64,000 nucleotides of DNA from Streptomyces sp. ALI-76-A (lineage in GTDB: Bacteria; Actinomycetota; Actinomycetes; Streptomycetales; Streptomycetaceae), in assembly GCF_030287445.1 (NCBI RefSeq), contig NZ_JASVWB010000002.1:6882001-6946000 (forward strand). The letters are read 5' to 3'. This document shows, in pieces, positions 1 through 64,000 of this stretch. How positions within the stretch are numbered: position 1 is the first letter of the stretch; each line of letters starts with the position of its first letter. Under the pieces are notes generated by a model. That model was not told where the DNA came from. It made no database searches and saw nothing but the letters and a program-made list of their open reading frames with translations. A program made the position numbers and the translations under genes.

Positions 1-1
1 C

Positions 2-997
2 AACACCACGCACGGCGAAGGCGTCGTCCGCGGGGTGGGCTACGCGGTCGGCATCAAGAACGTCGGCTTCTCCGAGGGCTTCGACGACTACTCGACCGCC
101 CGGGTGCGCATGGAGGTCGTCGGCGGGGAGCCGGTGGCGACCGTGCACACCGCGATGGCGGAGGTCGGGCAGGGCGGGGTCACCGTGCACGCGCAGATCG
201 CCCGCACCGAGCTGGGCGTCGCCCAGGTGACGATCCAGCCGGCCGACACCCAGGTCGGCAGCGCCGGTTCGACGTCCGCGTCACGGCAGACGTACGTCAC
301 CGGCGGCGCCGTCAAGAACTCCTGCGAACTGGTCCGGGAGAAGGTCCTGGAGATCGGGCGGCGCAAGTTCGGCTCCTACCACCCCGCCTGGGCGACCGCC
401 GAACTGGTGCTGGAGGGCGGCAAGGTCGTCACCGACGGCGGCGAGGTCCTCGCCGGCCTGGCCGACGTCCTGGAGGACGAGGCCGTCGAGGTGGAGGCGG
501 AGTGGCGGCACCGGCCGACCGAACCCTTCGACCTGCGCACCGGGCAGGGCAACGGCCATGTGCAGTACTCCTTCGCCGCGCACCGCGCCGTCGTCGAGGT
601 CGACACGGAACTCGGCCTGGTGAAGGTCATCGAGCTGGCCTGCGCCCAGGACGTCGGCAAGGCGCTCAACCCGCTGTCCGTCCTCGGGCAGATCCAGGGC
701 GGCACGACCCAGGGGCTGGGCATGGCCGTCATGGAGGAGATCGTCGTCGATCCGAGGACGGCGAAGGTCAAGAACCCCTCCTTCACGGACTACCTCATCC
801 CCACCATCCTCGACACGCCGACCATCCCGGTCGACATGCTCGAACTCGCCGACGACCACGCCCCGTACGGGCTGCGCGGCGTCGGTGAGGCCCCCACCCT
901 GTCGTCGACGCCGGCGGTCCTCGCGGCGATCCGCGCGGCGACCGGTCTGGAGCTGAACAGGACGCCGGTACGTCCCGAACACCTCACGGGAACCTGA
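2..997 (+). CDS. Xanthine dehydrogenase, molybdopterin-binding subunit (3' part)
   Basis: This is the C-terminal 331 codons of the large molybdenum-cofactor subunit of xanthine dehydrogenase, which oxidises hypoxanthine and xanthine to urate in the cytoplasm. The reading frame is open from the window edge, so the true start lies upstream. The segment has the family's late landmarks: a Gly-rich GQGGVTVHAQIA stretch, a GGTTQGLGMAVMEE stretch, and RGVGEAP near residue 295, which carries the catalytic Glu of the active site. It ends in the usual place, shortly after that Glu. A purine permease and xdhC follow on the same strand, which supports a purine catabolism operon. Identification to family is secure. 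Assignment to xanthine rather than another substrate of the same family rests on the neighbours. Confidence 0.93.
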   Translation, partial: NTTHGEGVVRGVGYAVGIKNVGFSEGFDDYSTARVRMEVVGGEPVATVHTAMAEVGQGGVTVHAQIARTELGVAQVTIQPADTQVGSAGSTSASRQTYVTGGAVKNSCELVREKVLEIGRRKFGSYHPAWATAELVLEGGKVVTDGGEVLAGLADVLEDEAVEVEAEWRHRPTEPFDLRTGQGNGHVQYSFAAHRAVVEVDTELGLVKVIELACAQDVGKALNPLSVLGQIQGGTTQGLGMAVMEEIVVDPRTAKVKNPSFTDYLIPTILDTPTIPVDMLELADDHAPYGLRGVGEAPTLSSTPAVLAAIRAATGLELNRTPVRPEHLTGT

Positions 998-1074
998 GTC
1001 CCGCGGGGGACCGGGTCCCCCGCCTTCCCGTTGTCCGTCTCGGGCCGTCCCCCGGGTCGTGCACCTCCCCACAT

Positions 1075-1100
1075 CCCGTACGCCGTCGGCGGCGTACGGG
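1075..1100. terminator. Intercistronic stem-loop between xdh and the purine permease
   Basis: A perfect 11-bp inverted repeat (1075-1085 and 1090-1100) with a TCGG tetraloop sits in the 132-bp gap before the permease, about 30 bp ahead of its start. No T-run follows. It may partly terminate, stabilise or separate expression within the operon. Confidence 0.6.
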
Positions 1101-1129
1101 TGCCCCTGTGAACCTTGGGAGCAGGCCAC

Positions 1130-2587
1130 ATGACCCAGCAGTCACTGGAATCCGGGACCACGGCCGACGACGCGGGCGAAGGAACCCGCGTCCCGGCCGG
1201 CAGGTCCTGGCTCGACCGGTACTTCCACATATCCCGGCGGAACTCGACGGTCGCGCGCGAAGTGCGCGGCGGCGTCACCACCTTCATGGCGATGGCGTAC
1301 ATCCTCCTGCTCAACCCCCTGATCCTGTCCGGCGAGGACGTGGCGGGAGACACCCTCGGCCGGCCGGCACTGATCACCGCGACCGCGTTCGCCGCCGCCC
1401 TCAGCACGCTCCTGATGGGGTTCCTCGGCAAGGTGCCGCTGGCCCTGGCCGCCGGCCTGTCCGTCTCCGGAGTGCTTGCCTCGCAGGTCGCGCCCCACAT
1501 GACCTGGCCGCAGGCGATGGGCATGTGCGTGCTGTACGGCGTCGTCATCATGCTGCTGGTCGTCACCGGCCTGCGTGAGATGATCATGAACGCGATCCCG
1601 CTCGCGCTCAAGCACGCGATCACCATGGGCATCGGCCTGTTCGTCGCCCTCATCGGCTTCTACAAGGCCGGCTTCGTCCACCGGGGCGAGGCGACCCCCG
1701 TCTCCCTCGGACCCGCGGGCGAACTGGCCGGCTGGCCGGTGCTGTTCTTCGCCGTAACCCTCCTCGCGATCTTCATGCTCCAGGCCCGCGGGGTCCCCGG
1801 CGCGATCCTGCTCGGCATCGTCGGCGGCACCGTACTCGCCGTGCTCCTCAACGCGCTGGACGTCATCGACCCGAAGCAGTGGGCGAGCGGCGCCCCCGAA
1901 CTGCACGGCGGCGCGGTCTCCCTGCCCGACTTCTCGGTCTTCGGCGACGTCGAGTTCGGCGGCTGGGGCGAGGCCGGCGCGATGACCGTCGGCATGATCG
2001 TGTTCACCCTCGTGCTGGCCGGGTTCTTCGACGCCATGGCCACCATCATCGGCGTCGGCACGGAAGCGGAACTGGCCGACGCGCAGGGCCGGATGCCGGG
2101 CCTGTCCCGGGCGCTGTTCATCGACGGCGCGGGCGGTGCGATCGGCGGCGTGGCGGGCGCCTCGGGCCAGACGGTGTTCGTCGAGTCGGCGACCGGCGTC
2201 GGCGAGGGCGCCCGCACGGGCCTGTCCTCCGTCGTCACCGGGCTGTTCTTCGCGGCCTGTCTGTTCTTCACGCCGCTCACGGCGATCGTGCCGGGCGAGG
2301 TCGCCGCCGCCGCCCTGGTCGTCATCGGCGCGATGATGATGACGAACGCCCGCCATGTGGACTGGGCCGACCGCGCCACCGCGATCCCCGTCTTCCTGAC
2401 CGTCGTGATCATGCCGTTCACGTACTCCATCACCGCCGGCGTCGCGGCCGGAGTGATCTCGTACACCGCCATCAGGACCGCCCAGGGCAAGGCACGGGAG
2501 ATGGGCGCCTTCATGTGGGGGCTGACCGCGATCTTCCTGGTCTACTTCGCCCTCGCCCCGATCGAGAGCTGGCTGGGCGTGCACTAG
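1130..2587 (+). CDS. NCS2 family purine permease (AzgA-like, hypoxanthine/guanine/xanthine)
   Basis: This 485-residue polytopic membrane protein imports purine bases with protons. The start is the ATG at 1130, with GGGAG about 10 bases upstream. A TTG at 1115 would overlap that ribosome binding site. The sequence has the short soluble N-terminus ending in a REVRGGVTTFMAMAYIL block, typical of the AzgA branch of NCS2. About a dozen hydrophobic segments follow, with a conserved VESATGVGEGARTGL motif in the middle and TNARHVDWAD near the C-terminus. It lies between xanthine dehydrogenase and XdhC, so purine uptake for catabolism is the natural role. The exact base specificity cannot be read from sequence. 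The stop codon lies inside a long perfect inverted repeat. Confidence 0.9.
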   Translation: MTQQSLESGTTADDAGEGTRVPAGRSWLDRYFHISRRNSTVAREVRGGVTTFMAMAYILLLNPLILSGEDVAGDTLGRPALITATAFAAALSTLLMGFLGKVPLALAAGLSVSGVLASQVAPHMTWPQAMGMCVLYGVVIMLLVVTGLREMIMNAIPLALKHAITMGIGLFVALIGFYKAGFVHRGEATPVSLGPAGELAGWPVLFFAVTLLAIFMLQARGVPGAILLGIVGGTVLAVLLNALDVIDPKQWASGAPELHGGAVSLPDFSVFGDVEFGGWGEAGAMTVGMIVFTLVLAGFFDAMATIIGVGTEAELADAQGRMPGLSRALFIDGAGGAIGGVAGASGQTVFVESATGVGEGARTGLSSVVTGLFFAACLFFTPLTAIVPGEVAAAALVVIGAMMMTNARHVDWADRATAIPVFLTVVIMPFTYSITAGVAAGVISYTAIRTAQGKAREMGAFMWGLTAIFLVYFALAPIESWLGVH

Positions 2588-2635
2588 GGGGTGTTTTGAA
2601 AAGTCCTGTGCGGGACTTTTCAAAACACCCCCTAG
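2584..2635. terminator. Perfect 23-bp inverted repeat overlapping the permease stop codon
   Basis: Arms 2584-2606 and 2613-2635 are perfectly complementary over 23 bp with a 6-base loop (TGTGCG). The left arm contains the TAG stop of the permease (2585-2587). The arms contain A/T runs (TTTTGAAAA) that are unusual in this genome. It is probably a strong terminator, but the length, perfection and composition also fit the end of a small mobile element. Confidence 0.7.
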
Positions 2636-2686
2636 GCGTCCTGGCCGCGAAGCCCTCCACCCTCACCGCCAAGGAGACCGAGACAC

Positions 2687-3847
2687 ATGCTGGACATCGC
2701 CGAAGAGCTCCACCGGTGGGTCGGGCAGGGACGCGACTTCGCCGTGGCCACCGTGGTGGCCGTCGGTGGCAGCGCGCCCCGCCGGCCCGGCGCCGCCCTC
2801 GCGGTGGACGCCGACGGCACGGCGATCGGCTCGGTCTCCGGCGGCTGTGTGGAGGGCGCGGTCTACGAACTGTGCCGACAGGCGCTCACGGACGGCGAGT
2901 CCGTCCTGGAACGCTTCGGCTACAGCGACGACGACGCCTTCGCCGTCGGCCTGACCTGCGGCGGCGTCATCGACATCCTCGTCACACCGGTCCGGGCGGG
3001 CGACCGGGTCCGCCCGGTGGTCGCGGCGGCACTCGACGCCGCCGCGCACGGCCGGCCGGCGGCCGCGGCCCGGATCGTGTCCGGTCCCGCCGACCTCGTG
3101 GGCCGCGCGATGCTGATCCACCCGGACGGCACGTACGAGGGCGGCTTCGGCGCCCACCCCGAACTGGACCGCACGGTCGCCGCGGAGGCCGGCGCCTTCC
3201 TGGACGCGGGCCGCACCGGCACCCTGGAGATCGGCGAACAGGGCGCGCGCTGCGGCTCCCCGCTCACGGTGCTCGTCGAGTCCTCGGTGCCGCCGCCCCG
3301 GATGATCGTCTTCGGCGCGATCGACTTCGCGTCGGCGCTGGTGCGCGTCGGCAAGTTCCTGGGCCACCATGTGACGGTGTGCGACGCGCGCCCGGTGTTC
3401 GCCACCCGGGCCCGCTTCCCGGAGGCCGACGAGATCGTCGTCGAGTGGCCGCACCGGTATCTGGAACGCACGGAGGTCGACGCCCGCACGGTCCTGTGCG
3501 TCCTGACCCACGACGCCAAGTTCGACGTTCCCCTGCTGAAGCTCGCCCTGCGGCTCCCGGTGGCGTACGTCGGCGCGATGGGCTCCCGCCGCACCCACCT
3601 GGACCGCGCCGCCCGCCTGCGCGAAGTCGGCGTGCGCGAGAGTGAGTTGACGCGGTTGCGGTCCCCGATCGGCCTCGACCTGGGCGCCCGCACGCCGGAG
3701 GAGACGGCCCTGTCGATCGCCGCCGAGATCGTCGCCGCCCGGCGGGGCGGCAGCGGGGTCCCGCTGACCGGGGCGCACACACCGATCCACCACGACGTCG
3801 CACAGCGGTCGGCGGAGCGGACGGGACGGATCGGATCGGTGGCCTGA
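2687..3847 (+). CDS. xdhC: XdhC/CoxI family molybdenum cofactor insertion protein
   Basis: This 386-residue cytoplasmic protein belongs to the XdhC/CoxI family. Members bind molybdenum cofactor, protect it during sulfuration, and deliver it to xanthine dehydrogenase without being part of the final enzyme. The N-terminal part holds VATVVAVGGSAPRRPGA and SGGCVEGAVYE, and a TCGG motif follows near residue 90. The C-terminal part is a Rossmann-like domain with VFGAIDFASALVRVG and a late YVGAMGSRRTH block, both characteristic of the family. The start ATG has AAGGAG ten bases upstream. It is the last gene of the purine block and converges on the next gene with only 53 bp between them. Confidence 0.93.
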   Translation: MLDIAEELHRWVGQGRDFAVATVVAVGGSAPRRPGAALAVDADGTAIGSVSGGCVEGAVYELCRQALTDGESVLERFGYSDDDAFAVGLTCGGVIDILVTPVRAGDRVRPVVAAALDAAAHGRPAAAARIVSGPADLVGRAMLIHPDGTYEGGFGAHPELDRTVAAEAGAFLDAGRTGTLEIGEQGARCGSPLTVLVESSVPPPRMIVFGAIDFASALVRVGKFLGHHVTVCDARPVFATRARFPEADEIVVEWPHRYLERTEVDARTVLCVLTHDAKFDVPLLKLALRLPVAYVGAMGSRRTHLDRAARLREVGVRESELTRLRSPIGLDLGARTPEETALSIAAEIVAARRGGSGVPLTGAHTPIHHDVAQRSAERTGRIGSVA

Positions 3848-3900
3848 ACCGGCCGGCGAGCGGCCCTCCGGACCGCGCTGCCATCAGCTTCCGTCCGCCG

Positions 3901-4341
3901 TCAGGGGTGCCTGAGCAACTGGTTGACGGTCCGGCCGAAGACCGACCGCGCGGCCGCCCCCAGCAGGGGGTCGAAGAGCGAGGGCAGCAGGCGTACCCGG
4001 AGTTCCTCCCGCCAGACCACCCGCGCCCGTCCCCCGGGCCCCGGCCGCACCTCGATCTCGGCCCACCCCCTGACCACCCGGCCCCGCTTCTCCAGCCGGA
4101 CGAAGCCCGGTTCGTCCTCCGTCGGCGGGCGCCACACCGTGACCTCCATCCGGTCGTCGAAGGAGAGCGGACCGGCCCCCGTGCGGGCCACGAAGACCGT
4201 GCCCGCGTCCGTCGGCGGAGGCGTGATCACGACGACGCTGGTCAGGGGGACCGTCGCGGCGTGGCGGGGCCACTCCGTGAGGCGGCGCCAGGCTTCGTCG
4301 GGGGAGAGCGGGGCCGTGCGTTCGAGCTGGAAGGTGACCAC
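3901..4341 (-). CDS. SRPBCC family protein (START-like fold)
   Basis: A 146-residue protein of the SRPBCC (Bet v 1/START-like) superfamily of hydrophobic-ligand-binding folds. The N-terminus, FQLERTAPLSPDEAWRRLTE, is the typical opening strand and helix. An RMEVTVW strand and a long C-terminal helix (FDPLLGAAARSVFGRTVNQL) follow. Streptomyces genomes carry many such stand-alone copies, and most have no known ligand. The start is a GTG with no clear ribosome binding site. It is transcribed toward xdhC and away from the HAD gene. No specific function can be assigned. Confidence 0.85.
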   Translation of the reverse strand: MVTFQLERTAPLSPDEAWRRLTEWPRHAATVPLTSVVVITPPPTDAGTVFVARTGAGPLSFDDRMEVTVWRPPTEDEPGFVRLEKRGRVVRGWAEIEVRPGPGGRARVVWREELRVRLLPSLFDPLLGAAARSVFGRTVNQLLRHP

Positions 4342-4550
4342 AGGACGATCGTAGGGAGTCTGAGCTGCTCAGCGGGATATTCGTATACGGCTCACACTCC
4401 TGGCCCAGCGGGTCATGGGCGAGGAGGCGTGTCCGGGGCGCACGGTGCCCTGATCCCGCTCGCCGGCCGGCCGGGGCATGAGCGGCCGGCGGGAGGTTAC
4501 CCGGGGGGACGCGGGAGAACACGAGTGAACGCGAGCGAGGAGGCGGGGCC

Positions 4551-5141
4551 GTGAGCCATGTGAAGGCCGTGCTGTTCGAACGGGACGGCGTCCTCGTCGA
4601 GGACGTCCCGGACAACGCCGACCCCGGCCGGATTCGCCCGGTCGCCGGCGCCCGGGAGGCGGTCGGGCTGCTGCGGCTGCACGGGATCAGCACCGGGGTG
4701 CTCACCGACCAGCCCGCCGTGGCGCGTGGGCTGCTGAGCGACGCCGACGTGCGGCGCGTCGACCGGCACGTCGACGACCTCCTCGGCCCGTTCGACGTGT
4801 GGGGCGTGTGCCCGCACGGCCCGGACGACGGCTGCCGTTGCCGCGCACCCGAACCGGGGCTGATCCTGTGGGCGGCCGGACGGGTGTGCACGGCCCCGGC
4901 GGACTGCGTCGTGGTCGGCGACCTCGGCGCGCACGTCGAGGCCGCACGCCGGGCGGGCGGCCACGGCATCCTCGTCCCGTCCGACCGGACCCCGCAGCGG
5001 GAGGCGACGCGCGCGGACCATGTGGCGCCCGATGTCCTGACCGCCGTCCGCGCACTGCTGACCGGACCGCCGCGGGGGCGGGTCCTCGTCGACGAACGGC
5101 CCATCGAGGCCGCCTACGACACCGGGGAGGGGCCGGGGTGA
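4551..5141 (+). CDS. HAD family protein, GmhB/HisB-phosphatase-like, with altered nucleophile
   Basis: A 196-residue haloacid dehalogenase superfamily protein. It resembles D-glycero-D-manno-heptose-1,7-bisphosphate phosphatase (GmhB) and related histidinol-phosphate phosphatases. The zinc-loop pattern CPHG-x5-CRCRAPEPG (residues about 87-101) matches that subgroup, and VVVGDLGAHVEAARRAG is HAD motif IV. Motif I normally reads DxDGT. Here it is FERDGVLVED, with Glu at the nucleophile position, so classical phospho-aspartyl catalysis is doubtful. The GTG start follows a GAGGAGG ribosome binding site. The last dozen codons and stop lie inside a tandemly duplicated 37-bp stretch. It could be an impaired enzyme or a repurposed binding protein. 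Confidence 0.85.
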   Translation: MSHVKAVLFERDGVLVEDVPDNADPGRIRPVAGAREAVGLLRLHGISTGVLTDQPAVARGLLSDADVRRVDRHVDDLLGPFDVWGVCPHGPDDGCRCRAPEPGLILWAAGRVCTAPADCVVVGDLGAHVEAARRAGGHGILVPSDRTPQREATRADHVAPDVLTAVRALLTGPPRGRVLVDERPIEAAYDTGEGPG

Positions 5142-5188
5142 GGGCCCCTCCTACGACACCGGGGGAGGGGCCGGGTTGAGGGCCCCTC
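5114..5188. repeat. Tandem duplication of the HAD gene's 3' end
   Basis: Units 5114-5150 (37 bp) and 5151-5188 (38 bp) are near-identical, differing by one extra G and one G-to-T change. Unit 1 contains the last codons and TGA of the HAD gene. Each unit carries its own GC-rich hairpin. Confidence 0.85.
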
Positions 5189-5191
5189 CCC
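5162..5191. terminator. Bidirectional terminator between HAD gene and GH43
   Basis: A perfect 11-bp stem (5162-5172 with 5181-5191) and an 8-base loop lie ten bases past the end of the convergent GH43 gene and 20 bases past the HAD stop. It is the second of two similar hairpins formed by the duplicated unit. Confidence 0.7.
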
Positions 5192-5200
5192 GGACGCCGG

Positions 5201-6652
5201 TCACTGGCCGTAGAACGTGGCGTCCGCCCGGTCCGTGGCCGTGCTCACCGGCTGCGTGTACAGCAGGTAGGTGTAGTGGCGCAGGTACCGGCCGGCGGAG
5301 GCGTACGACTCGTAGGAGACGCCCGCCGAGTCCGCGAGGCCCGCGCGCCGGTGGAAGGTGGCGTCGGAGGCGAACCGGGCCGTGCCGTCGTTCTTCTCCA
5401 GCCGGACCTCGAAGCTCGCGTTGCTCCGCAGGTAGTAGCCGGGGAAGTTGGCCGACTCCAGCGACACGGTGCCGCTGCCGGCCAGGCCGGCGACGGTCCG
5501 GAACTGGGAGTCCGCGAGCGGGCTGACATTGGCGTCGACGCGGGCGCGGTAGTCGTAGTGGCGGACGAAACGGTCCGGGAAGTTGTACGACGACAGGCGC
5601 TGCGGGGTGACCCCGTCGGCCACCGGGATGCCGAAGTCGGGGGTGCCGTCGGCCTTCCAGTAGAGCTTCTGCACGCGGGTGCGGCGGTTGGGGTCGTTCA
5701 GCGGATCACCGGTGATGTCCTTGTAGTCGCGGTCGTGGTAGACGAGGATGTCGGACTTGCCGTCCTCGGAGACGGTGAAGGAGTTGTGGCCCGGACCGTA
5801 CTGGCCGGTGGCCGCGTTGCTGGTGAAGACCGGGGTCGGACTCTTGGTCCAGGACGCCGGGTTGAGCAGGTCAGCGCTCGCGGAGGCGGACAGCAGGCCG
5901 AGGCAGTAGTTGCTGTCGGTGGCGCTCGCCGAGTACGACATGAACACCTTGCCGCCGCGCTGGATCACCGCCGGGCCCTCGTTGACCTTGTAACCGACCG
6001 TCTCCCAGGCGTAGGTGGGGCGGGTCAGCCGGACCGGGGTGCCGGTGATGGCCCAGGGGCTGGACATCCTGGCGAGGTAGACGTCGGTGTTGTTGTCGAC
6101 CGACGGGTCGCGCTGGGCCCAGGACAGATAGCGCACGCCGTTCACCACGAAGGTCGTCGCGTCCAGGGAGAAGCTCTCCCACTGGGTTTTGATCTGGCCC
6201 TTCTCCGCCCAGGTGGCGGTCAGCGGGTTGGCGCCGGTGCCCTCCAAGACGTACATCCGGATCGCCCAGATGTCGTTGGTGGCGCCGGCCGCGAAGTACA
6301 CGTACCACTTGCCGTCGATGAAGTGGATCTCCGGCGCCCAGATGTGCGCGCCCATCACACCGCTGGCGTGCTTGGTCCAGATCGTCGTCTCCGCGGCGGT
6401 CTTCAGGCCCTGGATGGTGGTCGCCCGGCGCAGCACGATGCGGTCGTACGCGGGGACGGTCGCGGTGAAGTAGTAGTAGCCGTCCGTGTGTTTGAAGATG
6501 TGCGGGTCGGCCCGCTGTTCCGCGATCGGGTTGGTGTAGCTGACGGCGGGGGAGTCCGGCACGGCGGCCTGGGCGGTGGGGCCCGGGCCGACCAGACAGG
6601 CCGCGAGGGCGACCAGCCCGGCCAGGAGCAGGCGTACGGCGTTGCGTCTCAA
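5201..6652 (-). CDS. Secreted GH43 exo-alpha-1,5-L-arabinofuranosidase with CBM42
   Basis: A secreted arabinan-degrading enzyme of 483 residues. The N-terminus is a signal peptide (RRNAVRLLLAGLVALAACL, then AQA). The GH43 five-bladed propeller begins at SYTNPIAEQRADPHIF, whose Asp in ADPH is the expected general base. The typical GAHIWAPEIHFIDGKWY strand follows, and NEGPAV supplies the expected general acid Glu. The C-terminal 140 residues form an AbfB/CBM42 arabinose-binding module with repeated NFPxxYLR-type and ATFHRR elements. This order matches the characterised Streptomyces avermitilis exo-arabinofuranosidase Araf43A. The chosen start is TTG at 6652, six bases after GGAGAG. A longer frame reaches 6748 but overlaps the upstream gene. 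It sits 41 bp behind a second GH43 gene, probably in one transcript. Confidence 0.9.
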   Translation of the reverse strand: MRRNAVRLLLAGLVALAACLVGPGPTAQAAVPDSPAVSYTNPIAEQRADPHIFKHTDGYYYFTATVPAYDRIVLRRATTIQGLKTAAETTIWTKHASGVMGAHIWAPEIHFIDGKWYVYFAAGATNDIWAIRMYVLEGTGANPLTATWAEKGQIKTQWESFSLDATTFVVNGVRYLSWAQRDPSVDNNTDVYLARMSSPWAITGTPVRLTRPTYAWETVGYKVNEGPAVIQRGGKVFMSYSASATDSNYCLGLLSASASADLLNPASWTKSPTPVFTSNAATGQYGPGHNSFTVSEDGKSDILVYHDRDYKDITGDPLNDPNRRTRVQKLYWKADGTPDFGIPVADGVTPQRLSSYNFPDRFVRHYDYRARVDANVSPLADSQFRTVAGLAGSGTVSLESANFPGYYLRSNASFEVRLEKNDGTARFASDATFHRRAGLADSAGVSYESYASAGRYLRHYTYLLYTQPVSTATDRADATFYGQ

Positions 6653-6693
6653 GAGGTCTCTCCAGATCACGAGGTGCGGGGCGGGAAGAGAGG

Positions 6694-8202
6694 TCAGGTC
6701 GTGGGGACGAGGCGCCACTGCTGGCAGTTGTTGTTCAGCCAGGTCCACAGCCGTACGTCGGTCCCGTTCGTGGTACCGCAGTTGGCGACGTCGGCGACCT
6801 TGCCGCTGTTCTCGTTCACGATCCGGACGTAGTCACCGGTGGCCGTGTGGACGAGGCGGAACTTCTGGCAGTTGTTGTTCAGCCAGGACCACTGCTTGAT
6901 GTCCGTGCCGTCGGCCGTCGCGCAGCCCGTGGTGTCCGCGACCTTGCCGGTGGCGACGTTGACCAGCCGGCTCGTGTCGTTGCCGAGGTCCTCGACGCGC
7001 CACTTCTGGTTGGCGCCGCCGGTGCAGGTCCACTGGAAGATGTTCGTGCCGTCCGCGGTGTTGCCGCCCTCGACGTCCAGGCACTTGCCGCTGTTGCGGT
7101 TCACCAGGGTGTACGCGGTCGGGGTCGCCGCGGTCTCGCCCGCGGGGCCGGGCAGGGTCGTGCCGAGCGCGACCGGGGTGCCGAAGTTCGGTGTGCCGTC
7201 CGCGTTCCAGGTGAACTTCTGCGCCCGCGTGGTACGGCCGTTGCCGCAGCCGCCGTTCGCGGTGTCGTTGGCGTGGTAGACGATCCAGTTCTCGGTGCCG
7301 TCCGGCGAGCTGAAGAAGCCGTTGTGGCCGGGACCGTAGACGCTCGCCGCGTCATTGCGCTGGAAGACCGGCGTGGACTTCTTCGTCCAGGAGGTGGGGT
7401 TCAGCGGGTCGGTGCCGGTCAGTTCCAGCTGCCCCAGCTTGTAGTCCGCGGTCTGGCAGTGGCTGGCGGAGAAGGTGAGGAAGGTGCGGCCGTCGTGGTA
7501 GAGCGGCTCAGGCCCCTCGTTGACCGCGCCGCCCGAGGTCTCCCAGCTCGCGGTGGGGCTGGAGATGATGGTGAAGGTGCTGCTGGCCAGCGTGTACGGG
7601 TTGCTCATCGGCGCGATGACCAGGCTCTGCCTGCTGCCGTTGATGAAGCCGCTGCCGATCATGTACAGGCTGTTGTTCGCCTTCAGGACGGTGGCGTCGA
7701 TGAGCCAGCCGCCGGGGGCGAGATTGGAGCCGCTGAGCTGGTTCTTGTAGGTGTACGGGCCCATCGGGTCGGTGCCCGCGCTCTCCAGGACATGGGTGCG
7801 CTGGGAGTCGCAGCAGGCGACGCCGCTCTGTCCGGCGGAGTAGTACAGGTACCAGCGGCCGTCGAGGAAGTGGATCTCGGGCGCCCAGATGTTGGTGTTG
7901 CGGGTGGCGGTGGTGTCGCTGAAGACCTGGACGCTGGCGGCGGTGGAGAGGCCGGCCAAGGTCGGCGACTTCCGCATGGTCAGCACGCCGGTGAAGGACG
8001 TGGTGACCAGGTAGTAGTTGCCGTTGTAGTACTCGAGCCAGGGGTCGGCGCCCTTCTGCGACTTGATCGGGTTGGTGTACGGGCGGCCCTCGGCGGCGGT
8101 GGCCGGGGTCGTCGCCGACACCATGGCGACCAGGACGGCCAGCACGCACAGGATCAGGGATCTGTGGCGTCTGGCGGGGGGCTGCTCTGACGACGTCGGC
8201 AT
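6694..8202 (-). CDS. Secreted GH43 glycosidase with C-terminal ricin-type CBM13
   Basis: A secreted GH43 enzyme of 502 residues, probably an alpha-L-arabinofuranosidase or an enzyme acting on arabinoxylan. A twin-Arg-free signal peptide (RRHRSLILCVLAVLVAMV, cleaved near TAA) leads into RPYTNPIKSQKGADPW, where ADP carries the general base. Later come IWAPEIHFLDGRWYLYYS and GAVNEGPEPL, the expected acid Glu. The last 130 residues are a three-fold ricin B-like lectin domain with QWTC, QWSWLNNNCQKF and LWTWLNNNCQQW repeats, which bind xylan or galactosides in other enzymes. The start ATG at 8202 follows a GGGATGG sequence. It is the first gene of a two-gene operon with the CBM42 enzyme. Confidence 0.9.
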   Translation of the reverse strand: MPTSSEQPPARRHRSLILCVLAVLVAMVSATTPATAAEGRPYTNPIKSQKGADPWLEYYNGNYYLVTTSFTGVLTMRKSPTLAGLSTAASVQVFSDTTATRNTNIWAPEIHFLDGRWYLYYSAGQSGVACCDSQRTHVLESAGTDPMGPYTYKNQLSGSNLAPGGWLIDATVLKANNSLYMIGSGFINGSRQSLVIAPMSNPYTLASSTFTIISSPTASWETSGGAVNEGPEPLYHDGRTFLTFSASHCQTADYKLGQLELTGTDPLNPTSWTKKSTPVFQRNDAASVYGPGHNGFFSSPDGTENWIVYHANDTANGGCGNGRTTRAQKFTWNADGTPNFGTPVALGTTLPGPAGETAATPTAYTLVNRNSGKCLDVEGGNTADGTNIFQWTCTGGANQKWRVEDLGNDTSRLVNVATGKVADTTGCATADGTDIKQWSWLNNNCQKFRLVHTATGDYVRIVNENSGKVADVANCGTTNGTDVRLWTWLNNNCQQWRLVPTT

Positions 8203-8227
8203 GCTGGACCATCCCTGTCCGTGATTT

Positions 8228-8240
8228 CGAACGTGGTTCG
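8228..8240. promoter_or_regulatory. Possible operator upstream of the GH43 pair
   Basis: CGAAC-GTG-GTTCG is a perfect 5-bp-arm inverted repeat 26 bp upstream of the GH43 start. This is a typical place for a sugar-responsive repressor site. No regulator gene is adjacent, so the assignment is tentative. Confidence 0.3.
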
Positions 8241-8807
8241 TGAATTCGGTCAGAAGATAAGCGGGGGCCATGGTTCCGTCAACGGTTTCGTCACACGCTC
8301 TTTACCTGTGCGAATCCGTCCCGGGCGCCGGGTCGCGGCGAAGGCGCTCACCGGCCGCCAGGAAGTCGGCTGAGCGGCCGTGCCGTGCGGGAGTGTCACG
8401 GGCGGACCCGTTCACCGCGCCGCCCACCCGCGTCCACGGTGAGCGTGGTCCGGTGACGAAGCGGGAGCGTGCGAGCCCCGGAGCACCGCCGCGCCGCCGA
8501 GTCCCCCGGGACTGCCCACCCGGCGCCGTACGTCGCGGAGTCCGGCGGCGTAACCGACTTGGTCCGTCGCGGGGACGCGCCCACCCCAACGCCCCGACGG
8601 GCCCGCCCCTTGTCCGCCCTCGCCGTACTGCTCCCGGAAAGTGCTGCGACCGGGCAGGGAACGGGCACGCGGGAGCCCGATACGGATCTTCCGCGGACCC
8701 CCGCGGGCGGGGGGCGTGTGGCATCCTGTTGACTCCCCGGCTGAGCAGCGTCGGTGTGTGCGCATGCCGTTCGGCACCCAAGAGTTCGTACGGATCCAAG
8801 AGTTCAG
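8241..8807. other. Non-coding region between GH43 operon and T7SS locus
   Basis: About 570 bp separating divergent transcription units. Reading frames here give arginine/proline-rich nonsense with no ribosome binding site. It should hold the promoters of both operons, but no clear -10/-35 pair was identified. Confidence 0.5.
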
Positions 8808-9671
8808 GTGGAGATGCGGCCCGCAGATCGGCAAGAGGCCACGCTCGGCGGCCCGCCGGTGTCACCCGAGGCGTCCGGCCCGGCCACCGCCTCCGGCACC
8901 ACCGAGGCCGCCGACGCCCCTGACATACCCGGGATTCCCGAGGCCGTGCGGGCCGCCGCCCGCCGCGCGCCGGGGCACTGGATCGGGATGGTGGACCCGG
9001 AGTGGACCGAGGAGCGGACACCGCCGGAATGGGCGGTGCTGGGGGAGTGGCAGTCGGACGAGAGCGGGGGCGTGGGGGAGTACCGCGCCAACCCGGTGTA
9101 CCGGCCCTCGGCACGGGTGCTCGGCTGGCCGGAGCCCACCGACCCGGTGGACGCGGCGGCGCAGCGGGCCGCCACCGGCTACGGCTCGGTGGACGCGGCG
9201 CTCGCGGCGCTCGCGGAGGCGGAGGTCTCCGTGGTGCGCGGACCGGACGGCGGACCGCTCACGGCCACCGGGCGGGACGGGGCGCCGGTGGTGCTGTTGT
9301 TCACCTCGCCGGCCCACGCGTTCATGTCCGCGGCACTTCACCATGACACGCTCCCCGTCCGGGAGTTGGCCCGTTCACTGAGCGGTTCCGGCACCTTCCT
9401 GATGGTCAACGCCGGGGCCGCGGCCCCCCTGCTCGTGCCGGCGGACAGCCTTCCCGAGCCCGAGCCCGAGCCCGAACCCAAGCCCGGCGCCGGTTCCGGG
9501 CGCGGGGTGGGCGACGAGGGGACGTCCGCGGTGGATGCCGTGGCGGAGGCGGTCCCCGGGGATCCCGTCGGCACGGTGGACCGTACCGGCGCTCCGGCCG
9601 CGGACCCCTCCACGGACCCGACCGACAACTTATGCGCACCCTGGCCCCACATCACAGGGAGGACCCCGTGA
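8808..9671 (+). CDS. Type VII secretion system-associated protein
   Basis: A 287-residue acidic protein. Its core, with HWIGMVDPEW, TPPEWAVLGEW and YRANPVYRPSARVLGWPEP, matches a family found beside Streptomyces T7SS genes and annotated only as T7SS-associated. The middle (VVLLFTSPAHAFMS, then TFLMVNAGAAAPLLV) resembles SseB-like folds. The last 90 residues are a Pro/Glu-rich disordered tail with EPEPEPEPKP. The start is uncertain: GTG 8808 is preceded by a weak AAGAG, ATG 8814 is also in frame, and the frame stays open to 8754. The stop overlaps the next start (GTGA), so the two genes are translationally coupled. Confidence 0.75.
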   Translation: MEMRPADRQEATLGGPPVSPEASGPATASGTTEAADAPDIPGIPEAVRAAARRAPGHWIGMVDPEWTEERTPPEWAVLGEWQSDESGGVGEYRANPVYRPSARVLGWPEPTDPVDAAAQRAATGYGSVDAALAALAEAEVSVVRGPDGGPLTATGRDGAPVVLLFTSPAHAFMSAALHHDTLPVRELARSLSGSGTFLMVNAGAAAPLLVPADSLPEPEPEPEPKPGAGSGRGVGDEGTSAVDAVAEAVPGDPVGTVDRTGAPAADPSTDPTDNLCAPWPHITGRTP

Positions 9672-11065
9672 CCCGTCCCGCTGAGCAGCCCTCCACGTCC
9701 CCGGCGGCGCGCGCGGAGTCCGGAGCCGACGACGGGAAGACCGGCGACGGGAAGACCGCCGAGGGGAAGACCGCCGTCGGTACGACCGCTGTGACGGCCG
9801 CCCTCGCCGAGCCCGAGCGTGAAGGCGGGTTCGAGTCCCCGAAGGCGAAGACGGGAACCTCCGAGACGGAACCTGGATCCGTGAGCCGGCGCGAGTCCGC
9901 GGAGGCGGAGGCGGAGGCGGAGGTCGAGGTCGAGGCGGAGACCAGATCCGAAACCGGTACGAAGGTCGCCGATCCCGAGGCCGACCCCGACCGCGAGGCC
10001 GCCTCCGCCACCCAGTCCGGGCCCGACCCCGACCGCGACCGCGAGGCCGCCTCCGCCACCCAGTCCGAGCCCGAGGCCGACCCCGACCGCGAGGCCGCCT
10101 CCGCCACCCAGTCCGAGCCCGAGGCCGACCCCGACCCCGGTGCCGCCGCCGCGGCCAAGAGCCGGCTGCCCGCGCTCGTGCGGACCATGTCGGCGACCGC
10201 GATCGACCGGCCCCAGCAGCCGACCGGACCGGTGGGACGGCCGGGCAGGGCGGTGCTGGCCGGGGCGGCGGTCGCGGGGGCGCTGCTCGTGTCGGTGCCG
10301 TTCCTGGTGCTCGGCGGGGACGACGACAAGGGCGGCAAGGCGTCGGCGGCCGGGGGAACCGTCCTCGGCGGGAACGCGCAGGAGGCACCGGGCGATTTCG
10401 TGGCCGCTTCGCCGGACGCGGGCTCGCCTGGTGACGGCGCGAAGAGCCCGGCCAAGCCCGGGAAGCCGGTGAAGGACGCACCCGCCTCCCCCTCGGCGCC
10501 GGCGCAGGGCGGGAACGGCGACAAGAACGACAAGGGTGACGGCAGCAAGGGCGAGGCCCAGAACCCGCCGAAGACCGACTCCGGCCCGCAGGACCAGCCG
10601 AAGTCGCAGGACGGCGACACACAGCCCGGCGACAACGGCAACGACCAGCCGGCGAAGGCCGGTTCGGGTGTCACCCTCGGTTCACCCCTCTCCCTGCGCA
10701 GTCATTTCTCGGGCCGCTGCGTCGACGTCCCGAACGTCGACTTCAGCGACGGCAAACAGCTGATCGTCCACGAGTGCAACAACGGCGCGGCGCAGAGGTG
10801 GCAGTTCGCCTCCGACGGCACCATCCGCATCGGGGGCTTGTGCATGGACGTGGCCAACGCGAACTTCAACGACGGCACCCCCGTCCAGATCGCCCGGTGC
10901 AACGGCGCCGCCGCCCAGAAGTTCGTGCTGAACGCCAGCCACGACCTGGTCAACACCGTCGTCGGCAAGTGCGTCGACATCAAGGACAACAACCGGGGCA
11001 ACGGCGCCTGGCTGCAACTGTGGAGCTGCGCGGGCACCGACAACCAGAAGTGGAGCATCGCCTGA
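9668..11065 (+). CDS. Membrane-anchored RICIN-domain protein of the T7SS locus
   Basis: A 465-residue protein with a long disordered N-terminal region, one membrane segment near residues 195-215 (AVLAGAAVAGALLVSVPFL), a Lys/Pro/Gly-rich linker, and a C-terminal ricin-type trefoil. The trefoil (about 340-465) shows the repeating pattern SGRCVDV, GLCMDV and GKCVDI followed by QRWQF, QKFVL and QKWSI. No signal peptide precedes the anchor, so the topology is probably N-in, with the lectin domain outside. The N-terminal half contains tandem repeats of DPDREAASATQSEPEA (about 9979-10140). The GTG start overlaps the previous stop and has AGGGAGG five bases upstream. The lectin domain may tether or guide the secretion machinery at the cell wall. 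That role is inferred. Confidence 0.8.
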   Translation: MTRPAEQPSTSPAARAESGADDGKTGDGKTAEGKTAVGTTAVTAALAEPEREGGFESPKAKTGTSETEPGSVSRRESAEAEAEAEVEVEAETRSETGTKVADPEADPDREAASATQSGPDPDRDREAASATQSEPEADPDREAASATQSEPEADPDPGAAAAAKSRLPALVRTMSATAIDRPQQPTGPVGRPGRAVLAGAAVAGALLVSVPFLVLGGDDDKGGKASAAGGTVLGGNAQEAPGDFVAASPDAGSPGDGAKSPAKPGKPVKDAPASPSAPAQGGNGDKNDKGDGSKGEAQNPPKTDSGPQDQPKSQDGDTQPGDNGNDQPAKAGSGVTLGSPLSLRSHFSGRCVDVPNVDFSDGKQLIVHECNNGAAQRWQFASDGTIRIGGLCMDVANANFNDGTPVQIARCNGAAAQKFVLNASHDLVNTVVGKCVDIKDNNRGNGAWLQLWSCAGTDNQKWSIA

Positions 11066-11212
11066 CCGGACGCTCCCCGGACCGGGAGGAGCGCCCCGAC
11101 ATTCCCGCCCCGCCCCACCGGCGCGGCATGATGGCACCGTCGGCTCGCCGACACGCGGCCCCCGCCCACGGGGTGCCCGTCCAAGACGCCGACGAAGCAA
11201 GGAGGTTGGTGC

Positions 11213-14200
11213 GTGTCGCGCCAGGTACTGACGGTCGGTCCAGGAGACCGGGACCGCTACCGGACCATCGGTGAGGCGCTCGCGGCGGCCCGTACCGGCG
11301 CGCTCATCAGCGTCCGGCCCGGGACGTACGCGGAGAACCTGGTGATCCACACCCGAGTCACCCTCACCGCCGCCGAGGGGCGGGGCACGGTCGAGATCCG
11401 CCCGCGTTCGGGCAGCGTGCTCGCGCTGCGCGCCGACGCCGTGATGCTCTCCGAACTGACCCTGCGCGGCGGCGACGCCGAACAGCCGGCCGTGGACGTA
11501 CGGCGCGGGCAGGCCGCGCTCGACGGCTGCGAGGTCGTCGGCGCCGCCTGGACCGCGCTGCTGGCCGGGGGCACCGGTTCGCTCGCGCTGCGGGACTGCC
11601 GGGTGAGCAACCCGCAGGGCGCGGGCATCGTGGTCACCTCGACCACGCCCACCACCGTGGAGTCCTGCACCTTCGAGCACCTGGGCACCAGCGGCCTGGT
11701 CCTCGCCGAGCAGGGCGAGGCTCGCGTCCGCGGCTGCACCGTGCGCGACGCCCGCGGCAACGGCCTGCTCGCCAACGGCGAGGCCCGCGGCACCGTCGAG
11801 GACTGCGACATCTCCTCCACCGACAAGCCCTCCCTCGCCCTGGAGCAGAACTGCTCCCTCTCGGTGGTCCGGACCGTGGTGCACGACACCAGCACCGGCG
11901 TGCACCTGAGCAGCGCGGGCCGTACGACGCTGGAGGACGTCCGGGTCACCGGCGCCTCCGGGAACGGGATCACGCTGGCCGCCGGCACCGACCCGGTGCT
12001 GCGTCGCTGCCGCGTCTCCCGCACCCGCGGCCACGGCGTGCTGGTCACCGACCGGGCGCGCGGCACCTTCGAGGACTGCTGGGTGGACGGCGCGCAGGGC
12101 GTGGCGCTACGGGTCGCCGGGGCCGCCTCCCCGGCGCTGACCGGCCTGACGGTCCGCGACTGCCACGAGACCGGGCTGCTCCTGGAGGAGGACTCGGCGC
12201 CGGAGCTGGACCGCCTGGAGGTGATCGGCGGCTCGCCCGCGATCGCGGTGCGCGGCGGCGCCGACCCGCTGCTGCGCCGGGCCCGCCTGGTGGAGCCCTC
12301 GGGGGACGGCATCACCGCCACGAAGGACGCCCGCGGGCGTGCCGAGGACTGTGAGATCGTCCGGCCCAAGGGCGCGGGTGTGCGCGTGGCCTCCGGCAGC
12401 ACGCTCTACCTGGCCGGCGGCGGGGTCTCCGACACGGACACCAGCGGCCTGGTCGTGGAGGACGGCGGCAGCGTCACCGTCCGCGACTTCCGTATCGAGA
12501 TGTCCGGTGAGGAGGGCGTGCTGGTCGCCGCGGGCGGCGAACTGACCGCCAACCGCACCGTGGTGCACGCCCCGCGGGGCCACGGTTTCCTGCTCCGCGA
12601 GGGCGCGCTCGCCTCGCTCAGCGGCTGCGAGGTCACCGGCGGCGCCGAGGACGGCTTCCGGGTCGAGTCCACCGCGCCGGTCTCGCTGGTGAACTGTCTC
12701 GCCCGGGAGAACGAGGGCGGTGGCCTGGTGCAGACCGCGCCCGGTGAACGGCTCGCCGTGGAGGGCCTGAACAGCGTCGGCAACGGCAAGCGGGACGCCT
12801 GGGGCACCGGCAGCGCCGAGAACACCGACCCGGCCGGCTCCGGCGCCGCGGACGCTCCCCCGGCGGACCGCGCGGACGGCCCGCTCGGCGCCCTGAACGC
12901 GCTGATCGGCCTGGAGAACGTCAAGCAGCAGGTGCGCACCCTGGTCAACCTGACCCAGCTCGCCCAGCGCCGCGAACAACTCGGCATGCCCGCCCCGCCG
13001 ATGAGCCGCCACCTGGTCTTCGCCGGCCCGCCCGGCACCGGCAAGACCACCGTCGCCCGCCTGTACGGGGCGATCCTGGCCGAACTCGGCTCGCTGCGCA
13101 GCGGGCACCTGGTGGAGGTCTCCCGCGCCGACCTGGTCGCGCAGATCGTCGGCGGCACCGCGATCAAGACCACCGAGACCTTCCAACGGGCTCTCGGTGG
13201 CGTGCTGTTCATCGACGAGGCGTACACCCTCACCGCCGACAGCGGTCACGGGGGCGCCGACTTCGGCCGCGAGGCGGTGGACACCCTGCTGAAGCTGATG
13301 GAGGACCACCGCGACGACGTGGTGGTGGTCGCGGCCGGTTACTCCCGTGAGATGGACTCCTTCCTCGGCTCCAACCCGGGTCTGGCCTCGCGTTTCTCAC
13401 GGACCGTCGAGTTCGAGAACTACTCGGTGACCGAACTGGTCGCCATCATGGAGAACATGTGCGCCCAGCACCAGTACGAGCTGGGCGAGGGCACCGCGGC
13501 GGCGCTGGCCGCGCACTTCGAGGCGATGCCGCGGGACGCCGGATTCGGCAACGGCCGTGCCGCACGCGGGGTGTTCGAGGAGATGGTGGACCGGCAGGCG
13601 GTCCGGCTGTCCAGTCAGGCGCAGGTCGGCGAGCACGACCTGCGGCTGCTGCTGCCGGAGGACGTCTCCGCCACCGCCGCCGCGCAGGCGACCGCGACCG
13701 CCACTCCGGAGAACGACCCGCTGACCCGCCTCGGCGACATGGTCGGCCTGGCCGAGGTGAAGCGTGACGTCACGGACCTGGTCAACCTCATCACCACCGC
13801 CCGTCACCGCGCCGCCGCCGGGCTCCCGGTGCCCTCGCTCAGCCATCACATGGTCTTCACCGGCCCGCCCGGCACCGGCAAGACCACGGTCGCCCGCCTC
13901 TACGGGGAGATCCTGACCCAGCTCGGCATCCTCGAACGAGGCCAGCTGGTCGAGGCGGCCCGCGCCGACCTGGTCGGCCGCTACATCGGCCACACCGCCC
14001 AGCTCACCCGCGAGGTCTTCGAACGGGCCCGCGGCGGCGTGCTGTTCATCGACGAGGCCTACACCCTCACCCCGCGCGGCGGCGGCGCCGACTTCGGCCA
14101 GGAGGCGGTGGACACCCTGCTGAAACTGATGGAGGACCACCGCGACGAGGTGGCCGTCATCGTGGCCGGCTACACCGAGGAGATGGAGCGCTTCCTCGCC

Positions 14201-14527
14201 TCCAACCCCGGCCTGTCCTCCCGCTTCCCGCGCCGGGTCACCTTCGCCGACTACTCCTCCGAGGAACTGGTCACCATCGTGCGCACCCAGGCCGCGAACA
14301 TGGGCTACGAGTGCGGACCGGGCACCGGCCCGCTGCTCAGGGAGTACTTCGACGCGCTGCCCCGGGACCGCTCCTTCGGCAACGCGCGCCTGGCCCGCCA
14401 GGTGGTCGAGTCGATGGTCACCCGCCAGGCCGGACGGCTCAGTTCGCTGGCCGCGCCCACCCTGGACGACCTGCGCGTCCTGCGCCCCGAGGACGTCACG
14501 GCCGCCGCTCCCAAGGCGGCCCGGTGA
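11213..14527 (+). CDS. Beta-helix / double AAA+ ATPase, EccA-like
   Basis: A 1104-residue cytoplasmic protein. Residues 1-530 form a right-handed parallel beta-helix built from short repeats such as [19 protein letters not shown] and [12 protein letters not shown]. Two CbxX/SpoVK-type AAA+ modules follow. Both have a [15 protein letters not shown]alker A (residues about 605 and 884), a [11 protein letters not shown]alker B, and a conserved LASRFSR or LSSRFPR arginine-finger region. Mycobacterial EccA has a TPR domain and a single AAA+ module, so the architecture here differs. The likely role is ATP-driven handling or release of T7SS substrates and chaperones. The GTG start has AAGGAGG seven bases upstream. 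Its stop overlaps the mycP start. Confidence 0.88.
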
Positions 14528-15789
14528 GGCCGCCCGCCCGCGGGGCCGCCCGCCTGCTGTCCGGCGCCGGCCTCGCCGCGGTCCTGCTGCTGCCCGGGGC
14601 CGGCCCGGTCCAGGCGGCCCCCGGGGCGGGCCCGCCCACGGCCGACGGGACGACGAAGGGCCAGGAACTGCCCGGCATGCCCTCCGCCTTCGATCCGGAG
14701 GCCGAACAGGTGGCCTGCACCCCCGCCTCCCGCCGGCAGGCGGAGAAGCAGGACTGGTCGCGCCAGCGCCTCGACCTGGACCGGCTGCACCGGCACGGCA
14801 CCGGCGCGGGCGTGACCGTGGCCCTGATCGACACCGGGGTCGCCCCTGACGCCGCCGGACTCGACGGCCGGGTCACAGCGCAGGGCGCCGCCGGTGACGA
14901 CTGCGTCGGGCACGGCACCTTCCTGGCCGGGCTGATCGCCGGAAGCGGCGCCGACAGCCCGGGCCTCGCCGGGGTGGCCCCGGACGCGAGGATCCTGGCC
15001 CTGCGCGGCACCGACGAGCGCGGTGCTCCCGACCCCGGCCTGGTCGCGGCGGCGCTGCGCGAGGCGACCGCGGCCGGGGCCCGGGTGATCGCGGTCGCGG
15101 TGGCCCTGCCCCGCCGTGACGCGGAGCTGACCCGCGCGGTCGCCGACGCCCGTGACGCGGGCGCGGTGGTGGTCGCCGCGGCCACCCCGGACCCGCCGTC
15201 CCGGGGCGGCACCGACGACGTCCCGTCCCGTACCTACTGGCCGGCCGGTGAGCCGGGCGTCCTCTCGGTCGCCGACATGCTCCCCAGCGGTCTGCGCCCG
15301 AACGGCTCCCTGCCCACGGGCGGCATCGACCTGGCCGCGCCCGGCGCCGGCGTGGTCTCCGGCGGCCCGCGCGGCGACGGCCACTACCTCGGCGGCGGCG
15401 CCTCGGTGGCCACCGCCTACGCCGCCGGGGCCGCCGCGGTGGTCCGCGCCGACCGCCCCGACGACTCCGCGGACGCCGTCACCCGCCGTCTGACCGCCAC
15501 CGCCTATCCCGCCGACCTCCCCCAGCTCGACCCCTACGCCGCCGTCACCACCGTCCTCGGCGACCCGGCCCCGCCGGCCGGCGCCGACCGCGGCTCCGTT
15601 CCGGTCGTCCTCCGCGACACCTCCGCGGCCGACCGCGCCACCGACCGTGCCACGCTCATCGTCCTGTTCGGCACCGCCGGTGTCCTCACCGTCCTGTGGG
15701 CCGCCTACGCCCTTCCCCGGGCCCGCGCCCGGGGATGGCGCCCGGCCGGGGAGGGCCCGGCGGGAGCGAGCGCGGTGGGGCGGGAGTGA
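14524..15789 (+). CDS. mycP: Mycosin, T7SS membrane-anchored subtilisin-like protease
   Basis: A 421-residue S8 serine protease of the ESX mycosin type. A signal peptide ([19 protein letters not shown]) is followed by a subtilase domain with Asp103 in ALIDTG, His130 in VGHGTFLAG and Ser294 in [14 protein letters not shown] Pro-rich linker and a C-terminal transmembrane helix ([20 protein letters not shown]) place the protease outside the cell. In mycobacteria mycosin is part of the core T7SS complex and stabilises it. The GTG start overlaps the TGA of the upstream ATPase gene, so the two are coupled. The gene ends at a strong terminator facing the convergent eccC. Confidence 0.92.
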
Positions 15790-15791
15790 AC

Positions 15792-15836
15792 CGAGGACCG
15801 GCGGGGGCCACCTGAAGTGGCCCCCGCCGGTCCTCG
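15792..15836. terminator. Perfect 20-bp stem terminator between mycP and eccC
   Basis: Arms 15792-15811 and 15817-15836 pair perfectly around a CTGAA loop. It lies 2 bp past the mycP stop and 44 bp past the eccC stop, so it should serve both converging transcripts. Confidence 0.85.
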
Positions 15837-15880
15837 CGTCCGGTCCTCGCGCCGCGTCCGGTCCCCGTCCCGGGGTCCGG

Positions 15881-18800
15881 TCAGCGGCCCTGTCCCGGGC
15901 TCTCCTCCACCAGTGCCGTCTGCATCAGCCGCTCCCGGCGGCGGGCGATGTGCAGGGCCCGGCCGGGGGGCAGGTTACGGGGCTTGGCGTTGCCGAACAG
16001 GCGGCCTTCGGTGGGCGGGCAGGACAGCAGGACGGCGGGGTTGTTGGACTCGTCGAGACGGCGCAGGAGCGCGTCGCTGAGACCGCGGCCGGCGCCCATG
16101 GCACTGCGGGCGACGACCAGGTGCAGACCCATCTCGAAGCCGAGGGTCAGGTGCTCGAAGAGGGGCTCGAAGGGACTCTGGAAGGAGTTGCTGGAGACCA
16201 TGTCGTAGTCGTCGACCAGGATGAACAGGCGTGGGCCGGTCCACCAGTCGCACTGACGCATCCGGCCGGGGGCGATGTCGGCGCCGGGCACACGGGTCTT
16301 CATCGCGCGGGCCGCGCCCTCGATGGTCTCCTTCAGGTTGTCCAGGGAGATCACGTGCCCGATGCGGTACTCCTCGGGCACGGTGTCCACCAGCGTGCGG
16401 CGGTAGTCCACCACGATGATCTTCGCCTCGGTGGGGGCGTACCGGGCGGTGATGCCCTCGGTGACGCGGCGCAGCAGGTTGGTCTTGCCGCTCTCGGTGT
16501 CGCCGACCACGATCAGGTGCGGGGTGCGGCTGAAGTCGTGCCAGACCGGTTCCAGGGCGTCCTGGTCGATACCCAGCGGCAGGCGCATCCCGCCGCCCTC
16601 GGTGGCCTCGGGCGCGGGAAGCTCGGCGAGCGGGAGCCGGTGCGGCAGCATCCGGACCTGCGGTGCGGACGCGCCGGACCAGTGCCGCGAGACCTCGGCG
16701 ACCAGGTGGGCGACGCCCTCACCGAGGTCGTCCAGGGAGCCGCTGCCGTCGAGGCGGGGCAGGCCGGCCAGGAAGTGCATCTTGCTGTCGGCGGTGATGC
16801 CGCGGCCCCCGCTGCGCGGCACCGAGCGGGCCTTGCGGGTGTCGATCTCGGAATCCATCGGGTCGCCCATCCGCAGTTCGAGGCGGGTGGCGGCCTGGTC
16901 GCGGACCTGGGCGGACAGCTCCACCCAGCGGGTGGTGGTGATGATCAGGTGGATGCCGTAGTTGAGGCCGCGGGCGGCGAGTTCGTTGAACTTCGGGATC
17001 AGGTCGTCGTAGTCCTGGCGGACCGTGGACCAGCCGTCGACCACCATGAACACGTCGCCGAAGGGCTCGTCGGGGAACTCCCCGGCGGCCCGGCGGCGGC
17101 GGTAGGACTGCATGGAGTCGACGGTGTGGTCCACGAAGAACTGCTCGCGGCGGGCGAGCAGCGTCATCACCTCGGCCACCGCCCGGTGCACCCGCTCCGG
17201 GTTGAGCCGCGCGGCGACGCCGCCGACGTGCGGGAGCGCGGCGAACTGCGACAGGCCGCCGCCGCCGAAGTCGAGGCAGTAGAACTGGATCTCGGCGGGG
17301 GTGTGGGTGAGGGCGAGGGCGCCGATCAGGGTGCGGGCGAGAGTGGACTTGCCGCTCTGCGAACCGCCCGCGATGGCGACATGGCCGCCCGCCCCGGACA
17401 GGTCCACGACCAGCGGGTCGCGGCGCTGCTCGAAGGGCTTGTCCACCAGGCCGACCGGGACCCGCAGCTTGCCGGTGCCGGGCCAGCGGGAGGTGAGGCC
17501 GCGCTCGGGGTCGGGGGAGAGGCCGGGCAGCAGGGCGTCCAGCGGTGACGGCGTGTCCAGCGGCGGCAGCCACACCTGGTGGGCGGCGGGGCCGGAGTCG
17601 CGCAGGCGGTCGAGGGCCACGTCGAGGAGGGTCTCCTCGTCGTCGGTCTCCTCCGTCTCCGGCTCCGGTTCGGGCGCCGCCTCCAGGGTGCGCGGCACCA
17701 CCCAGCCGCTGGTCCACGGCACCACCTGGCTGGCCACCCGGGCCCGGACCACCGCGCCGGTGCGGCGCCGGTAGGTGCCGGAGGAGTAGGCGGCGCGGAA
17801 CCGGGTCAGGGACTCCACGCCGGACTTCAGGTAGCCGTTGCCGGGCTGGGCCGGGAGCTGGTAGGCGTCCGGCACGCCGAGCACGCCCCGGCTCTCCATG
17901 GCGGAGAAGGTGCGCAGACCGACGCGGTACGACAGGTGGCTCTCCAACTGGTGCATGCGGCCCTCGTCCAGGCGCTGCGAGGCGAGCAGCAGGTGCACCC
18001 CGAGGGAGCGGCCGAGGCGGCCGATCATCACGAACAGGTCCATGAACTCCCGGTGCGCGGAGAGCAGTTCGCTGAACTCGTCGACCACCACGAACAGGCT
18101 GGGCAGCGGGGTGAGGTCAACCCCGGCGGCGCGGGCCCGCTCGTACTCCAGGGCGGAGGTGTAGTTGCCGGCGGAGCGCAACAGCTCCTGGCGCCGCATG
18201 AGTTCGCCGTGCAGGGCGTCCTGCATGCGCTCCACCAGAGCGACCTCGTCGGCGAGGTTGGTGATGACCGCGGAGGTGTGCGGGAGTTCCTCCAGACCGA
18301 GGAAGGTGGCGCCGCCCTTGAAGTCGACCAGGACGAAGTTGAGGGTCTCGGAGGAGTTGGTCAGGGCGAGGCCGAGGACGAGGGTGCGCAGCAGTTCGCT
18401 CTTGCCGGAGCCGGTGGCGCCGATGAGCATGCCGTGCGGGCCCATGCCCCCTTGCGCGGACTCCTTGATGTCCAGTTCCACCGGGCGGCCGTCCACGCCG
18501 ACCGCGACCGGCACCCGCAGCCGGGCGGAGCCGGTGTGCCGCTCGAAGAGGGTGCGCGGCTCGTGCCGGTGCAGATCGGGGATGCCGAGCAGGGTGGTCA
18601 GCTCGACGTCGGTGTCCAGCGGCTGCGCGATGTCGGTGCCCAGGCTGATCCGCCGTGAGGTGAGCAGCCGGGCCAGCGACTCGGCACCGAGCGGGCCGAG
18701 CCGGTCCGGGCGGCCGAGTGGTACGGACCGCTCCTTGCGGCTGCGGTCGGTGCGCACCAGGTTCACCTGGTCCGGCCCGACGGTCAGCCGCAGCGTGTTG

Positions 18801-19942
18801 CGGCCGGGCCGCCAGCGCAGCGCCCCGGAGACGTCGAGGACCACGGCGTTGCGGTAACCGTGCCCCTCCCAGCGGTGCCCCTCGGGGACGCTGACGCCGT
18901 CCAGGACCACGACGGTGTAGGGCTCGTCCCGGCCGGGCCGGGCGTCCGGGTCGAAGCCGGGGCGCTCGGCGAACTCGGCGCCGAGCAGGTCGTCCAGTTC
19001 GGTGAGGTCGGCGGTGATCCGGCGGACCTGGCCGGCGCCGTCCTCCTCGTACGGGTGCAGGGCGTGCGGCAGCCACTTGACCCACTCCCAGTCGGGCCGC
19101 CGCTCGTCGCTCACGCAGACCGCCAGCCACAGCTCCTCGGGCGCGTGGAACACCGCGAGCTGGCCGAGCGCGGCCCGCACGAGGGCGCGTACGGCGTCGG
19201 CGTCGGCGTCGGTCGCGGGGGCGCCGTTCGCCGCGTGCGGCGCGACGCCCGGCTCGGCGGGTTCCTCGCCGTCGGTCCCCTCCGGGCGCAGCAGCACCCG
19301 GGCCGAGGAGCGCAGGTACAGGCCCAGGGGCTGTTCGGGGATGGTGGAGTAGGCGCGGATGAAGCGGCGCAGGGCGTGCGCGCAGAGCGGTTCGAGGTCC
19401 TCCACCGGGCGGGTGGAGACCGGTTGCAGGGTGAGTGCGAGCTGCTGCTCACCGACCGCGAGCCGGACCTCGCCGAAGTCCTCGTCGGCCGGGCGGCGTT
19501 CCCACAGGCGTGAGGTGCGGGCCAGCGAGCGGAGCGAGGCGGGCTCCGGGTGGCGCCAGGCGAGCGCCCGCTGCTGCTCCACGATGGTGGCCCGGACCCG
19601 CTTGCGGGTCTGCGCCAGATAGCGGAGGTAGTCGCGGCGTTCGCCCTTCAGGCGCTGCTTGCGCTCGCTGGAGCGGCGCATCAGCTGCCCCAGCAGCATG
19701 GCACCGGCGGACAGCGCCATGACGCCCATCGCCAGGTACATGAAGACGCCGTTCCCGCCGCCGGGACGCAGGAACATCAGCATCATCGACACCGACATCA
19801 GCGCCATCGGCAGATAGGTCCATATCGCCGAGGTGTCGGGCACCGTCTCGGAGAGGACCGGCGGCTCCTGGAGGGTCAATTGGCCCTCGGGCATCTCCGG
19901 TCCGCGCCTGCGGGCCGGCCGGCGAAAGAGCACCACACTCAA
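15881..19942 (-). CDS. eccC: T7SS ATPase EccC (FtsK/SpoIIIE family, three ATPase domains)
   Basis: A 1353-residue motor ATPase of the ESX secretion machine. Two transmembrane helices lie near residues 40-85 (TYLPMALMSVSMMLMFL and VFMYLAMGVMALSAGAML). Three FtsK-type domains follow, with Walker A motifs GATGSGKS, GGSQSGKS and GDTESGKT near residues 505, 855 and 1150. Domain 1 has a typical VLVDFKGGATF Walker B; domains 2 and 3 have FYCLDFGGGG and IIVVDYRRT. The C-terminal domains recruit WXG100 substrates by their signal sequence in other systems. The start is the TTG at 19942 with GGAGG ten bases upstream, giving the usual short basic N-terminus. A longer frame to 20290 runs into the eccD promoter region. 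It is divergent from eccD. Confidence 0.95.
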   Translation of the reverse strand: MSVVLFRRPARRRGPEMPEGQLTLQEPPVLSETVPDTSAIWTYLPMALMSVSMMLMFLRPGGGNGVFMYLAMGVMALSAGAMLLGQLMRRSSERKQRLKGERRDYLRYLAQTRKRVRATIVEQQRALAWRHPEPASLRSLARTSRLWERRPADEDFGEVRLAVGEQQLALTLQPVSTRPVEDLEPLCAHALRRFIRAYSTIPEQPLGLYLRSSARVLLRPEGTDGEEPAEPGVAPHAANGAPATDADADAVRALVRAALGQLAVFHAPEELWLAVCVSDERRPDWEWVKWLPHALHPYEEDGAGQVRRITADLTELDDLLGAEFAERPGFDPDARPGRDEPYTVVVLDGVSVPEGHRWEGHGYRNAVVLDVSGALRWRPGRNTLRLTVGPDQVNLVRTDRSRKERSVPLGRPDRLGPLGAESLARLLTSRRISLGTDIAQPLDTDVELTTLLGIPDLHRHEPRTLFERHTGSARLRVPVAVGVDGRPVELDIKESAQGGMGPHGMLIGATGSGKSELLRTLVLGLALTNSSETLNFVLVDFKGGATFLGLEELPHTSAVITNLADEVALVERMQDALHGELMRRQELLRSAGNYTSALEYERARAAGVDLTPLPSLFVVVDEFSELLSAHREFMDLFVMIGRLGRSLGVHLLLASQRLDEGRMHQLESHLSYRVGLRTFSAMESRGVLGVPDAYQLPAQPGNGYLKSGVESLTRFRAAYSSGTYRRRTGAVVRARVASQVVPWTSGWVVPRTLEAAPEPEPETEETDDEETLLDVALDRLRDSGPAAHQVWLPPLDTPSPLDALLPGLSPDPERGLTSRWPGTGKLRVPVGLVDKPFEQRRDPLVVDLSGAGGHVAIAGGSQSGKSTLARTLIGALALTHTPAEIQFYCLDFGGGGLSQFAALPHVGGVAARLNPERVHRAVAEVMTLLARREQFFVDHTVDSMQSYRRRRAAGEFPDEPFGDVFMVVDGWSTVRQDYDDLIPKFNELAARGLNYGIHLIITTTRWVELSAQVRDQAATRLELRMGDPMDSEIDTRKARSVPRSGGRGITADSKMHFLAGLPRLDGSGSLDDLGEGVAHLVAEVSRHWSGASAPQVRMLPHRLPLAELPAPEATEGGGMRLPLGIDQDALEPVWHDFSRTPHLIVVGDTESGKTNLLRRVTEGITARYAPTEAKIIVVDYRRTLVDTVPEEYRIGHVISLDNLKETIEGAARAMKTRVPGADIAPGRMRQCDWWTGPRLFILVDDYDMVSSNSFQSPFEPLFEHLTLGFEMGLHLVVARSAMGAGRGLSDALLRRLDESNNPAVLLSCPPTEGRLFGNAKPRNLPPGRALHIARRRERLMQTALVEESPGQGR

Positions 19943-20351
19943 GGGAACAGAACCTCCGGGTTCACTGGGCTTTCCGGCCCGCACCGAATACCGCTGCACC
20001 CGGTAACGGGAAAGTGCCGCACCGTCACTGACTCCGGGGTTTTCCGGGCAGCGGTGAAATCCGGGTGAACGGTGCGGGCGAAATCCGCCGGGGCGGGCAA
20101 CTCTCGTAGCGGTCGACTCCGTACCGGCCGGGAGTCCGGTCCGCAGCACAATGCGGCGGGCATCGGCAGTAGTCTGCATCCACGGAACGCGACCTGTCCA
20201 CGCGGGAAAGGTAGTTGCCGGGCGCGCGGGCCCAATCCCCTTGCCCCGCACCGCTCCTGGCCGTGCGGGCTTTCCGTACTCTTCGCCCATTCCCCCTTTC
20301 CCGGGGGAAATCCCCCAGCCAAACCCCCCACGGAAGACGAGAGTTCAGCTG
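19943..20351. other. Divergent intergenic region between eccC and eccD
   Basis: A 409-bp non-coding region, slightly less G+C-rich than the genes, between the TTG start of eccC and the ATG of eccD. It must hold both promoters. No convincing -10/-35 pair was found. Confidence 0.5.
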
Positions 20352-21752
20352 ATGACCGACAGCGCGGTGGCCGAACTGTGCCGCCTGACCGTACGCGCGC
20401 CGAGCGTCTCCGTCGATCTGGCCGTGCCCGCCGACGTGCCGGTCGCCGACCTGTTGCCCACGCTGTTGCGCTATGTCGGCGAGGAGGCCGAGGAGACCGG
20501 GCTCGACCACGCCGGCTGGGTGCTCCAGCGCCTCGGTGACGCTCCGCTCGACGAGGAGACCACCCTCGCCCGCGCCGGGCTCGCCGACGGCGCCGTGCTC
20601 CACCTGCGCCCGCACACCGAGGCACTGCCCGAGGCCCGGCTCGACGACCTGGTGGACGGGATCGCCGACACCGCGGGCCGGCGGCTGCACAACTGGCATC
20701 CCGGCGCGGCCCGCGGGCTGCTGGTGGGCACCGTGGTGGCGACCGTGCTGACCGCTCTCCTGCTGGTGTTCTGGCCCGGGGTGCCCGCCTCTTCCCGGGC
20801 GGCCTTCGCGGGCGTGACCGGGCTGCTGCTGCTCGCGGGCGCGGGCTCGGCCAGCCGCGCGGTCGGCGACCGGCTCTCCGCGACCGCGCTCGGCCTGCTG
20901 GTCGCGCCCTGTCTGGCGCTGGCCGGCTGGGTACTGCCCGGCGGCGACCTGACCGGGCCGGACGCGGCGCGGGTCGCGGGCGCGCGGCTGCTCGCCGCGG
21001 GCGCGGCGGGCGCGGGCGGCGCGGTCCTCGCGCTCGCCGCCACCGCGGTCGGCGCCCCCGCCCTCCTGGCCACCGCGGTGGTCGCGGGGGCCACCGCCGT
21101 CGCCGGGGCCCTCATGGGGTACACCGCGCTGGACGTGCCGGCCGCGGTCGCGCTGGTGGCGACGGTGATCGTGCTGGCCGCCGGGGCGGTGGTGCCGTTC
21201 GCCTTCAAGCTGGCCGGGATGCGGATGCCGGCGCTGCCGTCCTCCGCCAGCCAGCTCCAGGAGGGCATCGAGCCCTACGCGGGCGACGAGGTCGCCGAGC
21301 GCACCGAGCTGGCCGGGCGCTGGGTCACCGCGCTCTTCGCCGCCACCGGCACCGTCGCCGCGGCGGCCCTGGTCGTCCTCGCCGAGCGCCCCGGCCTGCC
21401 CGAGGTGCTGACCGCGTCGGCGCTGAGTCTGCTGCTGCTCCTGCACTGCCGCGGCCTGGTGCACATCGCGCAGCGGCTGACCCTGGCGGTGCCCGGGATC
21501 GCGGGGCTGCTGCTGCTCGCCAGGGCCTGGGCGCTGGACAGCGACGCCGACGGGCGCGCGGTGGTCTTCGCGGTCCTGCTCGGCGCGGCGGCCGCACTCG
21601 TGATCGCCGCCTGGACCGTGCCCGGCCGCCGGGTGCTGCCGTACTGGGGCCGCGCGGCGGAGCTGGCGCACACCGGCTTCGCGGTCGCGCTGCTGCCGCT
21701 CAGCATGTGGGTGGCGGGCCTGTTCGGCTGGCTGCGCGGCCTGTTCGGCTGA
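20352..21752 (+). CDS. eccD: T7SS integral membrane protein EccD
   Basis: A 466-residue membrane protein. The first 90 residues are the ubiquitin-like (YukD-type) cytoplasmic domain seen in EccD (CRLTVRAPSVSVDLAVPADV and LARAGLADGAVLHLRP). About eleven hydrophobic helices follow from residue 120 to the end. In ESX structures two EccD copies form the membrane vestibule around EccC. The ATG at 20352 gives the expected N-terminus. The ribosome binding site is weak (GAAGACGAGAG). EccB follows 160 bp downstream on the same strand after a stretch of CGGGTCACCC-like repeats. Confidence 0.93.
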   Translation: MTDSAVAELCRLTVRAPSVSVDLAVPADVPVADLLPTLLRYVGEEAEETGLDHAGWVLQRLGDAPLDEETTLARAGLADGAVLHLRPHTEALPEARLDDLVDGIADTAGRRLHNWHPGAARGLLVGTVVATVLTALLLVFWPGVPASSRAAFAGVTGLLLLAGAGSASRAVGDRLSATALGLLVAPCLALAGWVLPGGDLTGPDAARVAGARLLAAGAAGAGGAVLALAATAVGAPALLATAVVAGATAVAGALMGYTALDVPAAVALVATVIVLAAGAVVPFAFKLAGMRMPALPSSASQLQEGIEPYAGDEVAERTELAGRWVTALFAATGTVAAAALVVLAERPGLPEVLTASALSLLLLLHCRGLVHIAQRLTLAVPGIAGLLLLARAWALDSDADGRAVVFAVLLGAAAALVIAAWTVPGRRVLPYWGRAAELAHTGFAVALLPLSMWVAGLFGWLRGLFG

Positions 21753-21911
21753 GTCCACCTGTACGCCGGACGCCCGGTCACTCGGGCCGCCCGGTCACCC
21801 CGGTCGCCCGGGCGGGGCACCGGTCATCCGGGTCGCCCGGGTCACTCCGGTCGCCCGGGTCACCCCGGACATCCGAACCCCCGGTCACCGAGAACGAGTT
21901 GAGGAGAGGCT

Positions 21912-23519
21912 GTGCAGTCCAAACGCGACCAGGTGCAGGCCCACGGTTTCATGATGGGCAGGCTCAGCTCGGGCCTGCTGATGGCCGACCCGGACGCCCC
22001 CGAGAGCCCGCTCGGGCGCACCACCCGCGGCGTGATCTTCGGCCTGCTGGTCACCGTCCTGATCGGCGCGGGTGCCACCGTCTACGGGCTGCTGCGCCCC
22101 GGCGGCAACGACGGCTGGCGCGACGGCGAGCACCTGGTGGTCAACCGGGACACCGGCGCCCGCTACCTGTGGACCGGCACCGACGGAGTGCTGCACCCGG
22201 TGCGCAATTACGCCTCGGCGCGGCTGATCGGAGGCTCCGACCTGGCGACCGAGGACGTCGGAACGGCTTCCCTGGGCGACACCCCGGTGGGCGCCCCGCT
22301 CGGCATCCCCGGCGCTCCGGACACCGTGCCCGAGCCCGGCCGGCTCGACGACGGAGCCTGGCACATGTGCGTCACCGGGCCGGAGGGAGCGCTGCCCAGT
22401 ACCTCCGGGGCCGGGGCGGGCACCGGGGTGAACGCGCCGGGCGCCACCACCGTGGTCGCCGGGGCGCCGCTGGACTCCGCCGGGATCGGCGGTGACCGCG
22501 GGGTGCTGGTACGCGGCCCGGACGGCACCGAGTACCTGGTGTGGCGGGGGAGCAGGCTGCCGCTGGACCGCGCCGCCGACGCCCGCAACGCCCTCGGCTA
22601 CGGCTCGGAGCGGCCGATGCCGGTCTCCGCGGCCTTCCTGGACGCGCTCGCGCCCGGCCCCGTCCTGAGCCCGCCGGAGGTGCCGGGGCGCGGCGAGCGG
22701 GGCCCCGAGCTCGGCGGTGAGGCCAGCCGGATCGGCCAGCTGTTCAAGATCAGCGTGCCCGGTGGCGGCAGTACGTACCACCTGCTGCGCCGGGACGGCC
22801 TGGTGCCGCTGACCCGCCTCGGGGCCGCCCTGGTGCTGGGCGACCCGGCCACCCAGGAGGACGCCTACCAGGGGCGGTCGCCCGAGGTGCGCACGGTCGG
22901 GGCGGACGCGCTGCGCGAACACCGGGCGAAGGACGCGGACCAGGCCGGTTCCGCGGAGCTGCCGGACGCGCCGCCGGTCCCGCGGTCCACGCCGCGCGGC
23001 ACCGCCCTCTGCGCCAAGGTGGACGGCGGCGACGGCGGCGCCCGGATCAGCTCGGTGCTGGTCCCACTGGCCCAGCTCGGTCCGGTCGCGGTGCCGCAGG
23101 GCACCGACCAGCCGGTGGAGCGGGCCTGCACCCCGCCGGACGCCGCGGTGGTCCGGCCCGGGCACGGCGCCCTGGTCCGGGCCCTGCACGCGAGCGGCGC
23201 CGCGCACGCGGGCACCACCTATCTGGTGGCGGACAACGGCGTGAAGTACCGGGTCCCCTCCACGGACGCGCTGGACGCGCTCGGTTACGGGGCCGGGGAC
23301 ATCGGCTCGGTCCCGGCGCCGCTGCTCGCGGCCTTCCCGACCGGCGCGGACCTGGACCCGGCCGTCGCCTCGGGCGCCGCGCGGCCCGAGGTCACCGCTC
23401 CGCGGTGCGGTACCGCCGGGCGAACGGACGAGCCCGGGACGGACGAGTCCGAAACGGAGGGCGAGGCGGACGAGGCCGGCACGGCGGGCACCGCCCGCGC
23501 GGCCGGTACGGCGCCCTGA
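21912..23519 (+). CDS. eccB: T7SS protein EccB
   Basis: A 535-residue ESX core component with one N-terminal transmembrane helix (TRGVIFGLLVTVLIGAGATV, residues about 38-57) and a large extracytoplasmic domain. The N-terminus, RDQVQAHGFMMGRLSSGLL, is a signature of EccB. The outer domain contains the repeat elements typical of the family, for example YLVWRGSRLPLDRAADARNA and YLVADNGVKYRVPSTDALDA. The last 40 residues are an acidic Glu/Asp/Thr-rich tail. The GTG start has GAGGAGAGG ahead of it. Two strong hairpins follow the gene, separating it from the substrate genes. Confidence 0.94.
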   Translation: MQSKRDQVQAHGFMMGRLSSGLLMADPDAPESPLGRTTRGVIFGLLVTVLIGAGATVYGLLRPGGNDGWRDGEHLVVNRDTGARYLWTGTDGVLHPVRNYASARLIGGSDLATEDVGTASLGDTPVGAPLGIPGAPDTVPEPGRLDDGAWHMCVTGPEGALPSTSGAGAGTGVNAPGATTVVAGAPLDSAGIGGDRGVLVRGPDGTEYLVWRGSRLPLDRAADARNALGYGSERPMPVSAAFLDALAPGPVLSPPEVPGRGERGPELGGEASRIGQLFKISVPGGGSTYHLLRRDGLVPLTRLGAALVLGDPATQEDAYQGRSPEVRTVGADALREHRAKDADQAGSAELPDAPPVPRSTPRGTALCAKVDGGDGGARISSVLVPLAQLGPVAVPQGTDQPVERACTPPDAAVVRPGHGALVRALHASGAAHAGTTYLVADNGVKYRVPSTDALDALGYGAGDIGSVPAPLLAAFPTGADLDPAVASGAARPEVTAPRCGTAGRTDEPGTDESETEGEADEAGTAGTARAAGTAP

Positions 23520-23604
23520 GCCGGGCGAGGAACCCGGGAGACGCCCGCCGCGAACGAGAAGGACGAGAAGGACGAGAAGGAAGGGTGGGTCCGGGGCGAA
23601 CACC

Positions 23605-23637
23605 GGCCGACTCGGCACCGGTGGTGCGGAGTCGGCC
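23605..23637 (+). terminator. Terminator 1 after eccB
   Basis: A stem of 14 pairs with one G:G mismatch (arms 23605-23619 and 23623-23637) and a 3-base loop, 85 bp past the eccB stop. Confidence 0.7.
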
Positions 23638-23651
23638 AAGTTCGTCACCGT

Positions 23652-23681
23652 CCCGGCCGCGGGGTGACACCCGCGGCCGGG
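23652..23681 (+). terminator. Terminator 2 after eccB
   Basis: A perfect 12-bp stem (23652-23663 with 23670-23681) and a GTGACA loop directly follow the first hairpin. Tandem terminators isolate the substrate genes from the machinery genes. The remaining 400 bp up to 24080 hold no gene. Confidence 0.75.
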
Positions 23682-24002
23682 GCCCCGCCTGACGGAGCGT
23701 CGCGCGAGGAATGCCGGGATCGCGAGGGGAGACCTCAGAAAAAGCTCAGAGAATACGGTCACCCGGCGCCGCGGAATCCCCGCGGGCGGCCCGGACATGC
23801 CGGAAACGGGCCATTCCGGTGACCGGTTCCGTTCTCCGCGCGCCCGTTTCCCGCCCGGATCGGCCGGCTCGGGGGACCGTACACGTACCACTTCCACAGC
23901 CGGTGAAGCGGACCGTTCACCCCGGTGAAACGACCGAACAACTCCCGTGGTACACGGGACTTTTGACGACCTGTCCGGAACCTCAAATTTTCCCTGCACG
24001 CG

Positions 24003-24032
24003 TTGCGCGGAACACGTGCTTCTCTTTAGCCT
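24003..24032 (+). promoter_or_regulatory. Candidate promoter of the T7SS substrate operon
   Basis: TTGCGC (24003-24008), an 18-bp spacer, and TAGCCT (24027-24032) lie 48 bp upstream of the first WXG100-type gene, in a locally A/T-richer stretch. The match to the sigma-HrdB consensus is partial. Confidence 0.35.
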
Positions 24033-24080
24033 CAGCGGGCAACGCTGCGACGAGACTTGCTCGAACGAAGGGAGCGCGAC

Positions 24081-24416
24081 ATGGCGGACAGTGCCGCGAG
24101 GAAAGCGGATTATGCCAAGGGCTTGGGGGGCGTCTCGTCCCTGGAGTCGGCCCGGGACCAGGTCGAGAAAATCCAGAACAACGTCGCCGAGATCGCCGCG
24201 CGTTCGGGTGTCGGCGGCGACGAGGGCCAGGCCCTGTTCAAGCTCTTCCGCAGCTGGAACGGCGAGGCGCAGAAGGTCGTCATCCAGATCAGCAAGATGA
24301 TCGACGCGCTCCAGGAGAACGTCACCTCCGCCAACCGCCTGGCGAAGGAGAACCAGGACCTGACCGAGGTCCTCACCAGCAAGACCACCCAGGGCGTCTT
24401 CGAAGCACTGCGCTGA
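24081..24416 (+). CDS. WXG100 family protein (EsxA/B-like), copy 1
   Basis: A 111-residue helical-hairpin protein of the WXG100 superfamily. The turn between the two helices is SWNGEAQ at residues about 56-62, a WxG motif. There is no signal peptide. The C-terminal helix ends in KTTQGVFEALR, compatible with a T7SS export signal. The ATG at 24081 has GAAGGGAG eight bases upstream. An in-frame ATG or alternative start at 24057 would overlap that site. With the neighbouring 102-residue protein it probably forms the Esx heterodimer that the EccC motor recognises. Confidence 0.85.
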   Translation: MADSAARKADYAKGLGGVSSLESARDQVEKIQNNVAEIAARSGVGGDEGQALFKLFRSWNGEAQKVVIQISKMIDALQENVTSANRLAKENQDLTEVLTSKTTQGVFEALR

Positions 24417-24507
24417 CCCGCCCCCTTCCGGCGCCGGTCCCTTTTCGGAAGGCCGGACTCCGTGAGCTTCCCGGGCCCCGGCGCCCGGCCACCCGTGAGG
24501 AGACGTC

Positions 24508-24816
24508 ATGGCTGACGGCATCATCGACGTGCAGTATCCCGTGGTCCAGAACGCCATCGAGGAGCTGAAGAACCAGACCCAGCAGATCATCAACACCCTC
24601 AACAACCTGGAGGACGAGCTGAAGCCGCTCGTCAGCACCTGGGAGGGTTCGGACCAGGCGATGTACATCCAGGTCCAGGAGCAGTGGGACCAGGCCACCA
24701 AGGCCATGGCCCTGCTGCTCGGCGACAGCGGCGCGCTGATCCAGAGCATCCACGACAACCACACCCGCGACGAGCGCAAGAGCACCGACAACTGGAGCAA
24801 CGTCCGGGCCCGCTAG
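24508..24816 (+). CDS. WXG100 family protein (EsxA/B-like), copy 2
   Basis: A 102-residue WXG100 protein with the classical turn TWEGSDQAMY at residues 44-53, flanked by two amphipathic helices (NAIEELKNQTQQIINTLNNL, and DQATKAMALLLGDSGALIQ). Length and motif are those of EsxA/ESAT-6. It lies 91 bp behind the first WXG100 gene, in the same orientation. The ribosome binding site GAGGAG is seven bases from the ATG. It is the expected partner and secreted substrate of the adjacent Ecc machinery. Confidence 0.92.
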   Translation: MADGIIDVQYPVVQNAIEELKNQTQQIINTLNNLEDELKPLVSTWEGSDQAMYIQVQEQWDQATKAMALLLGDSGALIQSIHDNHTRDERKSTDNWSNVRAR

Positions 24817-24956
24817 GCCTGTCCGACCGTGCCCGGCGCGGCACCGCGCGCCCGGCCGTGGCCCGCCGGTCCGGCCGTCCGCACACCCGGCGCCGGCCGG
24901 CCCGGCGGCCCGCCCCGTGAATCCCCCGTTCGGTACCAAGCGCAGGAGGACGTCCC

Positions 24957-25427
24957 ATGGCCGGTGAGAAGGCCGACGTCAGGCATTTCGACCTCAAGCA
25001 GCTGGAGAACTTCCGGGACAACGAGGTCCAGCCGGTGCACACCGCCGCCAAGAAGCACCGTGAGCAGGGCGACGGGGCCCACATCCGCCCGCTGGGCCAC
25101 CTCATCGACGGGCACACCACCCCGGGAAACCTCGCCCAGAACAAGCAACTCCTGCGCATCGGCAAGATGGTCACCGACCCGCTGGTCTCGGGGCCGAAGC
25201 TGATCGAGGACGTCCGCGCGGCGGCCCAGTCGATCGACAAACTGCTGGGTGACCAGATGGAGCTCTTCAAGGAGCTCAAAGAGGCACTCACCGAGACCAT
25301 CGACGCGGCCAACAAGACCAAGGACAAGAACCTCGACGCGATCGACGCGCAGACGCTGCTCACGACGCTCGACGAGGTCGACACCCTCACCGCCGGCGGA
25401 ACCGGCAAGACCGACAAAGACACCTGA
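24957..25427 (+). CDS. T7SS-associated helical protein, unknown function
   Basis: A 156-residue mainly helical protein without a signal peptide. It contains LKQLENFRDNEVQPVHTAAK at the N-terminus and an amphipathic LLGDQMELFKELKEALTETI helix at 95-115. The C-terminus is rich in Asp and Lys. No WxG turn is visible, but size, helical content and position between WXG100 genes and the AAWKG protein suggest a secreted partner or chaperone. AGGAGG precedes the ATG by seven bases. No biochemical role can be assigned. Confidence 0.75.
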   Translation: MAGEKADVRHFDLKQLENFRDNEVQPVHTAAKKHREQGDGAHIRPLGHLIDGHTTPGNLAQNKQLLRIGKMVTDPLVSGPKLIEDVRAAAQSIDKLLGDQMELFKELKEALTETIDAANKTKDKNLDAIDAQTLLTTLDEVDTLTAGGTGKTDKDT

Positions 25428-25567
25428 CACCTGAGCCCGTGCCGCGCGGGCCGGCCGGGACCACGACCGCCCGGCCCGCCCGCCCGCGGGGACCGCCCGG
25501 CCGCACACCCGCGTGAGGACGCCGTGCGCCCGCAGACACGACAGGCACCCACCAGAAAGGGCACCCG

Positions 25568-28500
25568 GTGGCCGACCCGATCGACCCCAACTCCGGCGCG
25601 CGGCTGGACGAGTTCGACACCGCAGCCGACCCGTCGACCGACACCTGGGCCACCCTGGTCACCCACATCACCGGCTATCCGGTGCCGGACCGCGCCACCG
25701 TCTTCGACACCCTCCGCTCCGACCACGGCGGCAAGCTCTTCCGGATGGACATCAAGGAGCGCAGTCTCAGCCTGCTCGTCAAGGACTCCGGCTTCCTGAC
25801 GAACACCGGCGAGGACTACGACATCTGGTTCTTCGACGGGGGCAAGAAGACCAAGATCAAGCAGGCCCGGATCGTCTTCGAGGGCCGGGTGAAGGCCGGC
25901 AACGAGATCATCTTCGCCGCTCCCGGCACCGACAACGTCCACAACGCCCAGGTCCGTGAGGGCAACGAGTTCACGGACTACAACAAGGCCAAGATGAGCA
26001 CCATCCCCCTCGCCCGGTACATGAACGGGCCGCGGGCGGCGCTCCTCGCCCTGCTGGGCGGCACCACCCAGGACGCCCGGTTCAGCAGCCTGGGCGTGCC
26101 CCCGACCGACGCGGTGGACCTGAACTCCTTCACCACCACCGGGGAGTCCTTCGACTACGCCGCCAAGTTCTTCAGGGACCACGCGGTCGTGCTGAAGGAC
26201 TGGGAGGACCGCTTCGGCCGGGACGACGCGAGCTGGAAGGGCGAGGCGGCGGAGGTCTTCCGCAACCTGCTGAGGAAGATCCGCGAGAACTACGACGCCT
26301 ACGTCGAGACCTTCAACGCCACGGCCGGCACCGGCGACCAGAACGGCACCGGAGGCACGGTCTACTCGCGCGCCCTGTCACTGGGCCGCACCTACCTGAC
26401 GAACGCCGCGAACACCCTGCTACAGGCATGGCTGGACTGGGCCAAGTCCCCGTACTACGACCCGCACCAGGTGCTGCGCTACGTCCTGGACGACCTCGCC
26501 CAGTGGGTGGACGCGAACAACGTCGGCAAGACGGAGATCCAGGTCACCCACTACCGCGCCGGCAGCTCCACCTACCACTCGCCCCAGGCCGGCTTCCTCC
26601 AGGCGCACCCGGAGTACGGCGACCTCAACGACGTCGCGAACTGGGCGAAGGTCGGCGACAAGGCGGCCAAGATCTGGAGCCAGGGTGTCGACAGATACCT
26701 GGGCGGGCCGGCCGCCAAGGTGCAGTCGGATCTCAACAACCAGTTCCTCGACCTGGGCAAGGACTTCTCGGAGAACATCCCCGAGCCGAAGTCGACCACC
26801 ACGGCCTCCGCCGACTACGAGAAGAAGAAGCTGGAGGACGAGAAGAAGGAGATCGACAAGCAGCGCGAGGACGACAGGAAGTACCAGGACGAACTGCGCG
26901 ACGAGCAGGAGAAGCAGCGGGAGGAGGACAAGAAGTACCAGCAGGAGCTGCGCGACGAGCAGAACAAGCAGCGCGAGGAGGACAAGAAGTACCAGGACGA
27001 ACTGCGCGACGAGCAGAAGCGCGAGCAGGACGAGGCCAAGAAGTACCAGGAGGAACTGCGCGCGGAGCAGCAGCGCGAGCAGGACGAGGCCAAGAAGTAC
27101 CAGGACGAACTGCGCAACGAGCAGAACCAGCAGCGCGACGAGGACAAGAAGTACGCGGACGAGCTGCGCGACGAACAAAAACGCGAGCAGGACGAGGCCC
27201 GGCGCGAGGCCGAGGAACAGCGCGTGGCCATGCAGGAGAGCCTCGGCGGCCTCAACGATCCCAACGCGGTCACCACACAGGATCTCGGCCTCGACGACCT
27301 GCTGAACCAGAACATCCCGGTCACCGAGAGCCTCGGCGATCTCGGTGAGGTGAACGGCCAGGGCGGCGGCGACCAGAACTCCACCACCGAGGTACCGCCG
27401 ATCACCCAGAGCCTGGGCGGCCTCGGCGGCCTGAACAGCGGCGCGGGTGGTGCCCTCAGGACCCCGACCGGTGGCACCACCCAGCTCACGGCCGGCAAGC
27501 TCACCACCGACTTCGCGGACGGCAGCGGCACGTCCTTCGATCCGGAGAGCGGGGTGCTGACCACCACGCATCCGGACGGTTCGGTCACCACGCAGGACCT
27601 GGGTGACGGCGTCAAGGTGACCAACCCCGACGGTTCGGTCACCTCCCTGGGTGACGACGGGAAGCTGACGACCACCTTCCCCGACGGCACCACCCAGACC
27701 GTCGACCCCACCACCGGCCAGGCGACGACCACCGACCCGGACGGCACCACCACCACGACGGACCTGGGCAGCCTCGACGGCCTCAACGACGGCCTCGACG
27801 GCCTCGGCGGCGGGGACGGAGTGCTCGACACCCCGACCGGCGGCACCACCCAGCTCACCAGCGGCGGCGACCTGACCACCGACTTCGCGGACGGCGGCAG
27901 CACGTCCTTCGACCCGGACAGCGGGATGCTGACCACCACCGGGCCGGACGGTTCGGTCACCACGGAGAATCTGGGTGACGGCGTCAAGGTGACCAACCCC
28001 GACGGTTCGGTCACCTCCCTGGGTGACGACGGGAAGCTGACGACCACCTTCCCCGACGGCACCACCCAGACCGTCGACCCCACCACCGGCCAGGCGACGA
28101 CCACCGACCCGGACGGCACCACCACCACCGAGAACCTCGGCGGCCTGGGCAACCTCAACGGCCGGAACAGCGTCGGCGGCGACCTCGGTGACCTGATCGA
28201 CATCCCCTCCGACCTGCCCACCGAATCGATCGGTGACCTGGGCGACCTCGGCGGTCCCGACAGCGACGAGCCCGGCCTGGAGACCCCGACCGGCGGGCAC
28301 ACCTCGCTCGACGGGGACGGCGACTTCACCACCACGTTCGAGGACGGCAGCACAGCCTCCTTCGATCCGGACAACGGGATGCTCACCACCACCGATGCGG
28401 ACGGCTCCACCACGACCACCGACCTCACCCACGGCGCCAAGGTGACCAACCCGGACGGCTCCACCACCGTCCTGGACAACGGCCAGCTGACCACGACCTT

Positions 28501-29230
28501 CCCGGACGGCAGCACCCAGGTCATCGACCCGGACACCGGCATCGCCACCGTCACCGACCCGCAGGGCAACACCGAGACCGTGAACCTGCACGACCTCAAC
28601 TCGTGGGGGGACTTCGACCGTTCGGACTTCCTCGACGACCTCGACACCGTCGGCGGCGACGGCACCACCACCCGGGACGTGCCGTTCTCCGAGCTGGGCC
28701 TCGGCGGCGGCAACGGCGCCGGGGCGGGCGACGGGACCACCGCGGTCGCGGGCGGCGGCGTCTCGGGGGCCGGCTCCTACTCCGCGGACGGCTTCGACGG
28801 GGCAGGCGTAGCCCCGCTCTCGGACGGTGCCGCCGGCAGCGGAGCCGGCGCGCTCGGTCCCGGCGCGGGGGCCGGCGCGCCCGGCGCCCCCGGCATGCCC
28901 GGCAGTCCCGGCATGCCGATGGGCGGCGGCATGGGCGGCATGGGCGCGGGCGGCGAGAAGGGCAACGGCGAGCGGGTGCGCGCCGTCCTGGTCGACGCGG
29001 CGGAGGAGAGCGAGCGCCGCAACCGCCGCCGGCGCAGCCCGTGGAACCGCCAGGAGGACAGCGACACCTTCCTGTCCCCGGCCTCCCGGGTGGCGACCAC
29101 CGGCGGCGACTCGCCCGAGCAGGAGGCGGAGCCCGGCCGCAGGCCCACCAGCTCCGCCGACTACCTGGAGGAGGACGCGGACGTGTGGGGCACCGACGAG
29201 GGCGGCACCCCGGCCGTCATCGGGCGGTGA
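25568..29230 (+). CDS. AAWKG family T7SS-linked repeat protein, 1220 aa
   Basis: A very long protein that I recognise as the AAWKG family, known only from actinobacterial T7SS loci. Residues 1-430 hold the conserved globular part, with a phosphate-binding-like FFDGGKKTKIKQAR strand region, and DASWKGEAAEVFRNLL near 222, which stands in for the AAWKG/WxG signal. Residues 438-545 are six tandem 18-residue charged repeats of the type KKYQDELRDEQEKQREED, certainly a long helix or coiled coil. Residues 630-1010 are three 105-125-residue beta-rich repeats full of PDGT, PDGS and TTTFPDGTTQTVDP turns. A Gly-rich segment and a basic tail close the protein. No signal peptide is seen. The GTG start has AGAAAGGG ahead. 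It is probably a cell-surface fibre or secreted stalk. That role is inference. Confidence 0.8.
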   Translation: MADPIDPNSGARLDEFDTAADPSTDTWATLVTHITGYPVPDRATVFDTLRSDHGGKLFRMDIKERSLSLLVKDSGFLTNTGEDYDIWFFDGGKKTKIKQARIVFEGRVKAGNEIIFAAPGTDNVHNAQVREGNEFTDYNKAKMSTIPLARYMNGPRAALLALLGGTTQDARFSSLGVPPTDAVDLNSFTTTGESFDYAAKFFRDHAVVLKDWEDRFGRDDASWKGEAAEVFRNLLRKIRENYDAYVETFNATAGTGDQNGTGGTVYSRALSLGRTYLTNAANTLLQAWLDWAKSPYYDPHQVLRYVLDDLAQWVDANNVGKTEIQVTHYRAGSSTYHSPQAGFLQAHPEYGDLNDVANWAKVGDKAAKIWSQGVDRYLGGPAAKVQSDLNNQFLDLGKDFSENIPEPKSTTTASADYEKKKLEDEKKEIDKQREDDRKYQDELRDEQEKQREEDKKYQQELRDEQNKQREEDKKYQDELRDEQKREQDEAKKYQEELRAEQQREQDEAKKYQDELRNEQNQQRDEDKKYADELRDEQKREQDEARREAEEQRVAMQESLGGLNDPNAVTTQDLGLDDLLNQNIPVTESLGDLGEVNGQGGGDQNSTTEVPPITQSLGGLGGLNSGAGGALRTPTGGTTQLTAGKLTTDFADGSGTSFDPESGVLTTTHPDGSVTTQDLGDGVKVTNPDGSVTSLGDDGKLTTTFPDGTTQTVDPTTGQATTTDPDGTTTTTDLGSLDGLNDGLDGLGGGDGVLDTPTGGTTQLTSGGDLTTDFADGGSTSFDPDSGMLTTTGPDGSVTTENLGDGVKVTNPDGSVTSLGDDGKLTTTFPDGTTQTVDPTTGQATTTDPDGTTTTENLGGLGNLNGRNSVGGDLGDLIDIPSDLPTESIGDLGDLGGPDSDEPGLETPTGGHTSLDGDGDFTTTFEDGSTASFDPDNGMLTTTDADGSTTTTDLTHGAKVTNPDGSTTVLDNGQLTTTFPDGSTQVIDPDTGIATVTDPQGNTETVNLHDLNSWGDFDRSDFLDDLDTVGGDGTTTRDVPFSELGLGGGNGAGAGDGTTAVAGGGVSGAGSYSADGFDGAGVAPLSDGAAGSGAGALGPGAGAGAPGAPGMPGSPGMPMGGGMGGMGAGGEKGNGERVRAVLVDAAEESERRNRRRRSPWNRQEDSDTFLSPASRVATTGGDSPEQEAEPGRRPTSSADYLEEDADVWGTDEGGTPAVIGR
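26879..27202 (+). repeat. Six tandem 54-bp coding repeats
   Basis: Each 54-bp unit encodes one 18-residue KKYQDELRDEQ-type coiled-coil block in the AAWKG-family gene. The units differ mainly in K/Q/E/D substitutions that keep charge. Confidence 0.9.
27599..28128 (+). repeat. Two identical 158-bp copies, 372 bp apart
   Basis: 27599-27756 and 27971-28128 are identical base for base. They encode the second half of the first two beta-rich repeats. A third, diverged copy lies at about 28430-28580. Perfect identity at silent positions indicates a recent duplication or gene conversion. Confidence 0.9.
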
Positions 29231-29429
29231 CGACCGCGAGGAGACGCATCCCATCCGGCCCCGGCTTCCACGGCCGGGGCCTCACCAGGCAAGATCAGCG
29301 GGGAAGTTGACGGCCCGGGGACCGGGGCCGGACGTACATACGGACCGGACATCCGGACGTGGCAGGCGTGTCAGACGTACCCCAGGTACCAGGCGTACCA
29401 GGAGACCGACGGAGAAGGGCGGGGCGGGC

Positions 29430-29888
29430 GTGACGGAACCGCTGGACAAGCGTCTGGAGAAGGCGATGGCCGAACTCCAGGCGGCCCAGGAGGCGGTCGC
29501 GCGCACCGAGCGCGAGTTGCGGCAGGCGTCGTTCGCGGTGGTTTCCTCCGACCGCGCGGTCCGGGCGACCGTGGGGCCGCAGGGGGAGCTGACCGGGATC
29601 GAGTTCCTGGAGAACAAGCACCGCGACATGTCCTCCCAGGAGCTGGCCGCCAGCGTCCTGGAGGCGGCGAGCGCGGCCCGCCTGAAGATGAACCGGCACG
29701 TGATGAAGGCGATGGCCCCCTTCACCGAGCCCAGCAGCAACCTGCCGGAGCTGAAGGGCTTCGAGCTCGACTGGGAGCGGATCTTCGGGCCCGAGGTGCT
29801 GCGCGAGGACGACGACGACACCGCACGCGCCGGCCAGGAGGAGACGCCCGCCTGGCGTGACGCGCTCGGCGAGGACGGGGAGGACTGA
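29430..29888 (+). CDS. YbaB/EbfC family protein of the T7SS locus
   Basis: A 152-residue protein. An N-terminal coiled coil (RLEKAMAELQAAQEAVARTE) leads into the YbaB/EbfC fold core, VRATVGPQGELTGIEFLE followed by a SSQELAASVLEAASAAR helix. Stand-alone YbaB proteins bind DNA. T7SS-linked copies such as this are thought to act as chaperones or substrate partners instead. The acidic C-terminus (REDDDDTARAGQEE) argues against DNA binding. The GTG at 29430 is preceded by GGAGAAGGG. It is followed two bases later by the next gene, so the pair is tightly coupled. Confidence 0.82.
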   Translation: MTEPLDKRLEKAMAELQAAQEAVARTERELRQASFAVVSSDRAVRATVGPQGELTGIEFLENKHRDMSSQELAASVLEAASAARLKMNRHVMKAMAPFTEPSSNLPELKGFELDWERIFGPEVLREDDDDTARAGQEETPAWRDALGEDGED

Positions 29889-29890
29889 CC

Positions 29891-30262
29891 GTGGGACAGC
29901 GCTACTACGTGGACCCGCACCGCATCGAGGCCCTGGCGCGGCAGCTGGAGGAGATCGGCGCCCTGGCCAGGAACATGACCGAGGAGTTCCTGGACGAGCT
30001 GGCCCCCACGGTCAACTGGCCCGGTACCGAGGGCGAGTTCGCCGAGAAGGCCAGGCCGCAGGAGCAGAAGGAACGGCAGACCACCAAGGACACCATGATG
30101 TCCGTCCGCGACGCGGTGGTGGCCATCAGCGACGCCACGATCAGCCAGGTCCGGATGGTGAAGGACACCCGCGACCGCAACATCGAGGACATCGAGCAGG
30201 GCAACCGCCGCATCGACACCGACGGGCTGAACGGCGGTTCCGGCGGGCATGGCCGCCGCTGA
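29891..30262 (+). CDS. Small WXG100/EspC-like T7SS substrate
   Basis: A 123-residue helical protein starting YYVDPHRIEALARQLEEIG, which resembles the N-terminal helix of EspC/DUF2580 and other WXG100-like substrates. The turn region reads VNWPGTEGEFAEKA, a WxG motif at residues 47-49. A second long helix follows (TTKDTMMSVRDAVVAISDAT), and the C-terminus is a short Gly/Arg tail. Directly downstream of the YbaB-like gene and 81 bp ahead of the giant gene, it is a plausible export partner or adaptor for the giant protein. The GTG start lies two bases after the previous stop. Confidence 0.75.
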   Translation: MGQRYYVDPHRIEALARQLEEIGALARNMTEEFLDELAPTVNWPGTEGEFAEKARPQEQKERQTTKDTMMSVRDAVVAISDATISQVRMVKDTRDRNIEDIEQGNRRIDTDGLNGGSGGHGRR

Positions 30263-30343
30263 CCTCCGCACCGCCGGCCGCTCCCGCACCGTGCCGGGGG
30301 CGGCCGTCCCGTCCTGCCCGCGTGACATCGAGGACGGCCCCCG

Positions 30344-31048
30344 ATGAGCATCATGGCATCGCCCGAGATCAACGCGATGATCTTCATCCTCACCGGGGAA
30401 AAGCTGATCGACGCCGACGAGGACCTCGCCTACGACAGCCGCAAGCCCTACTCCGGCCTGGGCCGCAAGCTGGACAGGCTCTCCTCGCTGATCGACAAGT
30501 CGATCCACGACATCGCCGAGTCCATGCCGGACGACCTGGCCAAGTCGTACGCCGAGGCGATGGGCATGCTCATCGACGACGGCGGCAAGAACTACCTGCG
30601 CGAGTTCGCCGAGCAGCTCGACAAGATCGCCGAGGGCCGGCGCAAGACCTCCATGGACATCATGGAGTCCAAGTGGCAGGTCATCGCCGAGGTCATCCGG
30701 CTGCTCATCGAGATCGCCATCTACCTCGCGATGTCCTTCTTCACCGGCGGTGCCTCGGCCAGCCAGATCATGATGGCCAAGCTGCGCAGCCGGTTCATGA
30801 TCCTCACCATGCTCAGCCACCTGCTCCAGCGGCTGAACCTGGCGCCCGCGCTGAGCGAGGCGTTCGCCGAGGCGTTCACCACCTTCGCGGTGCGGCTGGC
30901 GATGATGAACTTCGCCCCGGACGGCCGCCGCCCGGACGGCTTCGACTGGAACGACATCCTTAAGTCCGCCGCGTTCGGCGCCGCGGCGGGCTTCCTCACC
31001 GGCGTCTTCGACGATCTCGCGAGGGGCATCGTCAAGAGCTACGACAAC
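30344..31048 (+). other. Giant protein: helical N-terminal export region
   Basis: Residues 1-235. Long amphipathic helices, a hydrophobic hairpin at about 115-140, and GFDWNDILKSAAFGAAAGFL near 205-225. This layout resembles the WXG100-like N-terminal domains of T7SS-exported toxins. There is no cleavable signal peptide. Confidence 0.6.
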
Positions 31049-34000
31049 AACTTCCTCAAGGACGGCCCGGACCTCGACTTCAAGCCTCACCCCAACCCGC
31101 GGCCCACTCCGAGCCCCGACGTCGGCAACAACACCCCGAACCCGAAGCCGAACCCCGCCCCGAACCCGGACGGCGACACCCTCCCGAACGACCGCCCGGA
31201 CCCCGGTCTTTACGGGAACGGCCCCAACCCCGGGAACAACACCCCGCTCACCTTCCGCGACACCCCGCTGTCCTTCCGGAACAACCCCGACCTGTGGCGG
31301 AACAACCAGCTGCTGCGGTACAACGCCGACCGGCCGGGCGCGCTGGCCGGGCACTACGGGCTCAAGGGGACCACCGACTTCCTCGCCGCCGGCTCCGGCG
31401 AGGCGCTCGCGGAGATCCTGATCAAGGGCGCCTTCGACGGCGACTGGTCCACCAGCTGGTCCACCTTCGTCGGCGCGGGCGTCAGCAGCCAGGTCGAGTC
31501 CACCCTCACCGACGTCGCCGTGAACACCGGCGCCGAACTGCGCCACGCCATCGACAAGCTGCGCGACCAGCCGCCCACCGTCTCCGCCGGGGACGGCGAC
31601 TCCGGCACGCGGGACCCCGCCGGCTCCTCGGGCTCCCGTGACGGCGACGGCCCCGCCCGCACCGACGGCTCCCCGGGTACGGACACCACGGGCGGTGACG
31701 GCCCCGCGCCCGCCTCGACGCCGCCCGTCTCCCGGCAGATCACCGGACAGGGTGATGTCACCGGCGGCCAGTCACCCGCGCCCTACACCGGCAGCGAGTC
31801 GCCCCCGGCCTACGCCGGTGGCGGCGAGATGCCCCCGGCCTACGTCGTGGAGGACCCACCGCCGTACTCACCGGGCCCGCTGCCGGTGACCGCCGCCGAG
31901 AACGCGCTGTGGCAGCAGGTCCACAACGGACCGGCCGAGGCCCGCGAGCAGGCGCTGCGCGACCTCGCCGCCCTGCGCGGCGCCCAGCCGCCCGCCGACG
32001 ATGAGATCGGCGTCCGCGACAGCCTGCACAGCAAGCTGTCGCAGCTGCCCGAGGTGCGGGTGGTGCCCGCCGGGAACGGCCCGGCCGCCCAGGTCGACAC
32101 CGACACGGTCCGCCGCGCCCTGGACGGCTTCGGCACGCCGGTCACGGTCGACATCCCGCTCTCGCTCAGCACCGGCCCGGGGGTTCCCGGCGACGGCTCC
32201 GCGAACCCGGCCGACCCTGTGGCCGGTTCCCTGCCTTCTTCTTCGCAGCACGAGGCCGTGGACTCCCCGGAGAGCGCCGTCGTCGGCTCGCGGGAGAACG
32301 AGGTCCAGAACTCTCCGGACGAGGTGGTCGGGCAGGACGAGCGTGCGGGTACGGTGCCGGATCAGGGTGTCGGCGGTGCGGTCGGCTCCCAGACACCGAG
32401 CACCTCCGGTACGTCCACCTCCGGTACGTCCGACTCCAGTACGCCCAGCTCCGGTACACCCACAGCCGGTACGCCCAACGCCTCGGCCACGCCGGGCGCG
32501 GGCAGCGGCAGCGGTGGCCGGCCGGGTGGTGTCCCCGCCGCCGGAGGCACCCCGGCTCCCTCCGGTACGCCGTCCCAGGGCACCCGTACCCCGGACGGCA
32601 CGTCCCCGGTGGACGGCCCAGGGATCACGACGGACGGCTCCCCGCAGCCCTCGCAGCCGTCCCCGGTGACGAACGCCTCCCCGGACGTCTCCGACGCACC
32701 TGCCGACAGCGGAACGTCGGACTCGGGACACAGCGCCCCCGTCCCGGCCGACGACATCGCCACCGCCCCGCCGAAGATCGGTACCACCGGCTCGTACGTC
32801 GACACCGCCACCGGAGCCGTACGGGAGGCCGACGGCATCGACGGCGTGGACGGCATCAGCGGTGGGAGCGAGGTGAAGGCCGGCGAGGTGAGGGCCGGCG
32901 ATGTGAAGGCAGGTCCCGCTCCGGCCGGGAACACCGCGCCCGGCCAGGCGCCGCCGCTGACGATCGTGGTCTCGGAGATGCCGCCGCCGGGCGAGGGGGC
33001 GCCGGAGGCGGCCGAACTGCTGGACGGGGCCGGGACCGACCGGGCCGTGGTGCTCGGGCCGCCGGTCGCGTCGGACGGGACGGGGCGCCCCGTACGCGCC
33101 GCCGTCGAGCTGACCCGCGACGGGCCGGGCGCCCCCGTCCGGGTCCGCCCGCTCGCCGATCCCTCGTCCGGTGTGTCGGCGGAGGGCATCCCGGCCACCG
33201 GCGACAGCGCCTTCCCCGGCGCGGACGTGCTGCTGCCACTGGCCGACGCCCTCGGCCCGGCTCCCGCCACGGCAGCCCCTGCGCCCCGCCCCGCGACCCA
33301 GAGTTCCGCGACCACCGACAGCGATCCGGTCACCGCGTCGGCCACGCGCCCGAAGGCGTTCACGGACCTGTCGACTTCCCTGAGCGGCAACGGTGTCGGC
33401 CTGAACCTCACGGAGGCCACCACTCCCGCCGCGGCCAAGCTCGCCACCCTGTCCCGCCCGTGGACGGAGACGGCCACCGACCTGTACCTGGAGTCGGGCA
33501 ACGGCAACGGAGCCGCCGGCGGGAACGGCAACGGAGTCGCTGACGGCAACGGAACCGGCGGGCACGTCCCGGGCCTCGGCGGCGGACGCGGGCCAGGCAA
33601 CGACGGCACTCCGCCCCCGCCCCCGCCTGCGCGCACCACGCCGGACAGCACCCCGGCGACATCCTCCGCGCCGCCACCGCCGCCGGGGCGGATCATCGTG
33701 CGGTCCGCGGACGGCCACCGCACCGCCGACGGGGGAAGCGGCCCCGCACGGCCCGGGGGCGGGCCGGTCGTCACCACCCTGGACGGCCACACGGTGCCCG
33801 TCGCGCAGCTGCGGCGCTGGGTGTCGGACGCGGCCGTGAAGGCCCGACCGGGGCACGCGGTGCAGAAGTTGACCATCTCCCAGAGCCCGGCCGAGGACGC
33901 CACGGCGCACAGCGCGGGCCGGCGCGCGCTGCTGGGCCAGGACACCTTCCGCGGCGTACGCACCACCTCCGCGTCCCCGGGCCCGGGGACCGCCACGGCG

Positions 34001-37000
34001 CCGGCGCCCGCCACCCGTACCGTCTTCACCGGCCCGCCGGCCCCGCTCCCCGGGTCCGGCAGCGAGCGGGGCGCCGAGTACAACGCGGCACACGGCACCG
34101 CCCGTACCGTCACGCTCGGCACCGACGACGTGGCGCGCCCCACCGTGACGATGAGCGGCGCGCAGTACGGCGAGGTGCTCAAGTCCTGGGCCGACGACGG
34201 CGATCAGGACCGGCCGCTGGTCCTCTTCTCCTGCGAGACCGGGCGGCAGCCGGAGGTGGCGGGCCTGCCGGTGGCGCAGCACGTGGCGAACCGGACCGGA
34301 CGGCCGGTGTACGCGCCGACCACCGAGGTCGGCACCGCCCGGGACCGGGACGGCAACGTCCGCGCCGTGCTGGCCGAAGGGACGGACGGGCCGGGCCGCT
34401 GGCGGCTCTTCACCCCGGAGCCCGCCGGTGCCGACCTGGACGGGCTGGCGCGTGACGCCGGGCTGCACGCGGGCCCGGAACCGGCCGACGCCTTCGCCCG
34501 GGCCCGTACCCTCCAGCAGATCCGCACCCTGCGTGACGCGCTCGGTCCGGACGCCGAACAGCGGCCGGAGAACCGGGAGTTGCTGGCCGGCCTCGCCTTC
34601 GTGGACGGCCTGCGCTGGCTCAGCCCCGACACCGCGGCCCGTTACGGCGACGGCCGGATGACCCCGGACCTGCTGCGCCGCATGGTCACCGACTGGCGAG
34701 CTGCGACGGGCGCCACCACACCCGATCCGGCGACCGGCCCCGCCCCGGCGGCCGATCCCACCCCCGAGCGGTACACCGCCTTCCTGCGCGCCGCGGCCGG
34801 ACTGCGCTCCACCGCCGGGCCCGACACCACACTCGACGCCCTGCTGCCCCCGCCGCCGCCCGCGCTCCCGCCGACCACCCCGGTCTCGCCGGAGGACGTG
34901 CGCGGTCTCACCTACGCGCCCTCCGCGCAGATCACCTGGTCGCTCTCCGACACCCCGCTGCCGCTGTCCGAGCTGGGCCTGAGCCCCGAGGACACCGCCG
35001 AACTCGCCCGCCGCAGGCCCGATCTGGCGCCCGCGTCGAGCCGCCCGGAGAGCCTCGCCGAGGACATGACCCTGCTCAGCAAGGCCACGCCCGGCACAGC
35101 GGACACCGTGCACGCGGACGGCCTGGCCTTCCGGCGGCTGGACACCCCCGGCGGCGGCAACTGCCTCTTCCGCTCGATCCTCGACAGCGCGCGCAGCCGG
35201 CCCGTACCGCCCGCGTGGGCCGCACGGAACGTCGCCGGGCTGCGCCGCCTGCTGCGCGACCGGATCACCGGCTCCGACCTGGGCGACGCGGTGTCCGTGG
35301 CGATCCCGGACCCGGTGTTCGCCGTGGTGGACGACCTGCGGATGCGCGCCGTCGCAGGGGTGCGGGACCCGGCCGAGCAGCGCCGGATCACCCGGCTCTG
35401 GAACCGGATCGCGCGGGATGTCGTCACCGACGGCGACGCCGGCGAGTGGCGGCGCATCCTCCGGGAGAGCGACTACCCGCATCTCGCCGACGTGGCGCCC
35501 ACCCCCGCCGACGCGTGGCGGCTCGGCGTCCGGGAGCTCGTCGCCTCGGCGGCCGAACTCCCCGAGCTGTGGGCCTCTCCCTTCGCCGACCAGCTCCCCG
35601 AGGCACTGGCGCACACGCTCGACCTCGATCTGCGGCTCGTCCAGCCCGACCCGCGCTCGCCGGGGGCCACCTTCGTCAACACCCTCCATCCGGGCGGCCA
35701 GGGCGGCACCCTGCACCTCGCCTACAACGGCGTCGACCACTACGACGCCCTGGTACCGGCGTCGGCCCCGCTGGTCCCCGTACCGGACCCGGTCGTCACG
35801 CAGGATCCGGTGGTCACAGAAGACCCGGTGATCACCCAGGACCCGGTCACCACCCCGGACCCGGACGGCTCCGGTCCGTTCGGCGAGTGGCTGCGCAGCA
35901 TGGGCGGGATCAGCGACCTCGACCGTCCCGACGCCGAGACCCCCGACCGGGGCGACCCGGTACCGCTGGAGACCCAGCTCGAACGGCACCGCCCGGCACG
36001 CCTGCTGACCGGCCCGGACGCACGGCCGCCGGGCCCGGCGCCGCGCACCGTCACCTTCGAGGACGGCAGCCGGCTGCCCACTGTCCTGATCAGCCCCGAC
36101 GCGGACCCGGGCGACGGCACCCCGGGCGCCCGGCCGGACGGGGCCACGCGGACCACCCCGACCGGGCTCTTCACCGGCCCCGGCGTCACCACCCTGCGCT
36201 CGCCCGAGCAGGTGGCCGAGGAGATCCTGGGCAAGCTGCCGAAGAACCTGCGCGCCCAGTTCGACGAGGCGGAGCTGCTGCGCCTGCTGACCGACCAGCC
36301 CGGCGCCTTCACCGCCCCGCGCGGCGCGCGCTTCGTGGGCCGGGAGAAGTCCGGGGTCGGCCACGAGATGACGGTCGAGGCCATCCCGTACCACCGCTGG
36401 GAGCGCTTCGCCGACGTGGACGGCGGCACCGTCCGGCTGGACACCATGCGACGGGGCCAGGCCGGTACGGCCGGCGGGCGCAGCGTCGGCTTCGGGCGCC
36501 GGATCGCCGGCGGAGTGAGCATGGGCCCGCCGCTCAACTGGCTGCTGAAGATCGGCGTTTCACTGGGCTGGACCCGCAGGACCGACTACGCCCAGGGCAC
36601 TCAGGCGTACCACCAGACCGAGTGGCGCGCCCACGAGGGCTCGCACCTGCACCTGGACGACGTCCACTACCGGGTACGGGTGGACCGCGTCACCGAGGCG
36701 CCGAAGACCACCGGCCCGGCCACCCCGTCCAGCCAGGGCACCACCCCGAACGTCCGGCCCAACGCGCCTGCTCCCGGGCCGCTTTGGCAGCGAAGCCAGG
36801 TGCACGTCGCGGAGTTCGCGATGCGCGACGGGCTGAGCTGGCGGCTGCCGGACGACCTCACCGTGCCCTTCACGGGACCCCGCCGGGCACCGAGGACGCT
36901 CACCTTCCCGGACGGGATCGAGCCACGCATCACCGACACCACCGGGCTGCACCTCACGGACCCGCCGGAGGACGTGGCGCTCGCCCTCTCCGGAGCACGT

Positions 37001-40000
37001 CCCGGCAGTTCGGCGCACCGCACCCTCGTCTCGTACGTCCGGCCGGGGCGGCTGCTCGCGCTGTTCGGCCGTTTCTCCGGGCCGGTCACCGGGCCCGAGC
37101 TGACCCGGGGCAGCGGACACCACCCGCTGGGACACCTGATCGTGGAGCGGTCGGTGCCGCACCGCGCCACCCTGGTCACCGAGTCGGTCAAGGCGGAGCT
37201 GCGCGACCTCACCCAGACCACCTATCAGAACGAGCGCGGCCACGTCCGGGACACCCGGCTGGGCGTCCAGGTCACCGCCGGGCCGAACCACACCCTCATC
37301 GGCCCGGAGACCGACGTACGCCTCCAGGGCGGCCCGCTGGTCCGCGCGGACCTCACCACCGGGCGTGGGCACTACCTCGGCACCGACGCGGCCCGGAAGA
37401 CCACCGGCCGCGTCCGCAACCACCCGGTCGCGCTCTACCGGGTGGAGCGCACCCTGATGGTGCGCAAGCCCGGCGAACCGCCGTCGGCCGCCCGCCCGGT
37501 CCGGGTGGTCAGTCTGGACTGGATCTCCACCCAGGACGCGCGCCGCCTCGCGGGCTGGGACAGCCGCACGCCCGGCCAGGCGGGCCCCGACCCGGACGTC
37601 GAGCCGCCGGTGCCGTGGTACCTCACCCGGGAGGACCCGGTCCACCTGAGCGGCCAGGTCCGCGCCGAGGGCTTCCGCCCCAACCCCACGCCGAACCAGG
37701 GGCAAGGGCAGACCCAAGGGCAGACCCAGCCCCAGCCCCAGCAGTCTCAGCCCCAGCAGTCTCAGACTCAGCACACCCGAACCCAGCAACCCGCGCCCCA
37801 GGACCCCCTGCGGGTCTTCGCGGACGCCGTCCTCGACACCCTGCACCGCTCGTACCCGTCGCTCTTCGTCCCGCCTCTCATGCTGCGGCACCCGCGGCTG
37901 GCCAAGCTCTGGTACGGCGACGGGCGGATGCGGACCGCGCTGCACAACGACCGTCAGGTGCGCGAGGCGCTGAACCGGCCCAGCCTGGCGCAGAGTCTGG
38001 ACGACCTGACCACCACCGGGGTGCCGGTCACCCTCACCGAGGACGGCAAGGTGCGCCGGGGGCACCACACCCTGATCCTCAGGGCGCGCCTGACCGACCG
38101 GCGGTTCGAGACCAGCATGAGCGAGCGCTCGCTGCGCAACGCGGTGATCGGTACCGAGGTGTCGGGCCAGGGCCAGCAGGCGTCCAGCAGCCTCTCCGGC
38201 GGTGTGGAGCTGGGCATCTCGCCGCGCGACCACGACAAGGTGCTCGAAGCCGGACTGCCGCGCCGGACCGGCAACGTGTCCCTCGGCGCCCGTTACGCCA
38301 AGACCGACCAGAAGGCCACCCGGAACACGGTCGCGGTCGCCCACGACCACCTGACGTACCAGAACGGCGCCGACCTGTACAGCTACCAGGTGGAGCTGGG
38401 CGCCACGTTCGAGGGCCACCGCCGCCCGCGCGGCTGGGCGCGGCTCGTCTCGGTCGGCCTGCTCGGCGCCGGCGTCTTCGTCAGCAAGGTCGAGGAACGG
38501 CCCCTGTTCACCCGGGGCAGCGAGACCGTGGGCCGGGTGGAGCTGGCCGTGCCCGCCGCGCACGGCTCCGACCGTCACGCCCCCGCCGACCCGCCGCCCG
38601 GTCAGCCGGCCTCCGAGCCCGCACCCGCCCCCGTACCGCGGCGGCTGTCCTCCGTCGAGGCGGACCAGCTCCTCGACGGCACCCGCCCGCGGCCGGAGGC
38701 GGACTCCGCCGACCGGCGGCTCGTCCGGAAGCTGCTGAGCGCCCCGCACGCGGTGCTCAGCACCGAGGGCGGCCGGCAGCGCCAGCGGCTCGTCCAGGAC
38801 ACCGCCGACCGCGCCTCGGGCACGTCCTGGCACGTCAGCGCGCCCGGCGCCCCGGTGCGCACCGCGCTGCGCCGGGCGATGGCGAACCTCAGCGTGGCCG
38901 GTCAACTCGGCCAGTACCTGGGTCCGTTCGGCTCCCGCGTCACCGGACTCCACGGCGCCGGACCGCTCCAGACCCACTATCTGAAAGCCGCCGTCCGCGG
39001 TGAACTGCACCGCGTACGGGTCACGAGCGCCCCGAAACCGGCCAGCTTCGAGGCCACGATCGGCAACGAGCACCGCGTCGTCGGCAGCGCGAACGCGGTC
39101 TCCCACACCACCCTCGGCCTACAGGGCTCCTACATGCCGCTGCAACAGGCCCCGGGCGAACAGGCGGTGACCGGTAGCTACACGACCGCCCTCCAGTACG
39201 CCTGGGGCAAGGGCCGCAGTGTCTCGCAGACCCTCACCCGGGGACGCAACACCACCCTCACCTTCGCCGGGCGGATGTACCTGGTGGTCGCCGACGCCGC
39301 CGAGACCGTCGCGGTGCGGGACCGCTGGACGGCCGCGATGGGCACGGTGGGCACCCGCGCCGGCGACCGGATCAGTGCCGCGGCCGGCCGGATCTCCGGG
39401 CGCCTGGCCCGTGGTCTCGCCCCGCGCCGGGCCGCCGCCGCGCTCCAGGGCATCCGCGACGCGGTGATGTTCCACCTGCCGATGCAGGACGTCATCGAGG
39501 CCGGACTCGCCCCGGACGGCCTGGGCACCGACACCCCGCACAACCTCGGCGGCGGCTACCGGGTGCCCGCCTTCCTGCGCCGCCGCCGGTTCCCCACCCA
39601 CCCCAGCGGCCAGCTCGACGCGAGCCAGGCGGCGCGGCAGCTGATGGGGCGGCTGGAGAAGATCGGGGTGCCCTCGCACGACCGGGAGCAGGTCCTCCAG
39701 CGGCTCTCCCCGGACTTCCTCCGCGCCCATCTGCACGAACTGACCACCGACGGGATGACCCTGCCCGTCCGCCACCGCTCCTGGACCAGCCCGCACCACC
39801 TGCCGGTCGGCGGCAGCCCCGGCCTGCTCCACTTCAAGCTGACCCCGGTCACCACCACCGTGGAGAGGCTGCGCACCGGCTTCGAGCTGGAGGACTACCG
39901 CACCATCGCCCGCGACGACGCGGACAGCACCTCCCAGGACCGTGGCGCGGACGTGACGCTCAGCGCCGGCCAGCGCGCCGCGAGCAGCGGCATCTTCGTC

Positions 40001-43000
40001 GCCAACCCCTCGCTCCAGGGCACCGCGGCCAAGCAGCGGTCGAGCGTCCGCACCGAGACCACCGGCAGCACCGCGATGCCGAACATCGCCACCACCCAGG
40101 CGCACGCGGAGATCGTCACCAGCTACGTACTGACCGTCTCGATGACGGACGCGACCGGTGCCCCCCTCGCCCCCCGCGCCTTCGCCCCGGTCGGCAGCCT
40201 CAACGAAATCCTCCCGGTCAGCCTGCTCACCCCGGCCGGCGACGGCGCGGACGGCGCGCTCACCGAGCAGGACGTGCCGGAACCCGAGCGCGCGGTGACG
40301 ATGCTGACCGCCGAGCAGGCCACCCCCGAGGGCATCGCCGCCTGGCGCACCGCGGCCACCGGCACCGGGAGCACCGGCAGTTCCGACGGCGCCGACTCTG
40401 ACGTCCTCCCCTTCGACGACCGGATCGGCTCCGGCATCCTCGCCGTGGACATCCGCGGCGCGGCCAACGTGCAGGACGCCCTCACCCTCGCCACCGCCCG
40501 CGCGGACGGCCTCGGCGACAGCGACCTCGGCAGCCGGCACACCGGCACGAGCCTCACCGAACGCGTCCGCATGGCACGCCTCACCCCGCTCACCGGCCTC
40601 GGCACCGCCCCCGCCCAGGCCCAGCAGGAGGCCACCGCCCAGGGCGGGCTGACCGCCGGCTTCCGCGAGGCGCTCAGCGCGAACGGCTCGCCGCTGCCCA
40701 CCCAGTCCTCCGCCCGTCTCCTCGGCCAGTCCCACACCGCCGACTCCCGTCTCTACGCGCGGATGCACCGCGGCGGCGCCCGGCTGCTCACCGTGGAGAA
40801 CAAGCCGCGTATGGAGGCCATGCAGCGCCGGAAGACCTCCGACGCGGTGGAGGCCGGCATCGCCGACAACATCGAGGGCGCGGTGGGCACCGCCCCGCTG
40901 GCCGGCAACAGCAACGCGGGCGTGACCAACCCGGGCGCCACGGTGCCGATCGGCGGCGCGAACGACGGCACCGCCCTCAAGGGTGCCGTGGACACCACCC
41001 TCGGCACCCACCTGAAGGTCGTGACCGACCGCAGCATGCTCTTCGCGCTGCCGGTGAGCTGGCTGTCGGTGGCCGAGGTGGACCACCGGATCACCGACAG
41101 CCGCCCGTTGCACGCGCTCGGCAAGGCGAAGCGCGGCCCGCGCGCCGCCGAAGCCCAGACCACCGCCCTGGTCTGGCTGCGCGAGGACATCGCCCGCGAC
41201 TACGGCCTCCTCGACGACACCACCTTCCCCGACGAGGTCCGCACCGCCTGGGACGACATGGCCAAGGCCCAGGGCGACCTCACCGAGGCCGAGAAGCGCT
41301 ACTACGACGCCCGGGCGCGGGCCCGCGAGACCTGGCTGGACCTGACCACGGAGGAGCAGGACGCGCTGGGCGCCGACAACTCCGGCCCGCCCACCGATCT
41401 GCCGCCGGACATCGTCTGGTCCCCGGCCGTCGTCGCCTGGCAGGCCGCCCGCGAGGAGGTCCACCGGTGGGAACGGCACACCGACGCCGCAGCCCGGGAC
41501 CACCACCGGCTGCACCTCGCCGCCACCCGCCTCACCGCCCACCACCTGGGGTCGGCCTCGGTGCCGGTGGCGGACCTGCCGCAGGAGTACGCCCCGCCGG
41601 AATGGCGCTCCGAGGCGCCCGAGCCGTACACGGTCACCGACGCCAGCGACGCCACCCCGCGCACCGTCACCTCGCCGGACGGCGCCACCGTGCGCGAGGT
41701 GCACGACGTGCCGCACGACGGCGCCTCGTTCTTCCACGCGCTGCTGGCCGCCGCCCAGGACCGGGGCCGGCTGCCCCAGCTGCTCGGCGGCGACCTCGGC
41801 GCCCGGTTCGCGGCCGACCCAGGCGACCCGTCGGTCACCGCCGAGGCCATCGGCGCCGCCCGCGACCGTCTTGCCTGGGCGCTGGGCGAGGACGGCAACG
41901 AGGACCTGCTCGACGCCCTCGCCCTGGACGCCGCCGACACCTTCACGCCGGAGGAACTCCGTGCCGCCGGAATCCGGTTGACCCCCGCTCAGCAGGCCGA
42001 GTTCGACGCCTTCGGCCGCCTTCCGCAGACTCTCTGGCCGACCGCGGACCAACGGGTGGCCCTGGCCACCGTGGCCCTGTCCCGCCCGTTCGCGAGCGAG
42101 CCGCGCCAGGACGGCACGGGCGACGCGGGTGCTACGGGGGCTACGGGCGACATGGGGGACATGGGGGACGGGGACGGCGAACCCGCCCCGCCCGAGCGCC
42201 GCGCGGGCGACCACGGCGGCGCCGACCTGCTGCCCGCGCTGGCCGCCCGCGTCCTGGGCACGCCGCTCACCGTGGTCACCGCCGAGGGCCGCGAGCAGCT
42301 CTTCCTCCCGCACGGCACCGACCCGTCCGCCGTCCGCCCGGCCACCGACCCGGTTCTCTTCGCCGCGGGGGGCTTCTTCCACGCAGCCCTCCCGCCCGGC
42401 ACCCCGCCCCCGGTCGCCACCCCGCTGCCGGCCCCGACGGCCGCGGCCGCGGCCGCCGGTACCTCGGGGGCGGGTACGTCCGGAACGGGTACGTCGGGAA
42501 CGGATGCTTCTGGAACGGATGCTTCTGGAACAGGTGCCTCTGGAACGGGTGCCTCTGGAACGGGTGCCTCTGGCAGGGATACGTCGGCCCCGGGTACGTC
42601 CCAGGCGGACCCCTCACGCCCCGCGGCCGGGCAGCAGTCCGCGAAGCCGCCCGCGCACCGCAGCCACCCGACCCCGCCCTGGATGCCGCCGGCCGACAGC
42701 ACCGCCCCCCGCTACCGCCTCGACCGGAACGGCGTCCTCACCGCACCCGACGGTGCCACCTACACCCAGGGCACTCCCGCCGGCCGGGGCAACGGCTTCT
42801 TCGACGCGCTGTCCGCGGTCCTGCGCCAGGCCGCCCAGCACCCCGGCCTGGACCGCCGCGAGGCGGCGCGGCTGCGCGCCCGCGCGGGAGCGTCGCCCGC
42901 CCAGCTGATGCGCCTCAACGGCCTCCCCGGCGACCCGGCCGAGCGCGACTCCCTCTTCCGGCCCCCGCCCATGACCCGCCGCCCCGGCGTACCCGCGCCG

Positions 43001-46000
43001 AGTACGGACGCCCGTGAGGGCCATCTGCGCCGCCATCTCACCGAGGCCCCCTGGGGCCCCGAGGCCGACCGCGCGATGGCCGAGTGGGCGGCCGGTGCCA
43101 CCGGCACCACCGTCACCCTGATCGAGGAGAACGGCACCGCCCACACCTATCCGGGTCCCGCCGCCGAAGGCACCCCGCACCTCCGGCTCCGCCGCCGCGG
43201 CGGCGACTTCGTCCCGCTGACGCTCCGCACCCCGGCACCCGCGCCGAAGACGCCGAAGGCGGACATCACGGGGAAGAAGGGGCCGGAGCAGGAGAAGCAG
43301 GGACCGGAGAAGCAGGGACCGGAGAAGCAGGGACCGGAGCAGGCGACCCCGGCTCCCAAGGGCACCGAGCCGAAGGACTCCTCGGAGGGACAGGTCGAGC
43401 CTCTCGTCGACGTCGACGTCCATGTCCAGGTCGATCCGCCGGTCCCGCCGGTCCCGCCCGTGCCGCTCCAGGACCTCCAGGGCCCGTCCGCCGTTCCGTC
43501 GCCCCCGTCTCCCGGGTCCCCGACGGGCAGCGACGCCCCGGGCCTCGCGGACGAGGAGGAGGCGTACGAGCTGAGCACCCTGTCCGGAGTCGGAGCCGGA
43601 GCCGGAGCCGGAGCCGCGATGGCCATGGACATGGACGCGGACGGGGGCACGGACACGGACTCCGACGTCGAGATGGACCTCGACTCCGGCTCCGACGTCG
43701 GCCCCGACTCCCGCCCGGCGCCCGAGGAAGCGGCCGTACGAACCGGCCCGGAGAACGAGTTCGCCGCCGAGTTCGCCGACCTGTTCGGCGAGTCGGAACT
43801 GCGGGTGGACGCGCTCCTCGACGTGCTGCGCCGGCGCAACGAACTCCTCGGCGGATTCCCGGACGTGGCGTTCGACGGCGCCTTCACCGAGCAGGTCGGC
43901 ATCGGTGTGCCCGAGGCCCTTGACCAGGCGGAGCAGGAAGGCCGGCTCCAGCCGGAGGAGTACGAGGAACTGCGTGAGGCCCTGGGTCTCGGCAGCGGCG
44001 GTCCGTTCACGCAGACGCGTCCCACCGGCACCTCGGAACGGGACCGCGAGGTGACCCTGCGGATGCTGGACCGGGTGGCCCGACTAGTGAAGGAAGCCCT
44101 CCGGAAGGAGGACCGCTGGGCGAACGCGCAGGTCACTCCGCACATCGCAGTCGGACTGCTGCCGGACGGTTCCCTCGGCATCGCGGGCAACACCGGCGCG
44201 AAGGCGCTCACCAGCGACGAGGCCGCCCTGGTGGAGGAGGAGCTGAGGTGGTTCGTCACCGGTCAGGATCCGGAAGAAGGGCCGGGGCAGCGGAAGCTGG
44301 AGCAGTGGAGCCGGGAGGAGGAGCAGCACCGGCAGCGGTCGGCGGACCTGGCGGAGCGACAGCGGGACCTCGACCGGCGGAGGGAGGAGCAGGCGCGGCT
44401 GCGGGCTCAGCTGGAGGAGCGGTACGAGTCGAATTCCTGGAACGACCAGCTCGAGCAGCAGTGGAACGTCCTGCTCGGCGACGAGGAGACAGCCGGGCAG
44501 GACCAGTGGCGTCTGGCGGACGAACAGCAGCGGTGGCTACGGGACGAGCAGTGGCTGGCACGCCGGCGGCCCGGGATCGCGCGGGAGACCCGGGACCGCA
44601 CCAAGCTGCGGGCCCTGGCCACCGGCTGGTACCGGCTCTACCACCCGGAATCCCCCGAACTCGACCTGATCAGGCAGGCGTTGGCCAACCCGAGGATCCT
44701 CAACGTCAGCGGCCAGGACGGGACCCCGGGGGCCGGATCGCACGGCTCCGAGCACGGGGAGCTCACCCTCCTCGGACACTGGGTCGACCACTGGGAGAAC
44801 CATCCCGGCACCCCGGACGACCCCCAGGTGCTCCGCCTGGGCGGGTTCAAGATGGCCTGCGCCTCCTGTGATCTCGCCTACCAGGCGGTCAACGAACACA
44901 TCGGGAGCAGGCTCGGCCACCGGGTGCAGGCGTCCGGTACCCACGGCATGTTCTTCCCCGGATGGCGCATGCCGCAGTGGATGGCGCGACGGCCGGGGCT
45001 GCTGAACCACATCCGCGACAACGCGGAGAGCATCGGCGCGTACCTGGACCACAACGGCGTGCTCCAGGGCGACAGGACCGAGAGCGACAACCCGCAGTAC
45101 CCCGCCACGTCCTCCTCCGAGTACGAGTCCGGTGACGAAGAGCTGGACCCGGACGCCTCCGTCGGCTCCCCGGCGCCGGACCCGGGAACGGTGGCGCCCC
45201 GGCTGCCGCGGACCCCTTCCGGGACGCGGCCCGGCCCACCGGAGGCACAGGTCACCCGGCCCGTCCTGAAGGGCCCGCGCGACGGTCGGCCTCGTTTCGT
45301 GGTGCGTTCGGGTTTTGACGCGCGTCGGTTCTGGTTCGGGGGTGAGCAGGTCACCGATCTGACGGTGCGGCTCGCGCTGCGGGGCCCGGAGGGGGAGGTT
45401 GCGCGTGTGCGTGATCAACTTGAGGCGGGTGTGCGGGAGTTCCTGAATGATCCGGCGTACCGTCTGCCCAATGGTGACCGGCTTCATGTGACGGTCGAGC
45501 ATGTCGGTTCCGCTGAGGCTCCGCATCTGGCGGTGGAGGTCGCGGGCCGGGACCGGGTGATGGATCAGGGCACTTGGTGGGCGGATGCCGATCCGGTGCA
45601 GCTGGTGCATGAACTGACGCATCAGCTGGGTCTGCGTGATGAGTACCGGGACGCGGATTCCGCGCACCGCCCGCACGTCGCCGGCAGTCTGCTGGGTGAT
45701 CCGAAGGTCAGCCCTGATGACGCTTCGCTCGCCGCCGCGGGTCTTCGTGGCCGGCACATGGACCTGTTGGGTGTGCTGATCGGTGACGTGGCTCCGGGGA
45801 CTTCGGGGCAGTCTCAGGAGGACGCCGAGCGGGACTGGGACACGGCGCGGAAGGCTGCTACCGGGATCCCGCGTCAAGCGGTGTGGGTGGACCCGGTCTC
45901 CCTGCCCCAGCCGGCCGACACCACCGACAGCACTACCGAGACCACCGACAACGCCACCACCGCGACCGCCGAAGTCGCGCCCCGCGTGCCGGGTGACCCG

Positions 46001-46864
46001 GATCCGAACGCCGCGCCCCCCGCCCCCGAGCCGACGTTCATCCCCTTCAAGTCGGGCACCTTCGAGTTCACCAACGTGAAGCACACGGAGGAGAAGTACC
46101 GCGACAAGGCGGTCCGGATCATCGAGTTGCTGCGGAAGCACGACACCATCCGGGACTACATCGGCGGCCGTCCGTGCCGTATCACCCTGCGCCTGCGGAC
46201 GACGGAGACTCCGGCCAACGTGACGGACCGGGGCGAGGCGGGGGTCGACATCGAGCTGGCGAGCTACTACTTCGAGAAGTACGGCATCGGCCACATCATG
46301 GGGATGCTCGCCCACGAGATCGGGCTGCACCCGCTCGCCTCCCGGAACGGGGGGATCCCGGACGAGGAGGAGATGTTCCGTGACATCCCGCTGCCGGTTC
46401 CGGGGCTGTCCGACCTGAAGACCCCGCGCACCATGAGCACCGAGGGCGCGGGCCAGGCGGATCACATCATGGCCGCCTTCCCCAGCAGCACACGGCACCG
46501 GATCTACCGCGACATCGTTGTGGACATGGCCAAGGTGCTCGCTCGGGACGCGCGGACCGGGGAGGAAGGGGCGAGGCCCGGGGACGTCACGGACCTGGTC
46601 GACTGCTACCTGATGGACCTCGCCTCCATCGCGATCACCAACGACTACCGGATGAACGCGGCCAGGGAACCCGGCAACACCGCCAAGGTCTACAACGCCT
46701 ACAAGGAGATGCTCCAGGCCCAGTTCGCGGACGACACCTCTCTCCGGGCCCTTCTGCCGTCGAACAAGAGCATGTTCGGTGTGATCAACGACTTCCGGCG
46801 GATCGGCACGTACATCGGGATCAGCAACCGCGGCGACAGCATCCAGCAGGCCGACGCGACCTGA
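30344..46864 (+). CDS. Giant multidomain T7SS-linked protein, candidate polymorphic toxin (5506 aa)
   Basis: One uninterrupted frame encodes 5506 residues. Residues 1-235 are helical with a hydrophobic IYLAMSFFTGGA segment and no Sec signal, like other T7SS toxin N-termini. N/P-rich linkers and low-complexity Thr/Ser/Gly/Pro segments fill 240-1090. A candidate clan CD-like domain has His1250 and Cys1297. It probably corresponds to the family known as 'lonely Cys'. An OTU-like domain has Cys1607 and His1799. A beta-rich body (about 1985-3600) contains several related strand-rich modules. Two OTU-like copies lack the Cys (Ser3795, Gly4151). A deaminase-like domain has His4804, Glu4806, Cys4839 and Cys4842. 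A zincin cassette (His5089, Glu5090, His5093) and an HExxxH domain (His5324, Glu5325, His5329) end the protein. I counted six cysteines in total. The ATG follows GAGGA at nine bases. It is the last gene of the T7SS substrate operon. I infer an exported mosaic effector; the target is unknown. Confidence 0.85.
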   Translation: MSIMASPEINAMIFILTGEKLIDADEDLAYDSRKPYSGLGRKLDRLSSLIDKSIHDIAESMPDDLAKSYAEAMGMLIDDGGKNYLREFAEQLDKIAEGRRKTSMDIMESKWQVIAEVIRLLIEIAIYLAMSFFTGGASASQIMMAKLRSRFMILTMLSHLLQRLNLAPALSEAFAEAFTTFAVRLAMMNFAPDGRRPDGFDWNDILKSAAFGAAAGFLTGVFDDLARGIVKSYDNNFLKDGPDLDFKPHPNPRPTPSPDVGNNTPNPKPNPAPNPDGDTLPNDRPDPGLYGNGPNPGNNTPLTFRDTPLSFRNNPDLWRNNQLLRYNADRPGALAGHYGLKGTTDFLAAGSGEALAEILIKGAFDGDWSTSWSTFVGAGVSSQVESTLTDVAVNTGAELRHAIDKLRDQPPTVSAGDGDSGTRDPAGSSGSRDGDGPARTDGSPGTDTTGGDGPAPASTPPVSRQITGQGDVTGGQSPAPYTGSESPPAYAGGGEMPPAYVVEDPPPYSPGPLPVTAAENALWQQVHNGPAEAREQALRDLAALRGAQPPADDEIGVRDSLHSKLSQLPEVRVVPAGNGPAAQVDTDTVRRALDGFGTPVTVDIPLSLSTGPGVPGDGSANPADPVAGSLPSSSQHEAVDSPESAVVGSRENEVQNSPDEVVGQDERAGTVPDQGVGGAVGSQTPSTSGTSTSGTSDSSTPSSGTPTAGTPNASATPGAGSGSGGRPGGVPAAGGTPAPSGTPSQGTRTPDGTSPVDGPGITTDGSPQPSQPSPVTNASPDVSDAPADSGTSDSGHSAPVPADDIATAPPKIGTTGSYVDTATGAVREADGIDGVDGISGGSEVKAGEVRAGDVKAGPAPAGNTAPGQAPPLTIVVSEMPPPGEGAPEAAELLDGAGTDRAVVLGPPVASDGTGRPVRAAVELTRDGPGAPVRVRPLADPSSGVSAEGIPATGDSAFPGADVLLPLADALGPAPATAAPAPRPATQSSATTDSDPVTASATRPKAFTDLSTSLSGNGVGLNLTEATTPAAAKLATLSRPWTETATDLYLESGNGNGAAGGNGNGVADGNGTGGHVPGLGGGRGPGNDGTPPPPPPARTTPDSTPATSSAPPPPPGRIIVRSADGHRTADGGSGPARPGGGPVVTTLDGHTVPVAQLRRWVSDAAVKARPGHAVQKLTISQSPAEDATAHSAGRRALLGQDTFRGVRTTSASPGPGTATAPAPATRTVFTGPPAPLPGSGSERGAEYNAAHGTARTVTLGTDDVARPTVTMSGAQYGEVLKSWADDGDQDRPLVLFSCETGRQPEVAGLPVAQHVANRTGRPVYAPTTEVGTARDRDGNVRAVLAEGTDGPGRWRLFTPEPAGADLDGLARDAGLHAGPEPADAFARARTLQQIRTLRDALGPDAEQRPENRELLAGLAFVDGLRWLSPDTAARYGDGRMTPDLLRRMVTDWRAATGATTPDPATGPAPAADPTPERYTAFLRAAAGLRSTAGPDTTLDALLPPPPPALPPTTPVSPEDVRGLTYAPSAQITWSLSDTPLPLSELGLSPEDTAELARRRPDLAPASSRPESLAEDMTLLSKATPGTADTVHADGLAFRRLDTPGGGNCLFRSILDSARSRPVPPAWAARNVAGLRRLLRDRITGSDLGDAVSVAIPDPVFAVVDDLRMRAVAGVRDPAEQRRITRLWNRIARDVVTDGDAGEWRRILRESDYPHLADVAPTPADAWRLGVRELVASAAELPELWASPFADQLPEALAHTLDLDLRLVQPDPRSPGATFVNTLHPGGQGGTLHLAYNGVDHYDALVPASAPLVPVPDPVVTQDPVVTEDPVITQDPVTTPDPDGSGPFGEWLRSMGGISDLDRPDAETPDRGDPVPLETQLERHRPARLLTGPDARPPGPAPRTVTFEDGSRLPTVLISPDADPGDGTPGARPDGATRTTPTGLFTGPGVTTLRSPEQVAEEILGKLPKNLRAQFDEAELLRLLTDQPGAFTAPRGARFVGREKSGVGHEMTVEAIPYHRWERFADVDGGTVRLDTMRRGQAGTAGGRSVGFGRRIAGGVSMGPPLNWLLKIGVSLGWTRRTDYAQGTQAYHQTEWRAHEGSHLHLDDVHYRVRVDRVTEAPKTTGPATPSSQGTTPNVRPNAPAPGPLWQRSQVHVAEFAMRDGLSWRLPDDLTVPFTGPRRAPRTLTFPDGIEPRITDTTGLHLTDPPEDVALALSGARPGSSAHRTLVSYVRPGRLLALFGRFSGPVTGPELTRGSGHHPLGHLIVERSVPHRATLVTESVKAELRDLTQTTYQNERGHVRDTRLGVQVTAGPNHTLIGPETDVRLQGGPLVRADLTTGRGHYLGTDAARKTTGRVRNHPVALYRVERTLMVRKPGEPPSAARPVRVVSLDWISTQDARRLAGWDSRTPGQAGPDPDVEPPVPWYLTREDPVHLSGQVRAEGFRPNPTPNQGQGQTQGQTQPQPQQSQPQQSQTQHTRTQQPAPQDPLRVFADAVLDTLHRSYPSLFVPPLMLRHPRLAKLWYGDGRMRTALHNDRQVREALNRPSLAQSLDDLTTTGVPVTLTEDGKVRRGHHTLILRARLTDRRFETSMSERSLRNAVIGTEVSGQGQQASSSLSGGVELGISPRDHDKVLEAGLPRRTGNVSLGARYAKTDQKATRNTVAVAHDHLTYQNGADLYSYQVELGATFEGHRRPRGWARLVSVGLLGAGVFVSKVEERPLFTRGSETVGRVELAVPAAHGSDRHAPADPPPGQPASEPAPAPVPRRLSSVEADQLLDGTRPRPEADSADRRLVRKLLSAPHAVLSTEGGRQRQRLVQDTADRASGTSWHVSAPGAPVRTALRRAMANLSVAGQLGQYLGPFGSRVTGLHGAGPLQTHYLKAAVRGELHRVRVTSAPKPASFEATIGNEHRVVGSANAVSHTTLGLQGSYMPLQQAPGEQAVTGSYTTALQYAWGKGRSVSQTLTRGRNTTLTFAGRMYLVVADAAETVAVRDRWTAAMGTVGTRAGDRISAAAGRISGRLARGLAPRRAAAALQGIRDAVMFHLPMQDVIEAGLAPDGLGTDTPHNLGGGYRVPAFLRRRRFPTHPSGQLDASQAARQLMGRLEKIGVPSHDREQVLQRLSPDFLRAHLHELTTDGMTLPVRHRSWTSPHHLPVGGSPGLLHFKLTPVTTTVERLRTGFELEDYRTIARDDADSTSQDRGADVTLSAGQRAASSGIFVANPSLQGTAAKQRSSVRTETTGSTAMPNIATTQAHAEIVTSYVLTVSMTDATGAPLAPRAFAPVGSLNEILPVSLLTPAGDGADGALTEQDVPEPERAVTMLTAEQATPEGIAAWRTAATGTGSTGSSDGADSDVLPFDDRIGSGILAVDIRGAANVQDALTLATARADGLGDSDLGSRHTGTSLTERVRMARLTPLTGLGTAPAQAQQEATAQGGLTAGFREALSANGSPLPTQSSARLLGQSHTADSRLYARMHRGGARLLTVENKPRMEAMQRRKTSDAVEAGIADNIEGAVGTAPLAGNSNAGVTNPGATVPIGGANDGTALKGAVDTTLGTHLKVVTDRSMLFALPVSWLSVAEVDHRITDSRPLHALGKAKRGPRAAEAQTTALVWLREDIARDYGLLDDTTFPDEVRTAWDDMAKAQGDLTEAEKRYYDARARARETWLDLTTEEQDALGADNSGPPTDLPPDIVWSPAVVAWQAAREEVHRWERHTDAAARDHHRLHLAATRLTAHHLGSASVPVADLPQEYAPPEWRSEAPEPYTVTDASDATPRTVTSPDGATVREVHDVPHDGASFFHALLAAAQDRGRLPQLLGGDLGARFAADPGDPSVTAEAIGAARDRLAWALGEDGNEDLLDALALDAADTFTPEELRAAGIRLTPAQQAEFDAFGRLPQTLWPTADQRVALATVALSRPFASEPRQDGTGDAGATGATGDMGDMGDGDGEPAPPERRAGDHGGADLLPALAARVLGTPLTVVTAEGREQLFLPHGTDPSAVRPATDPVLFAAGGFFHAALPPGTPPPVATPLPAPTAAAAAAGTSGAGTSGTGTSGTDASGTDASGTGASGTGASGTGASGRDTSAPGTSQADPSRPAAGQQSAKPPAHRSHPTPPWMPPADSTAPRYRLDRNGVLTAPDGATYTQGTPAGRGNGFFDALSAVLRQAAQHPGLDRREAARLRARAGASPAQLMRLNGLPGDPAERDSLFRPPPMTRRPGVPAPSTDAREGHLRRHLTEAPWGPEADRAMAEWAAGATGTTVTLIEENGTAHTYPGPAAEGTPHLRLRRRGGDFVPLTLRTPAPAPKTPKADITGKKGPEQEKQGPEKQGPEKQGPEQATPAPKGTEPKDSSEGQVEPLVDVDVHVQVDPPVPPVPPVPLQDLQGPSAVPSPPSPGSPTGSDAPGLADEEEAYELSTLSGVGAGAGAGAAMAMDMDADGGTDTDSDVEMDLDSGSDVGPDSRPAPEEAAVRTGPENEFAAEFADLFGESELRVDALLDVLRRRNELLGGFPDVAFDGAFTEQVGIGVPEALDQAEQEGRLQPEEYEELREALGLGSGGPFTQTRPTGTSERDREVTLRMLDRVARLVKEALRKEDRWANAQVTPHIAVGLLPDGSLGIAGNTGAKALTSDEAALVEEELRWFVTGQDPEEGPGQRKLEQWSREEEQHRQRSADLAERQRDLDRRREEQARLRAQLEERYESNSWNDQLEQQWNVLLGDEETAGQDQWRLADEQQRWLRDEQWLARRRPGIARETRDRTKLRALATGWYRLYHPESPELDLIRQALANPRILNVSGQDGTPGAGSHGSEHGELTLLGHWVDHWENHPGTPDDPQVLRLGGFKMACASCDLAYQAVNEHIGSRLGHRVQASGTHGMFFPGWRMPQWMARRPGLLNHIRDNAESIGAYLDHNGVLQGDRTESDNPQYPATSSSEYESGDEELDPDASVGSPAPDPGTVAPRLPRTPSGTRPGPPEAQVTRPVLKGPRDGRPRFVVRSGFDARRFWFGGEQVTDLTVRLALRGPEGEVARVRDQLEAGVREFLNDPAYRLPNGDRLHVTVEHVGSAEAPHLAVEVAGRDRVMDQGTWWADADPVQLVHELTHQLGLRDEYRDADSAHRPHVAGSLLGDPKVSPDDASLAAAGLRGRHMDLLGVLIGDVAPGTSGQSQEDAERDWDTARKAATGIPRQAVWVDPVSLPQPADTTDSTTETTDNATTATAEVAPRVPGDPDPNAAPPAPEPTFIPFKSGTFEFTNVKHTEEKYRDKAVRIIELLRKHDTIRDYIGGRPCRITLRLRTTETPANVTDRGEAGVDIELASYYFEKYGIGHIMGMLAHEIGLHPLASRNGGIPDEEEMFRDIPLPVPGLSDLKTPRTMSTEGAGQADHIMAAFPSSTRHRIYRDIVVDMAKVLARDARTGEEGARPGDVTDLVDCYLMDLASIAITNDYRMNAAREPGNTAKVYNAYKEMLQAQFADDTSLRALLPSNKSMFGVINDFRRIGTYIGISNRGDSIQQADAT
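33641..34333 (+). other. Giant protein: candidate clan CD-like cysteine peptidase region
   Basis: Residues about 1100-1330. NAAHGTARTV supplies His1250-Gly and LVLFSCETGRQ supplies Cys1297. The 47-residue His-Cys spacing and the hydrophobic strand before Cys are those of caspase-like and C80 (toxin autoprocessing) peptidases. Likely autoprocessing if active. Confidence 0.45.
35096..35788 (+). other. Giant protein: OTU-like cysteine peptidase domain
   Basis: Residues about 1585-1815. TPGGGNCLFRSILDSA places Cys1607 in an OTU Cys box (GDGNCLFRA in known members). DHYDALVP places His1799 in the C-terminal His box. The spacing of about 190 residues is within the OTU range. OTU enzymes remove ubiquitin in eukaryotes and occur in some bacterial effectors. 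Confidence 0.6.
36296..41143 (+). other. Giant protein: beta-rich body
   Basis: Residues about 1985-3600. Several strand-rich segments recur with a similar plan (for example GVSLGWTRRTDY, VSLGARYAKTDQK, VTLSAGQRAASSG), each followed by long beta-hairpins and a helix-rich spacer. No known enzyme motif was seen. A Gln/Pro-rich linker lies at about 37694-37800. Confidence 0.5.
41666..42403 (+). other. Giant protein: degenerate OTU-like copy with Ser for Cys
   Basis: Residues about 3775-4020. VPHDGASFFHALLAAA aligns with the OTU Cys box, but Ser3795 replaces Cys. GGFFHAALPPG gives a matching His4013. The order and spacing mirror the first OTU-like domain. Confidence 0.45.
42482..42586 (+). repeat. 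Seven 15-bp in-frame tandem repeats
   Basis: Units of the type GGAACGGGTGCCTCT encode GT[GD]xS pentapeptides in a linker between two OTU-like copies of the giant protein. Copy number is likely to vary between strains. Confidence 0.85.
42731..43228 (+). other. Giant protein: degenerate OTU-like copy with Gly for Cys
   Basis: Residues about 4130-4295. TPAGRGNGFFDALSAVL matches the Cys box with Gly4151 at the catalytic position. The C-terminal box reads GDFVPLTLR and has no His. Presumably inactive. Confidence 0.4.
44111..45043 (+). other. Giant protein: deaminase-like domain with coiled-coil insertion
   Basis: Residues about 4590-4900. HIAVGLLPDGSLGIAGNTG resembles the opening beta-hairpin of toxin deaminases. 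EHGELTLLGHW gives HxE (His4804, Glu4806) and MACASCDLAYQAV gives CxxC (Cys4839, Cys4842), the zinc and catalytic set of the deaminase superfamily. A Glu/Arg/Gln-rich coiled coil of about 90 residues interrupts the region between hairpin and HxE. Confidence 0.6.
45284..45890 (+). other. Giant protein: zincin cassette with foreign codon usage
   Basis: Residues about 4981-5183. LVHELTHQLGLRDEYRD has the HExxH zinc motif (His5089, Glu5090, His5093). Roughly a quarter of codons here end in A or T (many CGT, GGT, GAT, CAT), against very few in the flanks. This suggests the module was exchanged by recombination. Confidence 0.7.
46028..46864 (+). other. Giant protein: C-terminal HExxxH domain
   Basis: Residues about 5229-5506. 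MGMLAHEIGLHPLAS carries HExxxH (His5324, Glu5325, His5329) within a helical domain. TMSTEGAGQADHIMAAFP and DLVDCYLMDLASIAI follow. It is at the position where polymorphic toxins carry their toxic module. Family not recognised. Confidence 0.5.
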
Positions 46865-46965
46865 GGCCACCCGGAACGGCCACCCTGTCGCCGAGGGCTG
46901 TGCCCTTTCATGCCGACGCGAGTTGCGGACCGCCCCTGTCCGCAACCGTCGCTACCGTGCTCAGC

Positions 46966-48102
46966 ATGACGAAGACGACGAAGACGACGAAGCGGAGCAC
47001 CCAGCGTCCGGCCGCCACGGCACCCGTGCTCGGCCCCCGCGCCCTCAACCGCGCCACCCTCGACCGGCAACTGCTCCTGCGTCGCGCCCCGCTGTCCGCC
47101 AAGGCCGCCGTCGAGCATCTGCTCGGTCTCCAGGCACAGAACGTGAAGCCCCCGTACTACGCCCTGGCCGCCCGCCTGGACGACTTCGCCCCGGGTGAGC
47201 TGTCCGCACTGATGGCCGACCGCGAAGTCGTCCGCATCGTCACCATGCGCTCGACCATCCACACCCACACGGCCGAGGACTGCCTCACCCTGCGGCCGCT
47301 GGTGCAGCCCGCGCGGGACCGCGAACTCACCATCTTCCGCCAGGGACTTCAGGGCGTCGACCTCGACCGGCTCGCCGCCCTGGCCCGGGACCTCGTCGAG
47401 ACCGAGCCGCGCACCATGAAGCAGTTGCGGGAGGCGCTCTTGGGCGAGTGGCCGGACGCCGACCCGCAGGCCCTCGCGATCGCCGCCCGCTGCAAGCTGC
47501 CGCTGGTCCAGGTGACCCCGCGCGGGCTGTGGGGCCGAAGCGGCCAGGTCGCCCTGACCACCGCCGAGCACTGGCTGGGCCGCCCCGCACGGCCCGCACC
47601 CGCCCCCGACGCCACCGTGCTGCGCTACCTCGCCGCGTTCGGCCCGGCCTCCGTCAAGGACATGCAGACCTGGGCCGGCCTGACCCGCCTGCGGGACGCC
47701 TTCGAACGCCTCCGCCCGGGTCTGGTCACCTTCCGCGACGAACAGGGCGTCGAGCTCTTCGACCTCCCCGACGCGCCCCGCCCCGACCCGGACACCCCGG
47801 CCCCGCCCCGCTTCCTGCCCGAGTTCGACAACCTGCTCCTCTCCCACGCCGACCGCACCCGCGTCGTCCCGCCGGAGCACTGGGGCCGCGCCTGGCAGGG
47901 CAACCAGGCCTACCGCACGCTCCTCGTCGACGGCTTCCTGGCGGGCGTGTGGAAACTGGAGGACACCACCCTCGTCATCGAACCGTTCGGCCGGCTCACC
48001 GGCGACCAGCGGCGTGAGGTGACCGAGGAGGGGGAGCGGATGCTGACCGTGATGCACCCGGAGTCGTCGTACGACATCCGCTTCGGCCCGGTCCTCCGGT
48101 AA
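46966..48102 (+). CDS. Winged-helix DNA glycosylase of the AlkZ/YcaQ family
   Basis: A 378-residue protein of the winged-helix family that includes AlkZ from Streptomyces and E. coli YcaQ. These DNA glycosylases unhook interstrand crosslinks or remove alkylated bases. The AlkZ-type opening LNRATLDRQLLLRR is followed by HLLGLQAQNVKPPYYALAARL-like sequence, where the QAQ triad matches the catalytic QxQ motif at about residues 56-58. The rest (VRIVTMRSTIHTHTAEDCL and PRFLPEFDNLLLSHADRTRV) is typical of the stand-alone actinobacterial branch. The ATG at 46966 gives a Lys/Thr-rich leader. It lies 101 bp after the giant gene on the same strand. Substrate unknown. Confidence 0.88.
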   Translation: MTKTTKTTKRSTQRPAATAPVLGPRALNRATLDRQLLLRRAPLSAKAAVEHLLGLQAQNVKPPYYALAARLDDFAPGELSALMADREVVRIVTMRSTIHTHTAEDCLTLRPLVQPARDRELTIFRQGLQGVDLDRLAALARDLVETEPRTMKQLREALLGEWPDADPQALAIAARCKLPLVQVTPRGLWGRSGQVALTTAEHWLGRPARPAPAPDATVLRYLAAFGPASVKDMQTWAGLTRLRDAFERLRPGLVTFRDEQGVELFDLPDAPRPDPDTPAPPRFLPEFDNLLLSHADRTRVVPPEHWGRAWQGNQAYRTLLVDGFLAGVWKLEDTTLVIEPFGRLTGDQRREVTEEGERMLTVMHPESSYDIRFGPVLR

Positions 48103-48187
48103 CCGCCACCTGCCATCGGCCCCCGCCGCGCCCTGGCCCGCGCGCCCCCTCCCGCGCCCGAACCCGTGCGACCCCTACGGCCTGCGG

Positions 48188-48850
48188 TTACGACACGTAC
48201 CGCGTCACGTCGGTCACCTTGCACGACATCCTGCCCGTGATGGTGTCCAGCCCCTGGGCCGTCTCGTTCGCCTCCTGGCCGGGTGCCAGGCCGTTCACCG
48301 CCGCCAGGGCCTCGCCGAGGCGCTTGCCCGAGGCGTCGACGAACTCGACGTTCACGATGTAGTCGGCCTTCTTCGCCGTCCGGTTGGTGATCGTCAATTC
48401 CGCCGACGCCCAGGTCGTCAGCGAGTCCACCGCGCACCCGGTGATCTTCACATCGCCCTCGGCCCCCGACTCCTCGGCCGGTTCCTCCGCCGCGGACTCC
48501 TCGGCGGCGGGCGCCCCCGGAGCGTCGTCCGTCGGGGCACCGCTCGTCGGGACACCGCTCCGCTCCGCGGCGGGCGACCGCGCGACCGAATCGCTGTCCT
48601 TCGAGGAGTCGTCGCTGACCGCCATGACGCCGATCACGCCGAGCACGAGAAGGACGAGGACCGCGCCACCGATCGTCAGCCCCACGATCAGCCCCGTTCT
48701 GCTCTTGTGCGGCGGCTGCGGCGGCCCGCCCCAGCCCGGCCCCGGCTGCTGCCACACCGGCCCCGGCTGCGGCCACTGCGGCTGCGACGGCGGTGGCGGA
48801 GGCGGTGGCGGTTGCTGTTCGCCCCCCGGACCTGGATACCCGTACGTCAT
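48188..48850 (-). CDS. Membrane-anchored extracytoplasmic protein with Pro-rich N-terminus (FxLYD-like)
   Basis: A 220-residue protein with a cytoplasmic Pro/Gln/Trp-rich leader (QQPPPPPPPPSQPQWPQPG), one transmembrane helix at about 55-78 (LIVGLTIGGAVLVLLVLGVI), a Ser/Glu/Ala-rich linker, and an outer beta-sandwich of about 85 residues. The last part, KITGCAVDSLTTWASAELTI then NRTAKKADYIVNVEFVD, is the pattern of FxLYD/DUF4352-type domains, which are common on Streptomyces surfaces. The two Cys of the outer domain could pair. The ATG at 48850 is preceded by a G-rich stretch; upstream in-frame starts are less likely. Function unknown. Confidence 0.75.
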   Translation of the reverse strand: MTYGYPGPGGEQQPPPPPPPPSQPQWPQPGPVWQQPGPGWGGPPQPPHKSRTGLIVGLTIGGAVLVLLVLGVIGVMAVSDDSSKDSDSVARSPAAERSGVPTSGAPTDDAPGAPAAEESAAEEPAEESGAEGDVKITGCAVDSLTTWASAELTITNRTAKKADYIVNVEFVDASGKRLGEALAAVNGLAPGQEANETAQGLDTITGRMSCKVTDVTRYVS

Positions 48851-48972
48851 GAGACCCCCCACGGTCAGTGCCATGAACGTTCCGTGCGATGAACGTTCTG
48901 TGTGATCGGAGAGGGACACGGTAAGCCCTTGCGCGCGGGAGCTCACCGCCGGGCACGGCGGAACGCATGGAC

Positions 48973-49015
48973 AGGGGGCGTTGCGGGCCGCTCGTGGAGG
49001 CCCGCAACGCCCCCT
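48973..49015 (-). terminator. Terminator after the trypsin-like protease gene
   Basis: A perfect 17-bp stem (48973-48989 with 48999-49015) and a 9-base loop, 40 bp past the protease stop. Confidence 0.85.
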
Positions 49016-49054
49016 GGTCTTTCACCTGAGGAGTGCTCAGGAGGACTGGTGGGG

Positions 49055-49846
49055 CTACGAGTTGACCTGCGTGGTCACCAGGCTGGAGAAGGTGGTCAGC
49101 CGGGTGTAGACACCCGGGTACCCGGCCGCCGCGCAGCCCTCACCCCAGGAGGTGATCCCCGCCAGGACGCCCCCGATGAGCAGGGGACCACCGCTGTCGC
49201 CCTGGCAGGTGTCGACGCCGCCGGAGGTGTATCCGGCGCAGACCATCTCGCTCGCGATGAAGTCGGAGCCGTAGGAACTCGCACAGCTGGTGTTGGACAC
49301 CGTCGGGACGGTCGCGGTGCGCAGCTGGTTGGAGGAGCTGCCGCCGGCCGAGGTGGTGCCCCAGCCGACGATACGGGCGGTGGTGCCGGCCGCGTACACG
49401 CTCGTCTGGGAGGAGGAGACGTAGGAGGCCGTGGTGTACGGCATCGACGTCGACAGCGTCAGCACGGCCACGTCGTCGCCGTTGGTGGCGTCGGTGTAGC
49501 TCGGGTGGATCCAGATCTTGCTGACTCTGGCGACCGTGCCGTTCGTACCGTTCAGGTAGGTGCGGCCGCCGACCACACGGACGCCGCTGGTGGTCTCGCC
49601 GACCATGCAGTGGGCCGCGGTGACGACCTTGGTGGGTGACACCAGGGTGCCGCCGCAGAACTGGTTCTGCGAGGCGTCCGTGATCTGCATCATGAACGGG
49701 TACGCGGTCGTCGTGGTCGTCGTACCGCCGACGATGGGCTGCGGGGCGGCGACGGCGGCGGGGGCGCCGAGCAGGGCGGTGGCGGCGGCAGCGGCGGTGG
49801 CCGCCACGACGGCGGCGGTCTTCTTGGCGCGGTTGAGCCCGAACAT
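49055..49846 (-). CDS. Secreted trypsin-like serine protease (S1)
   Basis: A 263-residue secreted protease close to Streptomyces trypsin. A signal peptide (KKTAAVVAATAAAAATALLG, then AVA) and a short propeptide precede the mature N-terminus IVGGTTTTTTAYPF. The catalytic triad is visible as TAAHC, NGDDVAVL and GDSGGPLL, and six Cys are in trypsin-like positions. DTCQGDSGG carries the Asp six residues before the catalytic Ser that gives Arg/Lys specificity. The ATG at 49846 follows GAGGAG. It is a single-gene unit with a strong terminator. Confidence 0.95.
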   Translation of the reverse strand: MFGLNRAKKTAAVVAATAAAAATALLGAPAAVAAPQPIVGGTTTTTTAYPFMMQITDASQNQFCGGTLVSPTKVVTAAHCMVGETTSGVRVVGGRTYLNGTNGTVARVSKIWIHPSYTDATNGDDVAVLTLSTSMPYTTASYVSSSQTSVYAAGTTARIVGWGTTSAGGSSSNQLRTATVPTVSNTSCASSYGSDFIASEMVCAGYTSGGVDTCQGDSGGPLLIGGVLAGITSWGEGCAAAGYPGVYTRLTTFSSLVTTQVNS

Positions 49847-50071
49847 GACACTCCTCAAGGGGAAATCGCCGGTGGGGGGTCGCCCGGGTGGGGGGTGTAC
49901 GAGGGTCGCGGGACCGACCCTCATGTCACCGGGCGAGCGGCACGTCCCTTACGCTAGGACCCGGCCGTTGCCTCCCCAATGAGGGAACCCCCTAAGGGAG
50001 TTGGGCAGGGAAAACCCTCGGTCGGCCCCGGGCAAACCCGGTGCGACGGGAAGCAACACCCCGGAAACCGA

Positions 50072-50124
50072 CGGGACTCACGTCACATCCGCGGGACTCA
50101 CGTCACCTGCGCGGGACTACGTCG
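50072..50124. repeat. 20-bp tandem repeat at the 3' end of the LuxR gene
   Basis: Two 20-bp units (50072-50091, 50092-50111) of the type CGGGACTCACGTCAC plus five bases, and a third partial unit reaching the LuxR stop. Each full unit contains the palindrome-like CACGTCAC element. Confidence 0.75.
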
Positions 50125-52927
50125 GACGACGGCCCGCCGCCAGTCTGACGATGTCGACCCGCGATCGGATCCCCAGCTTGCGGTAGACCCGGGTCAGGGT
50201 CGCCTCCACCGTCTTGACGCTGATGAACAGCCGCCCGGCGATCTCCCGGTTGGTCGCGCCCTCCATGACCAGCGCGGCGACCTGACGCTCCATCGCGGCC
50301 AGCCCGTCCAGCGCGTCCAGCGCGGGGGAGGGGGCCACGACCGGCTCAGCCGGCGCCGGCACCGCGGCGGCCTCCACCTGCCGCAGCCAGGGCAGCGCCC
50401 GGCAGCGCCGGAACAGCCGCGCCGCCTCGTCGTACGACGCCGGTCCGGGCCGGCGCGTGCGCAGCGCGGCCAGCGCGAACGCCGCCCGCGCCTCCTCCAG
50501 GCCGTAGCCCAGCTTCGCGAGCCGGTCCTGAGCCGACGTCAACTGCGCGAGTGCCGCCTCGTGTTCACCGCGCGCCGCGCGCACCTGCGCCTCCGCCCGG
50601 TCCAGTACGGCGAGCACGCCCTCGCGGCCCAGCCGCAACGCGTGCTCGCGGGTCACCCTGATGAGGTCCCGCGCCTCGGCGAGCTCACCGGTGTGCACGA
50701 GGGCCTCGGCCAGGTCGCCGTGCCAGCGGCCCCGGGCCGGATCGGTGATGCCGAGCCCCAGCTCCAGGTCCCGCACCCGGCGCAGCGACCGGACCGTTCC
50801 GGGCGCGTCCCCGGCCACCAGCTGGGCGTGGCCGAGGGCGGCCAGGGCGCGCGATACGTACATCTGGTCGCCGTCCACCTCGGCGTGCTCCGCGGCCTCC
50901 CGGGCCAGGGCCAGCGCCCGGTCCACGTCCCCGCCGGCCGCCTCCGCGAACGAGGTGAGCAGCGCGGAGGCCACCTCGCCGATGCCGGAGTCGCGGGCCA
51001 GCCGCAGGCTCTCCCGGGCCAGGTCCAGGGCCCGTCCGCAGTGCCCGGAACGCAGTTCGGTCTCGGCGAGCAGCCGCAGGAAGTGCACCTCGCTCTCGAC
51101 CATGCCGCGCCGCCGCACCTCGCGCAGCAGCGCGGTGACGGTGGTGCGGGCCTCGGCCAGCTGGTCGCTCATGAGCAGCCAGCGGAAGCGGACCAGGCCC
51201 GGCCCGTTGTGATGGCAGGCGACCTGCGGGTCCTGCGGTTCCCGCAGCGCCCGTTTGATGGTCGCGGGCGCGTCCGGGTGGCCCATCAGCGTCTCGGCCT
51301 GGGCCTGGAAGGCGAGCGCCAGGAGCTCGCTGCGCCGGTCACCGGCCCGGGCGGCCAGCTGTGCCGCGTGTGCCGCCTCCTCCCGGCCCTGCGCGAAGTC
51401 GCCCTGCACGACCAGGCCGCGCCAGGCCAGCTGGTAGTGGACCAGGGCGAGCAGGCCGGGGTCGTCGCCCGCGTCGGCGAGCGCCTGCGGGAACACGGCG
51501 TCGACGTCACCGAGGGCCTGACCGGCCGCCTCGATGACCACCATCCAGGCCCGCACCCGGTCGGCGGGCACGGTCGCCCGGGTCAGCACCTCACGGGCGA
51601 TGTCCCGCGCGAGGTCCGCCTCGCCGGCGGTGATCGCGTCCTCGGCGGCCTGTAGACGCCGTTCGTCCGGTCCCGGCACGGTCTCGGCCGGGGTGTGCCG
51701 GGCCGCGAGCAGCCCGAGGGAGGCGGCCACCGAGGGGGCGCCCCGGTCCCGGGCCTGAGTGGCGGCCTCGCCGAGCCGGGCCGCCACCTCCGGGTCGGTG
51801 CCGGTGGTCGCCAGCGCCAGGTGCCGGGCCCGCTCGATCGGATCGGAGGCAGCGGTGGACAGCGCGGCGTGCACGGCCCGCCGCTCCTGCGCGGGCGCCT
51901 CCGCGTACAGGGCGGCCGAGATCAGCGGATGCGCGAACCGCAGGGCGGGCCCCTCCGGCTCCGTCGCCAGCAGCCCGAGGGCCGCCGCCTGGGCGGTCTC
52001 CGCCTCCGCGTTGTCCCGGCCGGCCGCGTGCAGCAGCGCCACCGTGGGACGCGCGCCGGCGCTGGCCACCAGGAGGGTGCGGCGGGCCTCGTCCGACAGC
52101 ATCTCCAGCCGGCTGAGCACCAGGGCCCGCAGCGAGGTGGGCACGTGCAGCGGCTCGCCCGGCCGGGGCGGGGTCGGGTTCTCGGCCAGCGCCCGGCCCA
52201 GTTCCAGCGCGAAGAGCGGATTCCCGCCGCTGGTGCGGTGGATGTCCCGCACGGTCGAGCGGGGCAGGCCGGTGTAGCCGCGGTGGTCCAAAAGCTCGGC
52301 CACCTGGACGCGGGAGAGCGGGTTGAGCCGGACGGCGACGCTGTCCGGGGGCAACGCGCGTAGATGACGGTCGTACTCCTGTCCCTCGGTCCGTACCGCG
52401 CACAGCAGCTGGACCGGGGTGTCGCCGAGGCGGCGGGCGGCGAAGCCGAGCAGCTCCGCGCTGGCCGGATCCAGCCACTGGAGGTCGTCCGCGACGACCA
52501 GCACGGGCCCCTCCGTCGCGAGCGCGCGCAGGGTGGACAGGACCGCCAGACGCAACGCCAGCCCGTCCCGCTGGAGCGTCGACTCGCCCCGGCCGGTGAG
52601 CGCCGACTCCAGGGCGGTGCGCTGGGCGGCGGGCAGCCGCCCGGACACGCGGTCGACGACCAGGCCGAGGAGGTCGGCGAGGGCCAGGAAGGGGAGGTGG
52701 GATTCGGACTCGGTCGCCGAGCAGCGCAGGACGGTGCGGGCCGCGCCGGAGTATTCCGCCGCCAAAGTCCGCAGCACGGTCGACTTTCCTATTCCGGCCG
52801 GGCCGTGGAGCAGGACGCTGCCGCCGCGTACGAGCTGCTCACGCGCCGCCGTGGACAGCTCCTCCCTGCCGATCAGCAGCTCGGGGCGGCATCTGGCAGG
52901 CTCCTTGAAGTCCCGTCGCACGGTCAC
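50117..52927 (-). CDS. LuxR family regulator of the LAL type (AAA + TPR-like + HTH)
   Basis: A 936-residue large ATP-binding LuxR (LAL) transcription factor. An N-terminal AAA/NACHT-like ATPase has Walker A GPAGIGKST near residue 40 and VLVVADDLQWLDPASAE as Walker B. A long helical repeat region (about 350-850) of TPR-like pairs follows. The C-terminal LuxR helix-turn-helix contains ERQVAALVMEGATNREIAGR and SVKTVEATLTRVYRKLGIRS. The start GTG at 52927 has GGAGGG just upstream. LAL regulators commonly control secondary metabolism or sugar use. The target here is unknown. The divergent neighbourhood (acyl-CoA synthetase) and the adjacent protease are possible targets. Confidence 0.93.
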   Translation of the reverse strand: MTVRRDFKEPARCRPELLIGREELSTAAREQLVRGGSVLLHGPAGIGKSTVLRTLAAEYSGAARTVLRCSATESESHLPFLALADLLGLVVDRVSGRLPAAQRTALESALTGRGESTLQRDGLALRLAVLSTLRALATEGPVLVVADDLQWLDPASAELLGFAARRLGDTPVQLLCAVRTEGQEYDRHLRALPPDSVAVRLNPLSRVQVAELLDHRGYTGLPRSTVRDIHRTSGGNPLFALELGRALAENPTPPRPGEPLHVPTSLRALVLSRLEMLSDEARRTLLVASAGARPTVALLHAAGRDNAEAETAQAAALGLLATEPEGPALRFAHPLISAALYAEAPAQERRAVHAALSTAASDPIERARHLALATTGTDPEVAARLGEAATQARDRGAPSVAASLGLLAARHTPAETVPGPDERRLQAAEDAITAGEADLARDIAREVLTRATVPADRVRAWMVVIEAAGQALGDVDAVFPQALADAGDDPGLLALVHYQLAWRGLVVQGDFAQGREEAAHAAQLAARAGDRRSELLALAFQAQAETLMGHPDAPATIKRALREPQDPQVACHHNGPGLVRFRWLLMSDQLAEARTTVTALLREVRRRGMVESEVHFLRLLAETELRSGHCGRALDLARESLRLARDSGIGEVASALLTSFAEAAGGDVDRALALAREAAEHAEVDGDQMYVSRALAALGHAQLVAGDAPGTVRSLRRVRDLELGLGITDPARGRWHGDLAEALVHTGELAEARDLIRVTREHALRLGREGVLAVLDRAEAQVRAARGEHEAALAQLTSAQDRLAKLGYGLEEARAAFALAALRTRRPGPASYDEAARLFRRCRALPWLRQVEAAAVPAPAEPVVAPSPALDALDGLAAMERQVAALVMEGATNREIAGRLFISVKTVEATLTRVYRKLGIRSRVDIVRLAAGRRPT

Positions 52928-54017
52928 CGCTCCCTCCGCGTGTCGTGTCCTGGCCAATATTAGGCAACGGTCTTTGGAATTCGGATGGACGAGATGGTGA
53001 GGGAAATAACAACGTGACCGCATGGACAAATTCAAAGCGCCCGAGCATGGATAACCCACCGACGGATTCGACCCGGCCTACGGCGGCCGGCCTGCCCGAC
53101 GTGCCGCGACGACAGCCTCCCCACGGGTACGCGTCCCAAGCTTCCGCACGGCCGGTCAGAGACAAGCCTTGACCGTCTCGGCGGTCCCGCCCGGCCGCGG
53201 GGGCCACCGCGTCGATCGCCCCGGCGGCCACACAGGCCGGCTCGTCCCGCTCGCGGCGCGCCGGGCGCACCTCGCGCGCCGCGGGCCCACCCGGCGCGGT
53301 CAGCGGCCCGCAGCCGGCCGGCGGCGCCGCGCGCACCGAGGGGTCGGTGATCCGCGGGGCCGGCGCCCGCAGTGCCGTGTGGGCCTTCCGTCCCTGTTCC
53401 CGGGCGGCGGTGCCGGCGGGGGGCCGGGGCCGAGTGCGCGCCGCCGGCGGCATGCGGCGCGCCTCGTCCCCGACCAGCAGCGCCTGCTCCACGTCCCGCG
53501 CGGCGTCCACCGCCGCGCCGAGGACACGGTCCCCGAACGGCCGGGTGCCGCGCAGGGCGCCGTACAGCACCGCCCGCACCCGGCGCCGTACGACGACCGG
53601 CACAGCCGGGACCGCCGGCACCGGACACAGCCCCTCCGCCGCGACGACGGTTCCGTGCTCATGGCTGATCTGCCGGGAGGAGGAGTGGTCCGGCACCGCG
53701 CAGGGGCGGGCCAGGGCCGGCACCTCGCCGCCGAGGCCGGTGCCCGCGGTCACCACGAGCGCGCGCGGGGCGGACGTGGCGGCGCGGTCCGGTTCGCTGA
53801 CGCGCATCCGCCGCCTGCCGGGCTCCCCCAGACCGCCGAAGGCGACCGGCGGGCCGGTCGCACACCGCAGCCGCGCCGGCGCACCGCGGATCTCCACCGG
53901 CTGTGAGCCCGGCCGCGACATCGACTGCGACACCGGCGGTGACACCGGCGCTCGCCCCGGCTGCGACACCGGCTGCGAGGCCGGCTCCCGCCCCGGCTGC
54001 GACACCTCTGCTGCCAC
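52839..54017 (-). CDS. Hypothetical protein of uncertain extent
   Basis: A candidate gene of up to 392 residues, transcribed toward the LuxR gene. The GTG start at 54017 has a good GAAGGGA ribosome binding site. The central part (about 100-230) has natural composition and G/C third positions, for example RAVLYGALRGTRPFGDRVLG and DAARDVEQALLVGDEARR. The N-terminus is a low-complexity SQPG/PVSQ repeat. The C-terminal quarter reads like non-coding sequence and overlaps the first 89 bases of the LuxR gene, so the real 3' end may be earlier or the gene may be frameshifted. No domain is recognised. It could be a decaying gene. Confidence 0.35.
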   Translation of the reverse strand: MAAEVSQPGREPASQPVSQPGRAPVSPPVSQSMSRPGSQPVEIRGAPARLRCATGPPVAFGGLGEPGRRRMRVSEPDRAATSAPRALVVTAGTGLGGEVPALARPCAVPDHSSSRQISHEHGTVVAAEGLCPVPAVPAVPVVVRRRVRAVLYGALRGTRPFGDRVLGAAVDAARDVEQALLVGDEARRMPPAARTRPRPPAGTAAREQGRKAHTALRAPAPRITDPSVRAAPPAGCGPLTAPGGPAAREVRPARRERDEPACVAAGAIDAVAPAAGRDRRDGQGLSLTGRAEAWDAYPWGGCRRGTSGRPAAVGRVESVGGLSMLGRFEFVHAVTLLFPSPSRPSEFQRPLPNIGQDTTRGGSGDRATGLQGACQMPPRAADRQGGAVHGGA

Positions 54018-54135
54018 GTGCTCGTCCCTTCGCCGCGGCACACACCCCCGTTCGGGGGTAGTGAGACCCGCGTCACGGATTACACGATGGCAGAGAGCCG
54101 CCTGGCAATGGTGCCGGGACCGAGGAGGACGACAG

Positions 54136-55806
54136 ATGACGACGCCGACGGAACTCTTCCGCAGCGCGCGGGACTTCCTGCTGGAACACCGCGAGGACTA
54201 CGCCACGGCGTACGAGGGCTTCACCTGGCCCCGTCCCCGGCACTTCAACTGGGCGCTCGACTGGTTCGACGAGATCGCCCGGGGGAACGCCCGGACCGCG
54301 CTGCACATCGTCGAGGAGGACGGCAGCGAGGTCCGGCTTACCTTCGCCGAGATGGCCGAGCGGTCCAGCCGGGTCGCGAACCTGCTGCGCGAGCGCGGGG
54401 TCGGCGCCCAGGACCGGATCCTCGTCATGCTCGGCAACCAGGCCGAGCTGTGGGAGACGGCGCTCGCCGCCATGAAACTGCGGGCCGTCGTCATCCCGGC
54501 GACCCCGCTGCTCGGACCGGCCGACCTGCGCGACCGGGTCGAGCGCGGACGCGTGCGGCACGTCCTGGCCCGGGCCGAGGACGCCGGCACGTTCGACGAG
54601 GTGCCCGGCGACTACACCCGCACCGCCGTCGGGGGCGTACCGGAGGGCTGGCAGCCGTACGAGGACGCGTACGCCGCCTCCGCCGAGTTCCTGCCCGACG
54701 GACCGACCCTGGCCGACGACCCGCTGATGCTGTACTTCACCTCCGGCACGACGGCCCACCCCAAACTCGTCGAGCACACCCACGCCTCGTACCCGATCGG
54801 ACACCTGGCGACCATGTACTGGATCGGTCTCCAGCCCGGCGACGTGCACCTGAACATCTCCTCGCCGGGCTGGGCCAAGCACGCCTGGTCCAACCTGTTC
54901 GCACCGTGGAACGCCGAGGCGACCGTCTTCCTGCACAACTACACGCGCTTCGACCCGGCCCGCCTGATGGCGGAGATGGACCGTGCGGGTGTGACCACGT
55001 TCTGCGCTCCGCCGACCGTGTGGCGCATGCTCATCCAGGCCGACCTGGCCCAGCTGCGCACCCCGCCGCGCGAGGCCGTGGCGGCCGGCGAGCCGCTCAA
55101 CCCCGAGGTGATCGAGCAGGTCCGCCGGGCCTGGGGCGTCACCGTCCGGGACGGCTTCGGGCAGACCGAGACGGCGGTCCAGGTCTGCAACAGCCCGGGA
55201 CAGCCGCTGAAGACCGGCTCCATGGGACGGCCCGGTCCGGGCTACCGGGTGGAGCTGCTCGACCCGGTGTCGGGCGCGCCCGGCGCCACCGAGGGCGAGA
55301 TCGCGCTCGACCTGTCCGCGAAGCCCGTCGGCCTGATGACCGGCTACCACGGCGACCCCGACCGTACGGCCGAGGCGATGGCCGGCGGCTTCTACCGGAC
55401 GGGGGACATCGGCTCCCGGGACGCCGACGGCCACCTCACCTACGTCGGGCGCGCCGACGACGTCTTCAAGGCCTCCGACTACAAGATCAGCCCCTTCGAG
55501 CTGGAGAGCGCGCTGCTGGAGCACGAGGCGGTGGCGGAGGCGGCCGTGGTGCCCGCGCCGGACGACCTGCGGCTGGCCGTGCCGAAGGCCTATGTGGTGG
55601 CGGCGGAGGGCTGGGAGCCCGGCCCCGACACCGCGAAGGTGCTCTTCGAGCACTCCCGTGAAGTCCTCGCGCCCTACAAGCGGATCCGCCGCCTGGAGTT
55701 CGCGCCCCTGCCCAAGACCGTCTCCGGCAAGATCCGCCGGATCGAGCTGCGCGAGGCCACGGCCGCGGGCTCGGACGCCGAGTACCGCGAGGAGGACTTC
55801 CGGTGA
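54136..55806 (+). CDS. AMP-forming acyl-CoA synthetase
   Basis: A 556-residue ANL superfamily adenylating enzyme. It most resembles medium-chain or acetyl-type acyl-CoA synthetases that activate a carboxylate with ATP and CoA. Core motifs are in order: the P-loop YFTSGTTAHPKLVEH (about 205), the DGFGQTE adenylate loop (about 343), GFYRTGDIGSRDADG (about 420), and the C-terminal PKTVSGKIRR with the catalytic Lys (about 530). The N-terminus RDFLLEHREDYATAYEGFTW is typical of the medium-chain group in Streptomyces. The ATG at 54136 follows GAGGAGG. An open frame continues upstream to 53347 but is Arg/Ala nonsense. Acyl specificity is not readable. Confidence 0.92.
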   Translation: MTTPTELFRSARDFLLEHREDYATAYEGFTWPRPRHFNWALDWFDEIARGNARTALHIVEEDGSEVRLTFAEMAERSSRVANLLRERGVGAQDRILVMLGNQAELWETALAAMKLRAVVIPATPLLGPADLRDRVERGRVRHVLARAEDAGTFDEVPGDYTRTAVGGVPEGWQPYEDAYAASAEFLPDGPTLADDPLMLYFTSGTTAHPKLVEHTHASYPIGHLATMYWIGLQPGDVHLNISSPGWAKHAWSNLFAPWNAEATVFLHNYTRFDPARLMAEMDRAGVTTFCAPPTVWRMLIQADLAQLRTPPREAVAAGEPLNPEVIEQVRRAWGVTVRDGFGQTETAVQVCNSPGQPLKTGSMGRPGPGYRVELLDPVSGAPGATEGEIALDLSAKPVGLMTGYHGDPDRTAEAMAGGFYRTGDIGSRDADGHLTYVGRADDVFKASDYKISPFELESALLEHEAVAEAAVVPAPDDLRLAVPKAYVVAAEGWEPGPDTAKVLFEHSREVLAPYKRIRRLEFAPLPKTVSGKIRRIELREATAAGSDAEYREEDFR

Positions 55807-55964
55807 GCGCGCTCTCGTACACGCACGGACACACGCAGGCCGTATCAAGGACATGAGGAGGTGGCCCGGAGATCCGGGGCCGTGGAAGTGACCTGTGGTC
55901 GGGCGGCGTCCGGGCACGCCGAGGCCGGCGGAGGCGGTCCCCTCGCCGGCGTCGGACGGGGCAC

Positions 55965-56085
55965 GGTCCCGCGTCGTCGTCGACGACGACGCGGGCGTGC
56001 GGGAATCCACCCGCCGCAGCGTGCGGCGGGCGGCCACCGAACCCGGGTACGTGCTCGGCCCGGCGGCAGGCTCCCCAGCCGTCCG
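55965..56085 (+). pseudogene. Relic of a response regulator receiver domain
   Basis: The phrase SRVVVDDDAGVRESTRRSVRRA in one frame closely resembles the start of response regulators (VLVVDDDAGVRESLRRSL), with the acidic pocket intact. No further receiver motifs (phospho-Asp, Thr, Lys) follow in any frame, and the surrounding 680 bp have no coherent gene. A GTG with a perfect AGGAGG at 55856 lies upstream in another frame. I read this as a frameshifted, decayed remnant. Confidence 0.4.
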
Positions 56086-56244
56086 GTGTCGTCGTGGTCC
56101 TCGCGGGTGCGGCGTGCCGGACGGCGTCCGGGAACCGACCGGCCGGCAGGGCCCGAGCAGCGCGAGGCAACCGAGATGCCGATCGTGCCCTTCAGCCGTT
56201 CCCGGACGTCGTGGCCCCGGTCCGCCGCCCCCTCGGCCCCCTGC

Positions 56245-56258
56245 CGGGAACGCTCCCA
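56245..56258. promoter_or_regulatory. Degenerate CebR-like box
   Basis: CGGGAACGCTCCCA differs from the CebR palindrome at two positions. It lies about 100 bp upstream of the GH12 promoter. Confidence 0.35.
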
Positions 56259-56357
56259 CCGCGCGGCGGGAGGCGCGCGGCGGCCGATCCCTTACCCGGC
56301 CGCACTCCGGTGAGCTGGCCCTTCGACATCCCGTTCAACTCGATCAGTTCCACAGGG

Positions 56358-56386
56358 TTGTCAGGGTCATGAGGCGCTCTTACAGT
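56358..56386 (+). promoter_or_regulatory. Promoter of the GH12 cellulase gene
   Basis: TTGTCA (56358-56363), a 17-bp spacer and TACAGT (56381-56386) form a good vegetative-type promoter, 100 bp upstream of the ATG. Two CebR boxes follow immediately. Confidence 0.7.
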
Positions 56387-56405
56387 CCCCACAAAACCCC
56401 CCGCG

Positions 56406-56419
56406 TGGGAGCGCTCCCA
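56406..56419. promoter_or_regulatory. CebR operator 1 (perfect)
   Basis: TGGGAGCGCTCCCA is the exact 14-bp palindrome bound by CebR, the LacI-family repressor that releases DNA in the presence of cello-oligosaccharides in Streptomyces. Placed about 20 bp past the -10 element, it should block transcription of the cellulase gene. Confidence 0.93.
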
Positions 56420-56429
56420 CCCGCAGACG

Positions 56430-56443
56430 CGGGAGCGCTCCCA
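56430..56443. promoter_or_regulatory. CebR operator 2 (one mismatch)
   Basis: CGGGAGCGCTCCCA differs from the consensus only at the first base. It is centred 24 bp from operator 1, giving a tandem repressor site ahead of the GH12 gene. Confidence 0.85.
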
Positions 56444-56485
56444 CGTGCGTGACCCGACCCGGTCGTCCCTCCCAGAGAGGCCCCC

Positions 56486-57622
56486 ATGCGATCGTCACCC
56501 CACCGCCCCCGCACCCTGCGCGGCCTGTGCGGCGCGCTGCTCACCGCTCTCGCCACCGTGGCCGCCCTGATGACCGCCGCACCGGCGGCGCGGGCCGACA
56601 CCACGCTCTGCGAGCAGTACGGCACGACCGTCATCCAAGGGCGCTACGTCGTCCAGAACAACCGCTGGGGCACCGGCGCCACGCAGTGCGTCACCGCCAC
56701 CGACACCGGCTTCCGGATCACCCAGGCCGACGGCTCCGTGCCCACCAACGGCGCGCCGAAGTCGTACCCGTCCGTCTTCAACGGCTGCCACTACACCACC
56801 TGCTCGCCCGGAACCAGCCTGCCCGCCCGGATCAGCGGCATCACCAGCGCGCCCAGCAGCATCTCCTACGGCTATGTCGACGGTGCCGTGTACAACGCCT
56901 CGTACGACATCTGGCTGGACCCGACGCCCCGCACCGACGGGGTGAACCGCACCGAGATCATGATCTGGTTCAACCGGGTCGGCCCGATCCAGCCGATCGG
57001 CTCCCAGGTCGGCACGGCCACCGTGGGCGGGCGCACCTGGCAGGTGTGGACGGGCAGCAACGGATCCAACGACGTGATCTCCTTCGTCGCCCCGTCGGCG
57101 ATCACCAGCTGGAGCTTCGACGTCATGGACTTCGTCCGGCAGACCGTCTCCCGCGGGATGGCGCAGAACGACTGGTACCTGACCAGCGTGCAGGCCGGGT
57201 TCGAGCCCTGGCAGAACGGCACGGGGCTCACGGTGAACTCCTTCTCGTCGACCGTCGTCACCGGCACCCCGGGCGGCCCGGGCGGCCCGGGCGGTCCCGG
57301 GGAGCCCGCGGCGGGCTGCCGGGTGACGTACGCGACGAACGTCTGGACCGGGGGCTTCACCGCCGACGTCACGATCACCAACACCGGTCCGTCCCCGGTG
57401 GAGCCCTGGCGACTGGCCTTCACCCTGCCCGCCGGACAGCGGATCACCCAGGCCTGGAACGCCACCGTCTCCCCGTCCTCGGGGACCGTGACGGCGAACG
57501 CCCTGGCACACAACGGGACGATCGCGCCCGGCGGCAGCCGCACCTTCGGATTCCAGGGCACCTACAGCGGCACGTTCGCCCAGCCGACCGGGTCCGCCCT
57601 GAACGGCACCGCCTGCGCCTGA
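56486..57622 (+). CDS. Secreted GH12 endo-beta-1,4-glucanase with CBM2
   Basis: A 378-residue secreted cellulase. A signal peptide (RGLCGALLTALATVAALMTA, cleaved at ARA) leads to a GH12 jelly-roll starting DTTLCEQYGTTVIQGRY. The nucleophile Glu lies in NRTEIMIWFNRVG and the acid/base Glu in VQAGFEPWQNGTGL. A Gly-Pro linker of GGPGGPGGPG type precedes a C-terminal family 2 cellulose-binding module (CRVTYATNVWTGGFTADVTI ... GFQGTYSGT) with the expected pair of Cys. Two CebR boxes in its leader make it cellobiose-inducible. It is followed by a crippled GH3 gene. Confidence 0.95.
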   Translation: MRSSPHRPRTLRGLCGALLTALATVAALMTAAPAARADTTLCEQYGTTVIQGRYVVQNNRWGTGATQCVTATDTGFRITQADGSVPTNGAPKSYPSVFNGCHYTTCSPGTSLPARISGITSAPSSISYGYVDGAVYNASYDIWLDPTPRTDGVNRTEIMIWFNRVGPIQPIGSQVGTATVGGRTWQVWTGSNGSNDVISFVAPSAITSWSFDVMDFVRQTVSRGMAQNDWYLTSVQAGFEPWQNGTGLTVNSFSSTVVTGTPGGPGGPGGPGEPAAGCRVTYATNVWTGGFTADVTITNTGPSPVEPWRLAFTLPAGQRITQAWNATVSPSSGTVTANALAHNGTIAPGGSRTFGFQGTYSGTFAQPTGSALNGTACA

Positions 57623-57783
57623 CCCGGTGCCCCCGCACCGCACGGCACCCCGCACCGCACGGCACCCCGTACCGGGCCGCCCCGGGCTCCGCCCGCCCCT
57701 TCCCCGCGCCGACAGGGTGGGCCCCGGGGCGAACGGCCCGCGCTGACCCGCTCCCTCGGCCCGCACCCGGAAAGGCTGCCGCC

Positions 57784-58776
57784 ATGAGCCCGAGTCCCGC
57801 ACCGACCCCGCGCCGCCCCGCCCTGTGCGCCGCCGCCCTCGCCGTCACCGGTCTGTCCGGCGCCGCTCCTCCCGGACCGGCGGTGTCCGCCGCCCTGCCG
57901 TACCAGGACCCCGCCCTGCCGGTGGCGGACCGGGTCACCGACCTGCTGTCCCGGATGACACTCGACGACAAGCTCGGGCAGATGACCCAGGTCGAGAAGG
58001 ACACGCTGGTCCCGCACTCCGACCTCGCCGCCCACCGCACCGGCTCGGTGCTCTCCGGCGGCGATTCCACGGTCAGCCCCACCAACGCCCGGACCTGGGC
58101 CGACACCTATGACTCCCTCCAGCGCACCGCCCTCGGGACCCCGCTCGGCATCCCGGTGATCTACGGCATCGACGCGGTGCACGGCCACAACGCGGTGCGC
58201 GGCGCCACGCTCTTCCCGCACAACATCGGCCTCGGCACGACCCGCGACCCGGCGCTGGTCCAGCGGGTCGGGCGCGCGGTCGCCGAGGAGGTGGCGGGCA
58301 CCGGCATCGACTGGTCCTTCGCGCCCTGTCTGTGCGTGGCCCGCAACGACCGGTGGGGCCGCACCTACGAGTCGTTCGGCGAGAAGCCCGAACTGCCCGC
58401 CTCCATGGCCACCTTCGTCACCGGCATGCAGGGGCAGACCCTGGGCGGCGACGGCGCCTCGGTGCTCGCCACCGCCAGGCACCACCTCGGCGACGGCGGC
58501 ACCACCGGCGGCGTGGACCAGGGCGACACCCAGCTGCCCGAGGCCGAGTTGCGCGCGATCCACCTGCCGCCGTTCCAGGAGGCGGTCCGGCGGGGCGTCG
58601 GCTACGGACACGGCCTGACCTACGGCACGGGCGGCGGCCCGGCCCCCGGGGCGGTGGCGGATCCCGGGGCGGTGCGGCCTTCCGGGCCCGTGCCGGAGTC
58701 CCTGGCGATGCGGGATTCCGGGTCCGCGGTGGATGAGACGACCAGGCGAGCCCTCGCCGCCGTGCCCGGCTCCTGA
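57784..58776 (+). pseudogene. Secreted GH3 beta-glucosidase with large internal deletion
   Basis: The first 270 residues are a clean GH3 N-terminal domain with signal peptide: PVADRVTDLLSRMTLDDKLG, GIPVIYGIDAVHGHNAVRGA, FAPCLCVARNDRWGRTYESF and ELRAIHLPPFQEAVRRGVG. Directly after that, YGHGLTYGTGGG matches the end of the GH3 C-terminal domain (FGHGLSYG in full-length enzymes). Several hundred residues between are missing, including the SDW nucleophile region, yet the frame stays open to 330 residues. Full-length relatives are two to three times longer. The fusion point is near base 58600. A product may be made, but catalysis is not expected. Annotated as a pseudogene for that reason. Confidence 0.85.
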
Positions 58777-58783
58777 CACCCCC

Positions 58784-58815
58784 CGCCCGTCCGGCGGAGC
58801 TTTCCCGGACGGGCG
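58784..58815 (+). terminator. Terminator after the GH3 remnant
   Basis: A perfect 11-bp stem (58784-58794 with 58805-58815) and a 10-base loop, 8 bp after the stop. Confidence 0.75.
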
Positions 58816-58834
58816 AGGGGATTCACCTCCGAAC

Positions 58835-58899
58835 ACCGACCTGCGAGACCGACCCGCGGCACCGACCCGCGGCACCGACCCGCGAGACCGACCCGCAAG
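58835..58899. repeat. Five tandem 13-bp repeats upstream of the AA10 gene
   Basis: ACCGACCCGCGGC-type units at 58835, 58848, 58861, 58874 and 58887, with the last unit ending 60 bp before the AA10 start. The 13-bp period is constant and only 1-3 bases vary per unit. They might bind a regulator or be in the transcript leader. Confidence 0.85.
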
Positions 58900-58958
58900 G
58901 AGAGAAGGGAGGCCCGGAAGATCCCCCGGAAGATCCCCACGAAGGCACAGGAGACTCC

Positions 58959-60041
58959 ATGGCTCGACGCAAGAAGCAACTGGTTTCCCTGGCGGCGGTG
59001 CTGGCGACCCTGCTCGGCGGAATCGGGCTGGCCCTGCTGGGCCAGGGCAACGCACAGGCGCACGGTGTGACGATGATGCCCGGATCGCGGACATACCTCT
59101 GTTACCTGGATGCCAAGACCAGCACCGGCTCGCTGGACCCGACGAACCCGGCATGCCGTGCCGCGCTCGCCGAGAGCGGTGCGTCGTCGCTGTACAACTG
59201 GTTCGCCGTACTCGACTCCAACGCGGGCGGACGCGGCCCGGGTTACGTCCCGGACGGCAAGCTGTGCAGCGCGGGTGACCGCTCCCCGTACAACTTCACC
59301 GGCTACAACGCCCCACGCGCGGACTGGCCGCGTACGCATCTCACCTCCGGGGCGACCGTCAGAGTCCGGCACAGCAACTGGGCGGCACACCCGGGTGACT
59401 TCCGGGTGTACATGTCCAAGCCCGGTTACTCGCCGACCTCCCCGCTGGGCTGGGGTGACCTGGAGCTGATCCAGACGGTCACCAACCCGCCCCAGTCGGG
59501 CTCGGTGGGCTCCGAGAGCGGCCACTACTACTGGGACCTGAAGCTGCCGTCGGGCCGCTCGGGCGACGCGGTCATGTTCATCCAGTGGGTGCGGTCGGAC
59601 AGCCAGGAGAACTTCTTCTCCTGCTCCGACGTCGTCTTCGACGGCGGCAACGGCGAGGTGACCGGGATCCGCGGTTCGGGCGGCACCCCGACCCCGACCC
59701 CCACGCCGACTCCCACGCCCACCGACCCGCACACCGGCTGCATGGCCGTGTACACCGTGACGAACTCCTGGAGCGGCGGCTTCCAGGGCTCCGTCGAGGT
59801 CATGAACCACGGCACGACACCGCGTGACGGCTGGGCCGTGCAGTGGAAACCGGGCACCGGCACGAAGATCAACGCTGTGTGGAACGGCGCGCTGAGCACC
59901 GGCTCCGACGGCACGGTCACGGTCAGGAACGTCGACCACAACCGGACCGTCGCACCCGACGGCAGCGTCACCTTCGGCTTCACCGCCACCTCGACCGGCA
60001 ACGACCACCCGGTCGGCACGATCGACTGCGTCACTCCCTAG
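58959..60041 (+). CDS. AA10 lytic cellulose monooxygenase with CBM2
   Basis: A 360-residue secreted copper enzyme that cleaves crystalline cellulose oxidatively. The signal peptide ends at AQA, leaving His35 as mature residue 1 (HGVTMMPGSRTYLC). Together with His144 in NWAAHPGDF it forms the copper histidine brace. DVVFDGG closes the AA10 domain, which has the extended C1/C4-type Streptomyces architecture (SLYNWFAVLDSNAGGRGPGY). A Thr-Pro linker (TPTPTPTPTPT) joins a CBM2 ending in GTIDC. The ATG has AGGAG ahead. No CebR palindrome is visible in the leader, only the 13-bp repeats. Confidence 0.95.
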   Translation: MARRKKQLVSLAAVLATLLGGIGLALLGQGNAQAHGVTMMPGSRTYLCYLDAKTSTGSLDPTNPACRAALAESGASSLYNWFAVLDSNAGGRGPGYVPDGKLCSAGDRSPYNFTGYNAPRADWPRTHLTSGATVRVRHSNWAAHPGDFRVYMSKPGYSPTSPLGWGDLELIQTVTNPPQSGSVGSESGHYYWDLKLPSGRSGDAVMFIQWVRSDSQENFFSCSDVVFDGGNGEVTGIRGSGGTPTPTPTPTPTPTDPHTGCMAVYTVTNSWSGGFQGSVEVMNHGTTPRDGWAVQWKPGTGTKINAVWNGALSTGSDGTVTVRNVDHNRTVAPDGSVTFGFTATSTGNDHPVGTIDCVTP

Positions 60042-60060
60042 CGCCTCCGGCGCGGGACAG

Positions 60061-60100
60061 GGCGGGGCCGGTGTCCGCGGCACGCGGAACCGGCCCCGCC
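60061..60100. terminator. Bidirectional terminator between AA10 and the zinc-ribbon gene
   Basis: An outer stem of 12 bp (60061-60072 with 60089-60100) and an inner stem of 5 bp (60074-60078 with 60084-60088) share one bulged G and a 5-base loop. It lies 20 bp after the AA10 stop and 8 bp after the convergent gene's stop. Confidence 0.9.
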
Positions 60101-60107
60101 GTGCGTG

Positions 60108-60833
60108 TCAGGCGCCGGTGGCGTGCAGTTCGCCGGCGGGGTCGTTCACCGGCCGTGGCGTGCCCGTGAGGTCGAGGACGAACAGGGGGATCCCGAGTGT
60201 GTCGGCGCGGGCGCGGGCGTCGGGGGCGTACCCGGTCAGGGAGAAGTAGACGCACGCCGCGGACTCCGTCATGGCCGTCAGCCACAGGCACTCCACGTCC
60301 CGCAGGGAGGCCGGCCGCACGGTCGGGTCGACCTGCGCGAGCAGACCGCGGGCGGCGATGCCGATGCCGGACGGGGGCCGCTGGTCGGCGCGGCGGATGT
60401 CCCGGTAGCCGAGCCAGCGGAGGTAGCGGGCGGTGACGGTGACGGCGTCCCGGGCGGTGCGGATGGCGACGGGCCGGAACGCGCGGTGCGGCGCCGCACC
60501 GGTGGGCTGTGCCGGGACGGTGCCGACGGGCTGTGCCGGGACGGCACCGGTGGGCTGTTCGGGGACCGTGCCGGCCGTGGCCACCGCTATCCGCAGCACC
60601 GTCCCGCAGGGACAGCCCAGCTCCGGACGGGGCCACTGGCCGTCGCGGCCGCACGCGGCGCAGCGCACGGTGACCCACTCGTCGTCCCAGGCGCGGTGGG
60701 TGACCGCCGTCATGGTGCCGTGCGGATCCAGCGGCGGCGCGACGGGCGCCCCGCACGCGCACGGATACGAGGGTGCCGCGTAGAGATGCTCCCGCCGACA
60801 GGCCGGGCAGGGCACCGGAACGCTCTCGGACAT
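60108..60833 (-). CDS. Zinc-ribbon protein with decayed Mrr-like nuclease fold
   Basis: A 241-residue cytoplasmic protein. Two treble-clef-type zinc ribbons come first (VPCPACRREHL with YPCACG, and VRCAACGRDG with LGCPCGT). A Pro/Gln/Thr linker of GTVPAQPTGA-like repeats follows. The C-terminal 110 residues, RYLRWLGYRDIRRADQ through AACVYFSLTGYAPDARARA to GIPLFVLDLTGTPRPVN, have the outline of an Mrr-type restriction endonuclease-like domain. The expected GID and QVK catalytic positions read GIG and QVD, so nuclease activity is unlikely. The start at 60833 gives MSESVPVPCPAC. Function unknown. Confidence 0.75.
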   Translation of the reverse strand: MSESVPVPCPACRREHLYAAPSYPCACGAPVAPPLDPHGTMTAVTHRAWDDEWVTVRCAACGRDGQWPRPELGCPCGTVLRIAVATAGTVPEQPTGAVPAQPVGTVPAQPTGAAPHRAFRPVAIRTARDAVTVTARYLRWLGYRDIRRADQRPPSGIGIAARGLLAQVDPTVRPASLRDVECLWLTAMTESAACVYFSLTGYAPDARARADTLGIPLFVLDLTGTPRPVNDPAGELHATGA

Positions 60834-60874
60834 GGCCCACATCGTCCTCCAGGGCACCCCCGCTTGTCCCTCTC

Positions 60875-60903
60875 TTGACGGTCTTCACCCACCCGCCTAC
60901 ATT
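60875..60903 (+). promoter_or_regulatory. Promoter of gcl
   Basis: TTGACG (60875-60880), a 17-bp spacer and TACATT (60898-60903) form one of the best vegetative promoters in the window, 101 bp ahead of the gcl start. Confidence 0.8.
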
Positions 60904-60905
60904 CT

Positions 60906-60950
60906 TTCCAGATAGCAGAAGAAGATTTCCACAATACGGAATTACATTCC
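60906..60950. promoter_or_regulatory. Candidate operator region of gcl (IclR/AllR-type boxes)
   Basis: Two 15-bp imperfect palindromes of the form TTCC-N7-NGAA lie at 60906-60920 and 60927-60941, centred 21 bp apart, two helical turns. GGAAT-TAC-ATTCC at 60938-60950 is a further perfect 5-bp-arm repeat. They sit just past the -10 element, over the expected transcript start. The allantoin regulator AllR (IclR family) controls such genes in Streptomyces, so it is the first candidate. Confidence 0.5.
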
Positions 60951-61004
60951 TCACCGCGGGGCGCGACGGGAGGGTGAGTCCGGCAGCCGAAGCAGGAGTA
61001 ATCG

Positions 61005-62789
<1,785 letters not shown>

Positions 62790-62851
62790 GGGCGTGAGGG
62801 CCTGACGGCCTGACGGCCACGAAAGGGCCGACACCCGTCGACCCGCCACCG

Positions 62852-62882
62852 AGGGGCGGCCCACCGGGGGAGGGCCGCCCCT
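62852..62882 (+). terminator. Terminator after gcl
   Basis: A perfect 11-bp stem (62852-62862 with 62872-62882) and a 9-base loop, 63 bp past the gcl stop. Confidence 0.8.
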
Positions 62883-63556
62883 TCGGCGTGCCCTCGATCC
62901 GCGGCGGTGTCGGGGAGGCTCCCCTCGGTGTACCGGGCCCGGCCGGACCGTCGTACCGCTGTCCGCGACACCCCGGAGCGGAGCCCGCCGCCCCCGTGCC
63001 GGCGGACCCCGCATGACCACAATGTGCCCACGCCCGGGGGCCGTTGAAGCCCCCGGGCGCGGGTTCAGAGCTTGATTTGAGGGTTCCGTAGCCGGCGTAC
63101 GACCGCTGCGGTACTCGGGCTGACCGGACCACGCCACGCGGTGCCGGGCGGGCGTACCGGGTGGGTGGGACCGCGGCGGCTGTGACGGAACCGGGGCTCC
63201 TTCCCTCAGGTCGAAGAAGGAGGTCCGGGGACCTTCACCACCGCACTGGCTCACACGCCGCCGCGGTCCCGTTCCTGCCCGGACGGCCGATGGACCACCC
63301 CTCATCCGGGTCCACCGCCGGCACGGGCGGCCTTGACGGGGGCTCGGTCCACGCGGGGCGCGGACCGCCTCCCGCACGCGCTCACCGCCGCGCGGGCCGG
63401 CGACCGGGGTGCCGGACCCGGCGGTGAGCGCGTGCTTCGACATACCGGTCCCCGGAAACCCGACGAGTCGTCGGGGTCGGGGACGGGTTCCGGCCCGCGG
63501 CGGCGCCTGGGCGCGACAGGACAGGTGTCAGCGCCGCCGCGGACCGGAAGTCCGGC
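62883..63556. other. Non-coding gap between gcl and glxR
   Basis: About 670 bp with no coherent reading frame, promoter or RNA motif that I can support. Frames give Arg/Pro/Gly-rich nonsense. In many bacteria hyi (hydroxypyruvate isomerase) lies between gcl and glxR, but no trace of it is visible. Confidence 0.5.
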
Positions 63557-64000
63557 TCAGACGCGGGCGCCGGACAGGCGTTCCACCGCGCGCAGCAGCG
63601 CCGAGTGGTCCAGTCCGCCGTCGCCCTGCGCCCGCAGGCTCGCGACCAGTTGGGCGACCACCGCCCCGACGGGCAGGGCGGCACCGACCGAGCGGGCCGC
63701 GTCCGTGACGATGCCCAGGTCCTTGTGGTGCAGGTCGATCCGGAAGCCCGGCTTGAAGTCGTGGTTCAGGAAGCTGTCCTTCTTGCGCGTCAGCACGGTG
63801 GAGCCGGCCAGGCCGCCGTTCAGGACGTCGAGCGCCGCCTTCAGGTCCACCCCCGACTTCTCCAGGAAGACCACGGCCTCGGCGCACGCCTGGATGTTCA
63901 CGGCGACGATCAGCTGGTTGGCGGCCTTCACGGTCTGGCCCGCGCCGTGCGGACCGCACAGCACGACGGTCCTGCCGAGCGCCTCGAAGACGGGCTCGGC
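63557..64000 (-). CDS. glxR: 2-hydroxy-3-oxopropionate (tartronate semialdehyde) reductase, C-terminal part
   Basis: The C-terminal 147 residues of a beta-hydroxyacid dehydrogenase. The start lies beyond the window edge. The conserved GAGQTVKAANQLIVA stretch carries the catalytic Lys of this superfamily. VFLEKSGVDLKAALDVLNGG, FKPGFRIDLHHKDLGIV and LLRAVERLSG match the all-helical C-terminal domain. Its neighbour gcl makes its substrate, so tartronate semialdehyde reduction to glycerate is the natural assignment. It is on the opposite strand from gcl and converges on it. Confidence 0.9.
   Translation of the reverse strand, partial: AEPVFEALGRTVVLCGPHGAGQTVKAANQLIVAVNIQACAEAVVFLEKSGVDLKAALDVLNGGLAGSTVLTRKKDSFLNHDFKPGFRIDLHHKDLGIVTDAARSVGAALPVGAVVAQLVASLRAQGDGGLDHSALLRAVERLSGARV

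Follow-up and report, generated by a model that had tools for sequence, protein, structure and literature searches.

A 5506-residue protein encoded at the end of a Streptomyces T7SS operon is a probable carrier of several enzymes

We propose that a single giant gene of Streptomyces sp. ALI-76-A encodes a carrier of several enzymes that is exported by the T7SS, processes itself and may have a pore of its own, and we consider this reading of the whole protein fairly probable. The gene was studied in a stretch of 64,000 nucleotides (the window) from a genome of 9.69 Mb in 5 contigs, and its features are collected in Table 1. The frame begins with ATG, has its sole stop at the very end and is coding-like in composition, with a GC content by codon position of 0.73/0.56/0.92. 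An earlier note on this DNA had described an unbroken frame of 5506 codons ending a T7SS operon, and its coordinates proved exact. When the 1026 candidates that had the most words in common with it were scored, 107 homologues (these are clusters, several marked partial) were found to track the frame over most of its length, which argues for a real gene rather than a chance frame. From residue 1201 to residue 4000, each block of 100 residues is covered in 91–100 of the 107, with a median identity of 70–74%.

Table 1. Features of the giant protein and of its T7SS locus, with positions in the window
Feature	Position	Strand	Basis
EccC, FtsK/SpoIIIE-type T7SS ATPase	15881..20290	-	Pfam FtsK_SpoIIIE E 4.5e-88
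EccD	20151..21752	+	Pfam EccD E 4.3e-74, YukD E 8.9e-24
EccB, high-scoring subtype	21912..23519	+	Pfam T7SS_ESX1_EccB E 2.8e-102
Small WNG-motif WXG100-like protein	24057..24416, start probably ATG 24081	+	Pfam WXG100 E 0.021
WXG100 protein	24508..24816	+	Pfam E 3.2e-10; TIGR03930 45.6 vs 44.85 bits
lone7_assoc_B, T7SS-associated	24957..25427	+	NF033533 147.1 bits, cut-off 35
AAWKG family protein	25568..29230	+	NF038047 210.7 bits, cut-off 70
YbaB/EbfC-like protein	28827..29888	+	Pfam YbaB_DNA_bd E 3.6e-10, domain ~29466-29729
Small WPG-motif protein, directly 5′ of the giant	29891..30262	+	sequence; no Pfam or NCBIfam match
Giant T7SS-linked protein, 5506 aa	30344..46864	+	open frame, composition, homologues
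WXG100_2 domain, residues 24-149	30413..30790	+	PF25547 33.6 bits, cut-off 27
Cargo slot 1, residues 975-1146	33266..33781	+	insertions of at least 200 aa in 12 sequences
Clan CD-like (DUF4347/lonely_Cys-related) region, residues 1120-1365	33701..34438	+	dyad H1250, C1297
Cargo slot 2, residues 1557-1569	35012..35050	+	insertion in 28 sequences
OTU-like cysteine peptidase, residues 1585-1815	35096..35788	+	C1607, D1798, H1799
Beta-rich body, residues 1930-3660	36131..41323	+	fold model, conservation
Possible degenerate OTU copy, residues 3770-4025	41651..42418	+	E 0.011-0.017, probability 3-4%
Possible second degenerate OTU copy, residues 4125-4300	42716..43243	+	E 0.010-0.011, probability 4%
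Deaminase-like payload, residues 4470-4900	43751..45043	+	HGE, CASC 4839-4842; OTT_1508_deam
Metallopeptidase-like payload ZN1, residues 4975-5180, HELTHQLGLRDEY	45266..45883	+	HExxH
Metallopeptidase-like payload ZN2, residues 5231-5506, HEIGLH	46034..46861	+	HExxxH

The linkage to T7SS that the earlier note had drawn is borne out by EccB, EccC and EccD, by the WXG100 genes and by a conserved operon order. Upstream partners were counted in 67 loci from other genomes, 52 of which contain the start of the giant gene, wherever a locus held enough upstream DNA. The WPG-motif protein (g29891) and the YbaB/EbfC-like protein were each present in 48 of 50 loci, followed by the AAWKG protein (43/46), lone7_assoc_B (40/43), the WXG100 protein (37/40), the WNG protein (33/37) and EccB (9/9), and the order was the same in all 46 testable loci, meaning those with at least four of the eight markers. 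The WPG-motif protein is a possible export partner of the giant, and the true start of the YbaB/EbfC-like frame probably lies 3′ of the frame start. EccE is absent at this locus, the single EccE match of the genome belonging to the other T7SS locus; second ESX copies lacking eccE have been reported in Streptomyces, according to the accessible part of PMC8401907. Neither residues 1–420 of the giant nor the small proteins encoded upstream contain a YxxxD/E motif, and WxG was likewise not found in residues 1–300; it is the linkage and the WXG100_2 domain that speak for export. WXG100_2 matches above the cut-off occur in 102 of 150 Streptomyces genomes drawn evenly. In this draw, matches (one of them at G023:C1:2222612-2222971) lie within open frames of up to 18430 codons. 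Upstream of the T7SS genes, at 11213–14527, the window also encodes a protein that joins a right-handed beta-helix to AAA and AAA_lid_6 modules, which we take to be EccA-like, and a ricin-type lectin gene lies close by at 9632–11065.

A piece of the conserved chassis (residues 2160–2440) was found in 35 of the same 150 genomes. Its 36 places were reduced to 34, in 33 genomes, by dropping the two weakest (G046, E 2.7e-5; G139, E 2.1e-4). EccB lies within 20 kb upstream at 26 of these 34 places; at six of the remaining eight there is none on the contig, and at the others it lies 59 kb and 3.2 Mb away. A high-scoring subtype of EccB (at least 288 bits, a limit chosen by eye, with the next lower score at 283) is present in 32 of the 33 chassis genomes, as against 16 of the 117 others. 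The chassis piece occurs in 5 of 296 genomes drawn from the class, all 5 of them Streptomyces, and where a source is named for a homologue or a locus, it too is nearly always of that genus. Complete linear plasmids bear the same operon; a third plasmid with a giant is circular, and its upstream side lies outside the sequence seen. The beta-rich body was also noted in 15 records of large Streptomyces plasmids, at 71% identity once and otherwise below 60%. Outside Streptomyces, two records from Mycobacterium and one from Kitasatospora hold open frames that run to an end of their locus and so have minimum lengths of 5659, 4764 and 5020 codons (L067:2-16978, L069:2-14293, L070:5336-20395). These frames have an OTU-type YNGxDHYDA motif, and T7SS genes (EccC/EccD, or EccB) are found within the same loci.

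Two cysteine peptidase-like modules stand in the N-terminal part of the giant. In the clan CD-like region, H1250-G1251 and C1297 are found in 14/14 aligned giants, and the histidine and cysteine in 21/21 members of a second set. DUF4347, which we take to belong to clan CD, matches 19 of these 21 (best E 6.2e-5), and the score of the window copy, 21 bits, stays under the cut-off of 24.6; residues ~1184–1498 match lonely_Cys (NF012197) with E 1.7e-33 and 116.1 bits, below the 200-bit cut-off. In the OTU-like module, C1607 is present in 12/14 sequences of one alignment (A1) and 20/21 of another (A5), and H1799 in 14/14 and 21/21, and Peptidase_C65 matches four of the 21 (E 0.32 at best). When a profile of the clan CD/OTU region was compared with the PDB, three of the four rows up to E 1 were OTU chains (E 0.35–0.55), counting two viral polymerase chains that are presumably OTU domains, and the best row (E 0.14) was not OTU. 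Other PDB sequence searches gave nothing for residues 1–1500 or for A3, one chance-like row (troponin) for A4 and two chance-like rows for A6. These domain calls lie under the Pfam or NCBIfam cut-offs, with insignificant PDB sequence matches, and the clan CD-like, OTU-like and deaminase-like assignments are each weak when taken alone. Two further stretches, residues 3770–4025 and 4125–4300, may be OTU copies that have lost the cysteine; in the first, serine occupies the cysteine position in 13/14 sequences.

The strongest independent support for two cysteine peptidases and a deaminase is the use of cysteine. The giant has 6 cysteines in 5506 residues, where 52.5 would be expected from 20 other frames of the window (each of at least 200 aa and called from codon composition). 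Four of the six, C1297, C1607, C4839 and C4842, are the predicted nucleophiles and zinc ligands, and the remaining two, at 5278 and 5421, lie inside ZN2. In the alignment of 14 sequences, counted where the window has a residue and with few rows that include the deaminase, cysteine appears in at least five rows only at columns 1297 (14), 1607 (12) and 5421 (8). The earlier note had spoken of at least three active-site signatures, and as motifs these are all present (H1250/C1297, C1607/H1799, CASC 4839–4842, HELTH and HEIGLH). Its clan CD-like and OTU-like modules are supported, as a dyad and a Cys/His pair, by conserved residues and by cysteine use, with weak profiles.

At the C-terminal end, the earlier proposal of a deaminase-like module gains support from an OTT_1508-like motif: OTT_1508_deam matches 8/8 members that have the region (best E 1e-4), and the match in the window, at 20.8 bits, falls below the cut-off of 27. 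The suggestion of zincin modules agrees with the motif of ZN1, a putative zincin in which HExxH is present in 50/50 full copies from other loci, and failed in its classical form for the last module, ZN2, where 51/51 full copies have HExxxH and 0/51 have HExxH. Fold prediction, which the earlier note had named as a check, did not yield a peptidase, deaminase or zincin fold with confidence when applied to residues 4470–5506 (pLDDT 65.3, pTM 0.37); ZN2 is well defined (pLDDT about 90), most of the deaminase core is not, and model positions 630–662, which adjoin the ZN1 motif, fall below 50. With this model, the top three Foldseek rows were chains of human MATCAP (E 0.07–0.08, probability up to 0.33), and anthrax lethal factor came sixth (E 0.85). 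A VIA table for the same model, made up mostly of coiled-coil matches (model residues 156–309) with some helical ones (1–79), was uninformative on metallopeptidases.

Relatives swap or multiply this C-terminal payload, and some add enzymes at two fixed internal slots. Among 162 sequences, a mixture of the homologues and the frames of the 67 loci in which some proteins are identical, clean insertions of at least 200 aa (those at which the sequence lacks at most 130 residues of the query) occur at the two slots of Table 1 and nowhere else, the C-terminal cargo site being outside this count. At slot 1, one homologue (P0021) carries a full GT4-conflict glycosyltransferase (PF20706, E 4.9e-86) at residues 975–1042, and the insertion of another (P0049) resembles it. 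Slot 2 falls precisely in the gap that separates the clan CD-like module from the OTU-like one. Its insertions measure 497–504 aa in five of the six sizes given and 268 aa in one, and one of ~500 aa (P0062) has a partial match to Anthrax_toxA (E 7.5e-8, 55 residues). Two changes on the chassis tree suffice to explain the slot-2 insertion, so its 28 carriers reflect few events and inheritance rather than frequent exchange. A smaller insertion of ~152 aa at residues 3735–3749 (P0096) is below the 200-aa limit.

The tails are more changeable. Deaminase, ZN1 and ZN2 modules were found in at least 18, 42 and 41 of the 107 homologues, some of which are incomplete, and the tails form arrays such as DEAM-ZN1-ZN2-(ZN1-ZN2)n. 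Tail type changes 16 times on the chassis tree against a minimum of 4, with 72 of 98 rows labelled, the other 26 having a tail that is missing or shorter than 450 aa, and with 'other' as a leftover class. The polymorphic-toxin architecture that the earlier note had seen is thus supported as a conserved chassis with changing C-terminal cargo. Pre-computed families among the 107, again as minimum counts, include PF03497 in 24, PF22596 in 7 (named scabin-related ADP-ribosyltransferase by some sources) and a glycosyltransferase in 2, and a distant relative on a plasmid of S. atratus has EndoU at residues 1460–1614. The tails of two relatives, of 4565 aa (L031) and 3320 aa (L030), match no Pfam family above the cut-off. 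Concerted evolution of the ZN copies was considered and is not dominant, since the best match lies in the same locus for only 10/50 ZN2 and 14/33 ZN1 copies. ZN2 was also looked for in other genera, apart from the giant; of the 296 genomes of the class it was found in 2, both Streptomyces. In two loci (L040, L045) the ZN1/ZN2 arrays are broken over several frames, by assembly error or decay, and in two distant relatives (L062, L068) a ZN1 module lies in the N-terminal half, at about residues 820–1000, so ZN1 can occupy different places. Directly 3′ of the EndoU-bearing giant of S. atratus there is a ricin-type lectin gene (L076:27058-28092).

These features suggest the following cycle. The WXG100-like N-terminus and the small WXG-type partners encoded upstream would bring the chain to the EccB/C/D machine, as the gene linkage suggests. 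Outside the cell, the clan CD-like (C1297) and OTU-like (C1607) peptidases would cut the chain or its targets, a step based on the conserved catalytic residues of the two modules. The long hairpins of the body, if modelled correctly, may form a membrane-spanning barrel or an adhesive stalk, with the payload entering the cytosol of the target, and inside the target the C-terminal payload, one deaminase-like and two metallopeptidase-like modules, would act.

The role of the body is the step on which the alternatives weigh most. Residues 1930–3090 were modelled by AlphaFold as helical modules bearing very long beta-hairpins, which resemble transmembrane beta-barrels with a moderate fold match. 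That the body is a pore is, on this model, a serious possibility that falls somewhat short of probable. A fuller version, which we put forward tentatively, is that one polypeptide carries its own translocation pore, in which each successive module would give one long hairpin, and is exported by the T7SS subtype that travels with it. Four hairpins are modelled in residues 1930–3090 and, judging by sequence pattern, there are perhaps two more up to residue 3660. The processing peptidases would then precede the barrel and the enzymes follow behind it, or sit in the two internal slots of relatives, an arrangement we would advance with similar reserve. Alternatively, the body could be a stalk, an adhesin or a protective shell with no pore at all, the target being reached by uptake or contact, for instance. 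This is a credible reading that we would not call probable: the chassis is long and beta-rich like that of stalked polymorphic toxins, Foldseek returned no match to the body model at E 1e-3 or better, and amphipathic alternation is not a mark of the hairpin tips in particular. Alternation is 2.11 at predicted hairpin tips and 1.44 in other strand windows, but it was rejected as proof of membrane strands when 11 of the 14 strongest windows were found away from the tips. Repeats at the level of sequence were also sought in the body and rejected. Profile comparison of seven segments showed, besides the ends in which segments overlap, a single weak match, between residues 2485–2790 and 3085–3330 (E 0.006, probability 6%, 36 columns).

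If the giant delivers enzymes, the nature of its target also has to be considered. In the window and in four loci with the same full deaminase cargo (L006, L024, L027, L043), the genes called next after the giant are not the same. Downstream of the giant the largest gene cluster reaches 5 of 28 loci, and the three genes that follow it in the window (46900–49924) were found in 0 of 67 loci, only 28 of which reach at least 900 bases past the frame; a downstream AlkZ gene, likewise found in 0 of these 67 loci, was rejected as an immunity candidate. We regard eukaryotes of the soil as the more likely target, because no downstream gene is common to all loci with the same cargo, and the accessible part of Zhang et al. 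(PMC3482391) reads a lack of immunity genes as pointing to eukaryotes. The OTU, ADP-ribosyltransferase and Anthrax_toxA cargo leans the same way. It is rather unlikely, by comparison, that the giant is a T7SS polymorphic toxin against rival bacteria, with immunity encoded elsewhere, conferred by compartment, or supplied by a cargo-specific neighbour that was overlooked. A bacterial target does find some backing in the accessible part of PMC3482391, which counts T7SS and deaminase cargo among the systems of bacterial conflict, in the EndoU of the S. atratus relative, and in a stretch of ~450–530 bp at 82–89% DNA identity that L006, L043 and L027 share 3′ of the giant. This shared stretch, which is a 421-codon frame in L006, is a possible cargo-specific neighbour; however, it was not found in L024 or in the window, although both share the cargo modules, and the frame is broken in L043. 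The sparse downstream clusters and the scabin-related and other cargo that points to eukaryotes also count against rival bacteria.

The hairpins themselves might be an AlphaFold artefact of an alignment of low diversity. The alignment holds 29 sequences, and the mean pLDDT of the five models ranges widely, from 56.0 to 76.8, with turns of two hairpins below 50. On the other hand, the alignment extends down to about 30% identity, and in the barrel model itself (pLDDT 76.8, pTM 0.74) the strands are mostly above pLDDT 80 away from the turns, so we consider an artefact unlikely. That the giant instead serves Streptomyces at its surface or in its development, the enzyme-like modules being relics, as might be argued from the many modules under family cut-offs and from a report, cited by title in PMC8401907, that the T7SS of Streptomyces scabies modulates development and not virulence, is very improbable given that the catalytic residues are retained while nearly all other cysteines are gone, that HExxH and HExxxH are invariant in the ZN copies, and that the chassis piece was found in a minority of the 150 Streptomyces genomes, with payloads that change repeatedly.

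The preferred reading is that of an exported carrier of enzymes. To our knowledge, few effectors of Streptomyces T7SS are known, and among the papers listed on this subject no title or abstract opening concerned a Streptomyces effector. Gene order, EccB subtype and giant cargo go together, so a single deletion of eccC or of the giant gene can test the purpose of this T7SS. Were the whole scheme true, the giant would be an all-in-one injection device of a Gram-positive bacterium.

The earlier note had held the combination of modules in one chain to be undescribed, and for the kind of protein this is not supported. Giant multi-toxin proteins were already known: the accessible part of Zhang et al. 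(2012; PMC3482391) describes giant actinobacterial proteins in which lethal factor-like metallopeptidases are joined to domains of the caspase-like, OTU, ADP-ribosyltransferase and MCF1-SHE types. It also describes OTU domains from actinobacterial T7SS toxins of the WXG type. One of these giants, SACTE_5178 (13652 aa), set beside the present chassis by its published description alone, has the same mix of caspase-like, OTU and metallopeptidase domains in one Streptomyces chain; fixed slots, tandem HExxH/HExxxH arrays, the EccB subtype and a barrel-like body are not given in that part of the paper. NCBIfam already includes lonely_Cys, which the giant matches below the cut-off, and the T7SS-associated lone7_assoc_B, which its operon partner matches above it. 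No paper on 'lonely Cys' was found in the literature searched, and among the matches listed no title or abstract opening dealt with slots, with HExxxH arrays or with a barrel in giants of this kind. The fixed cargo slots and the predicted built-in membrane barrel look new, and a chassis that takes enzymes at fixed slots would help to explain how giant multi-toxin proteins evolve.

Three further systems invite comparison. The Streptomyces host is Gram-positive and is not known to have a mycomembrane. CpnT of the diderm Mycobacterium tuberculosis, as described in the accessible parts of PMC8593097 and PMC7810871, is likewise exported by a T7SS, has small WXG100 genes in its operon and ends in a C-terminal enzyme, but it has one payload enzyme, and its passage through the membrane involves an EsxE-EsxF pore (PMC8593097). 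The giant, unlike CpnT, has several predicted payloads and internal peptidases. The tubulin carboxypeptidases MATCAP/TMCP have, according to the accessible part of PMC10499314, the same HExxxH as ZN2. The fold match to MATCAP is weak, no sequence match was found and the third metal ligand is only putative, so that the likeness is a lead rather than membership. Finally, perforin/MACPF proteins and the beta-barrels of autotransporters form a membrane barrel from long beta-hairpins, as the model of the giant would. No sequence relation to either was found, and in the giant the predicted barrel would come from successive modules of one chain, which, if true, would be an unusual route to a toxin pore.
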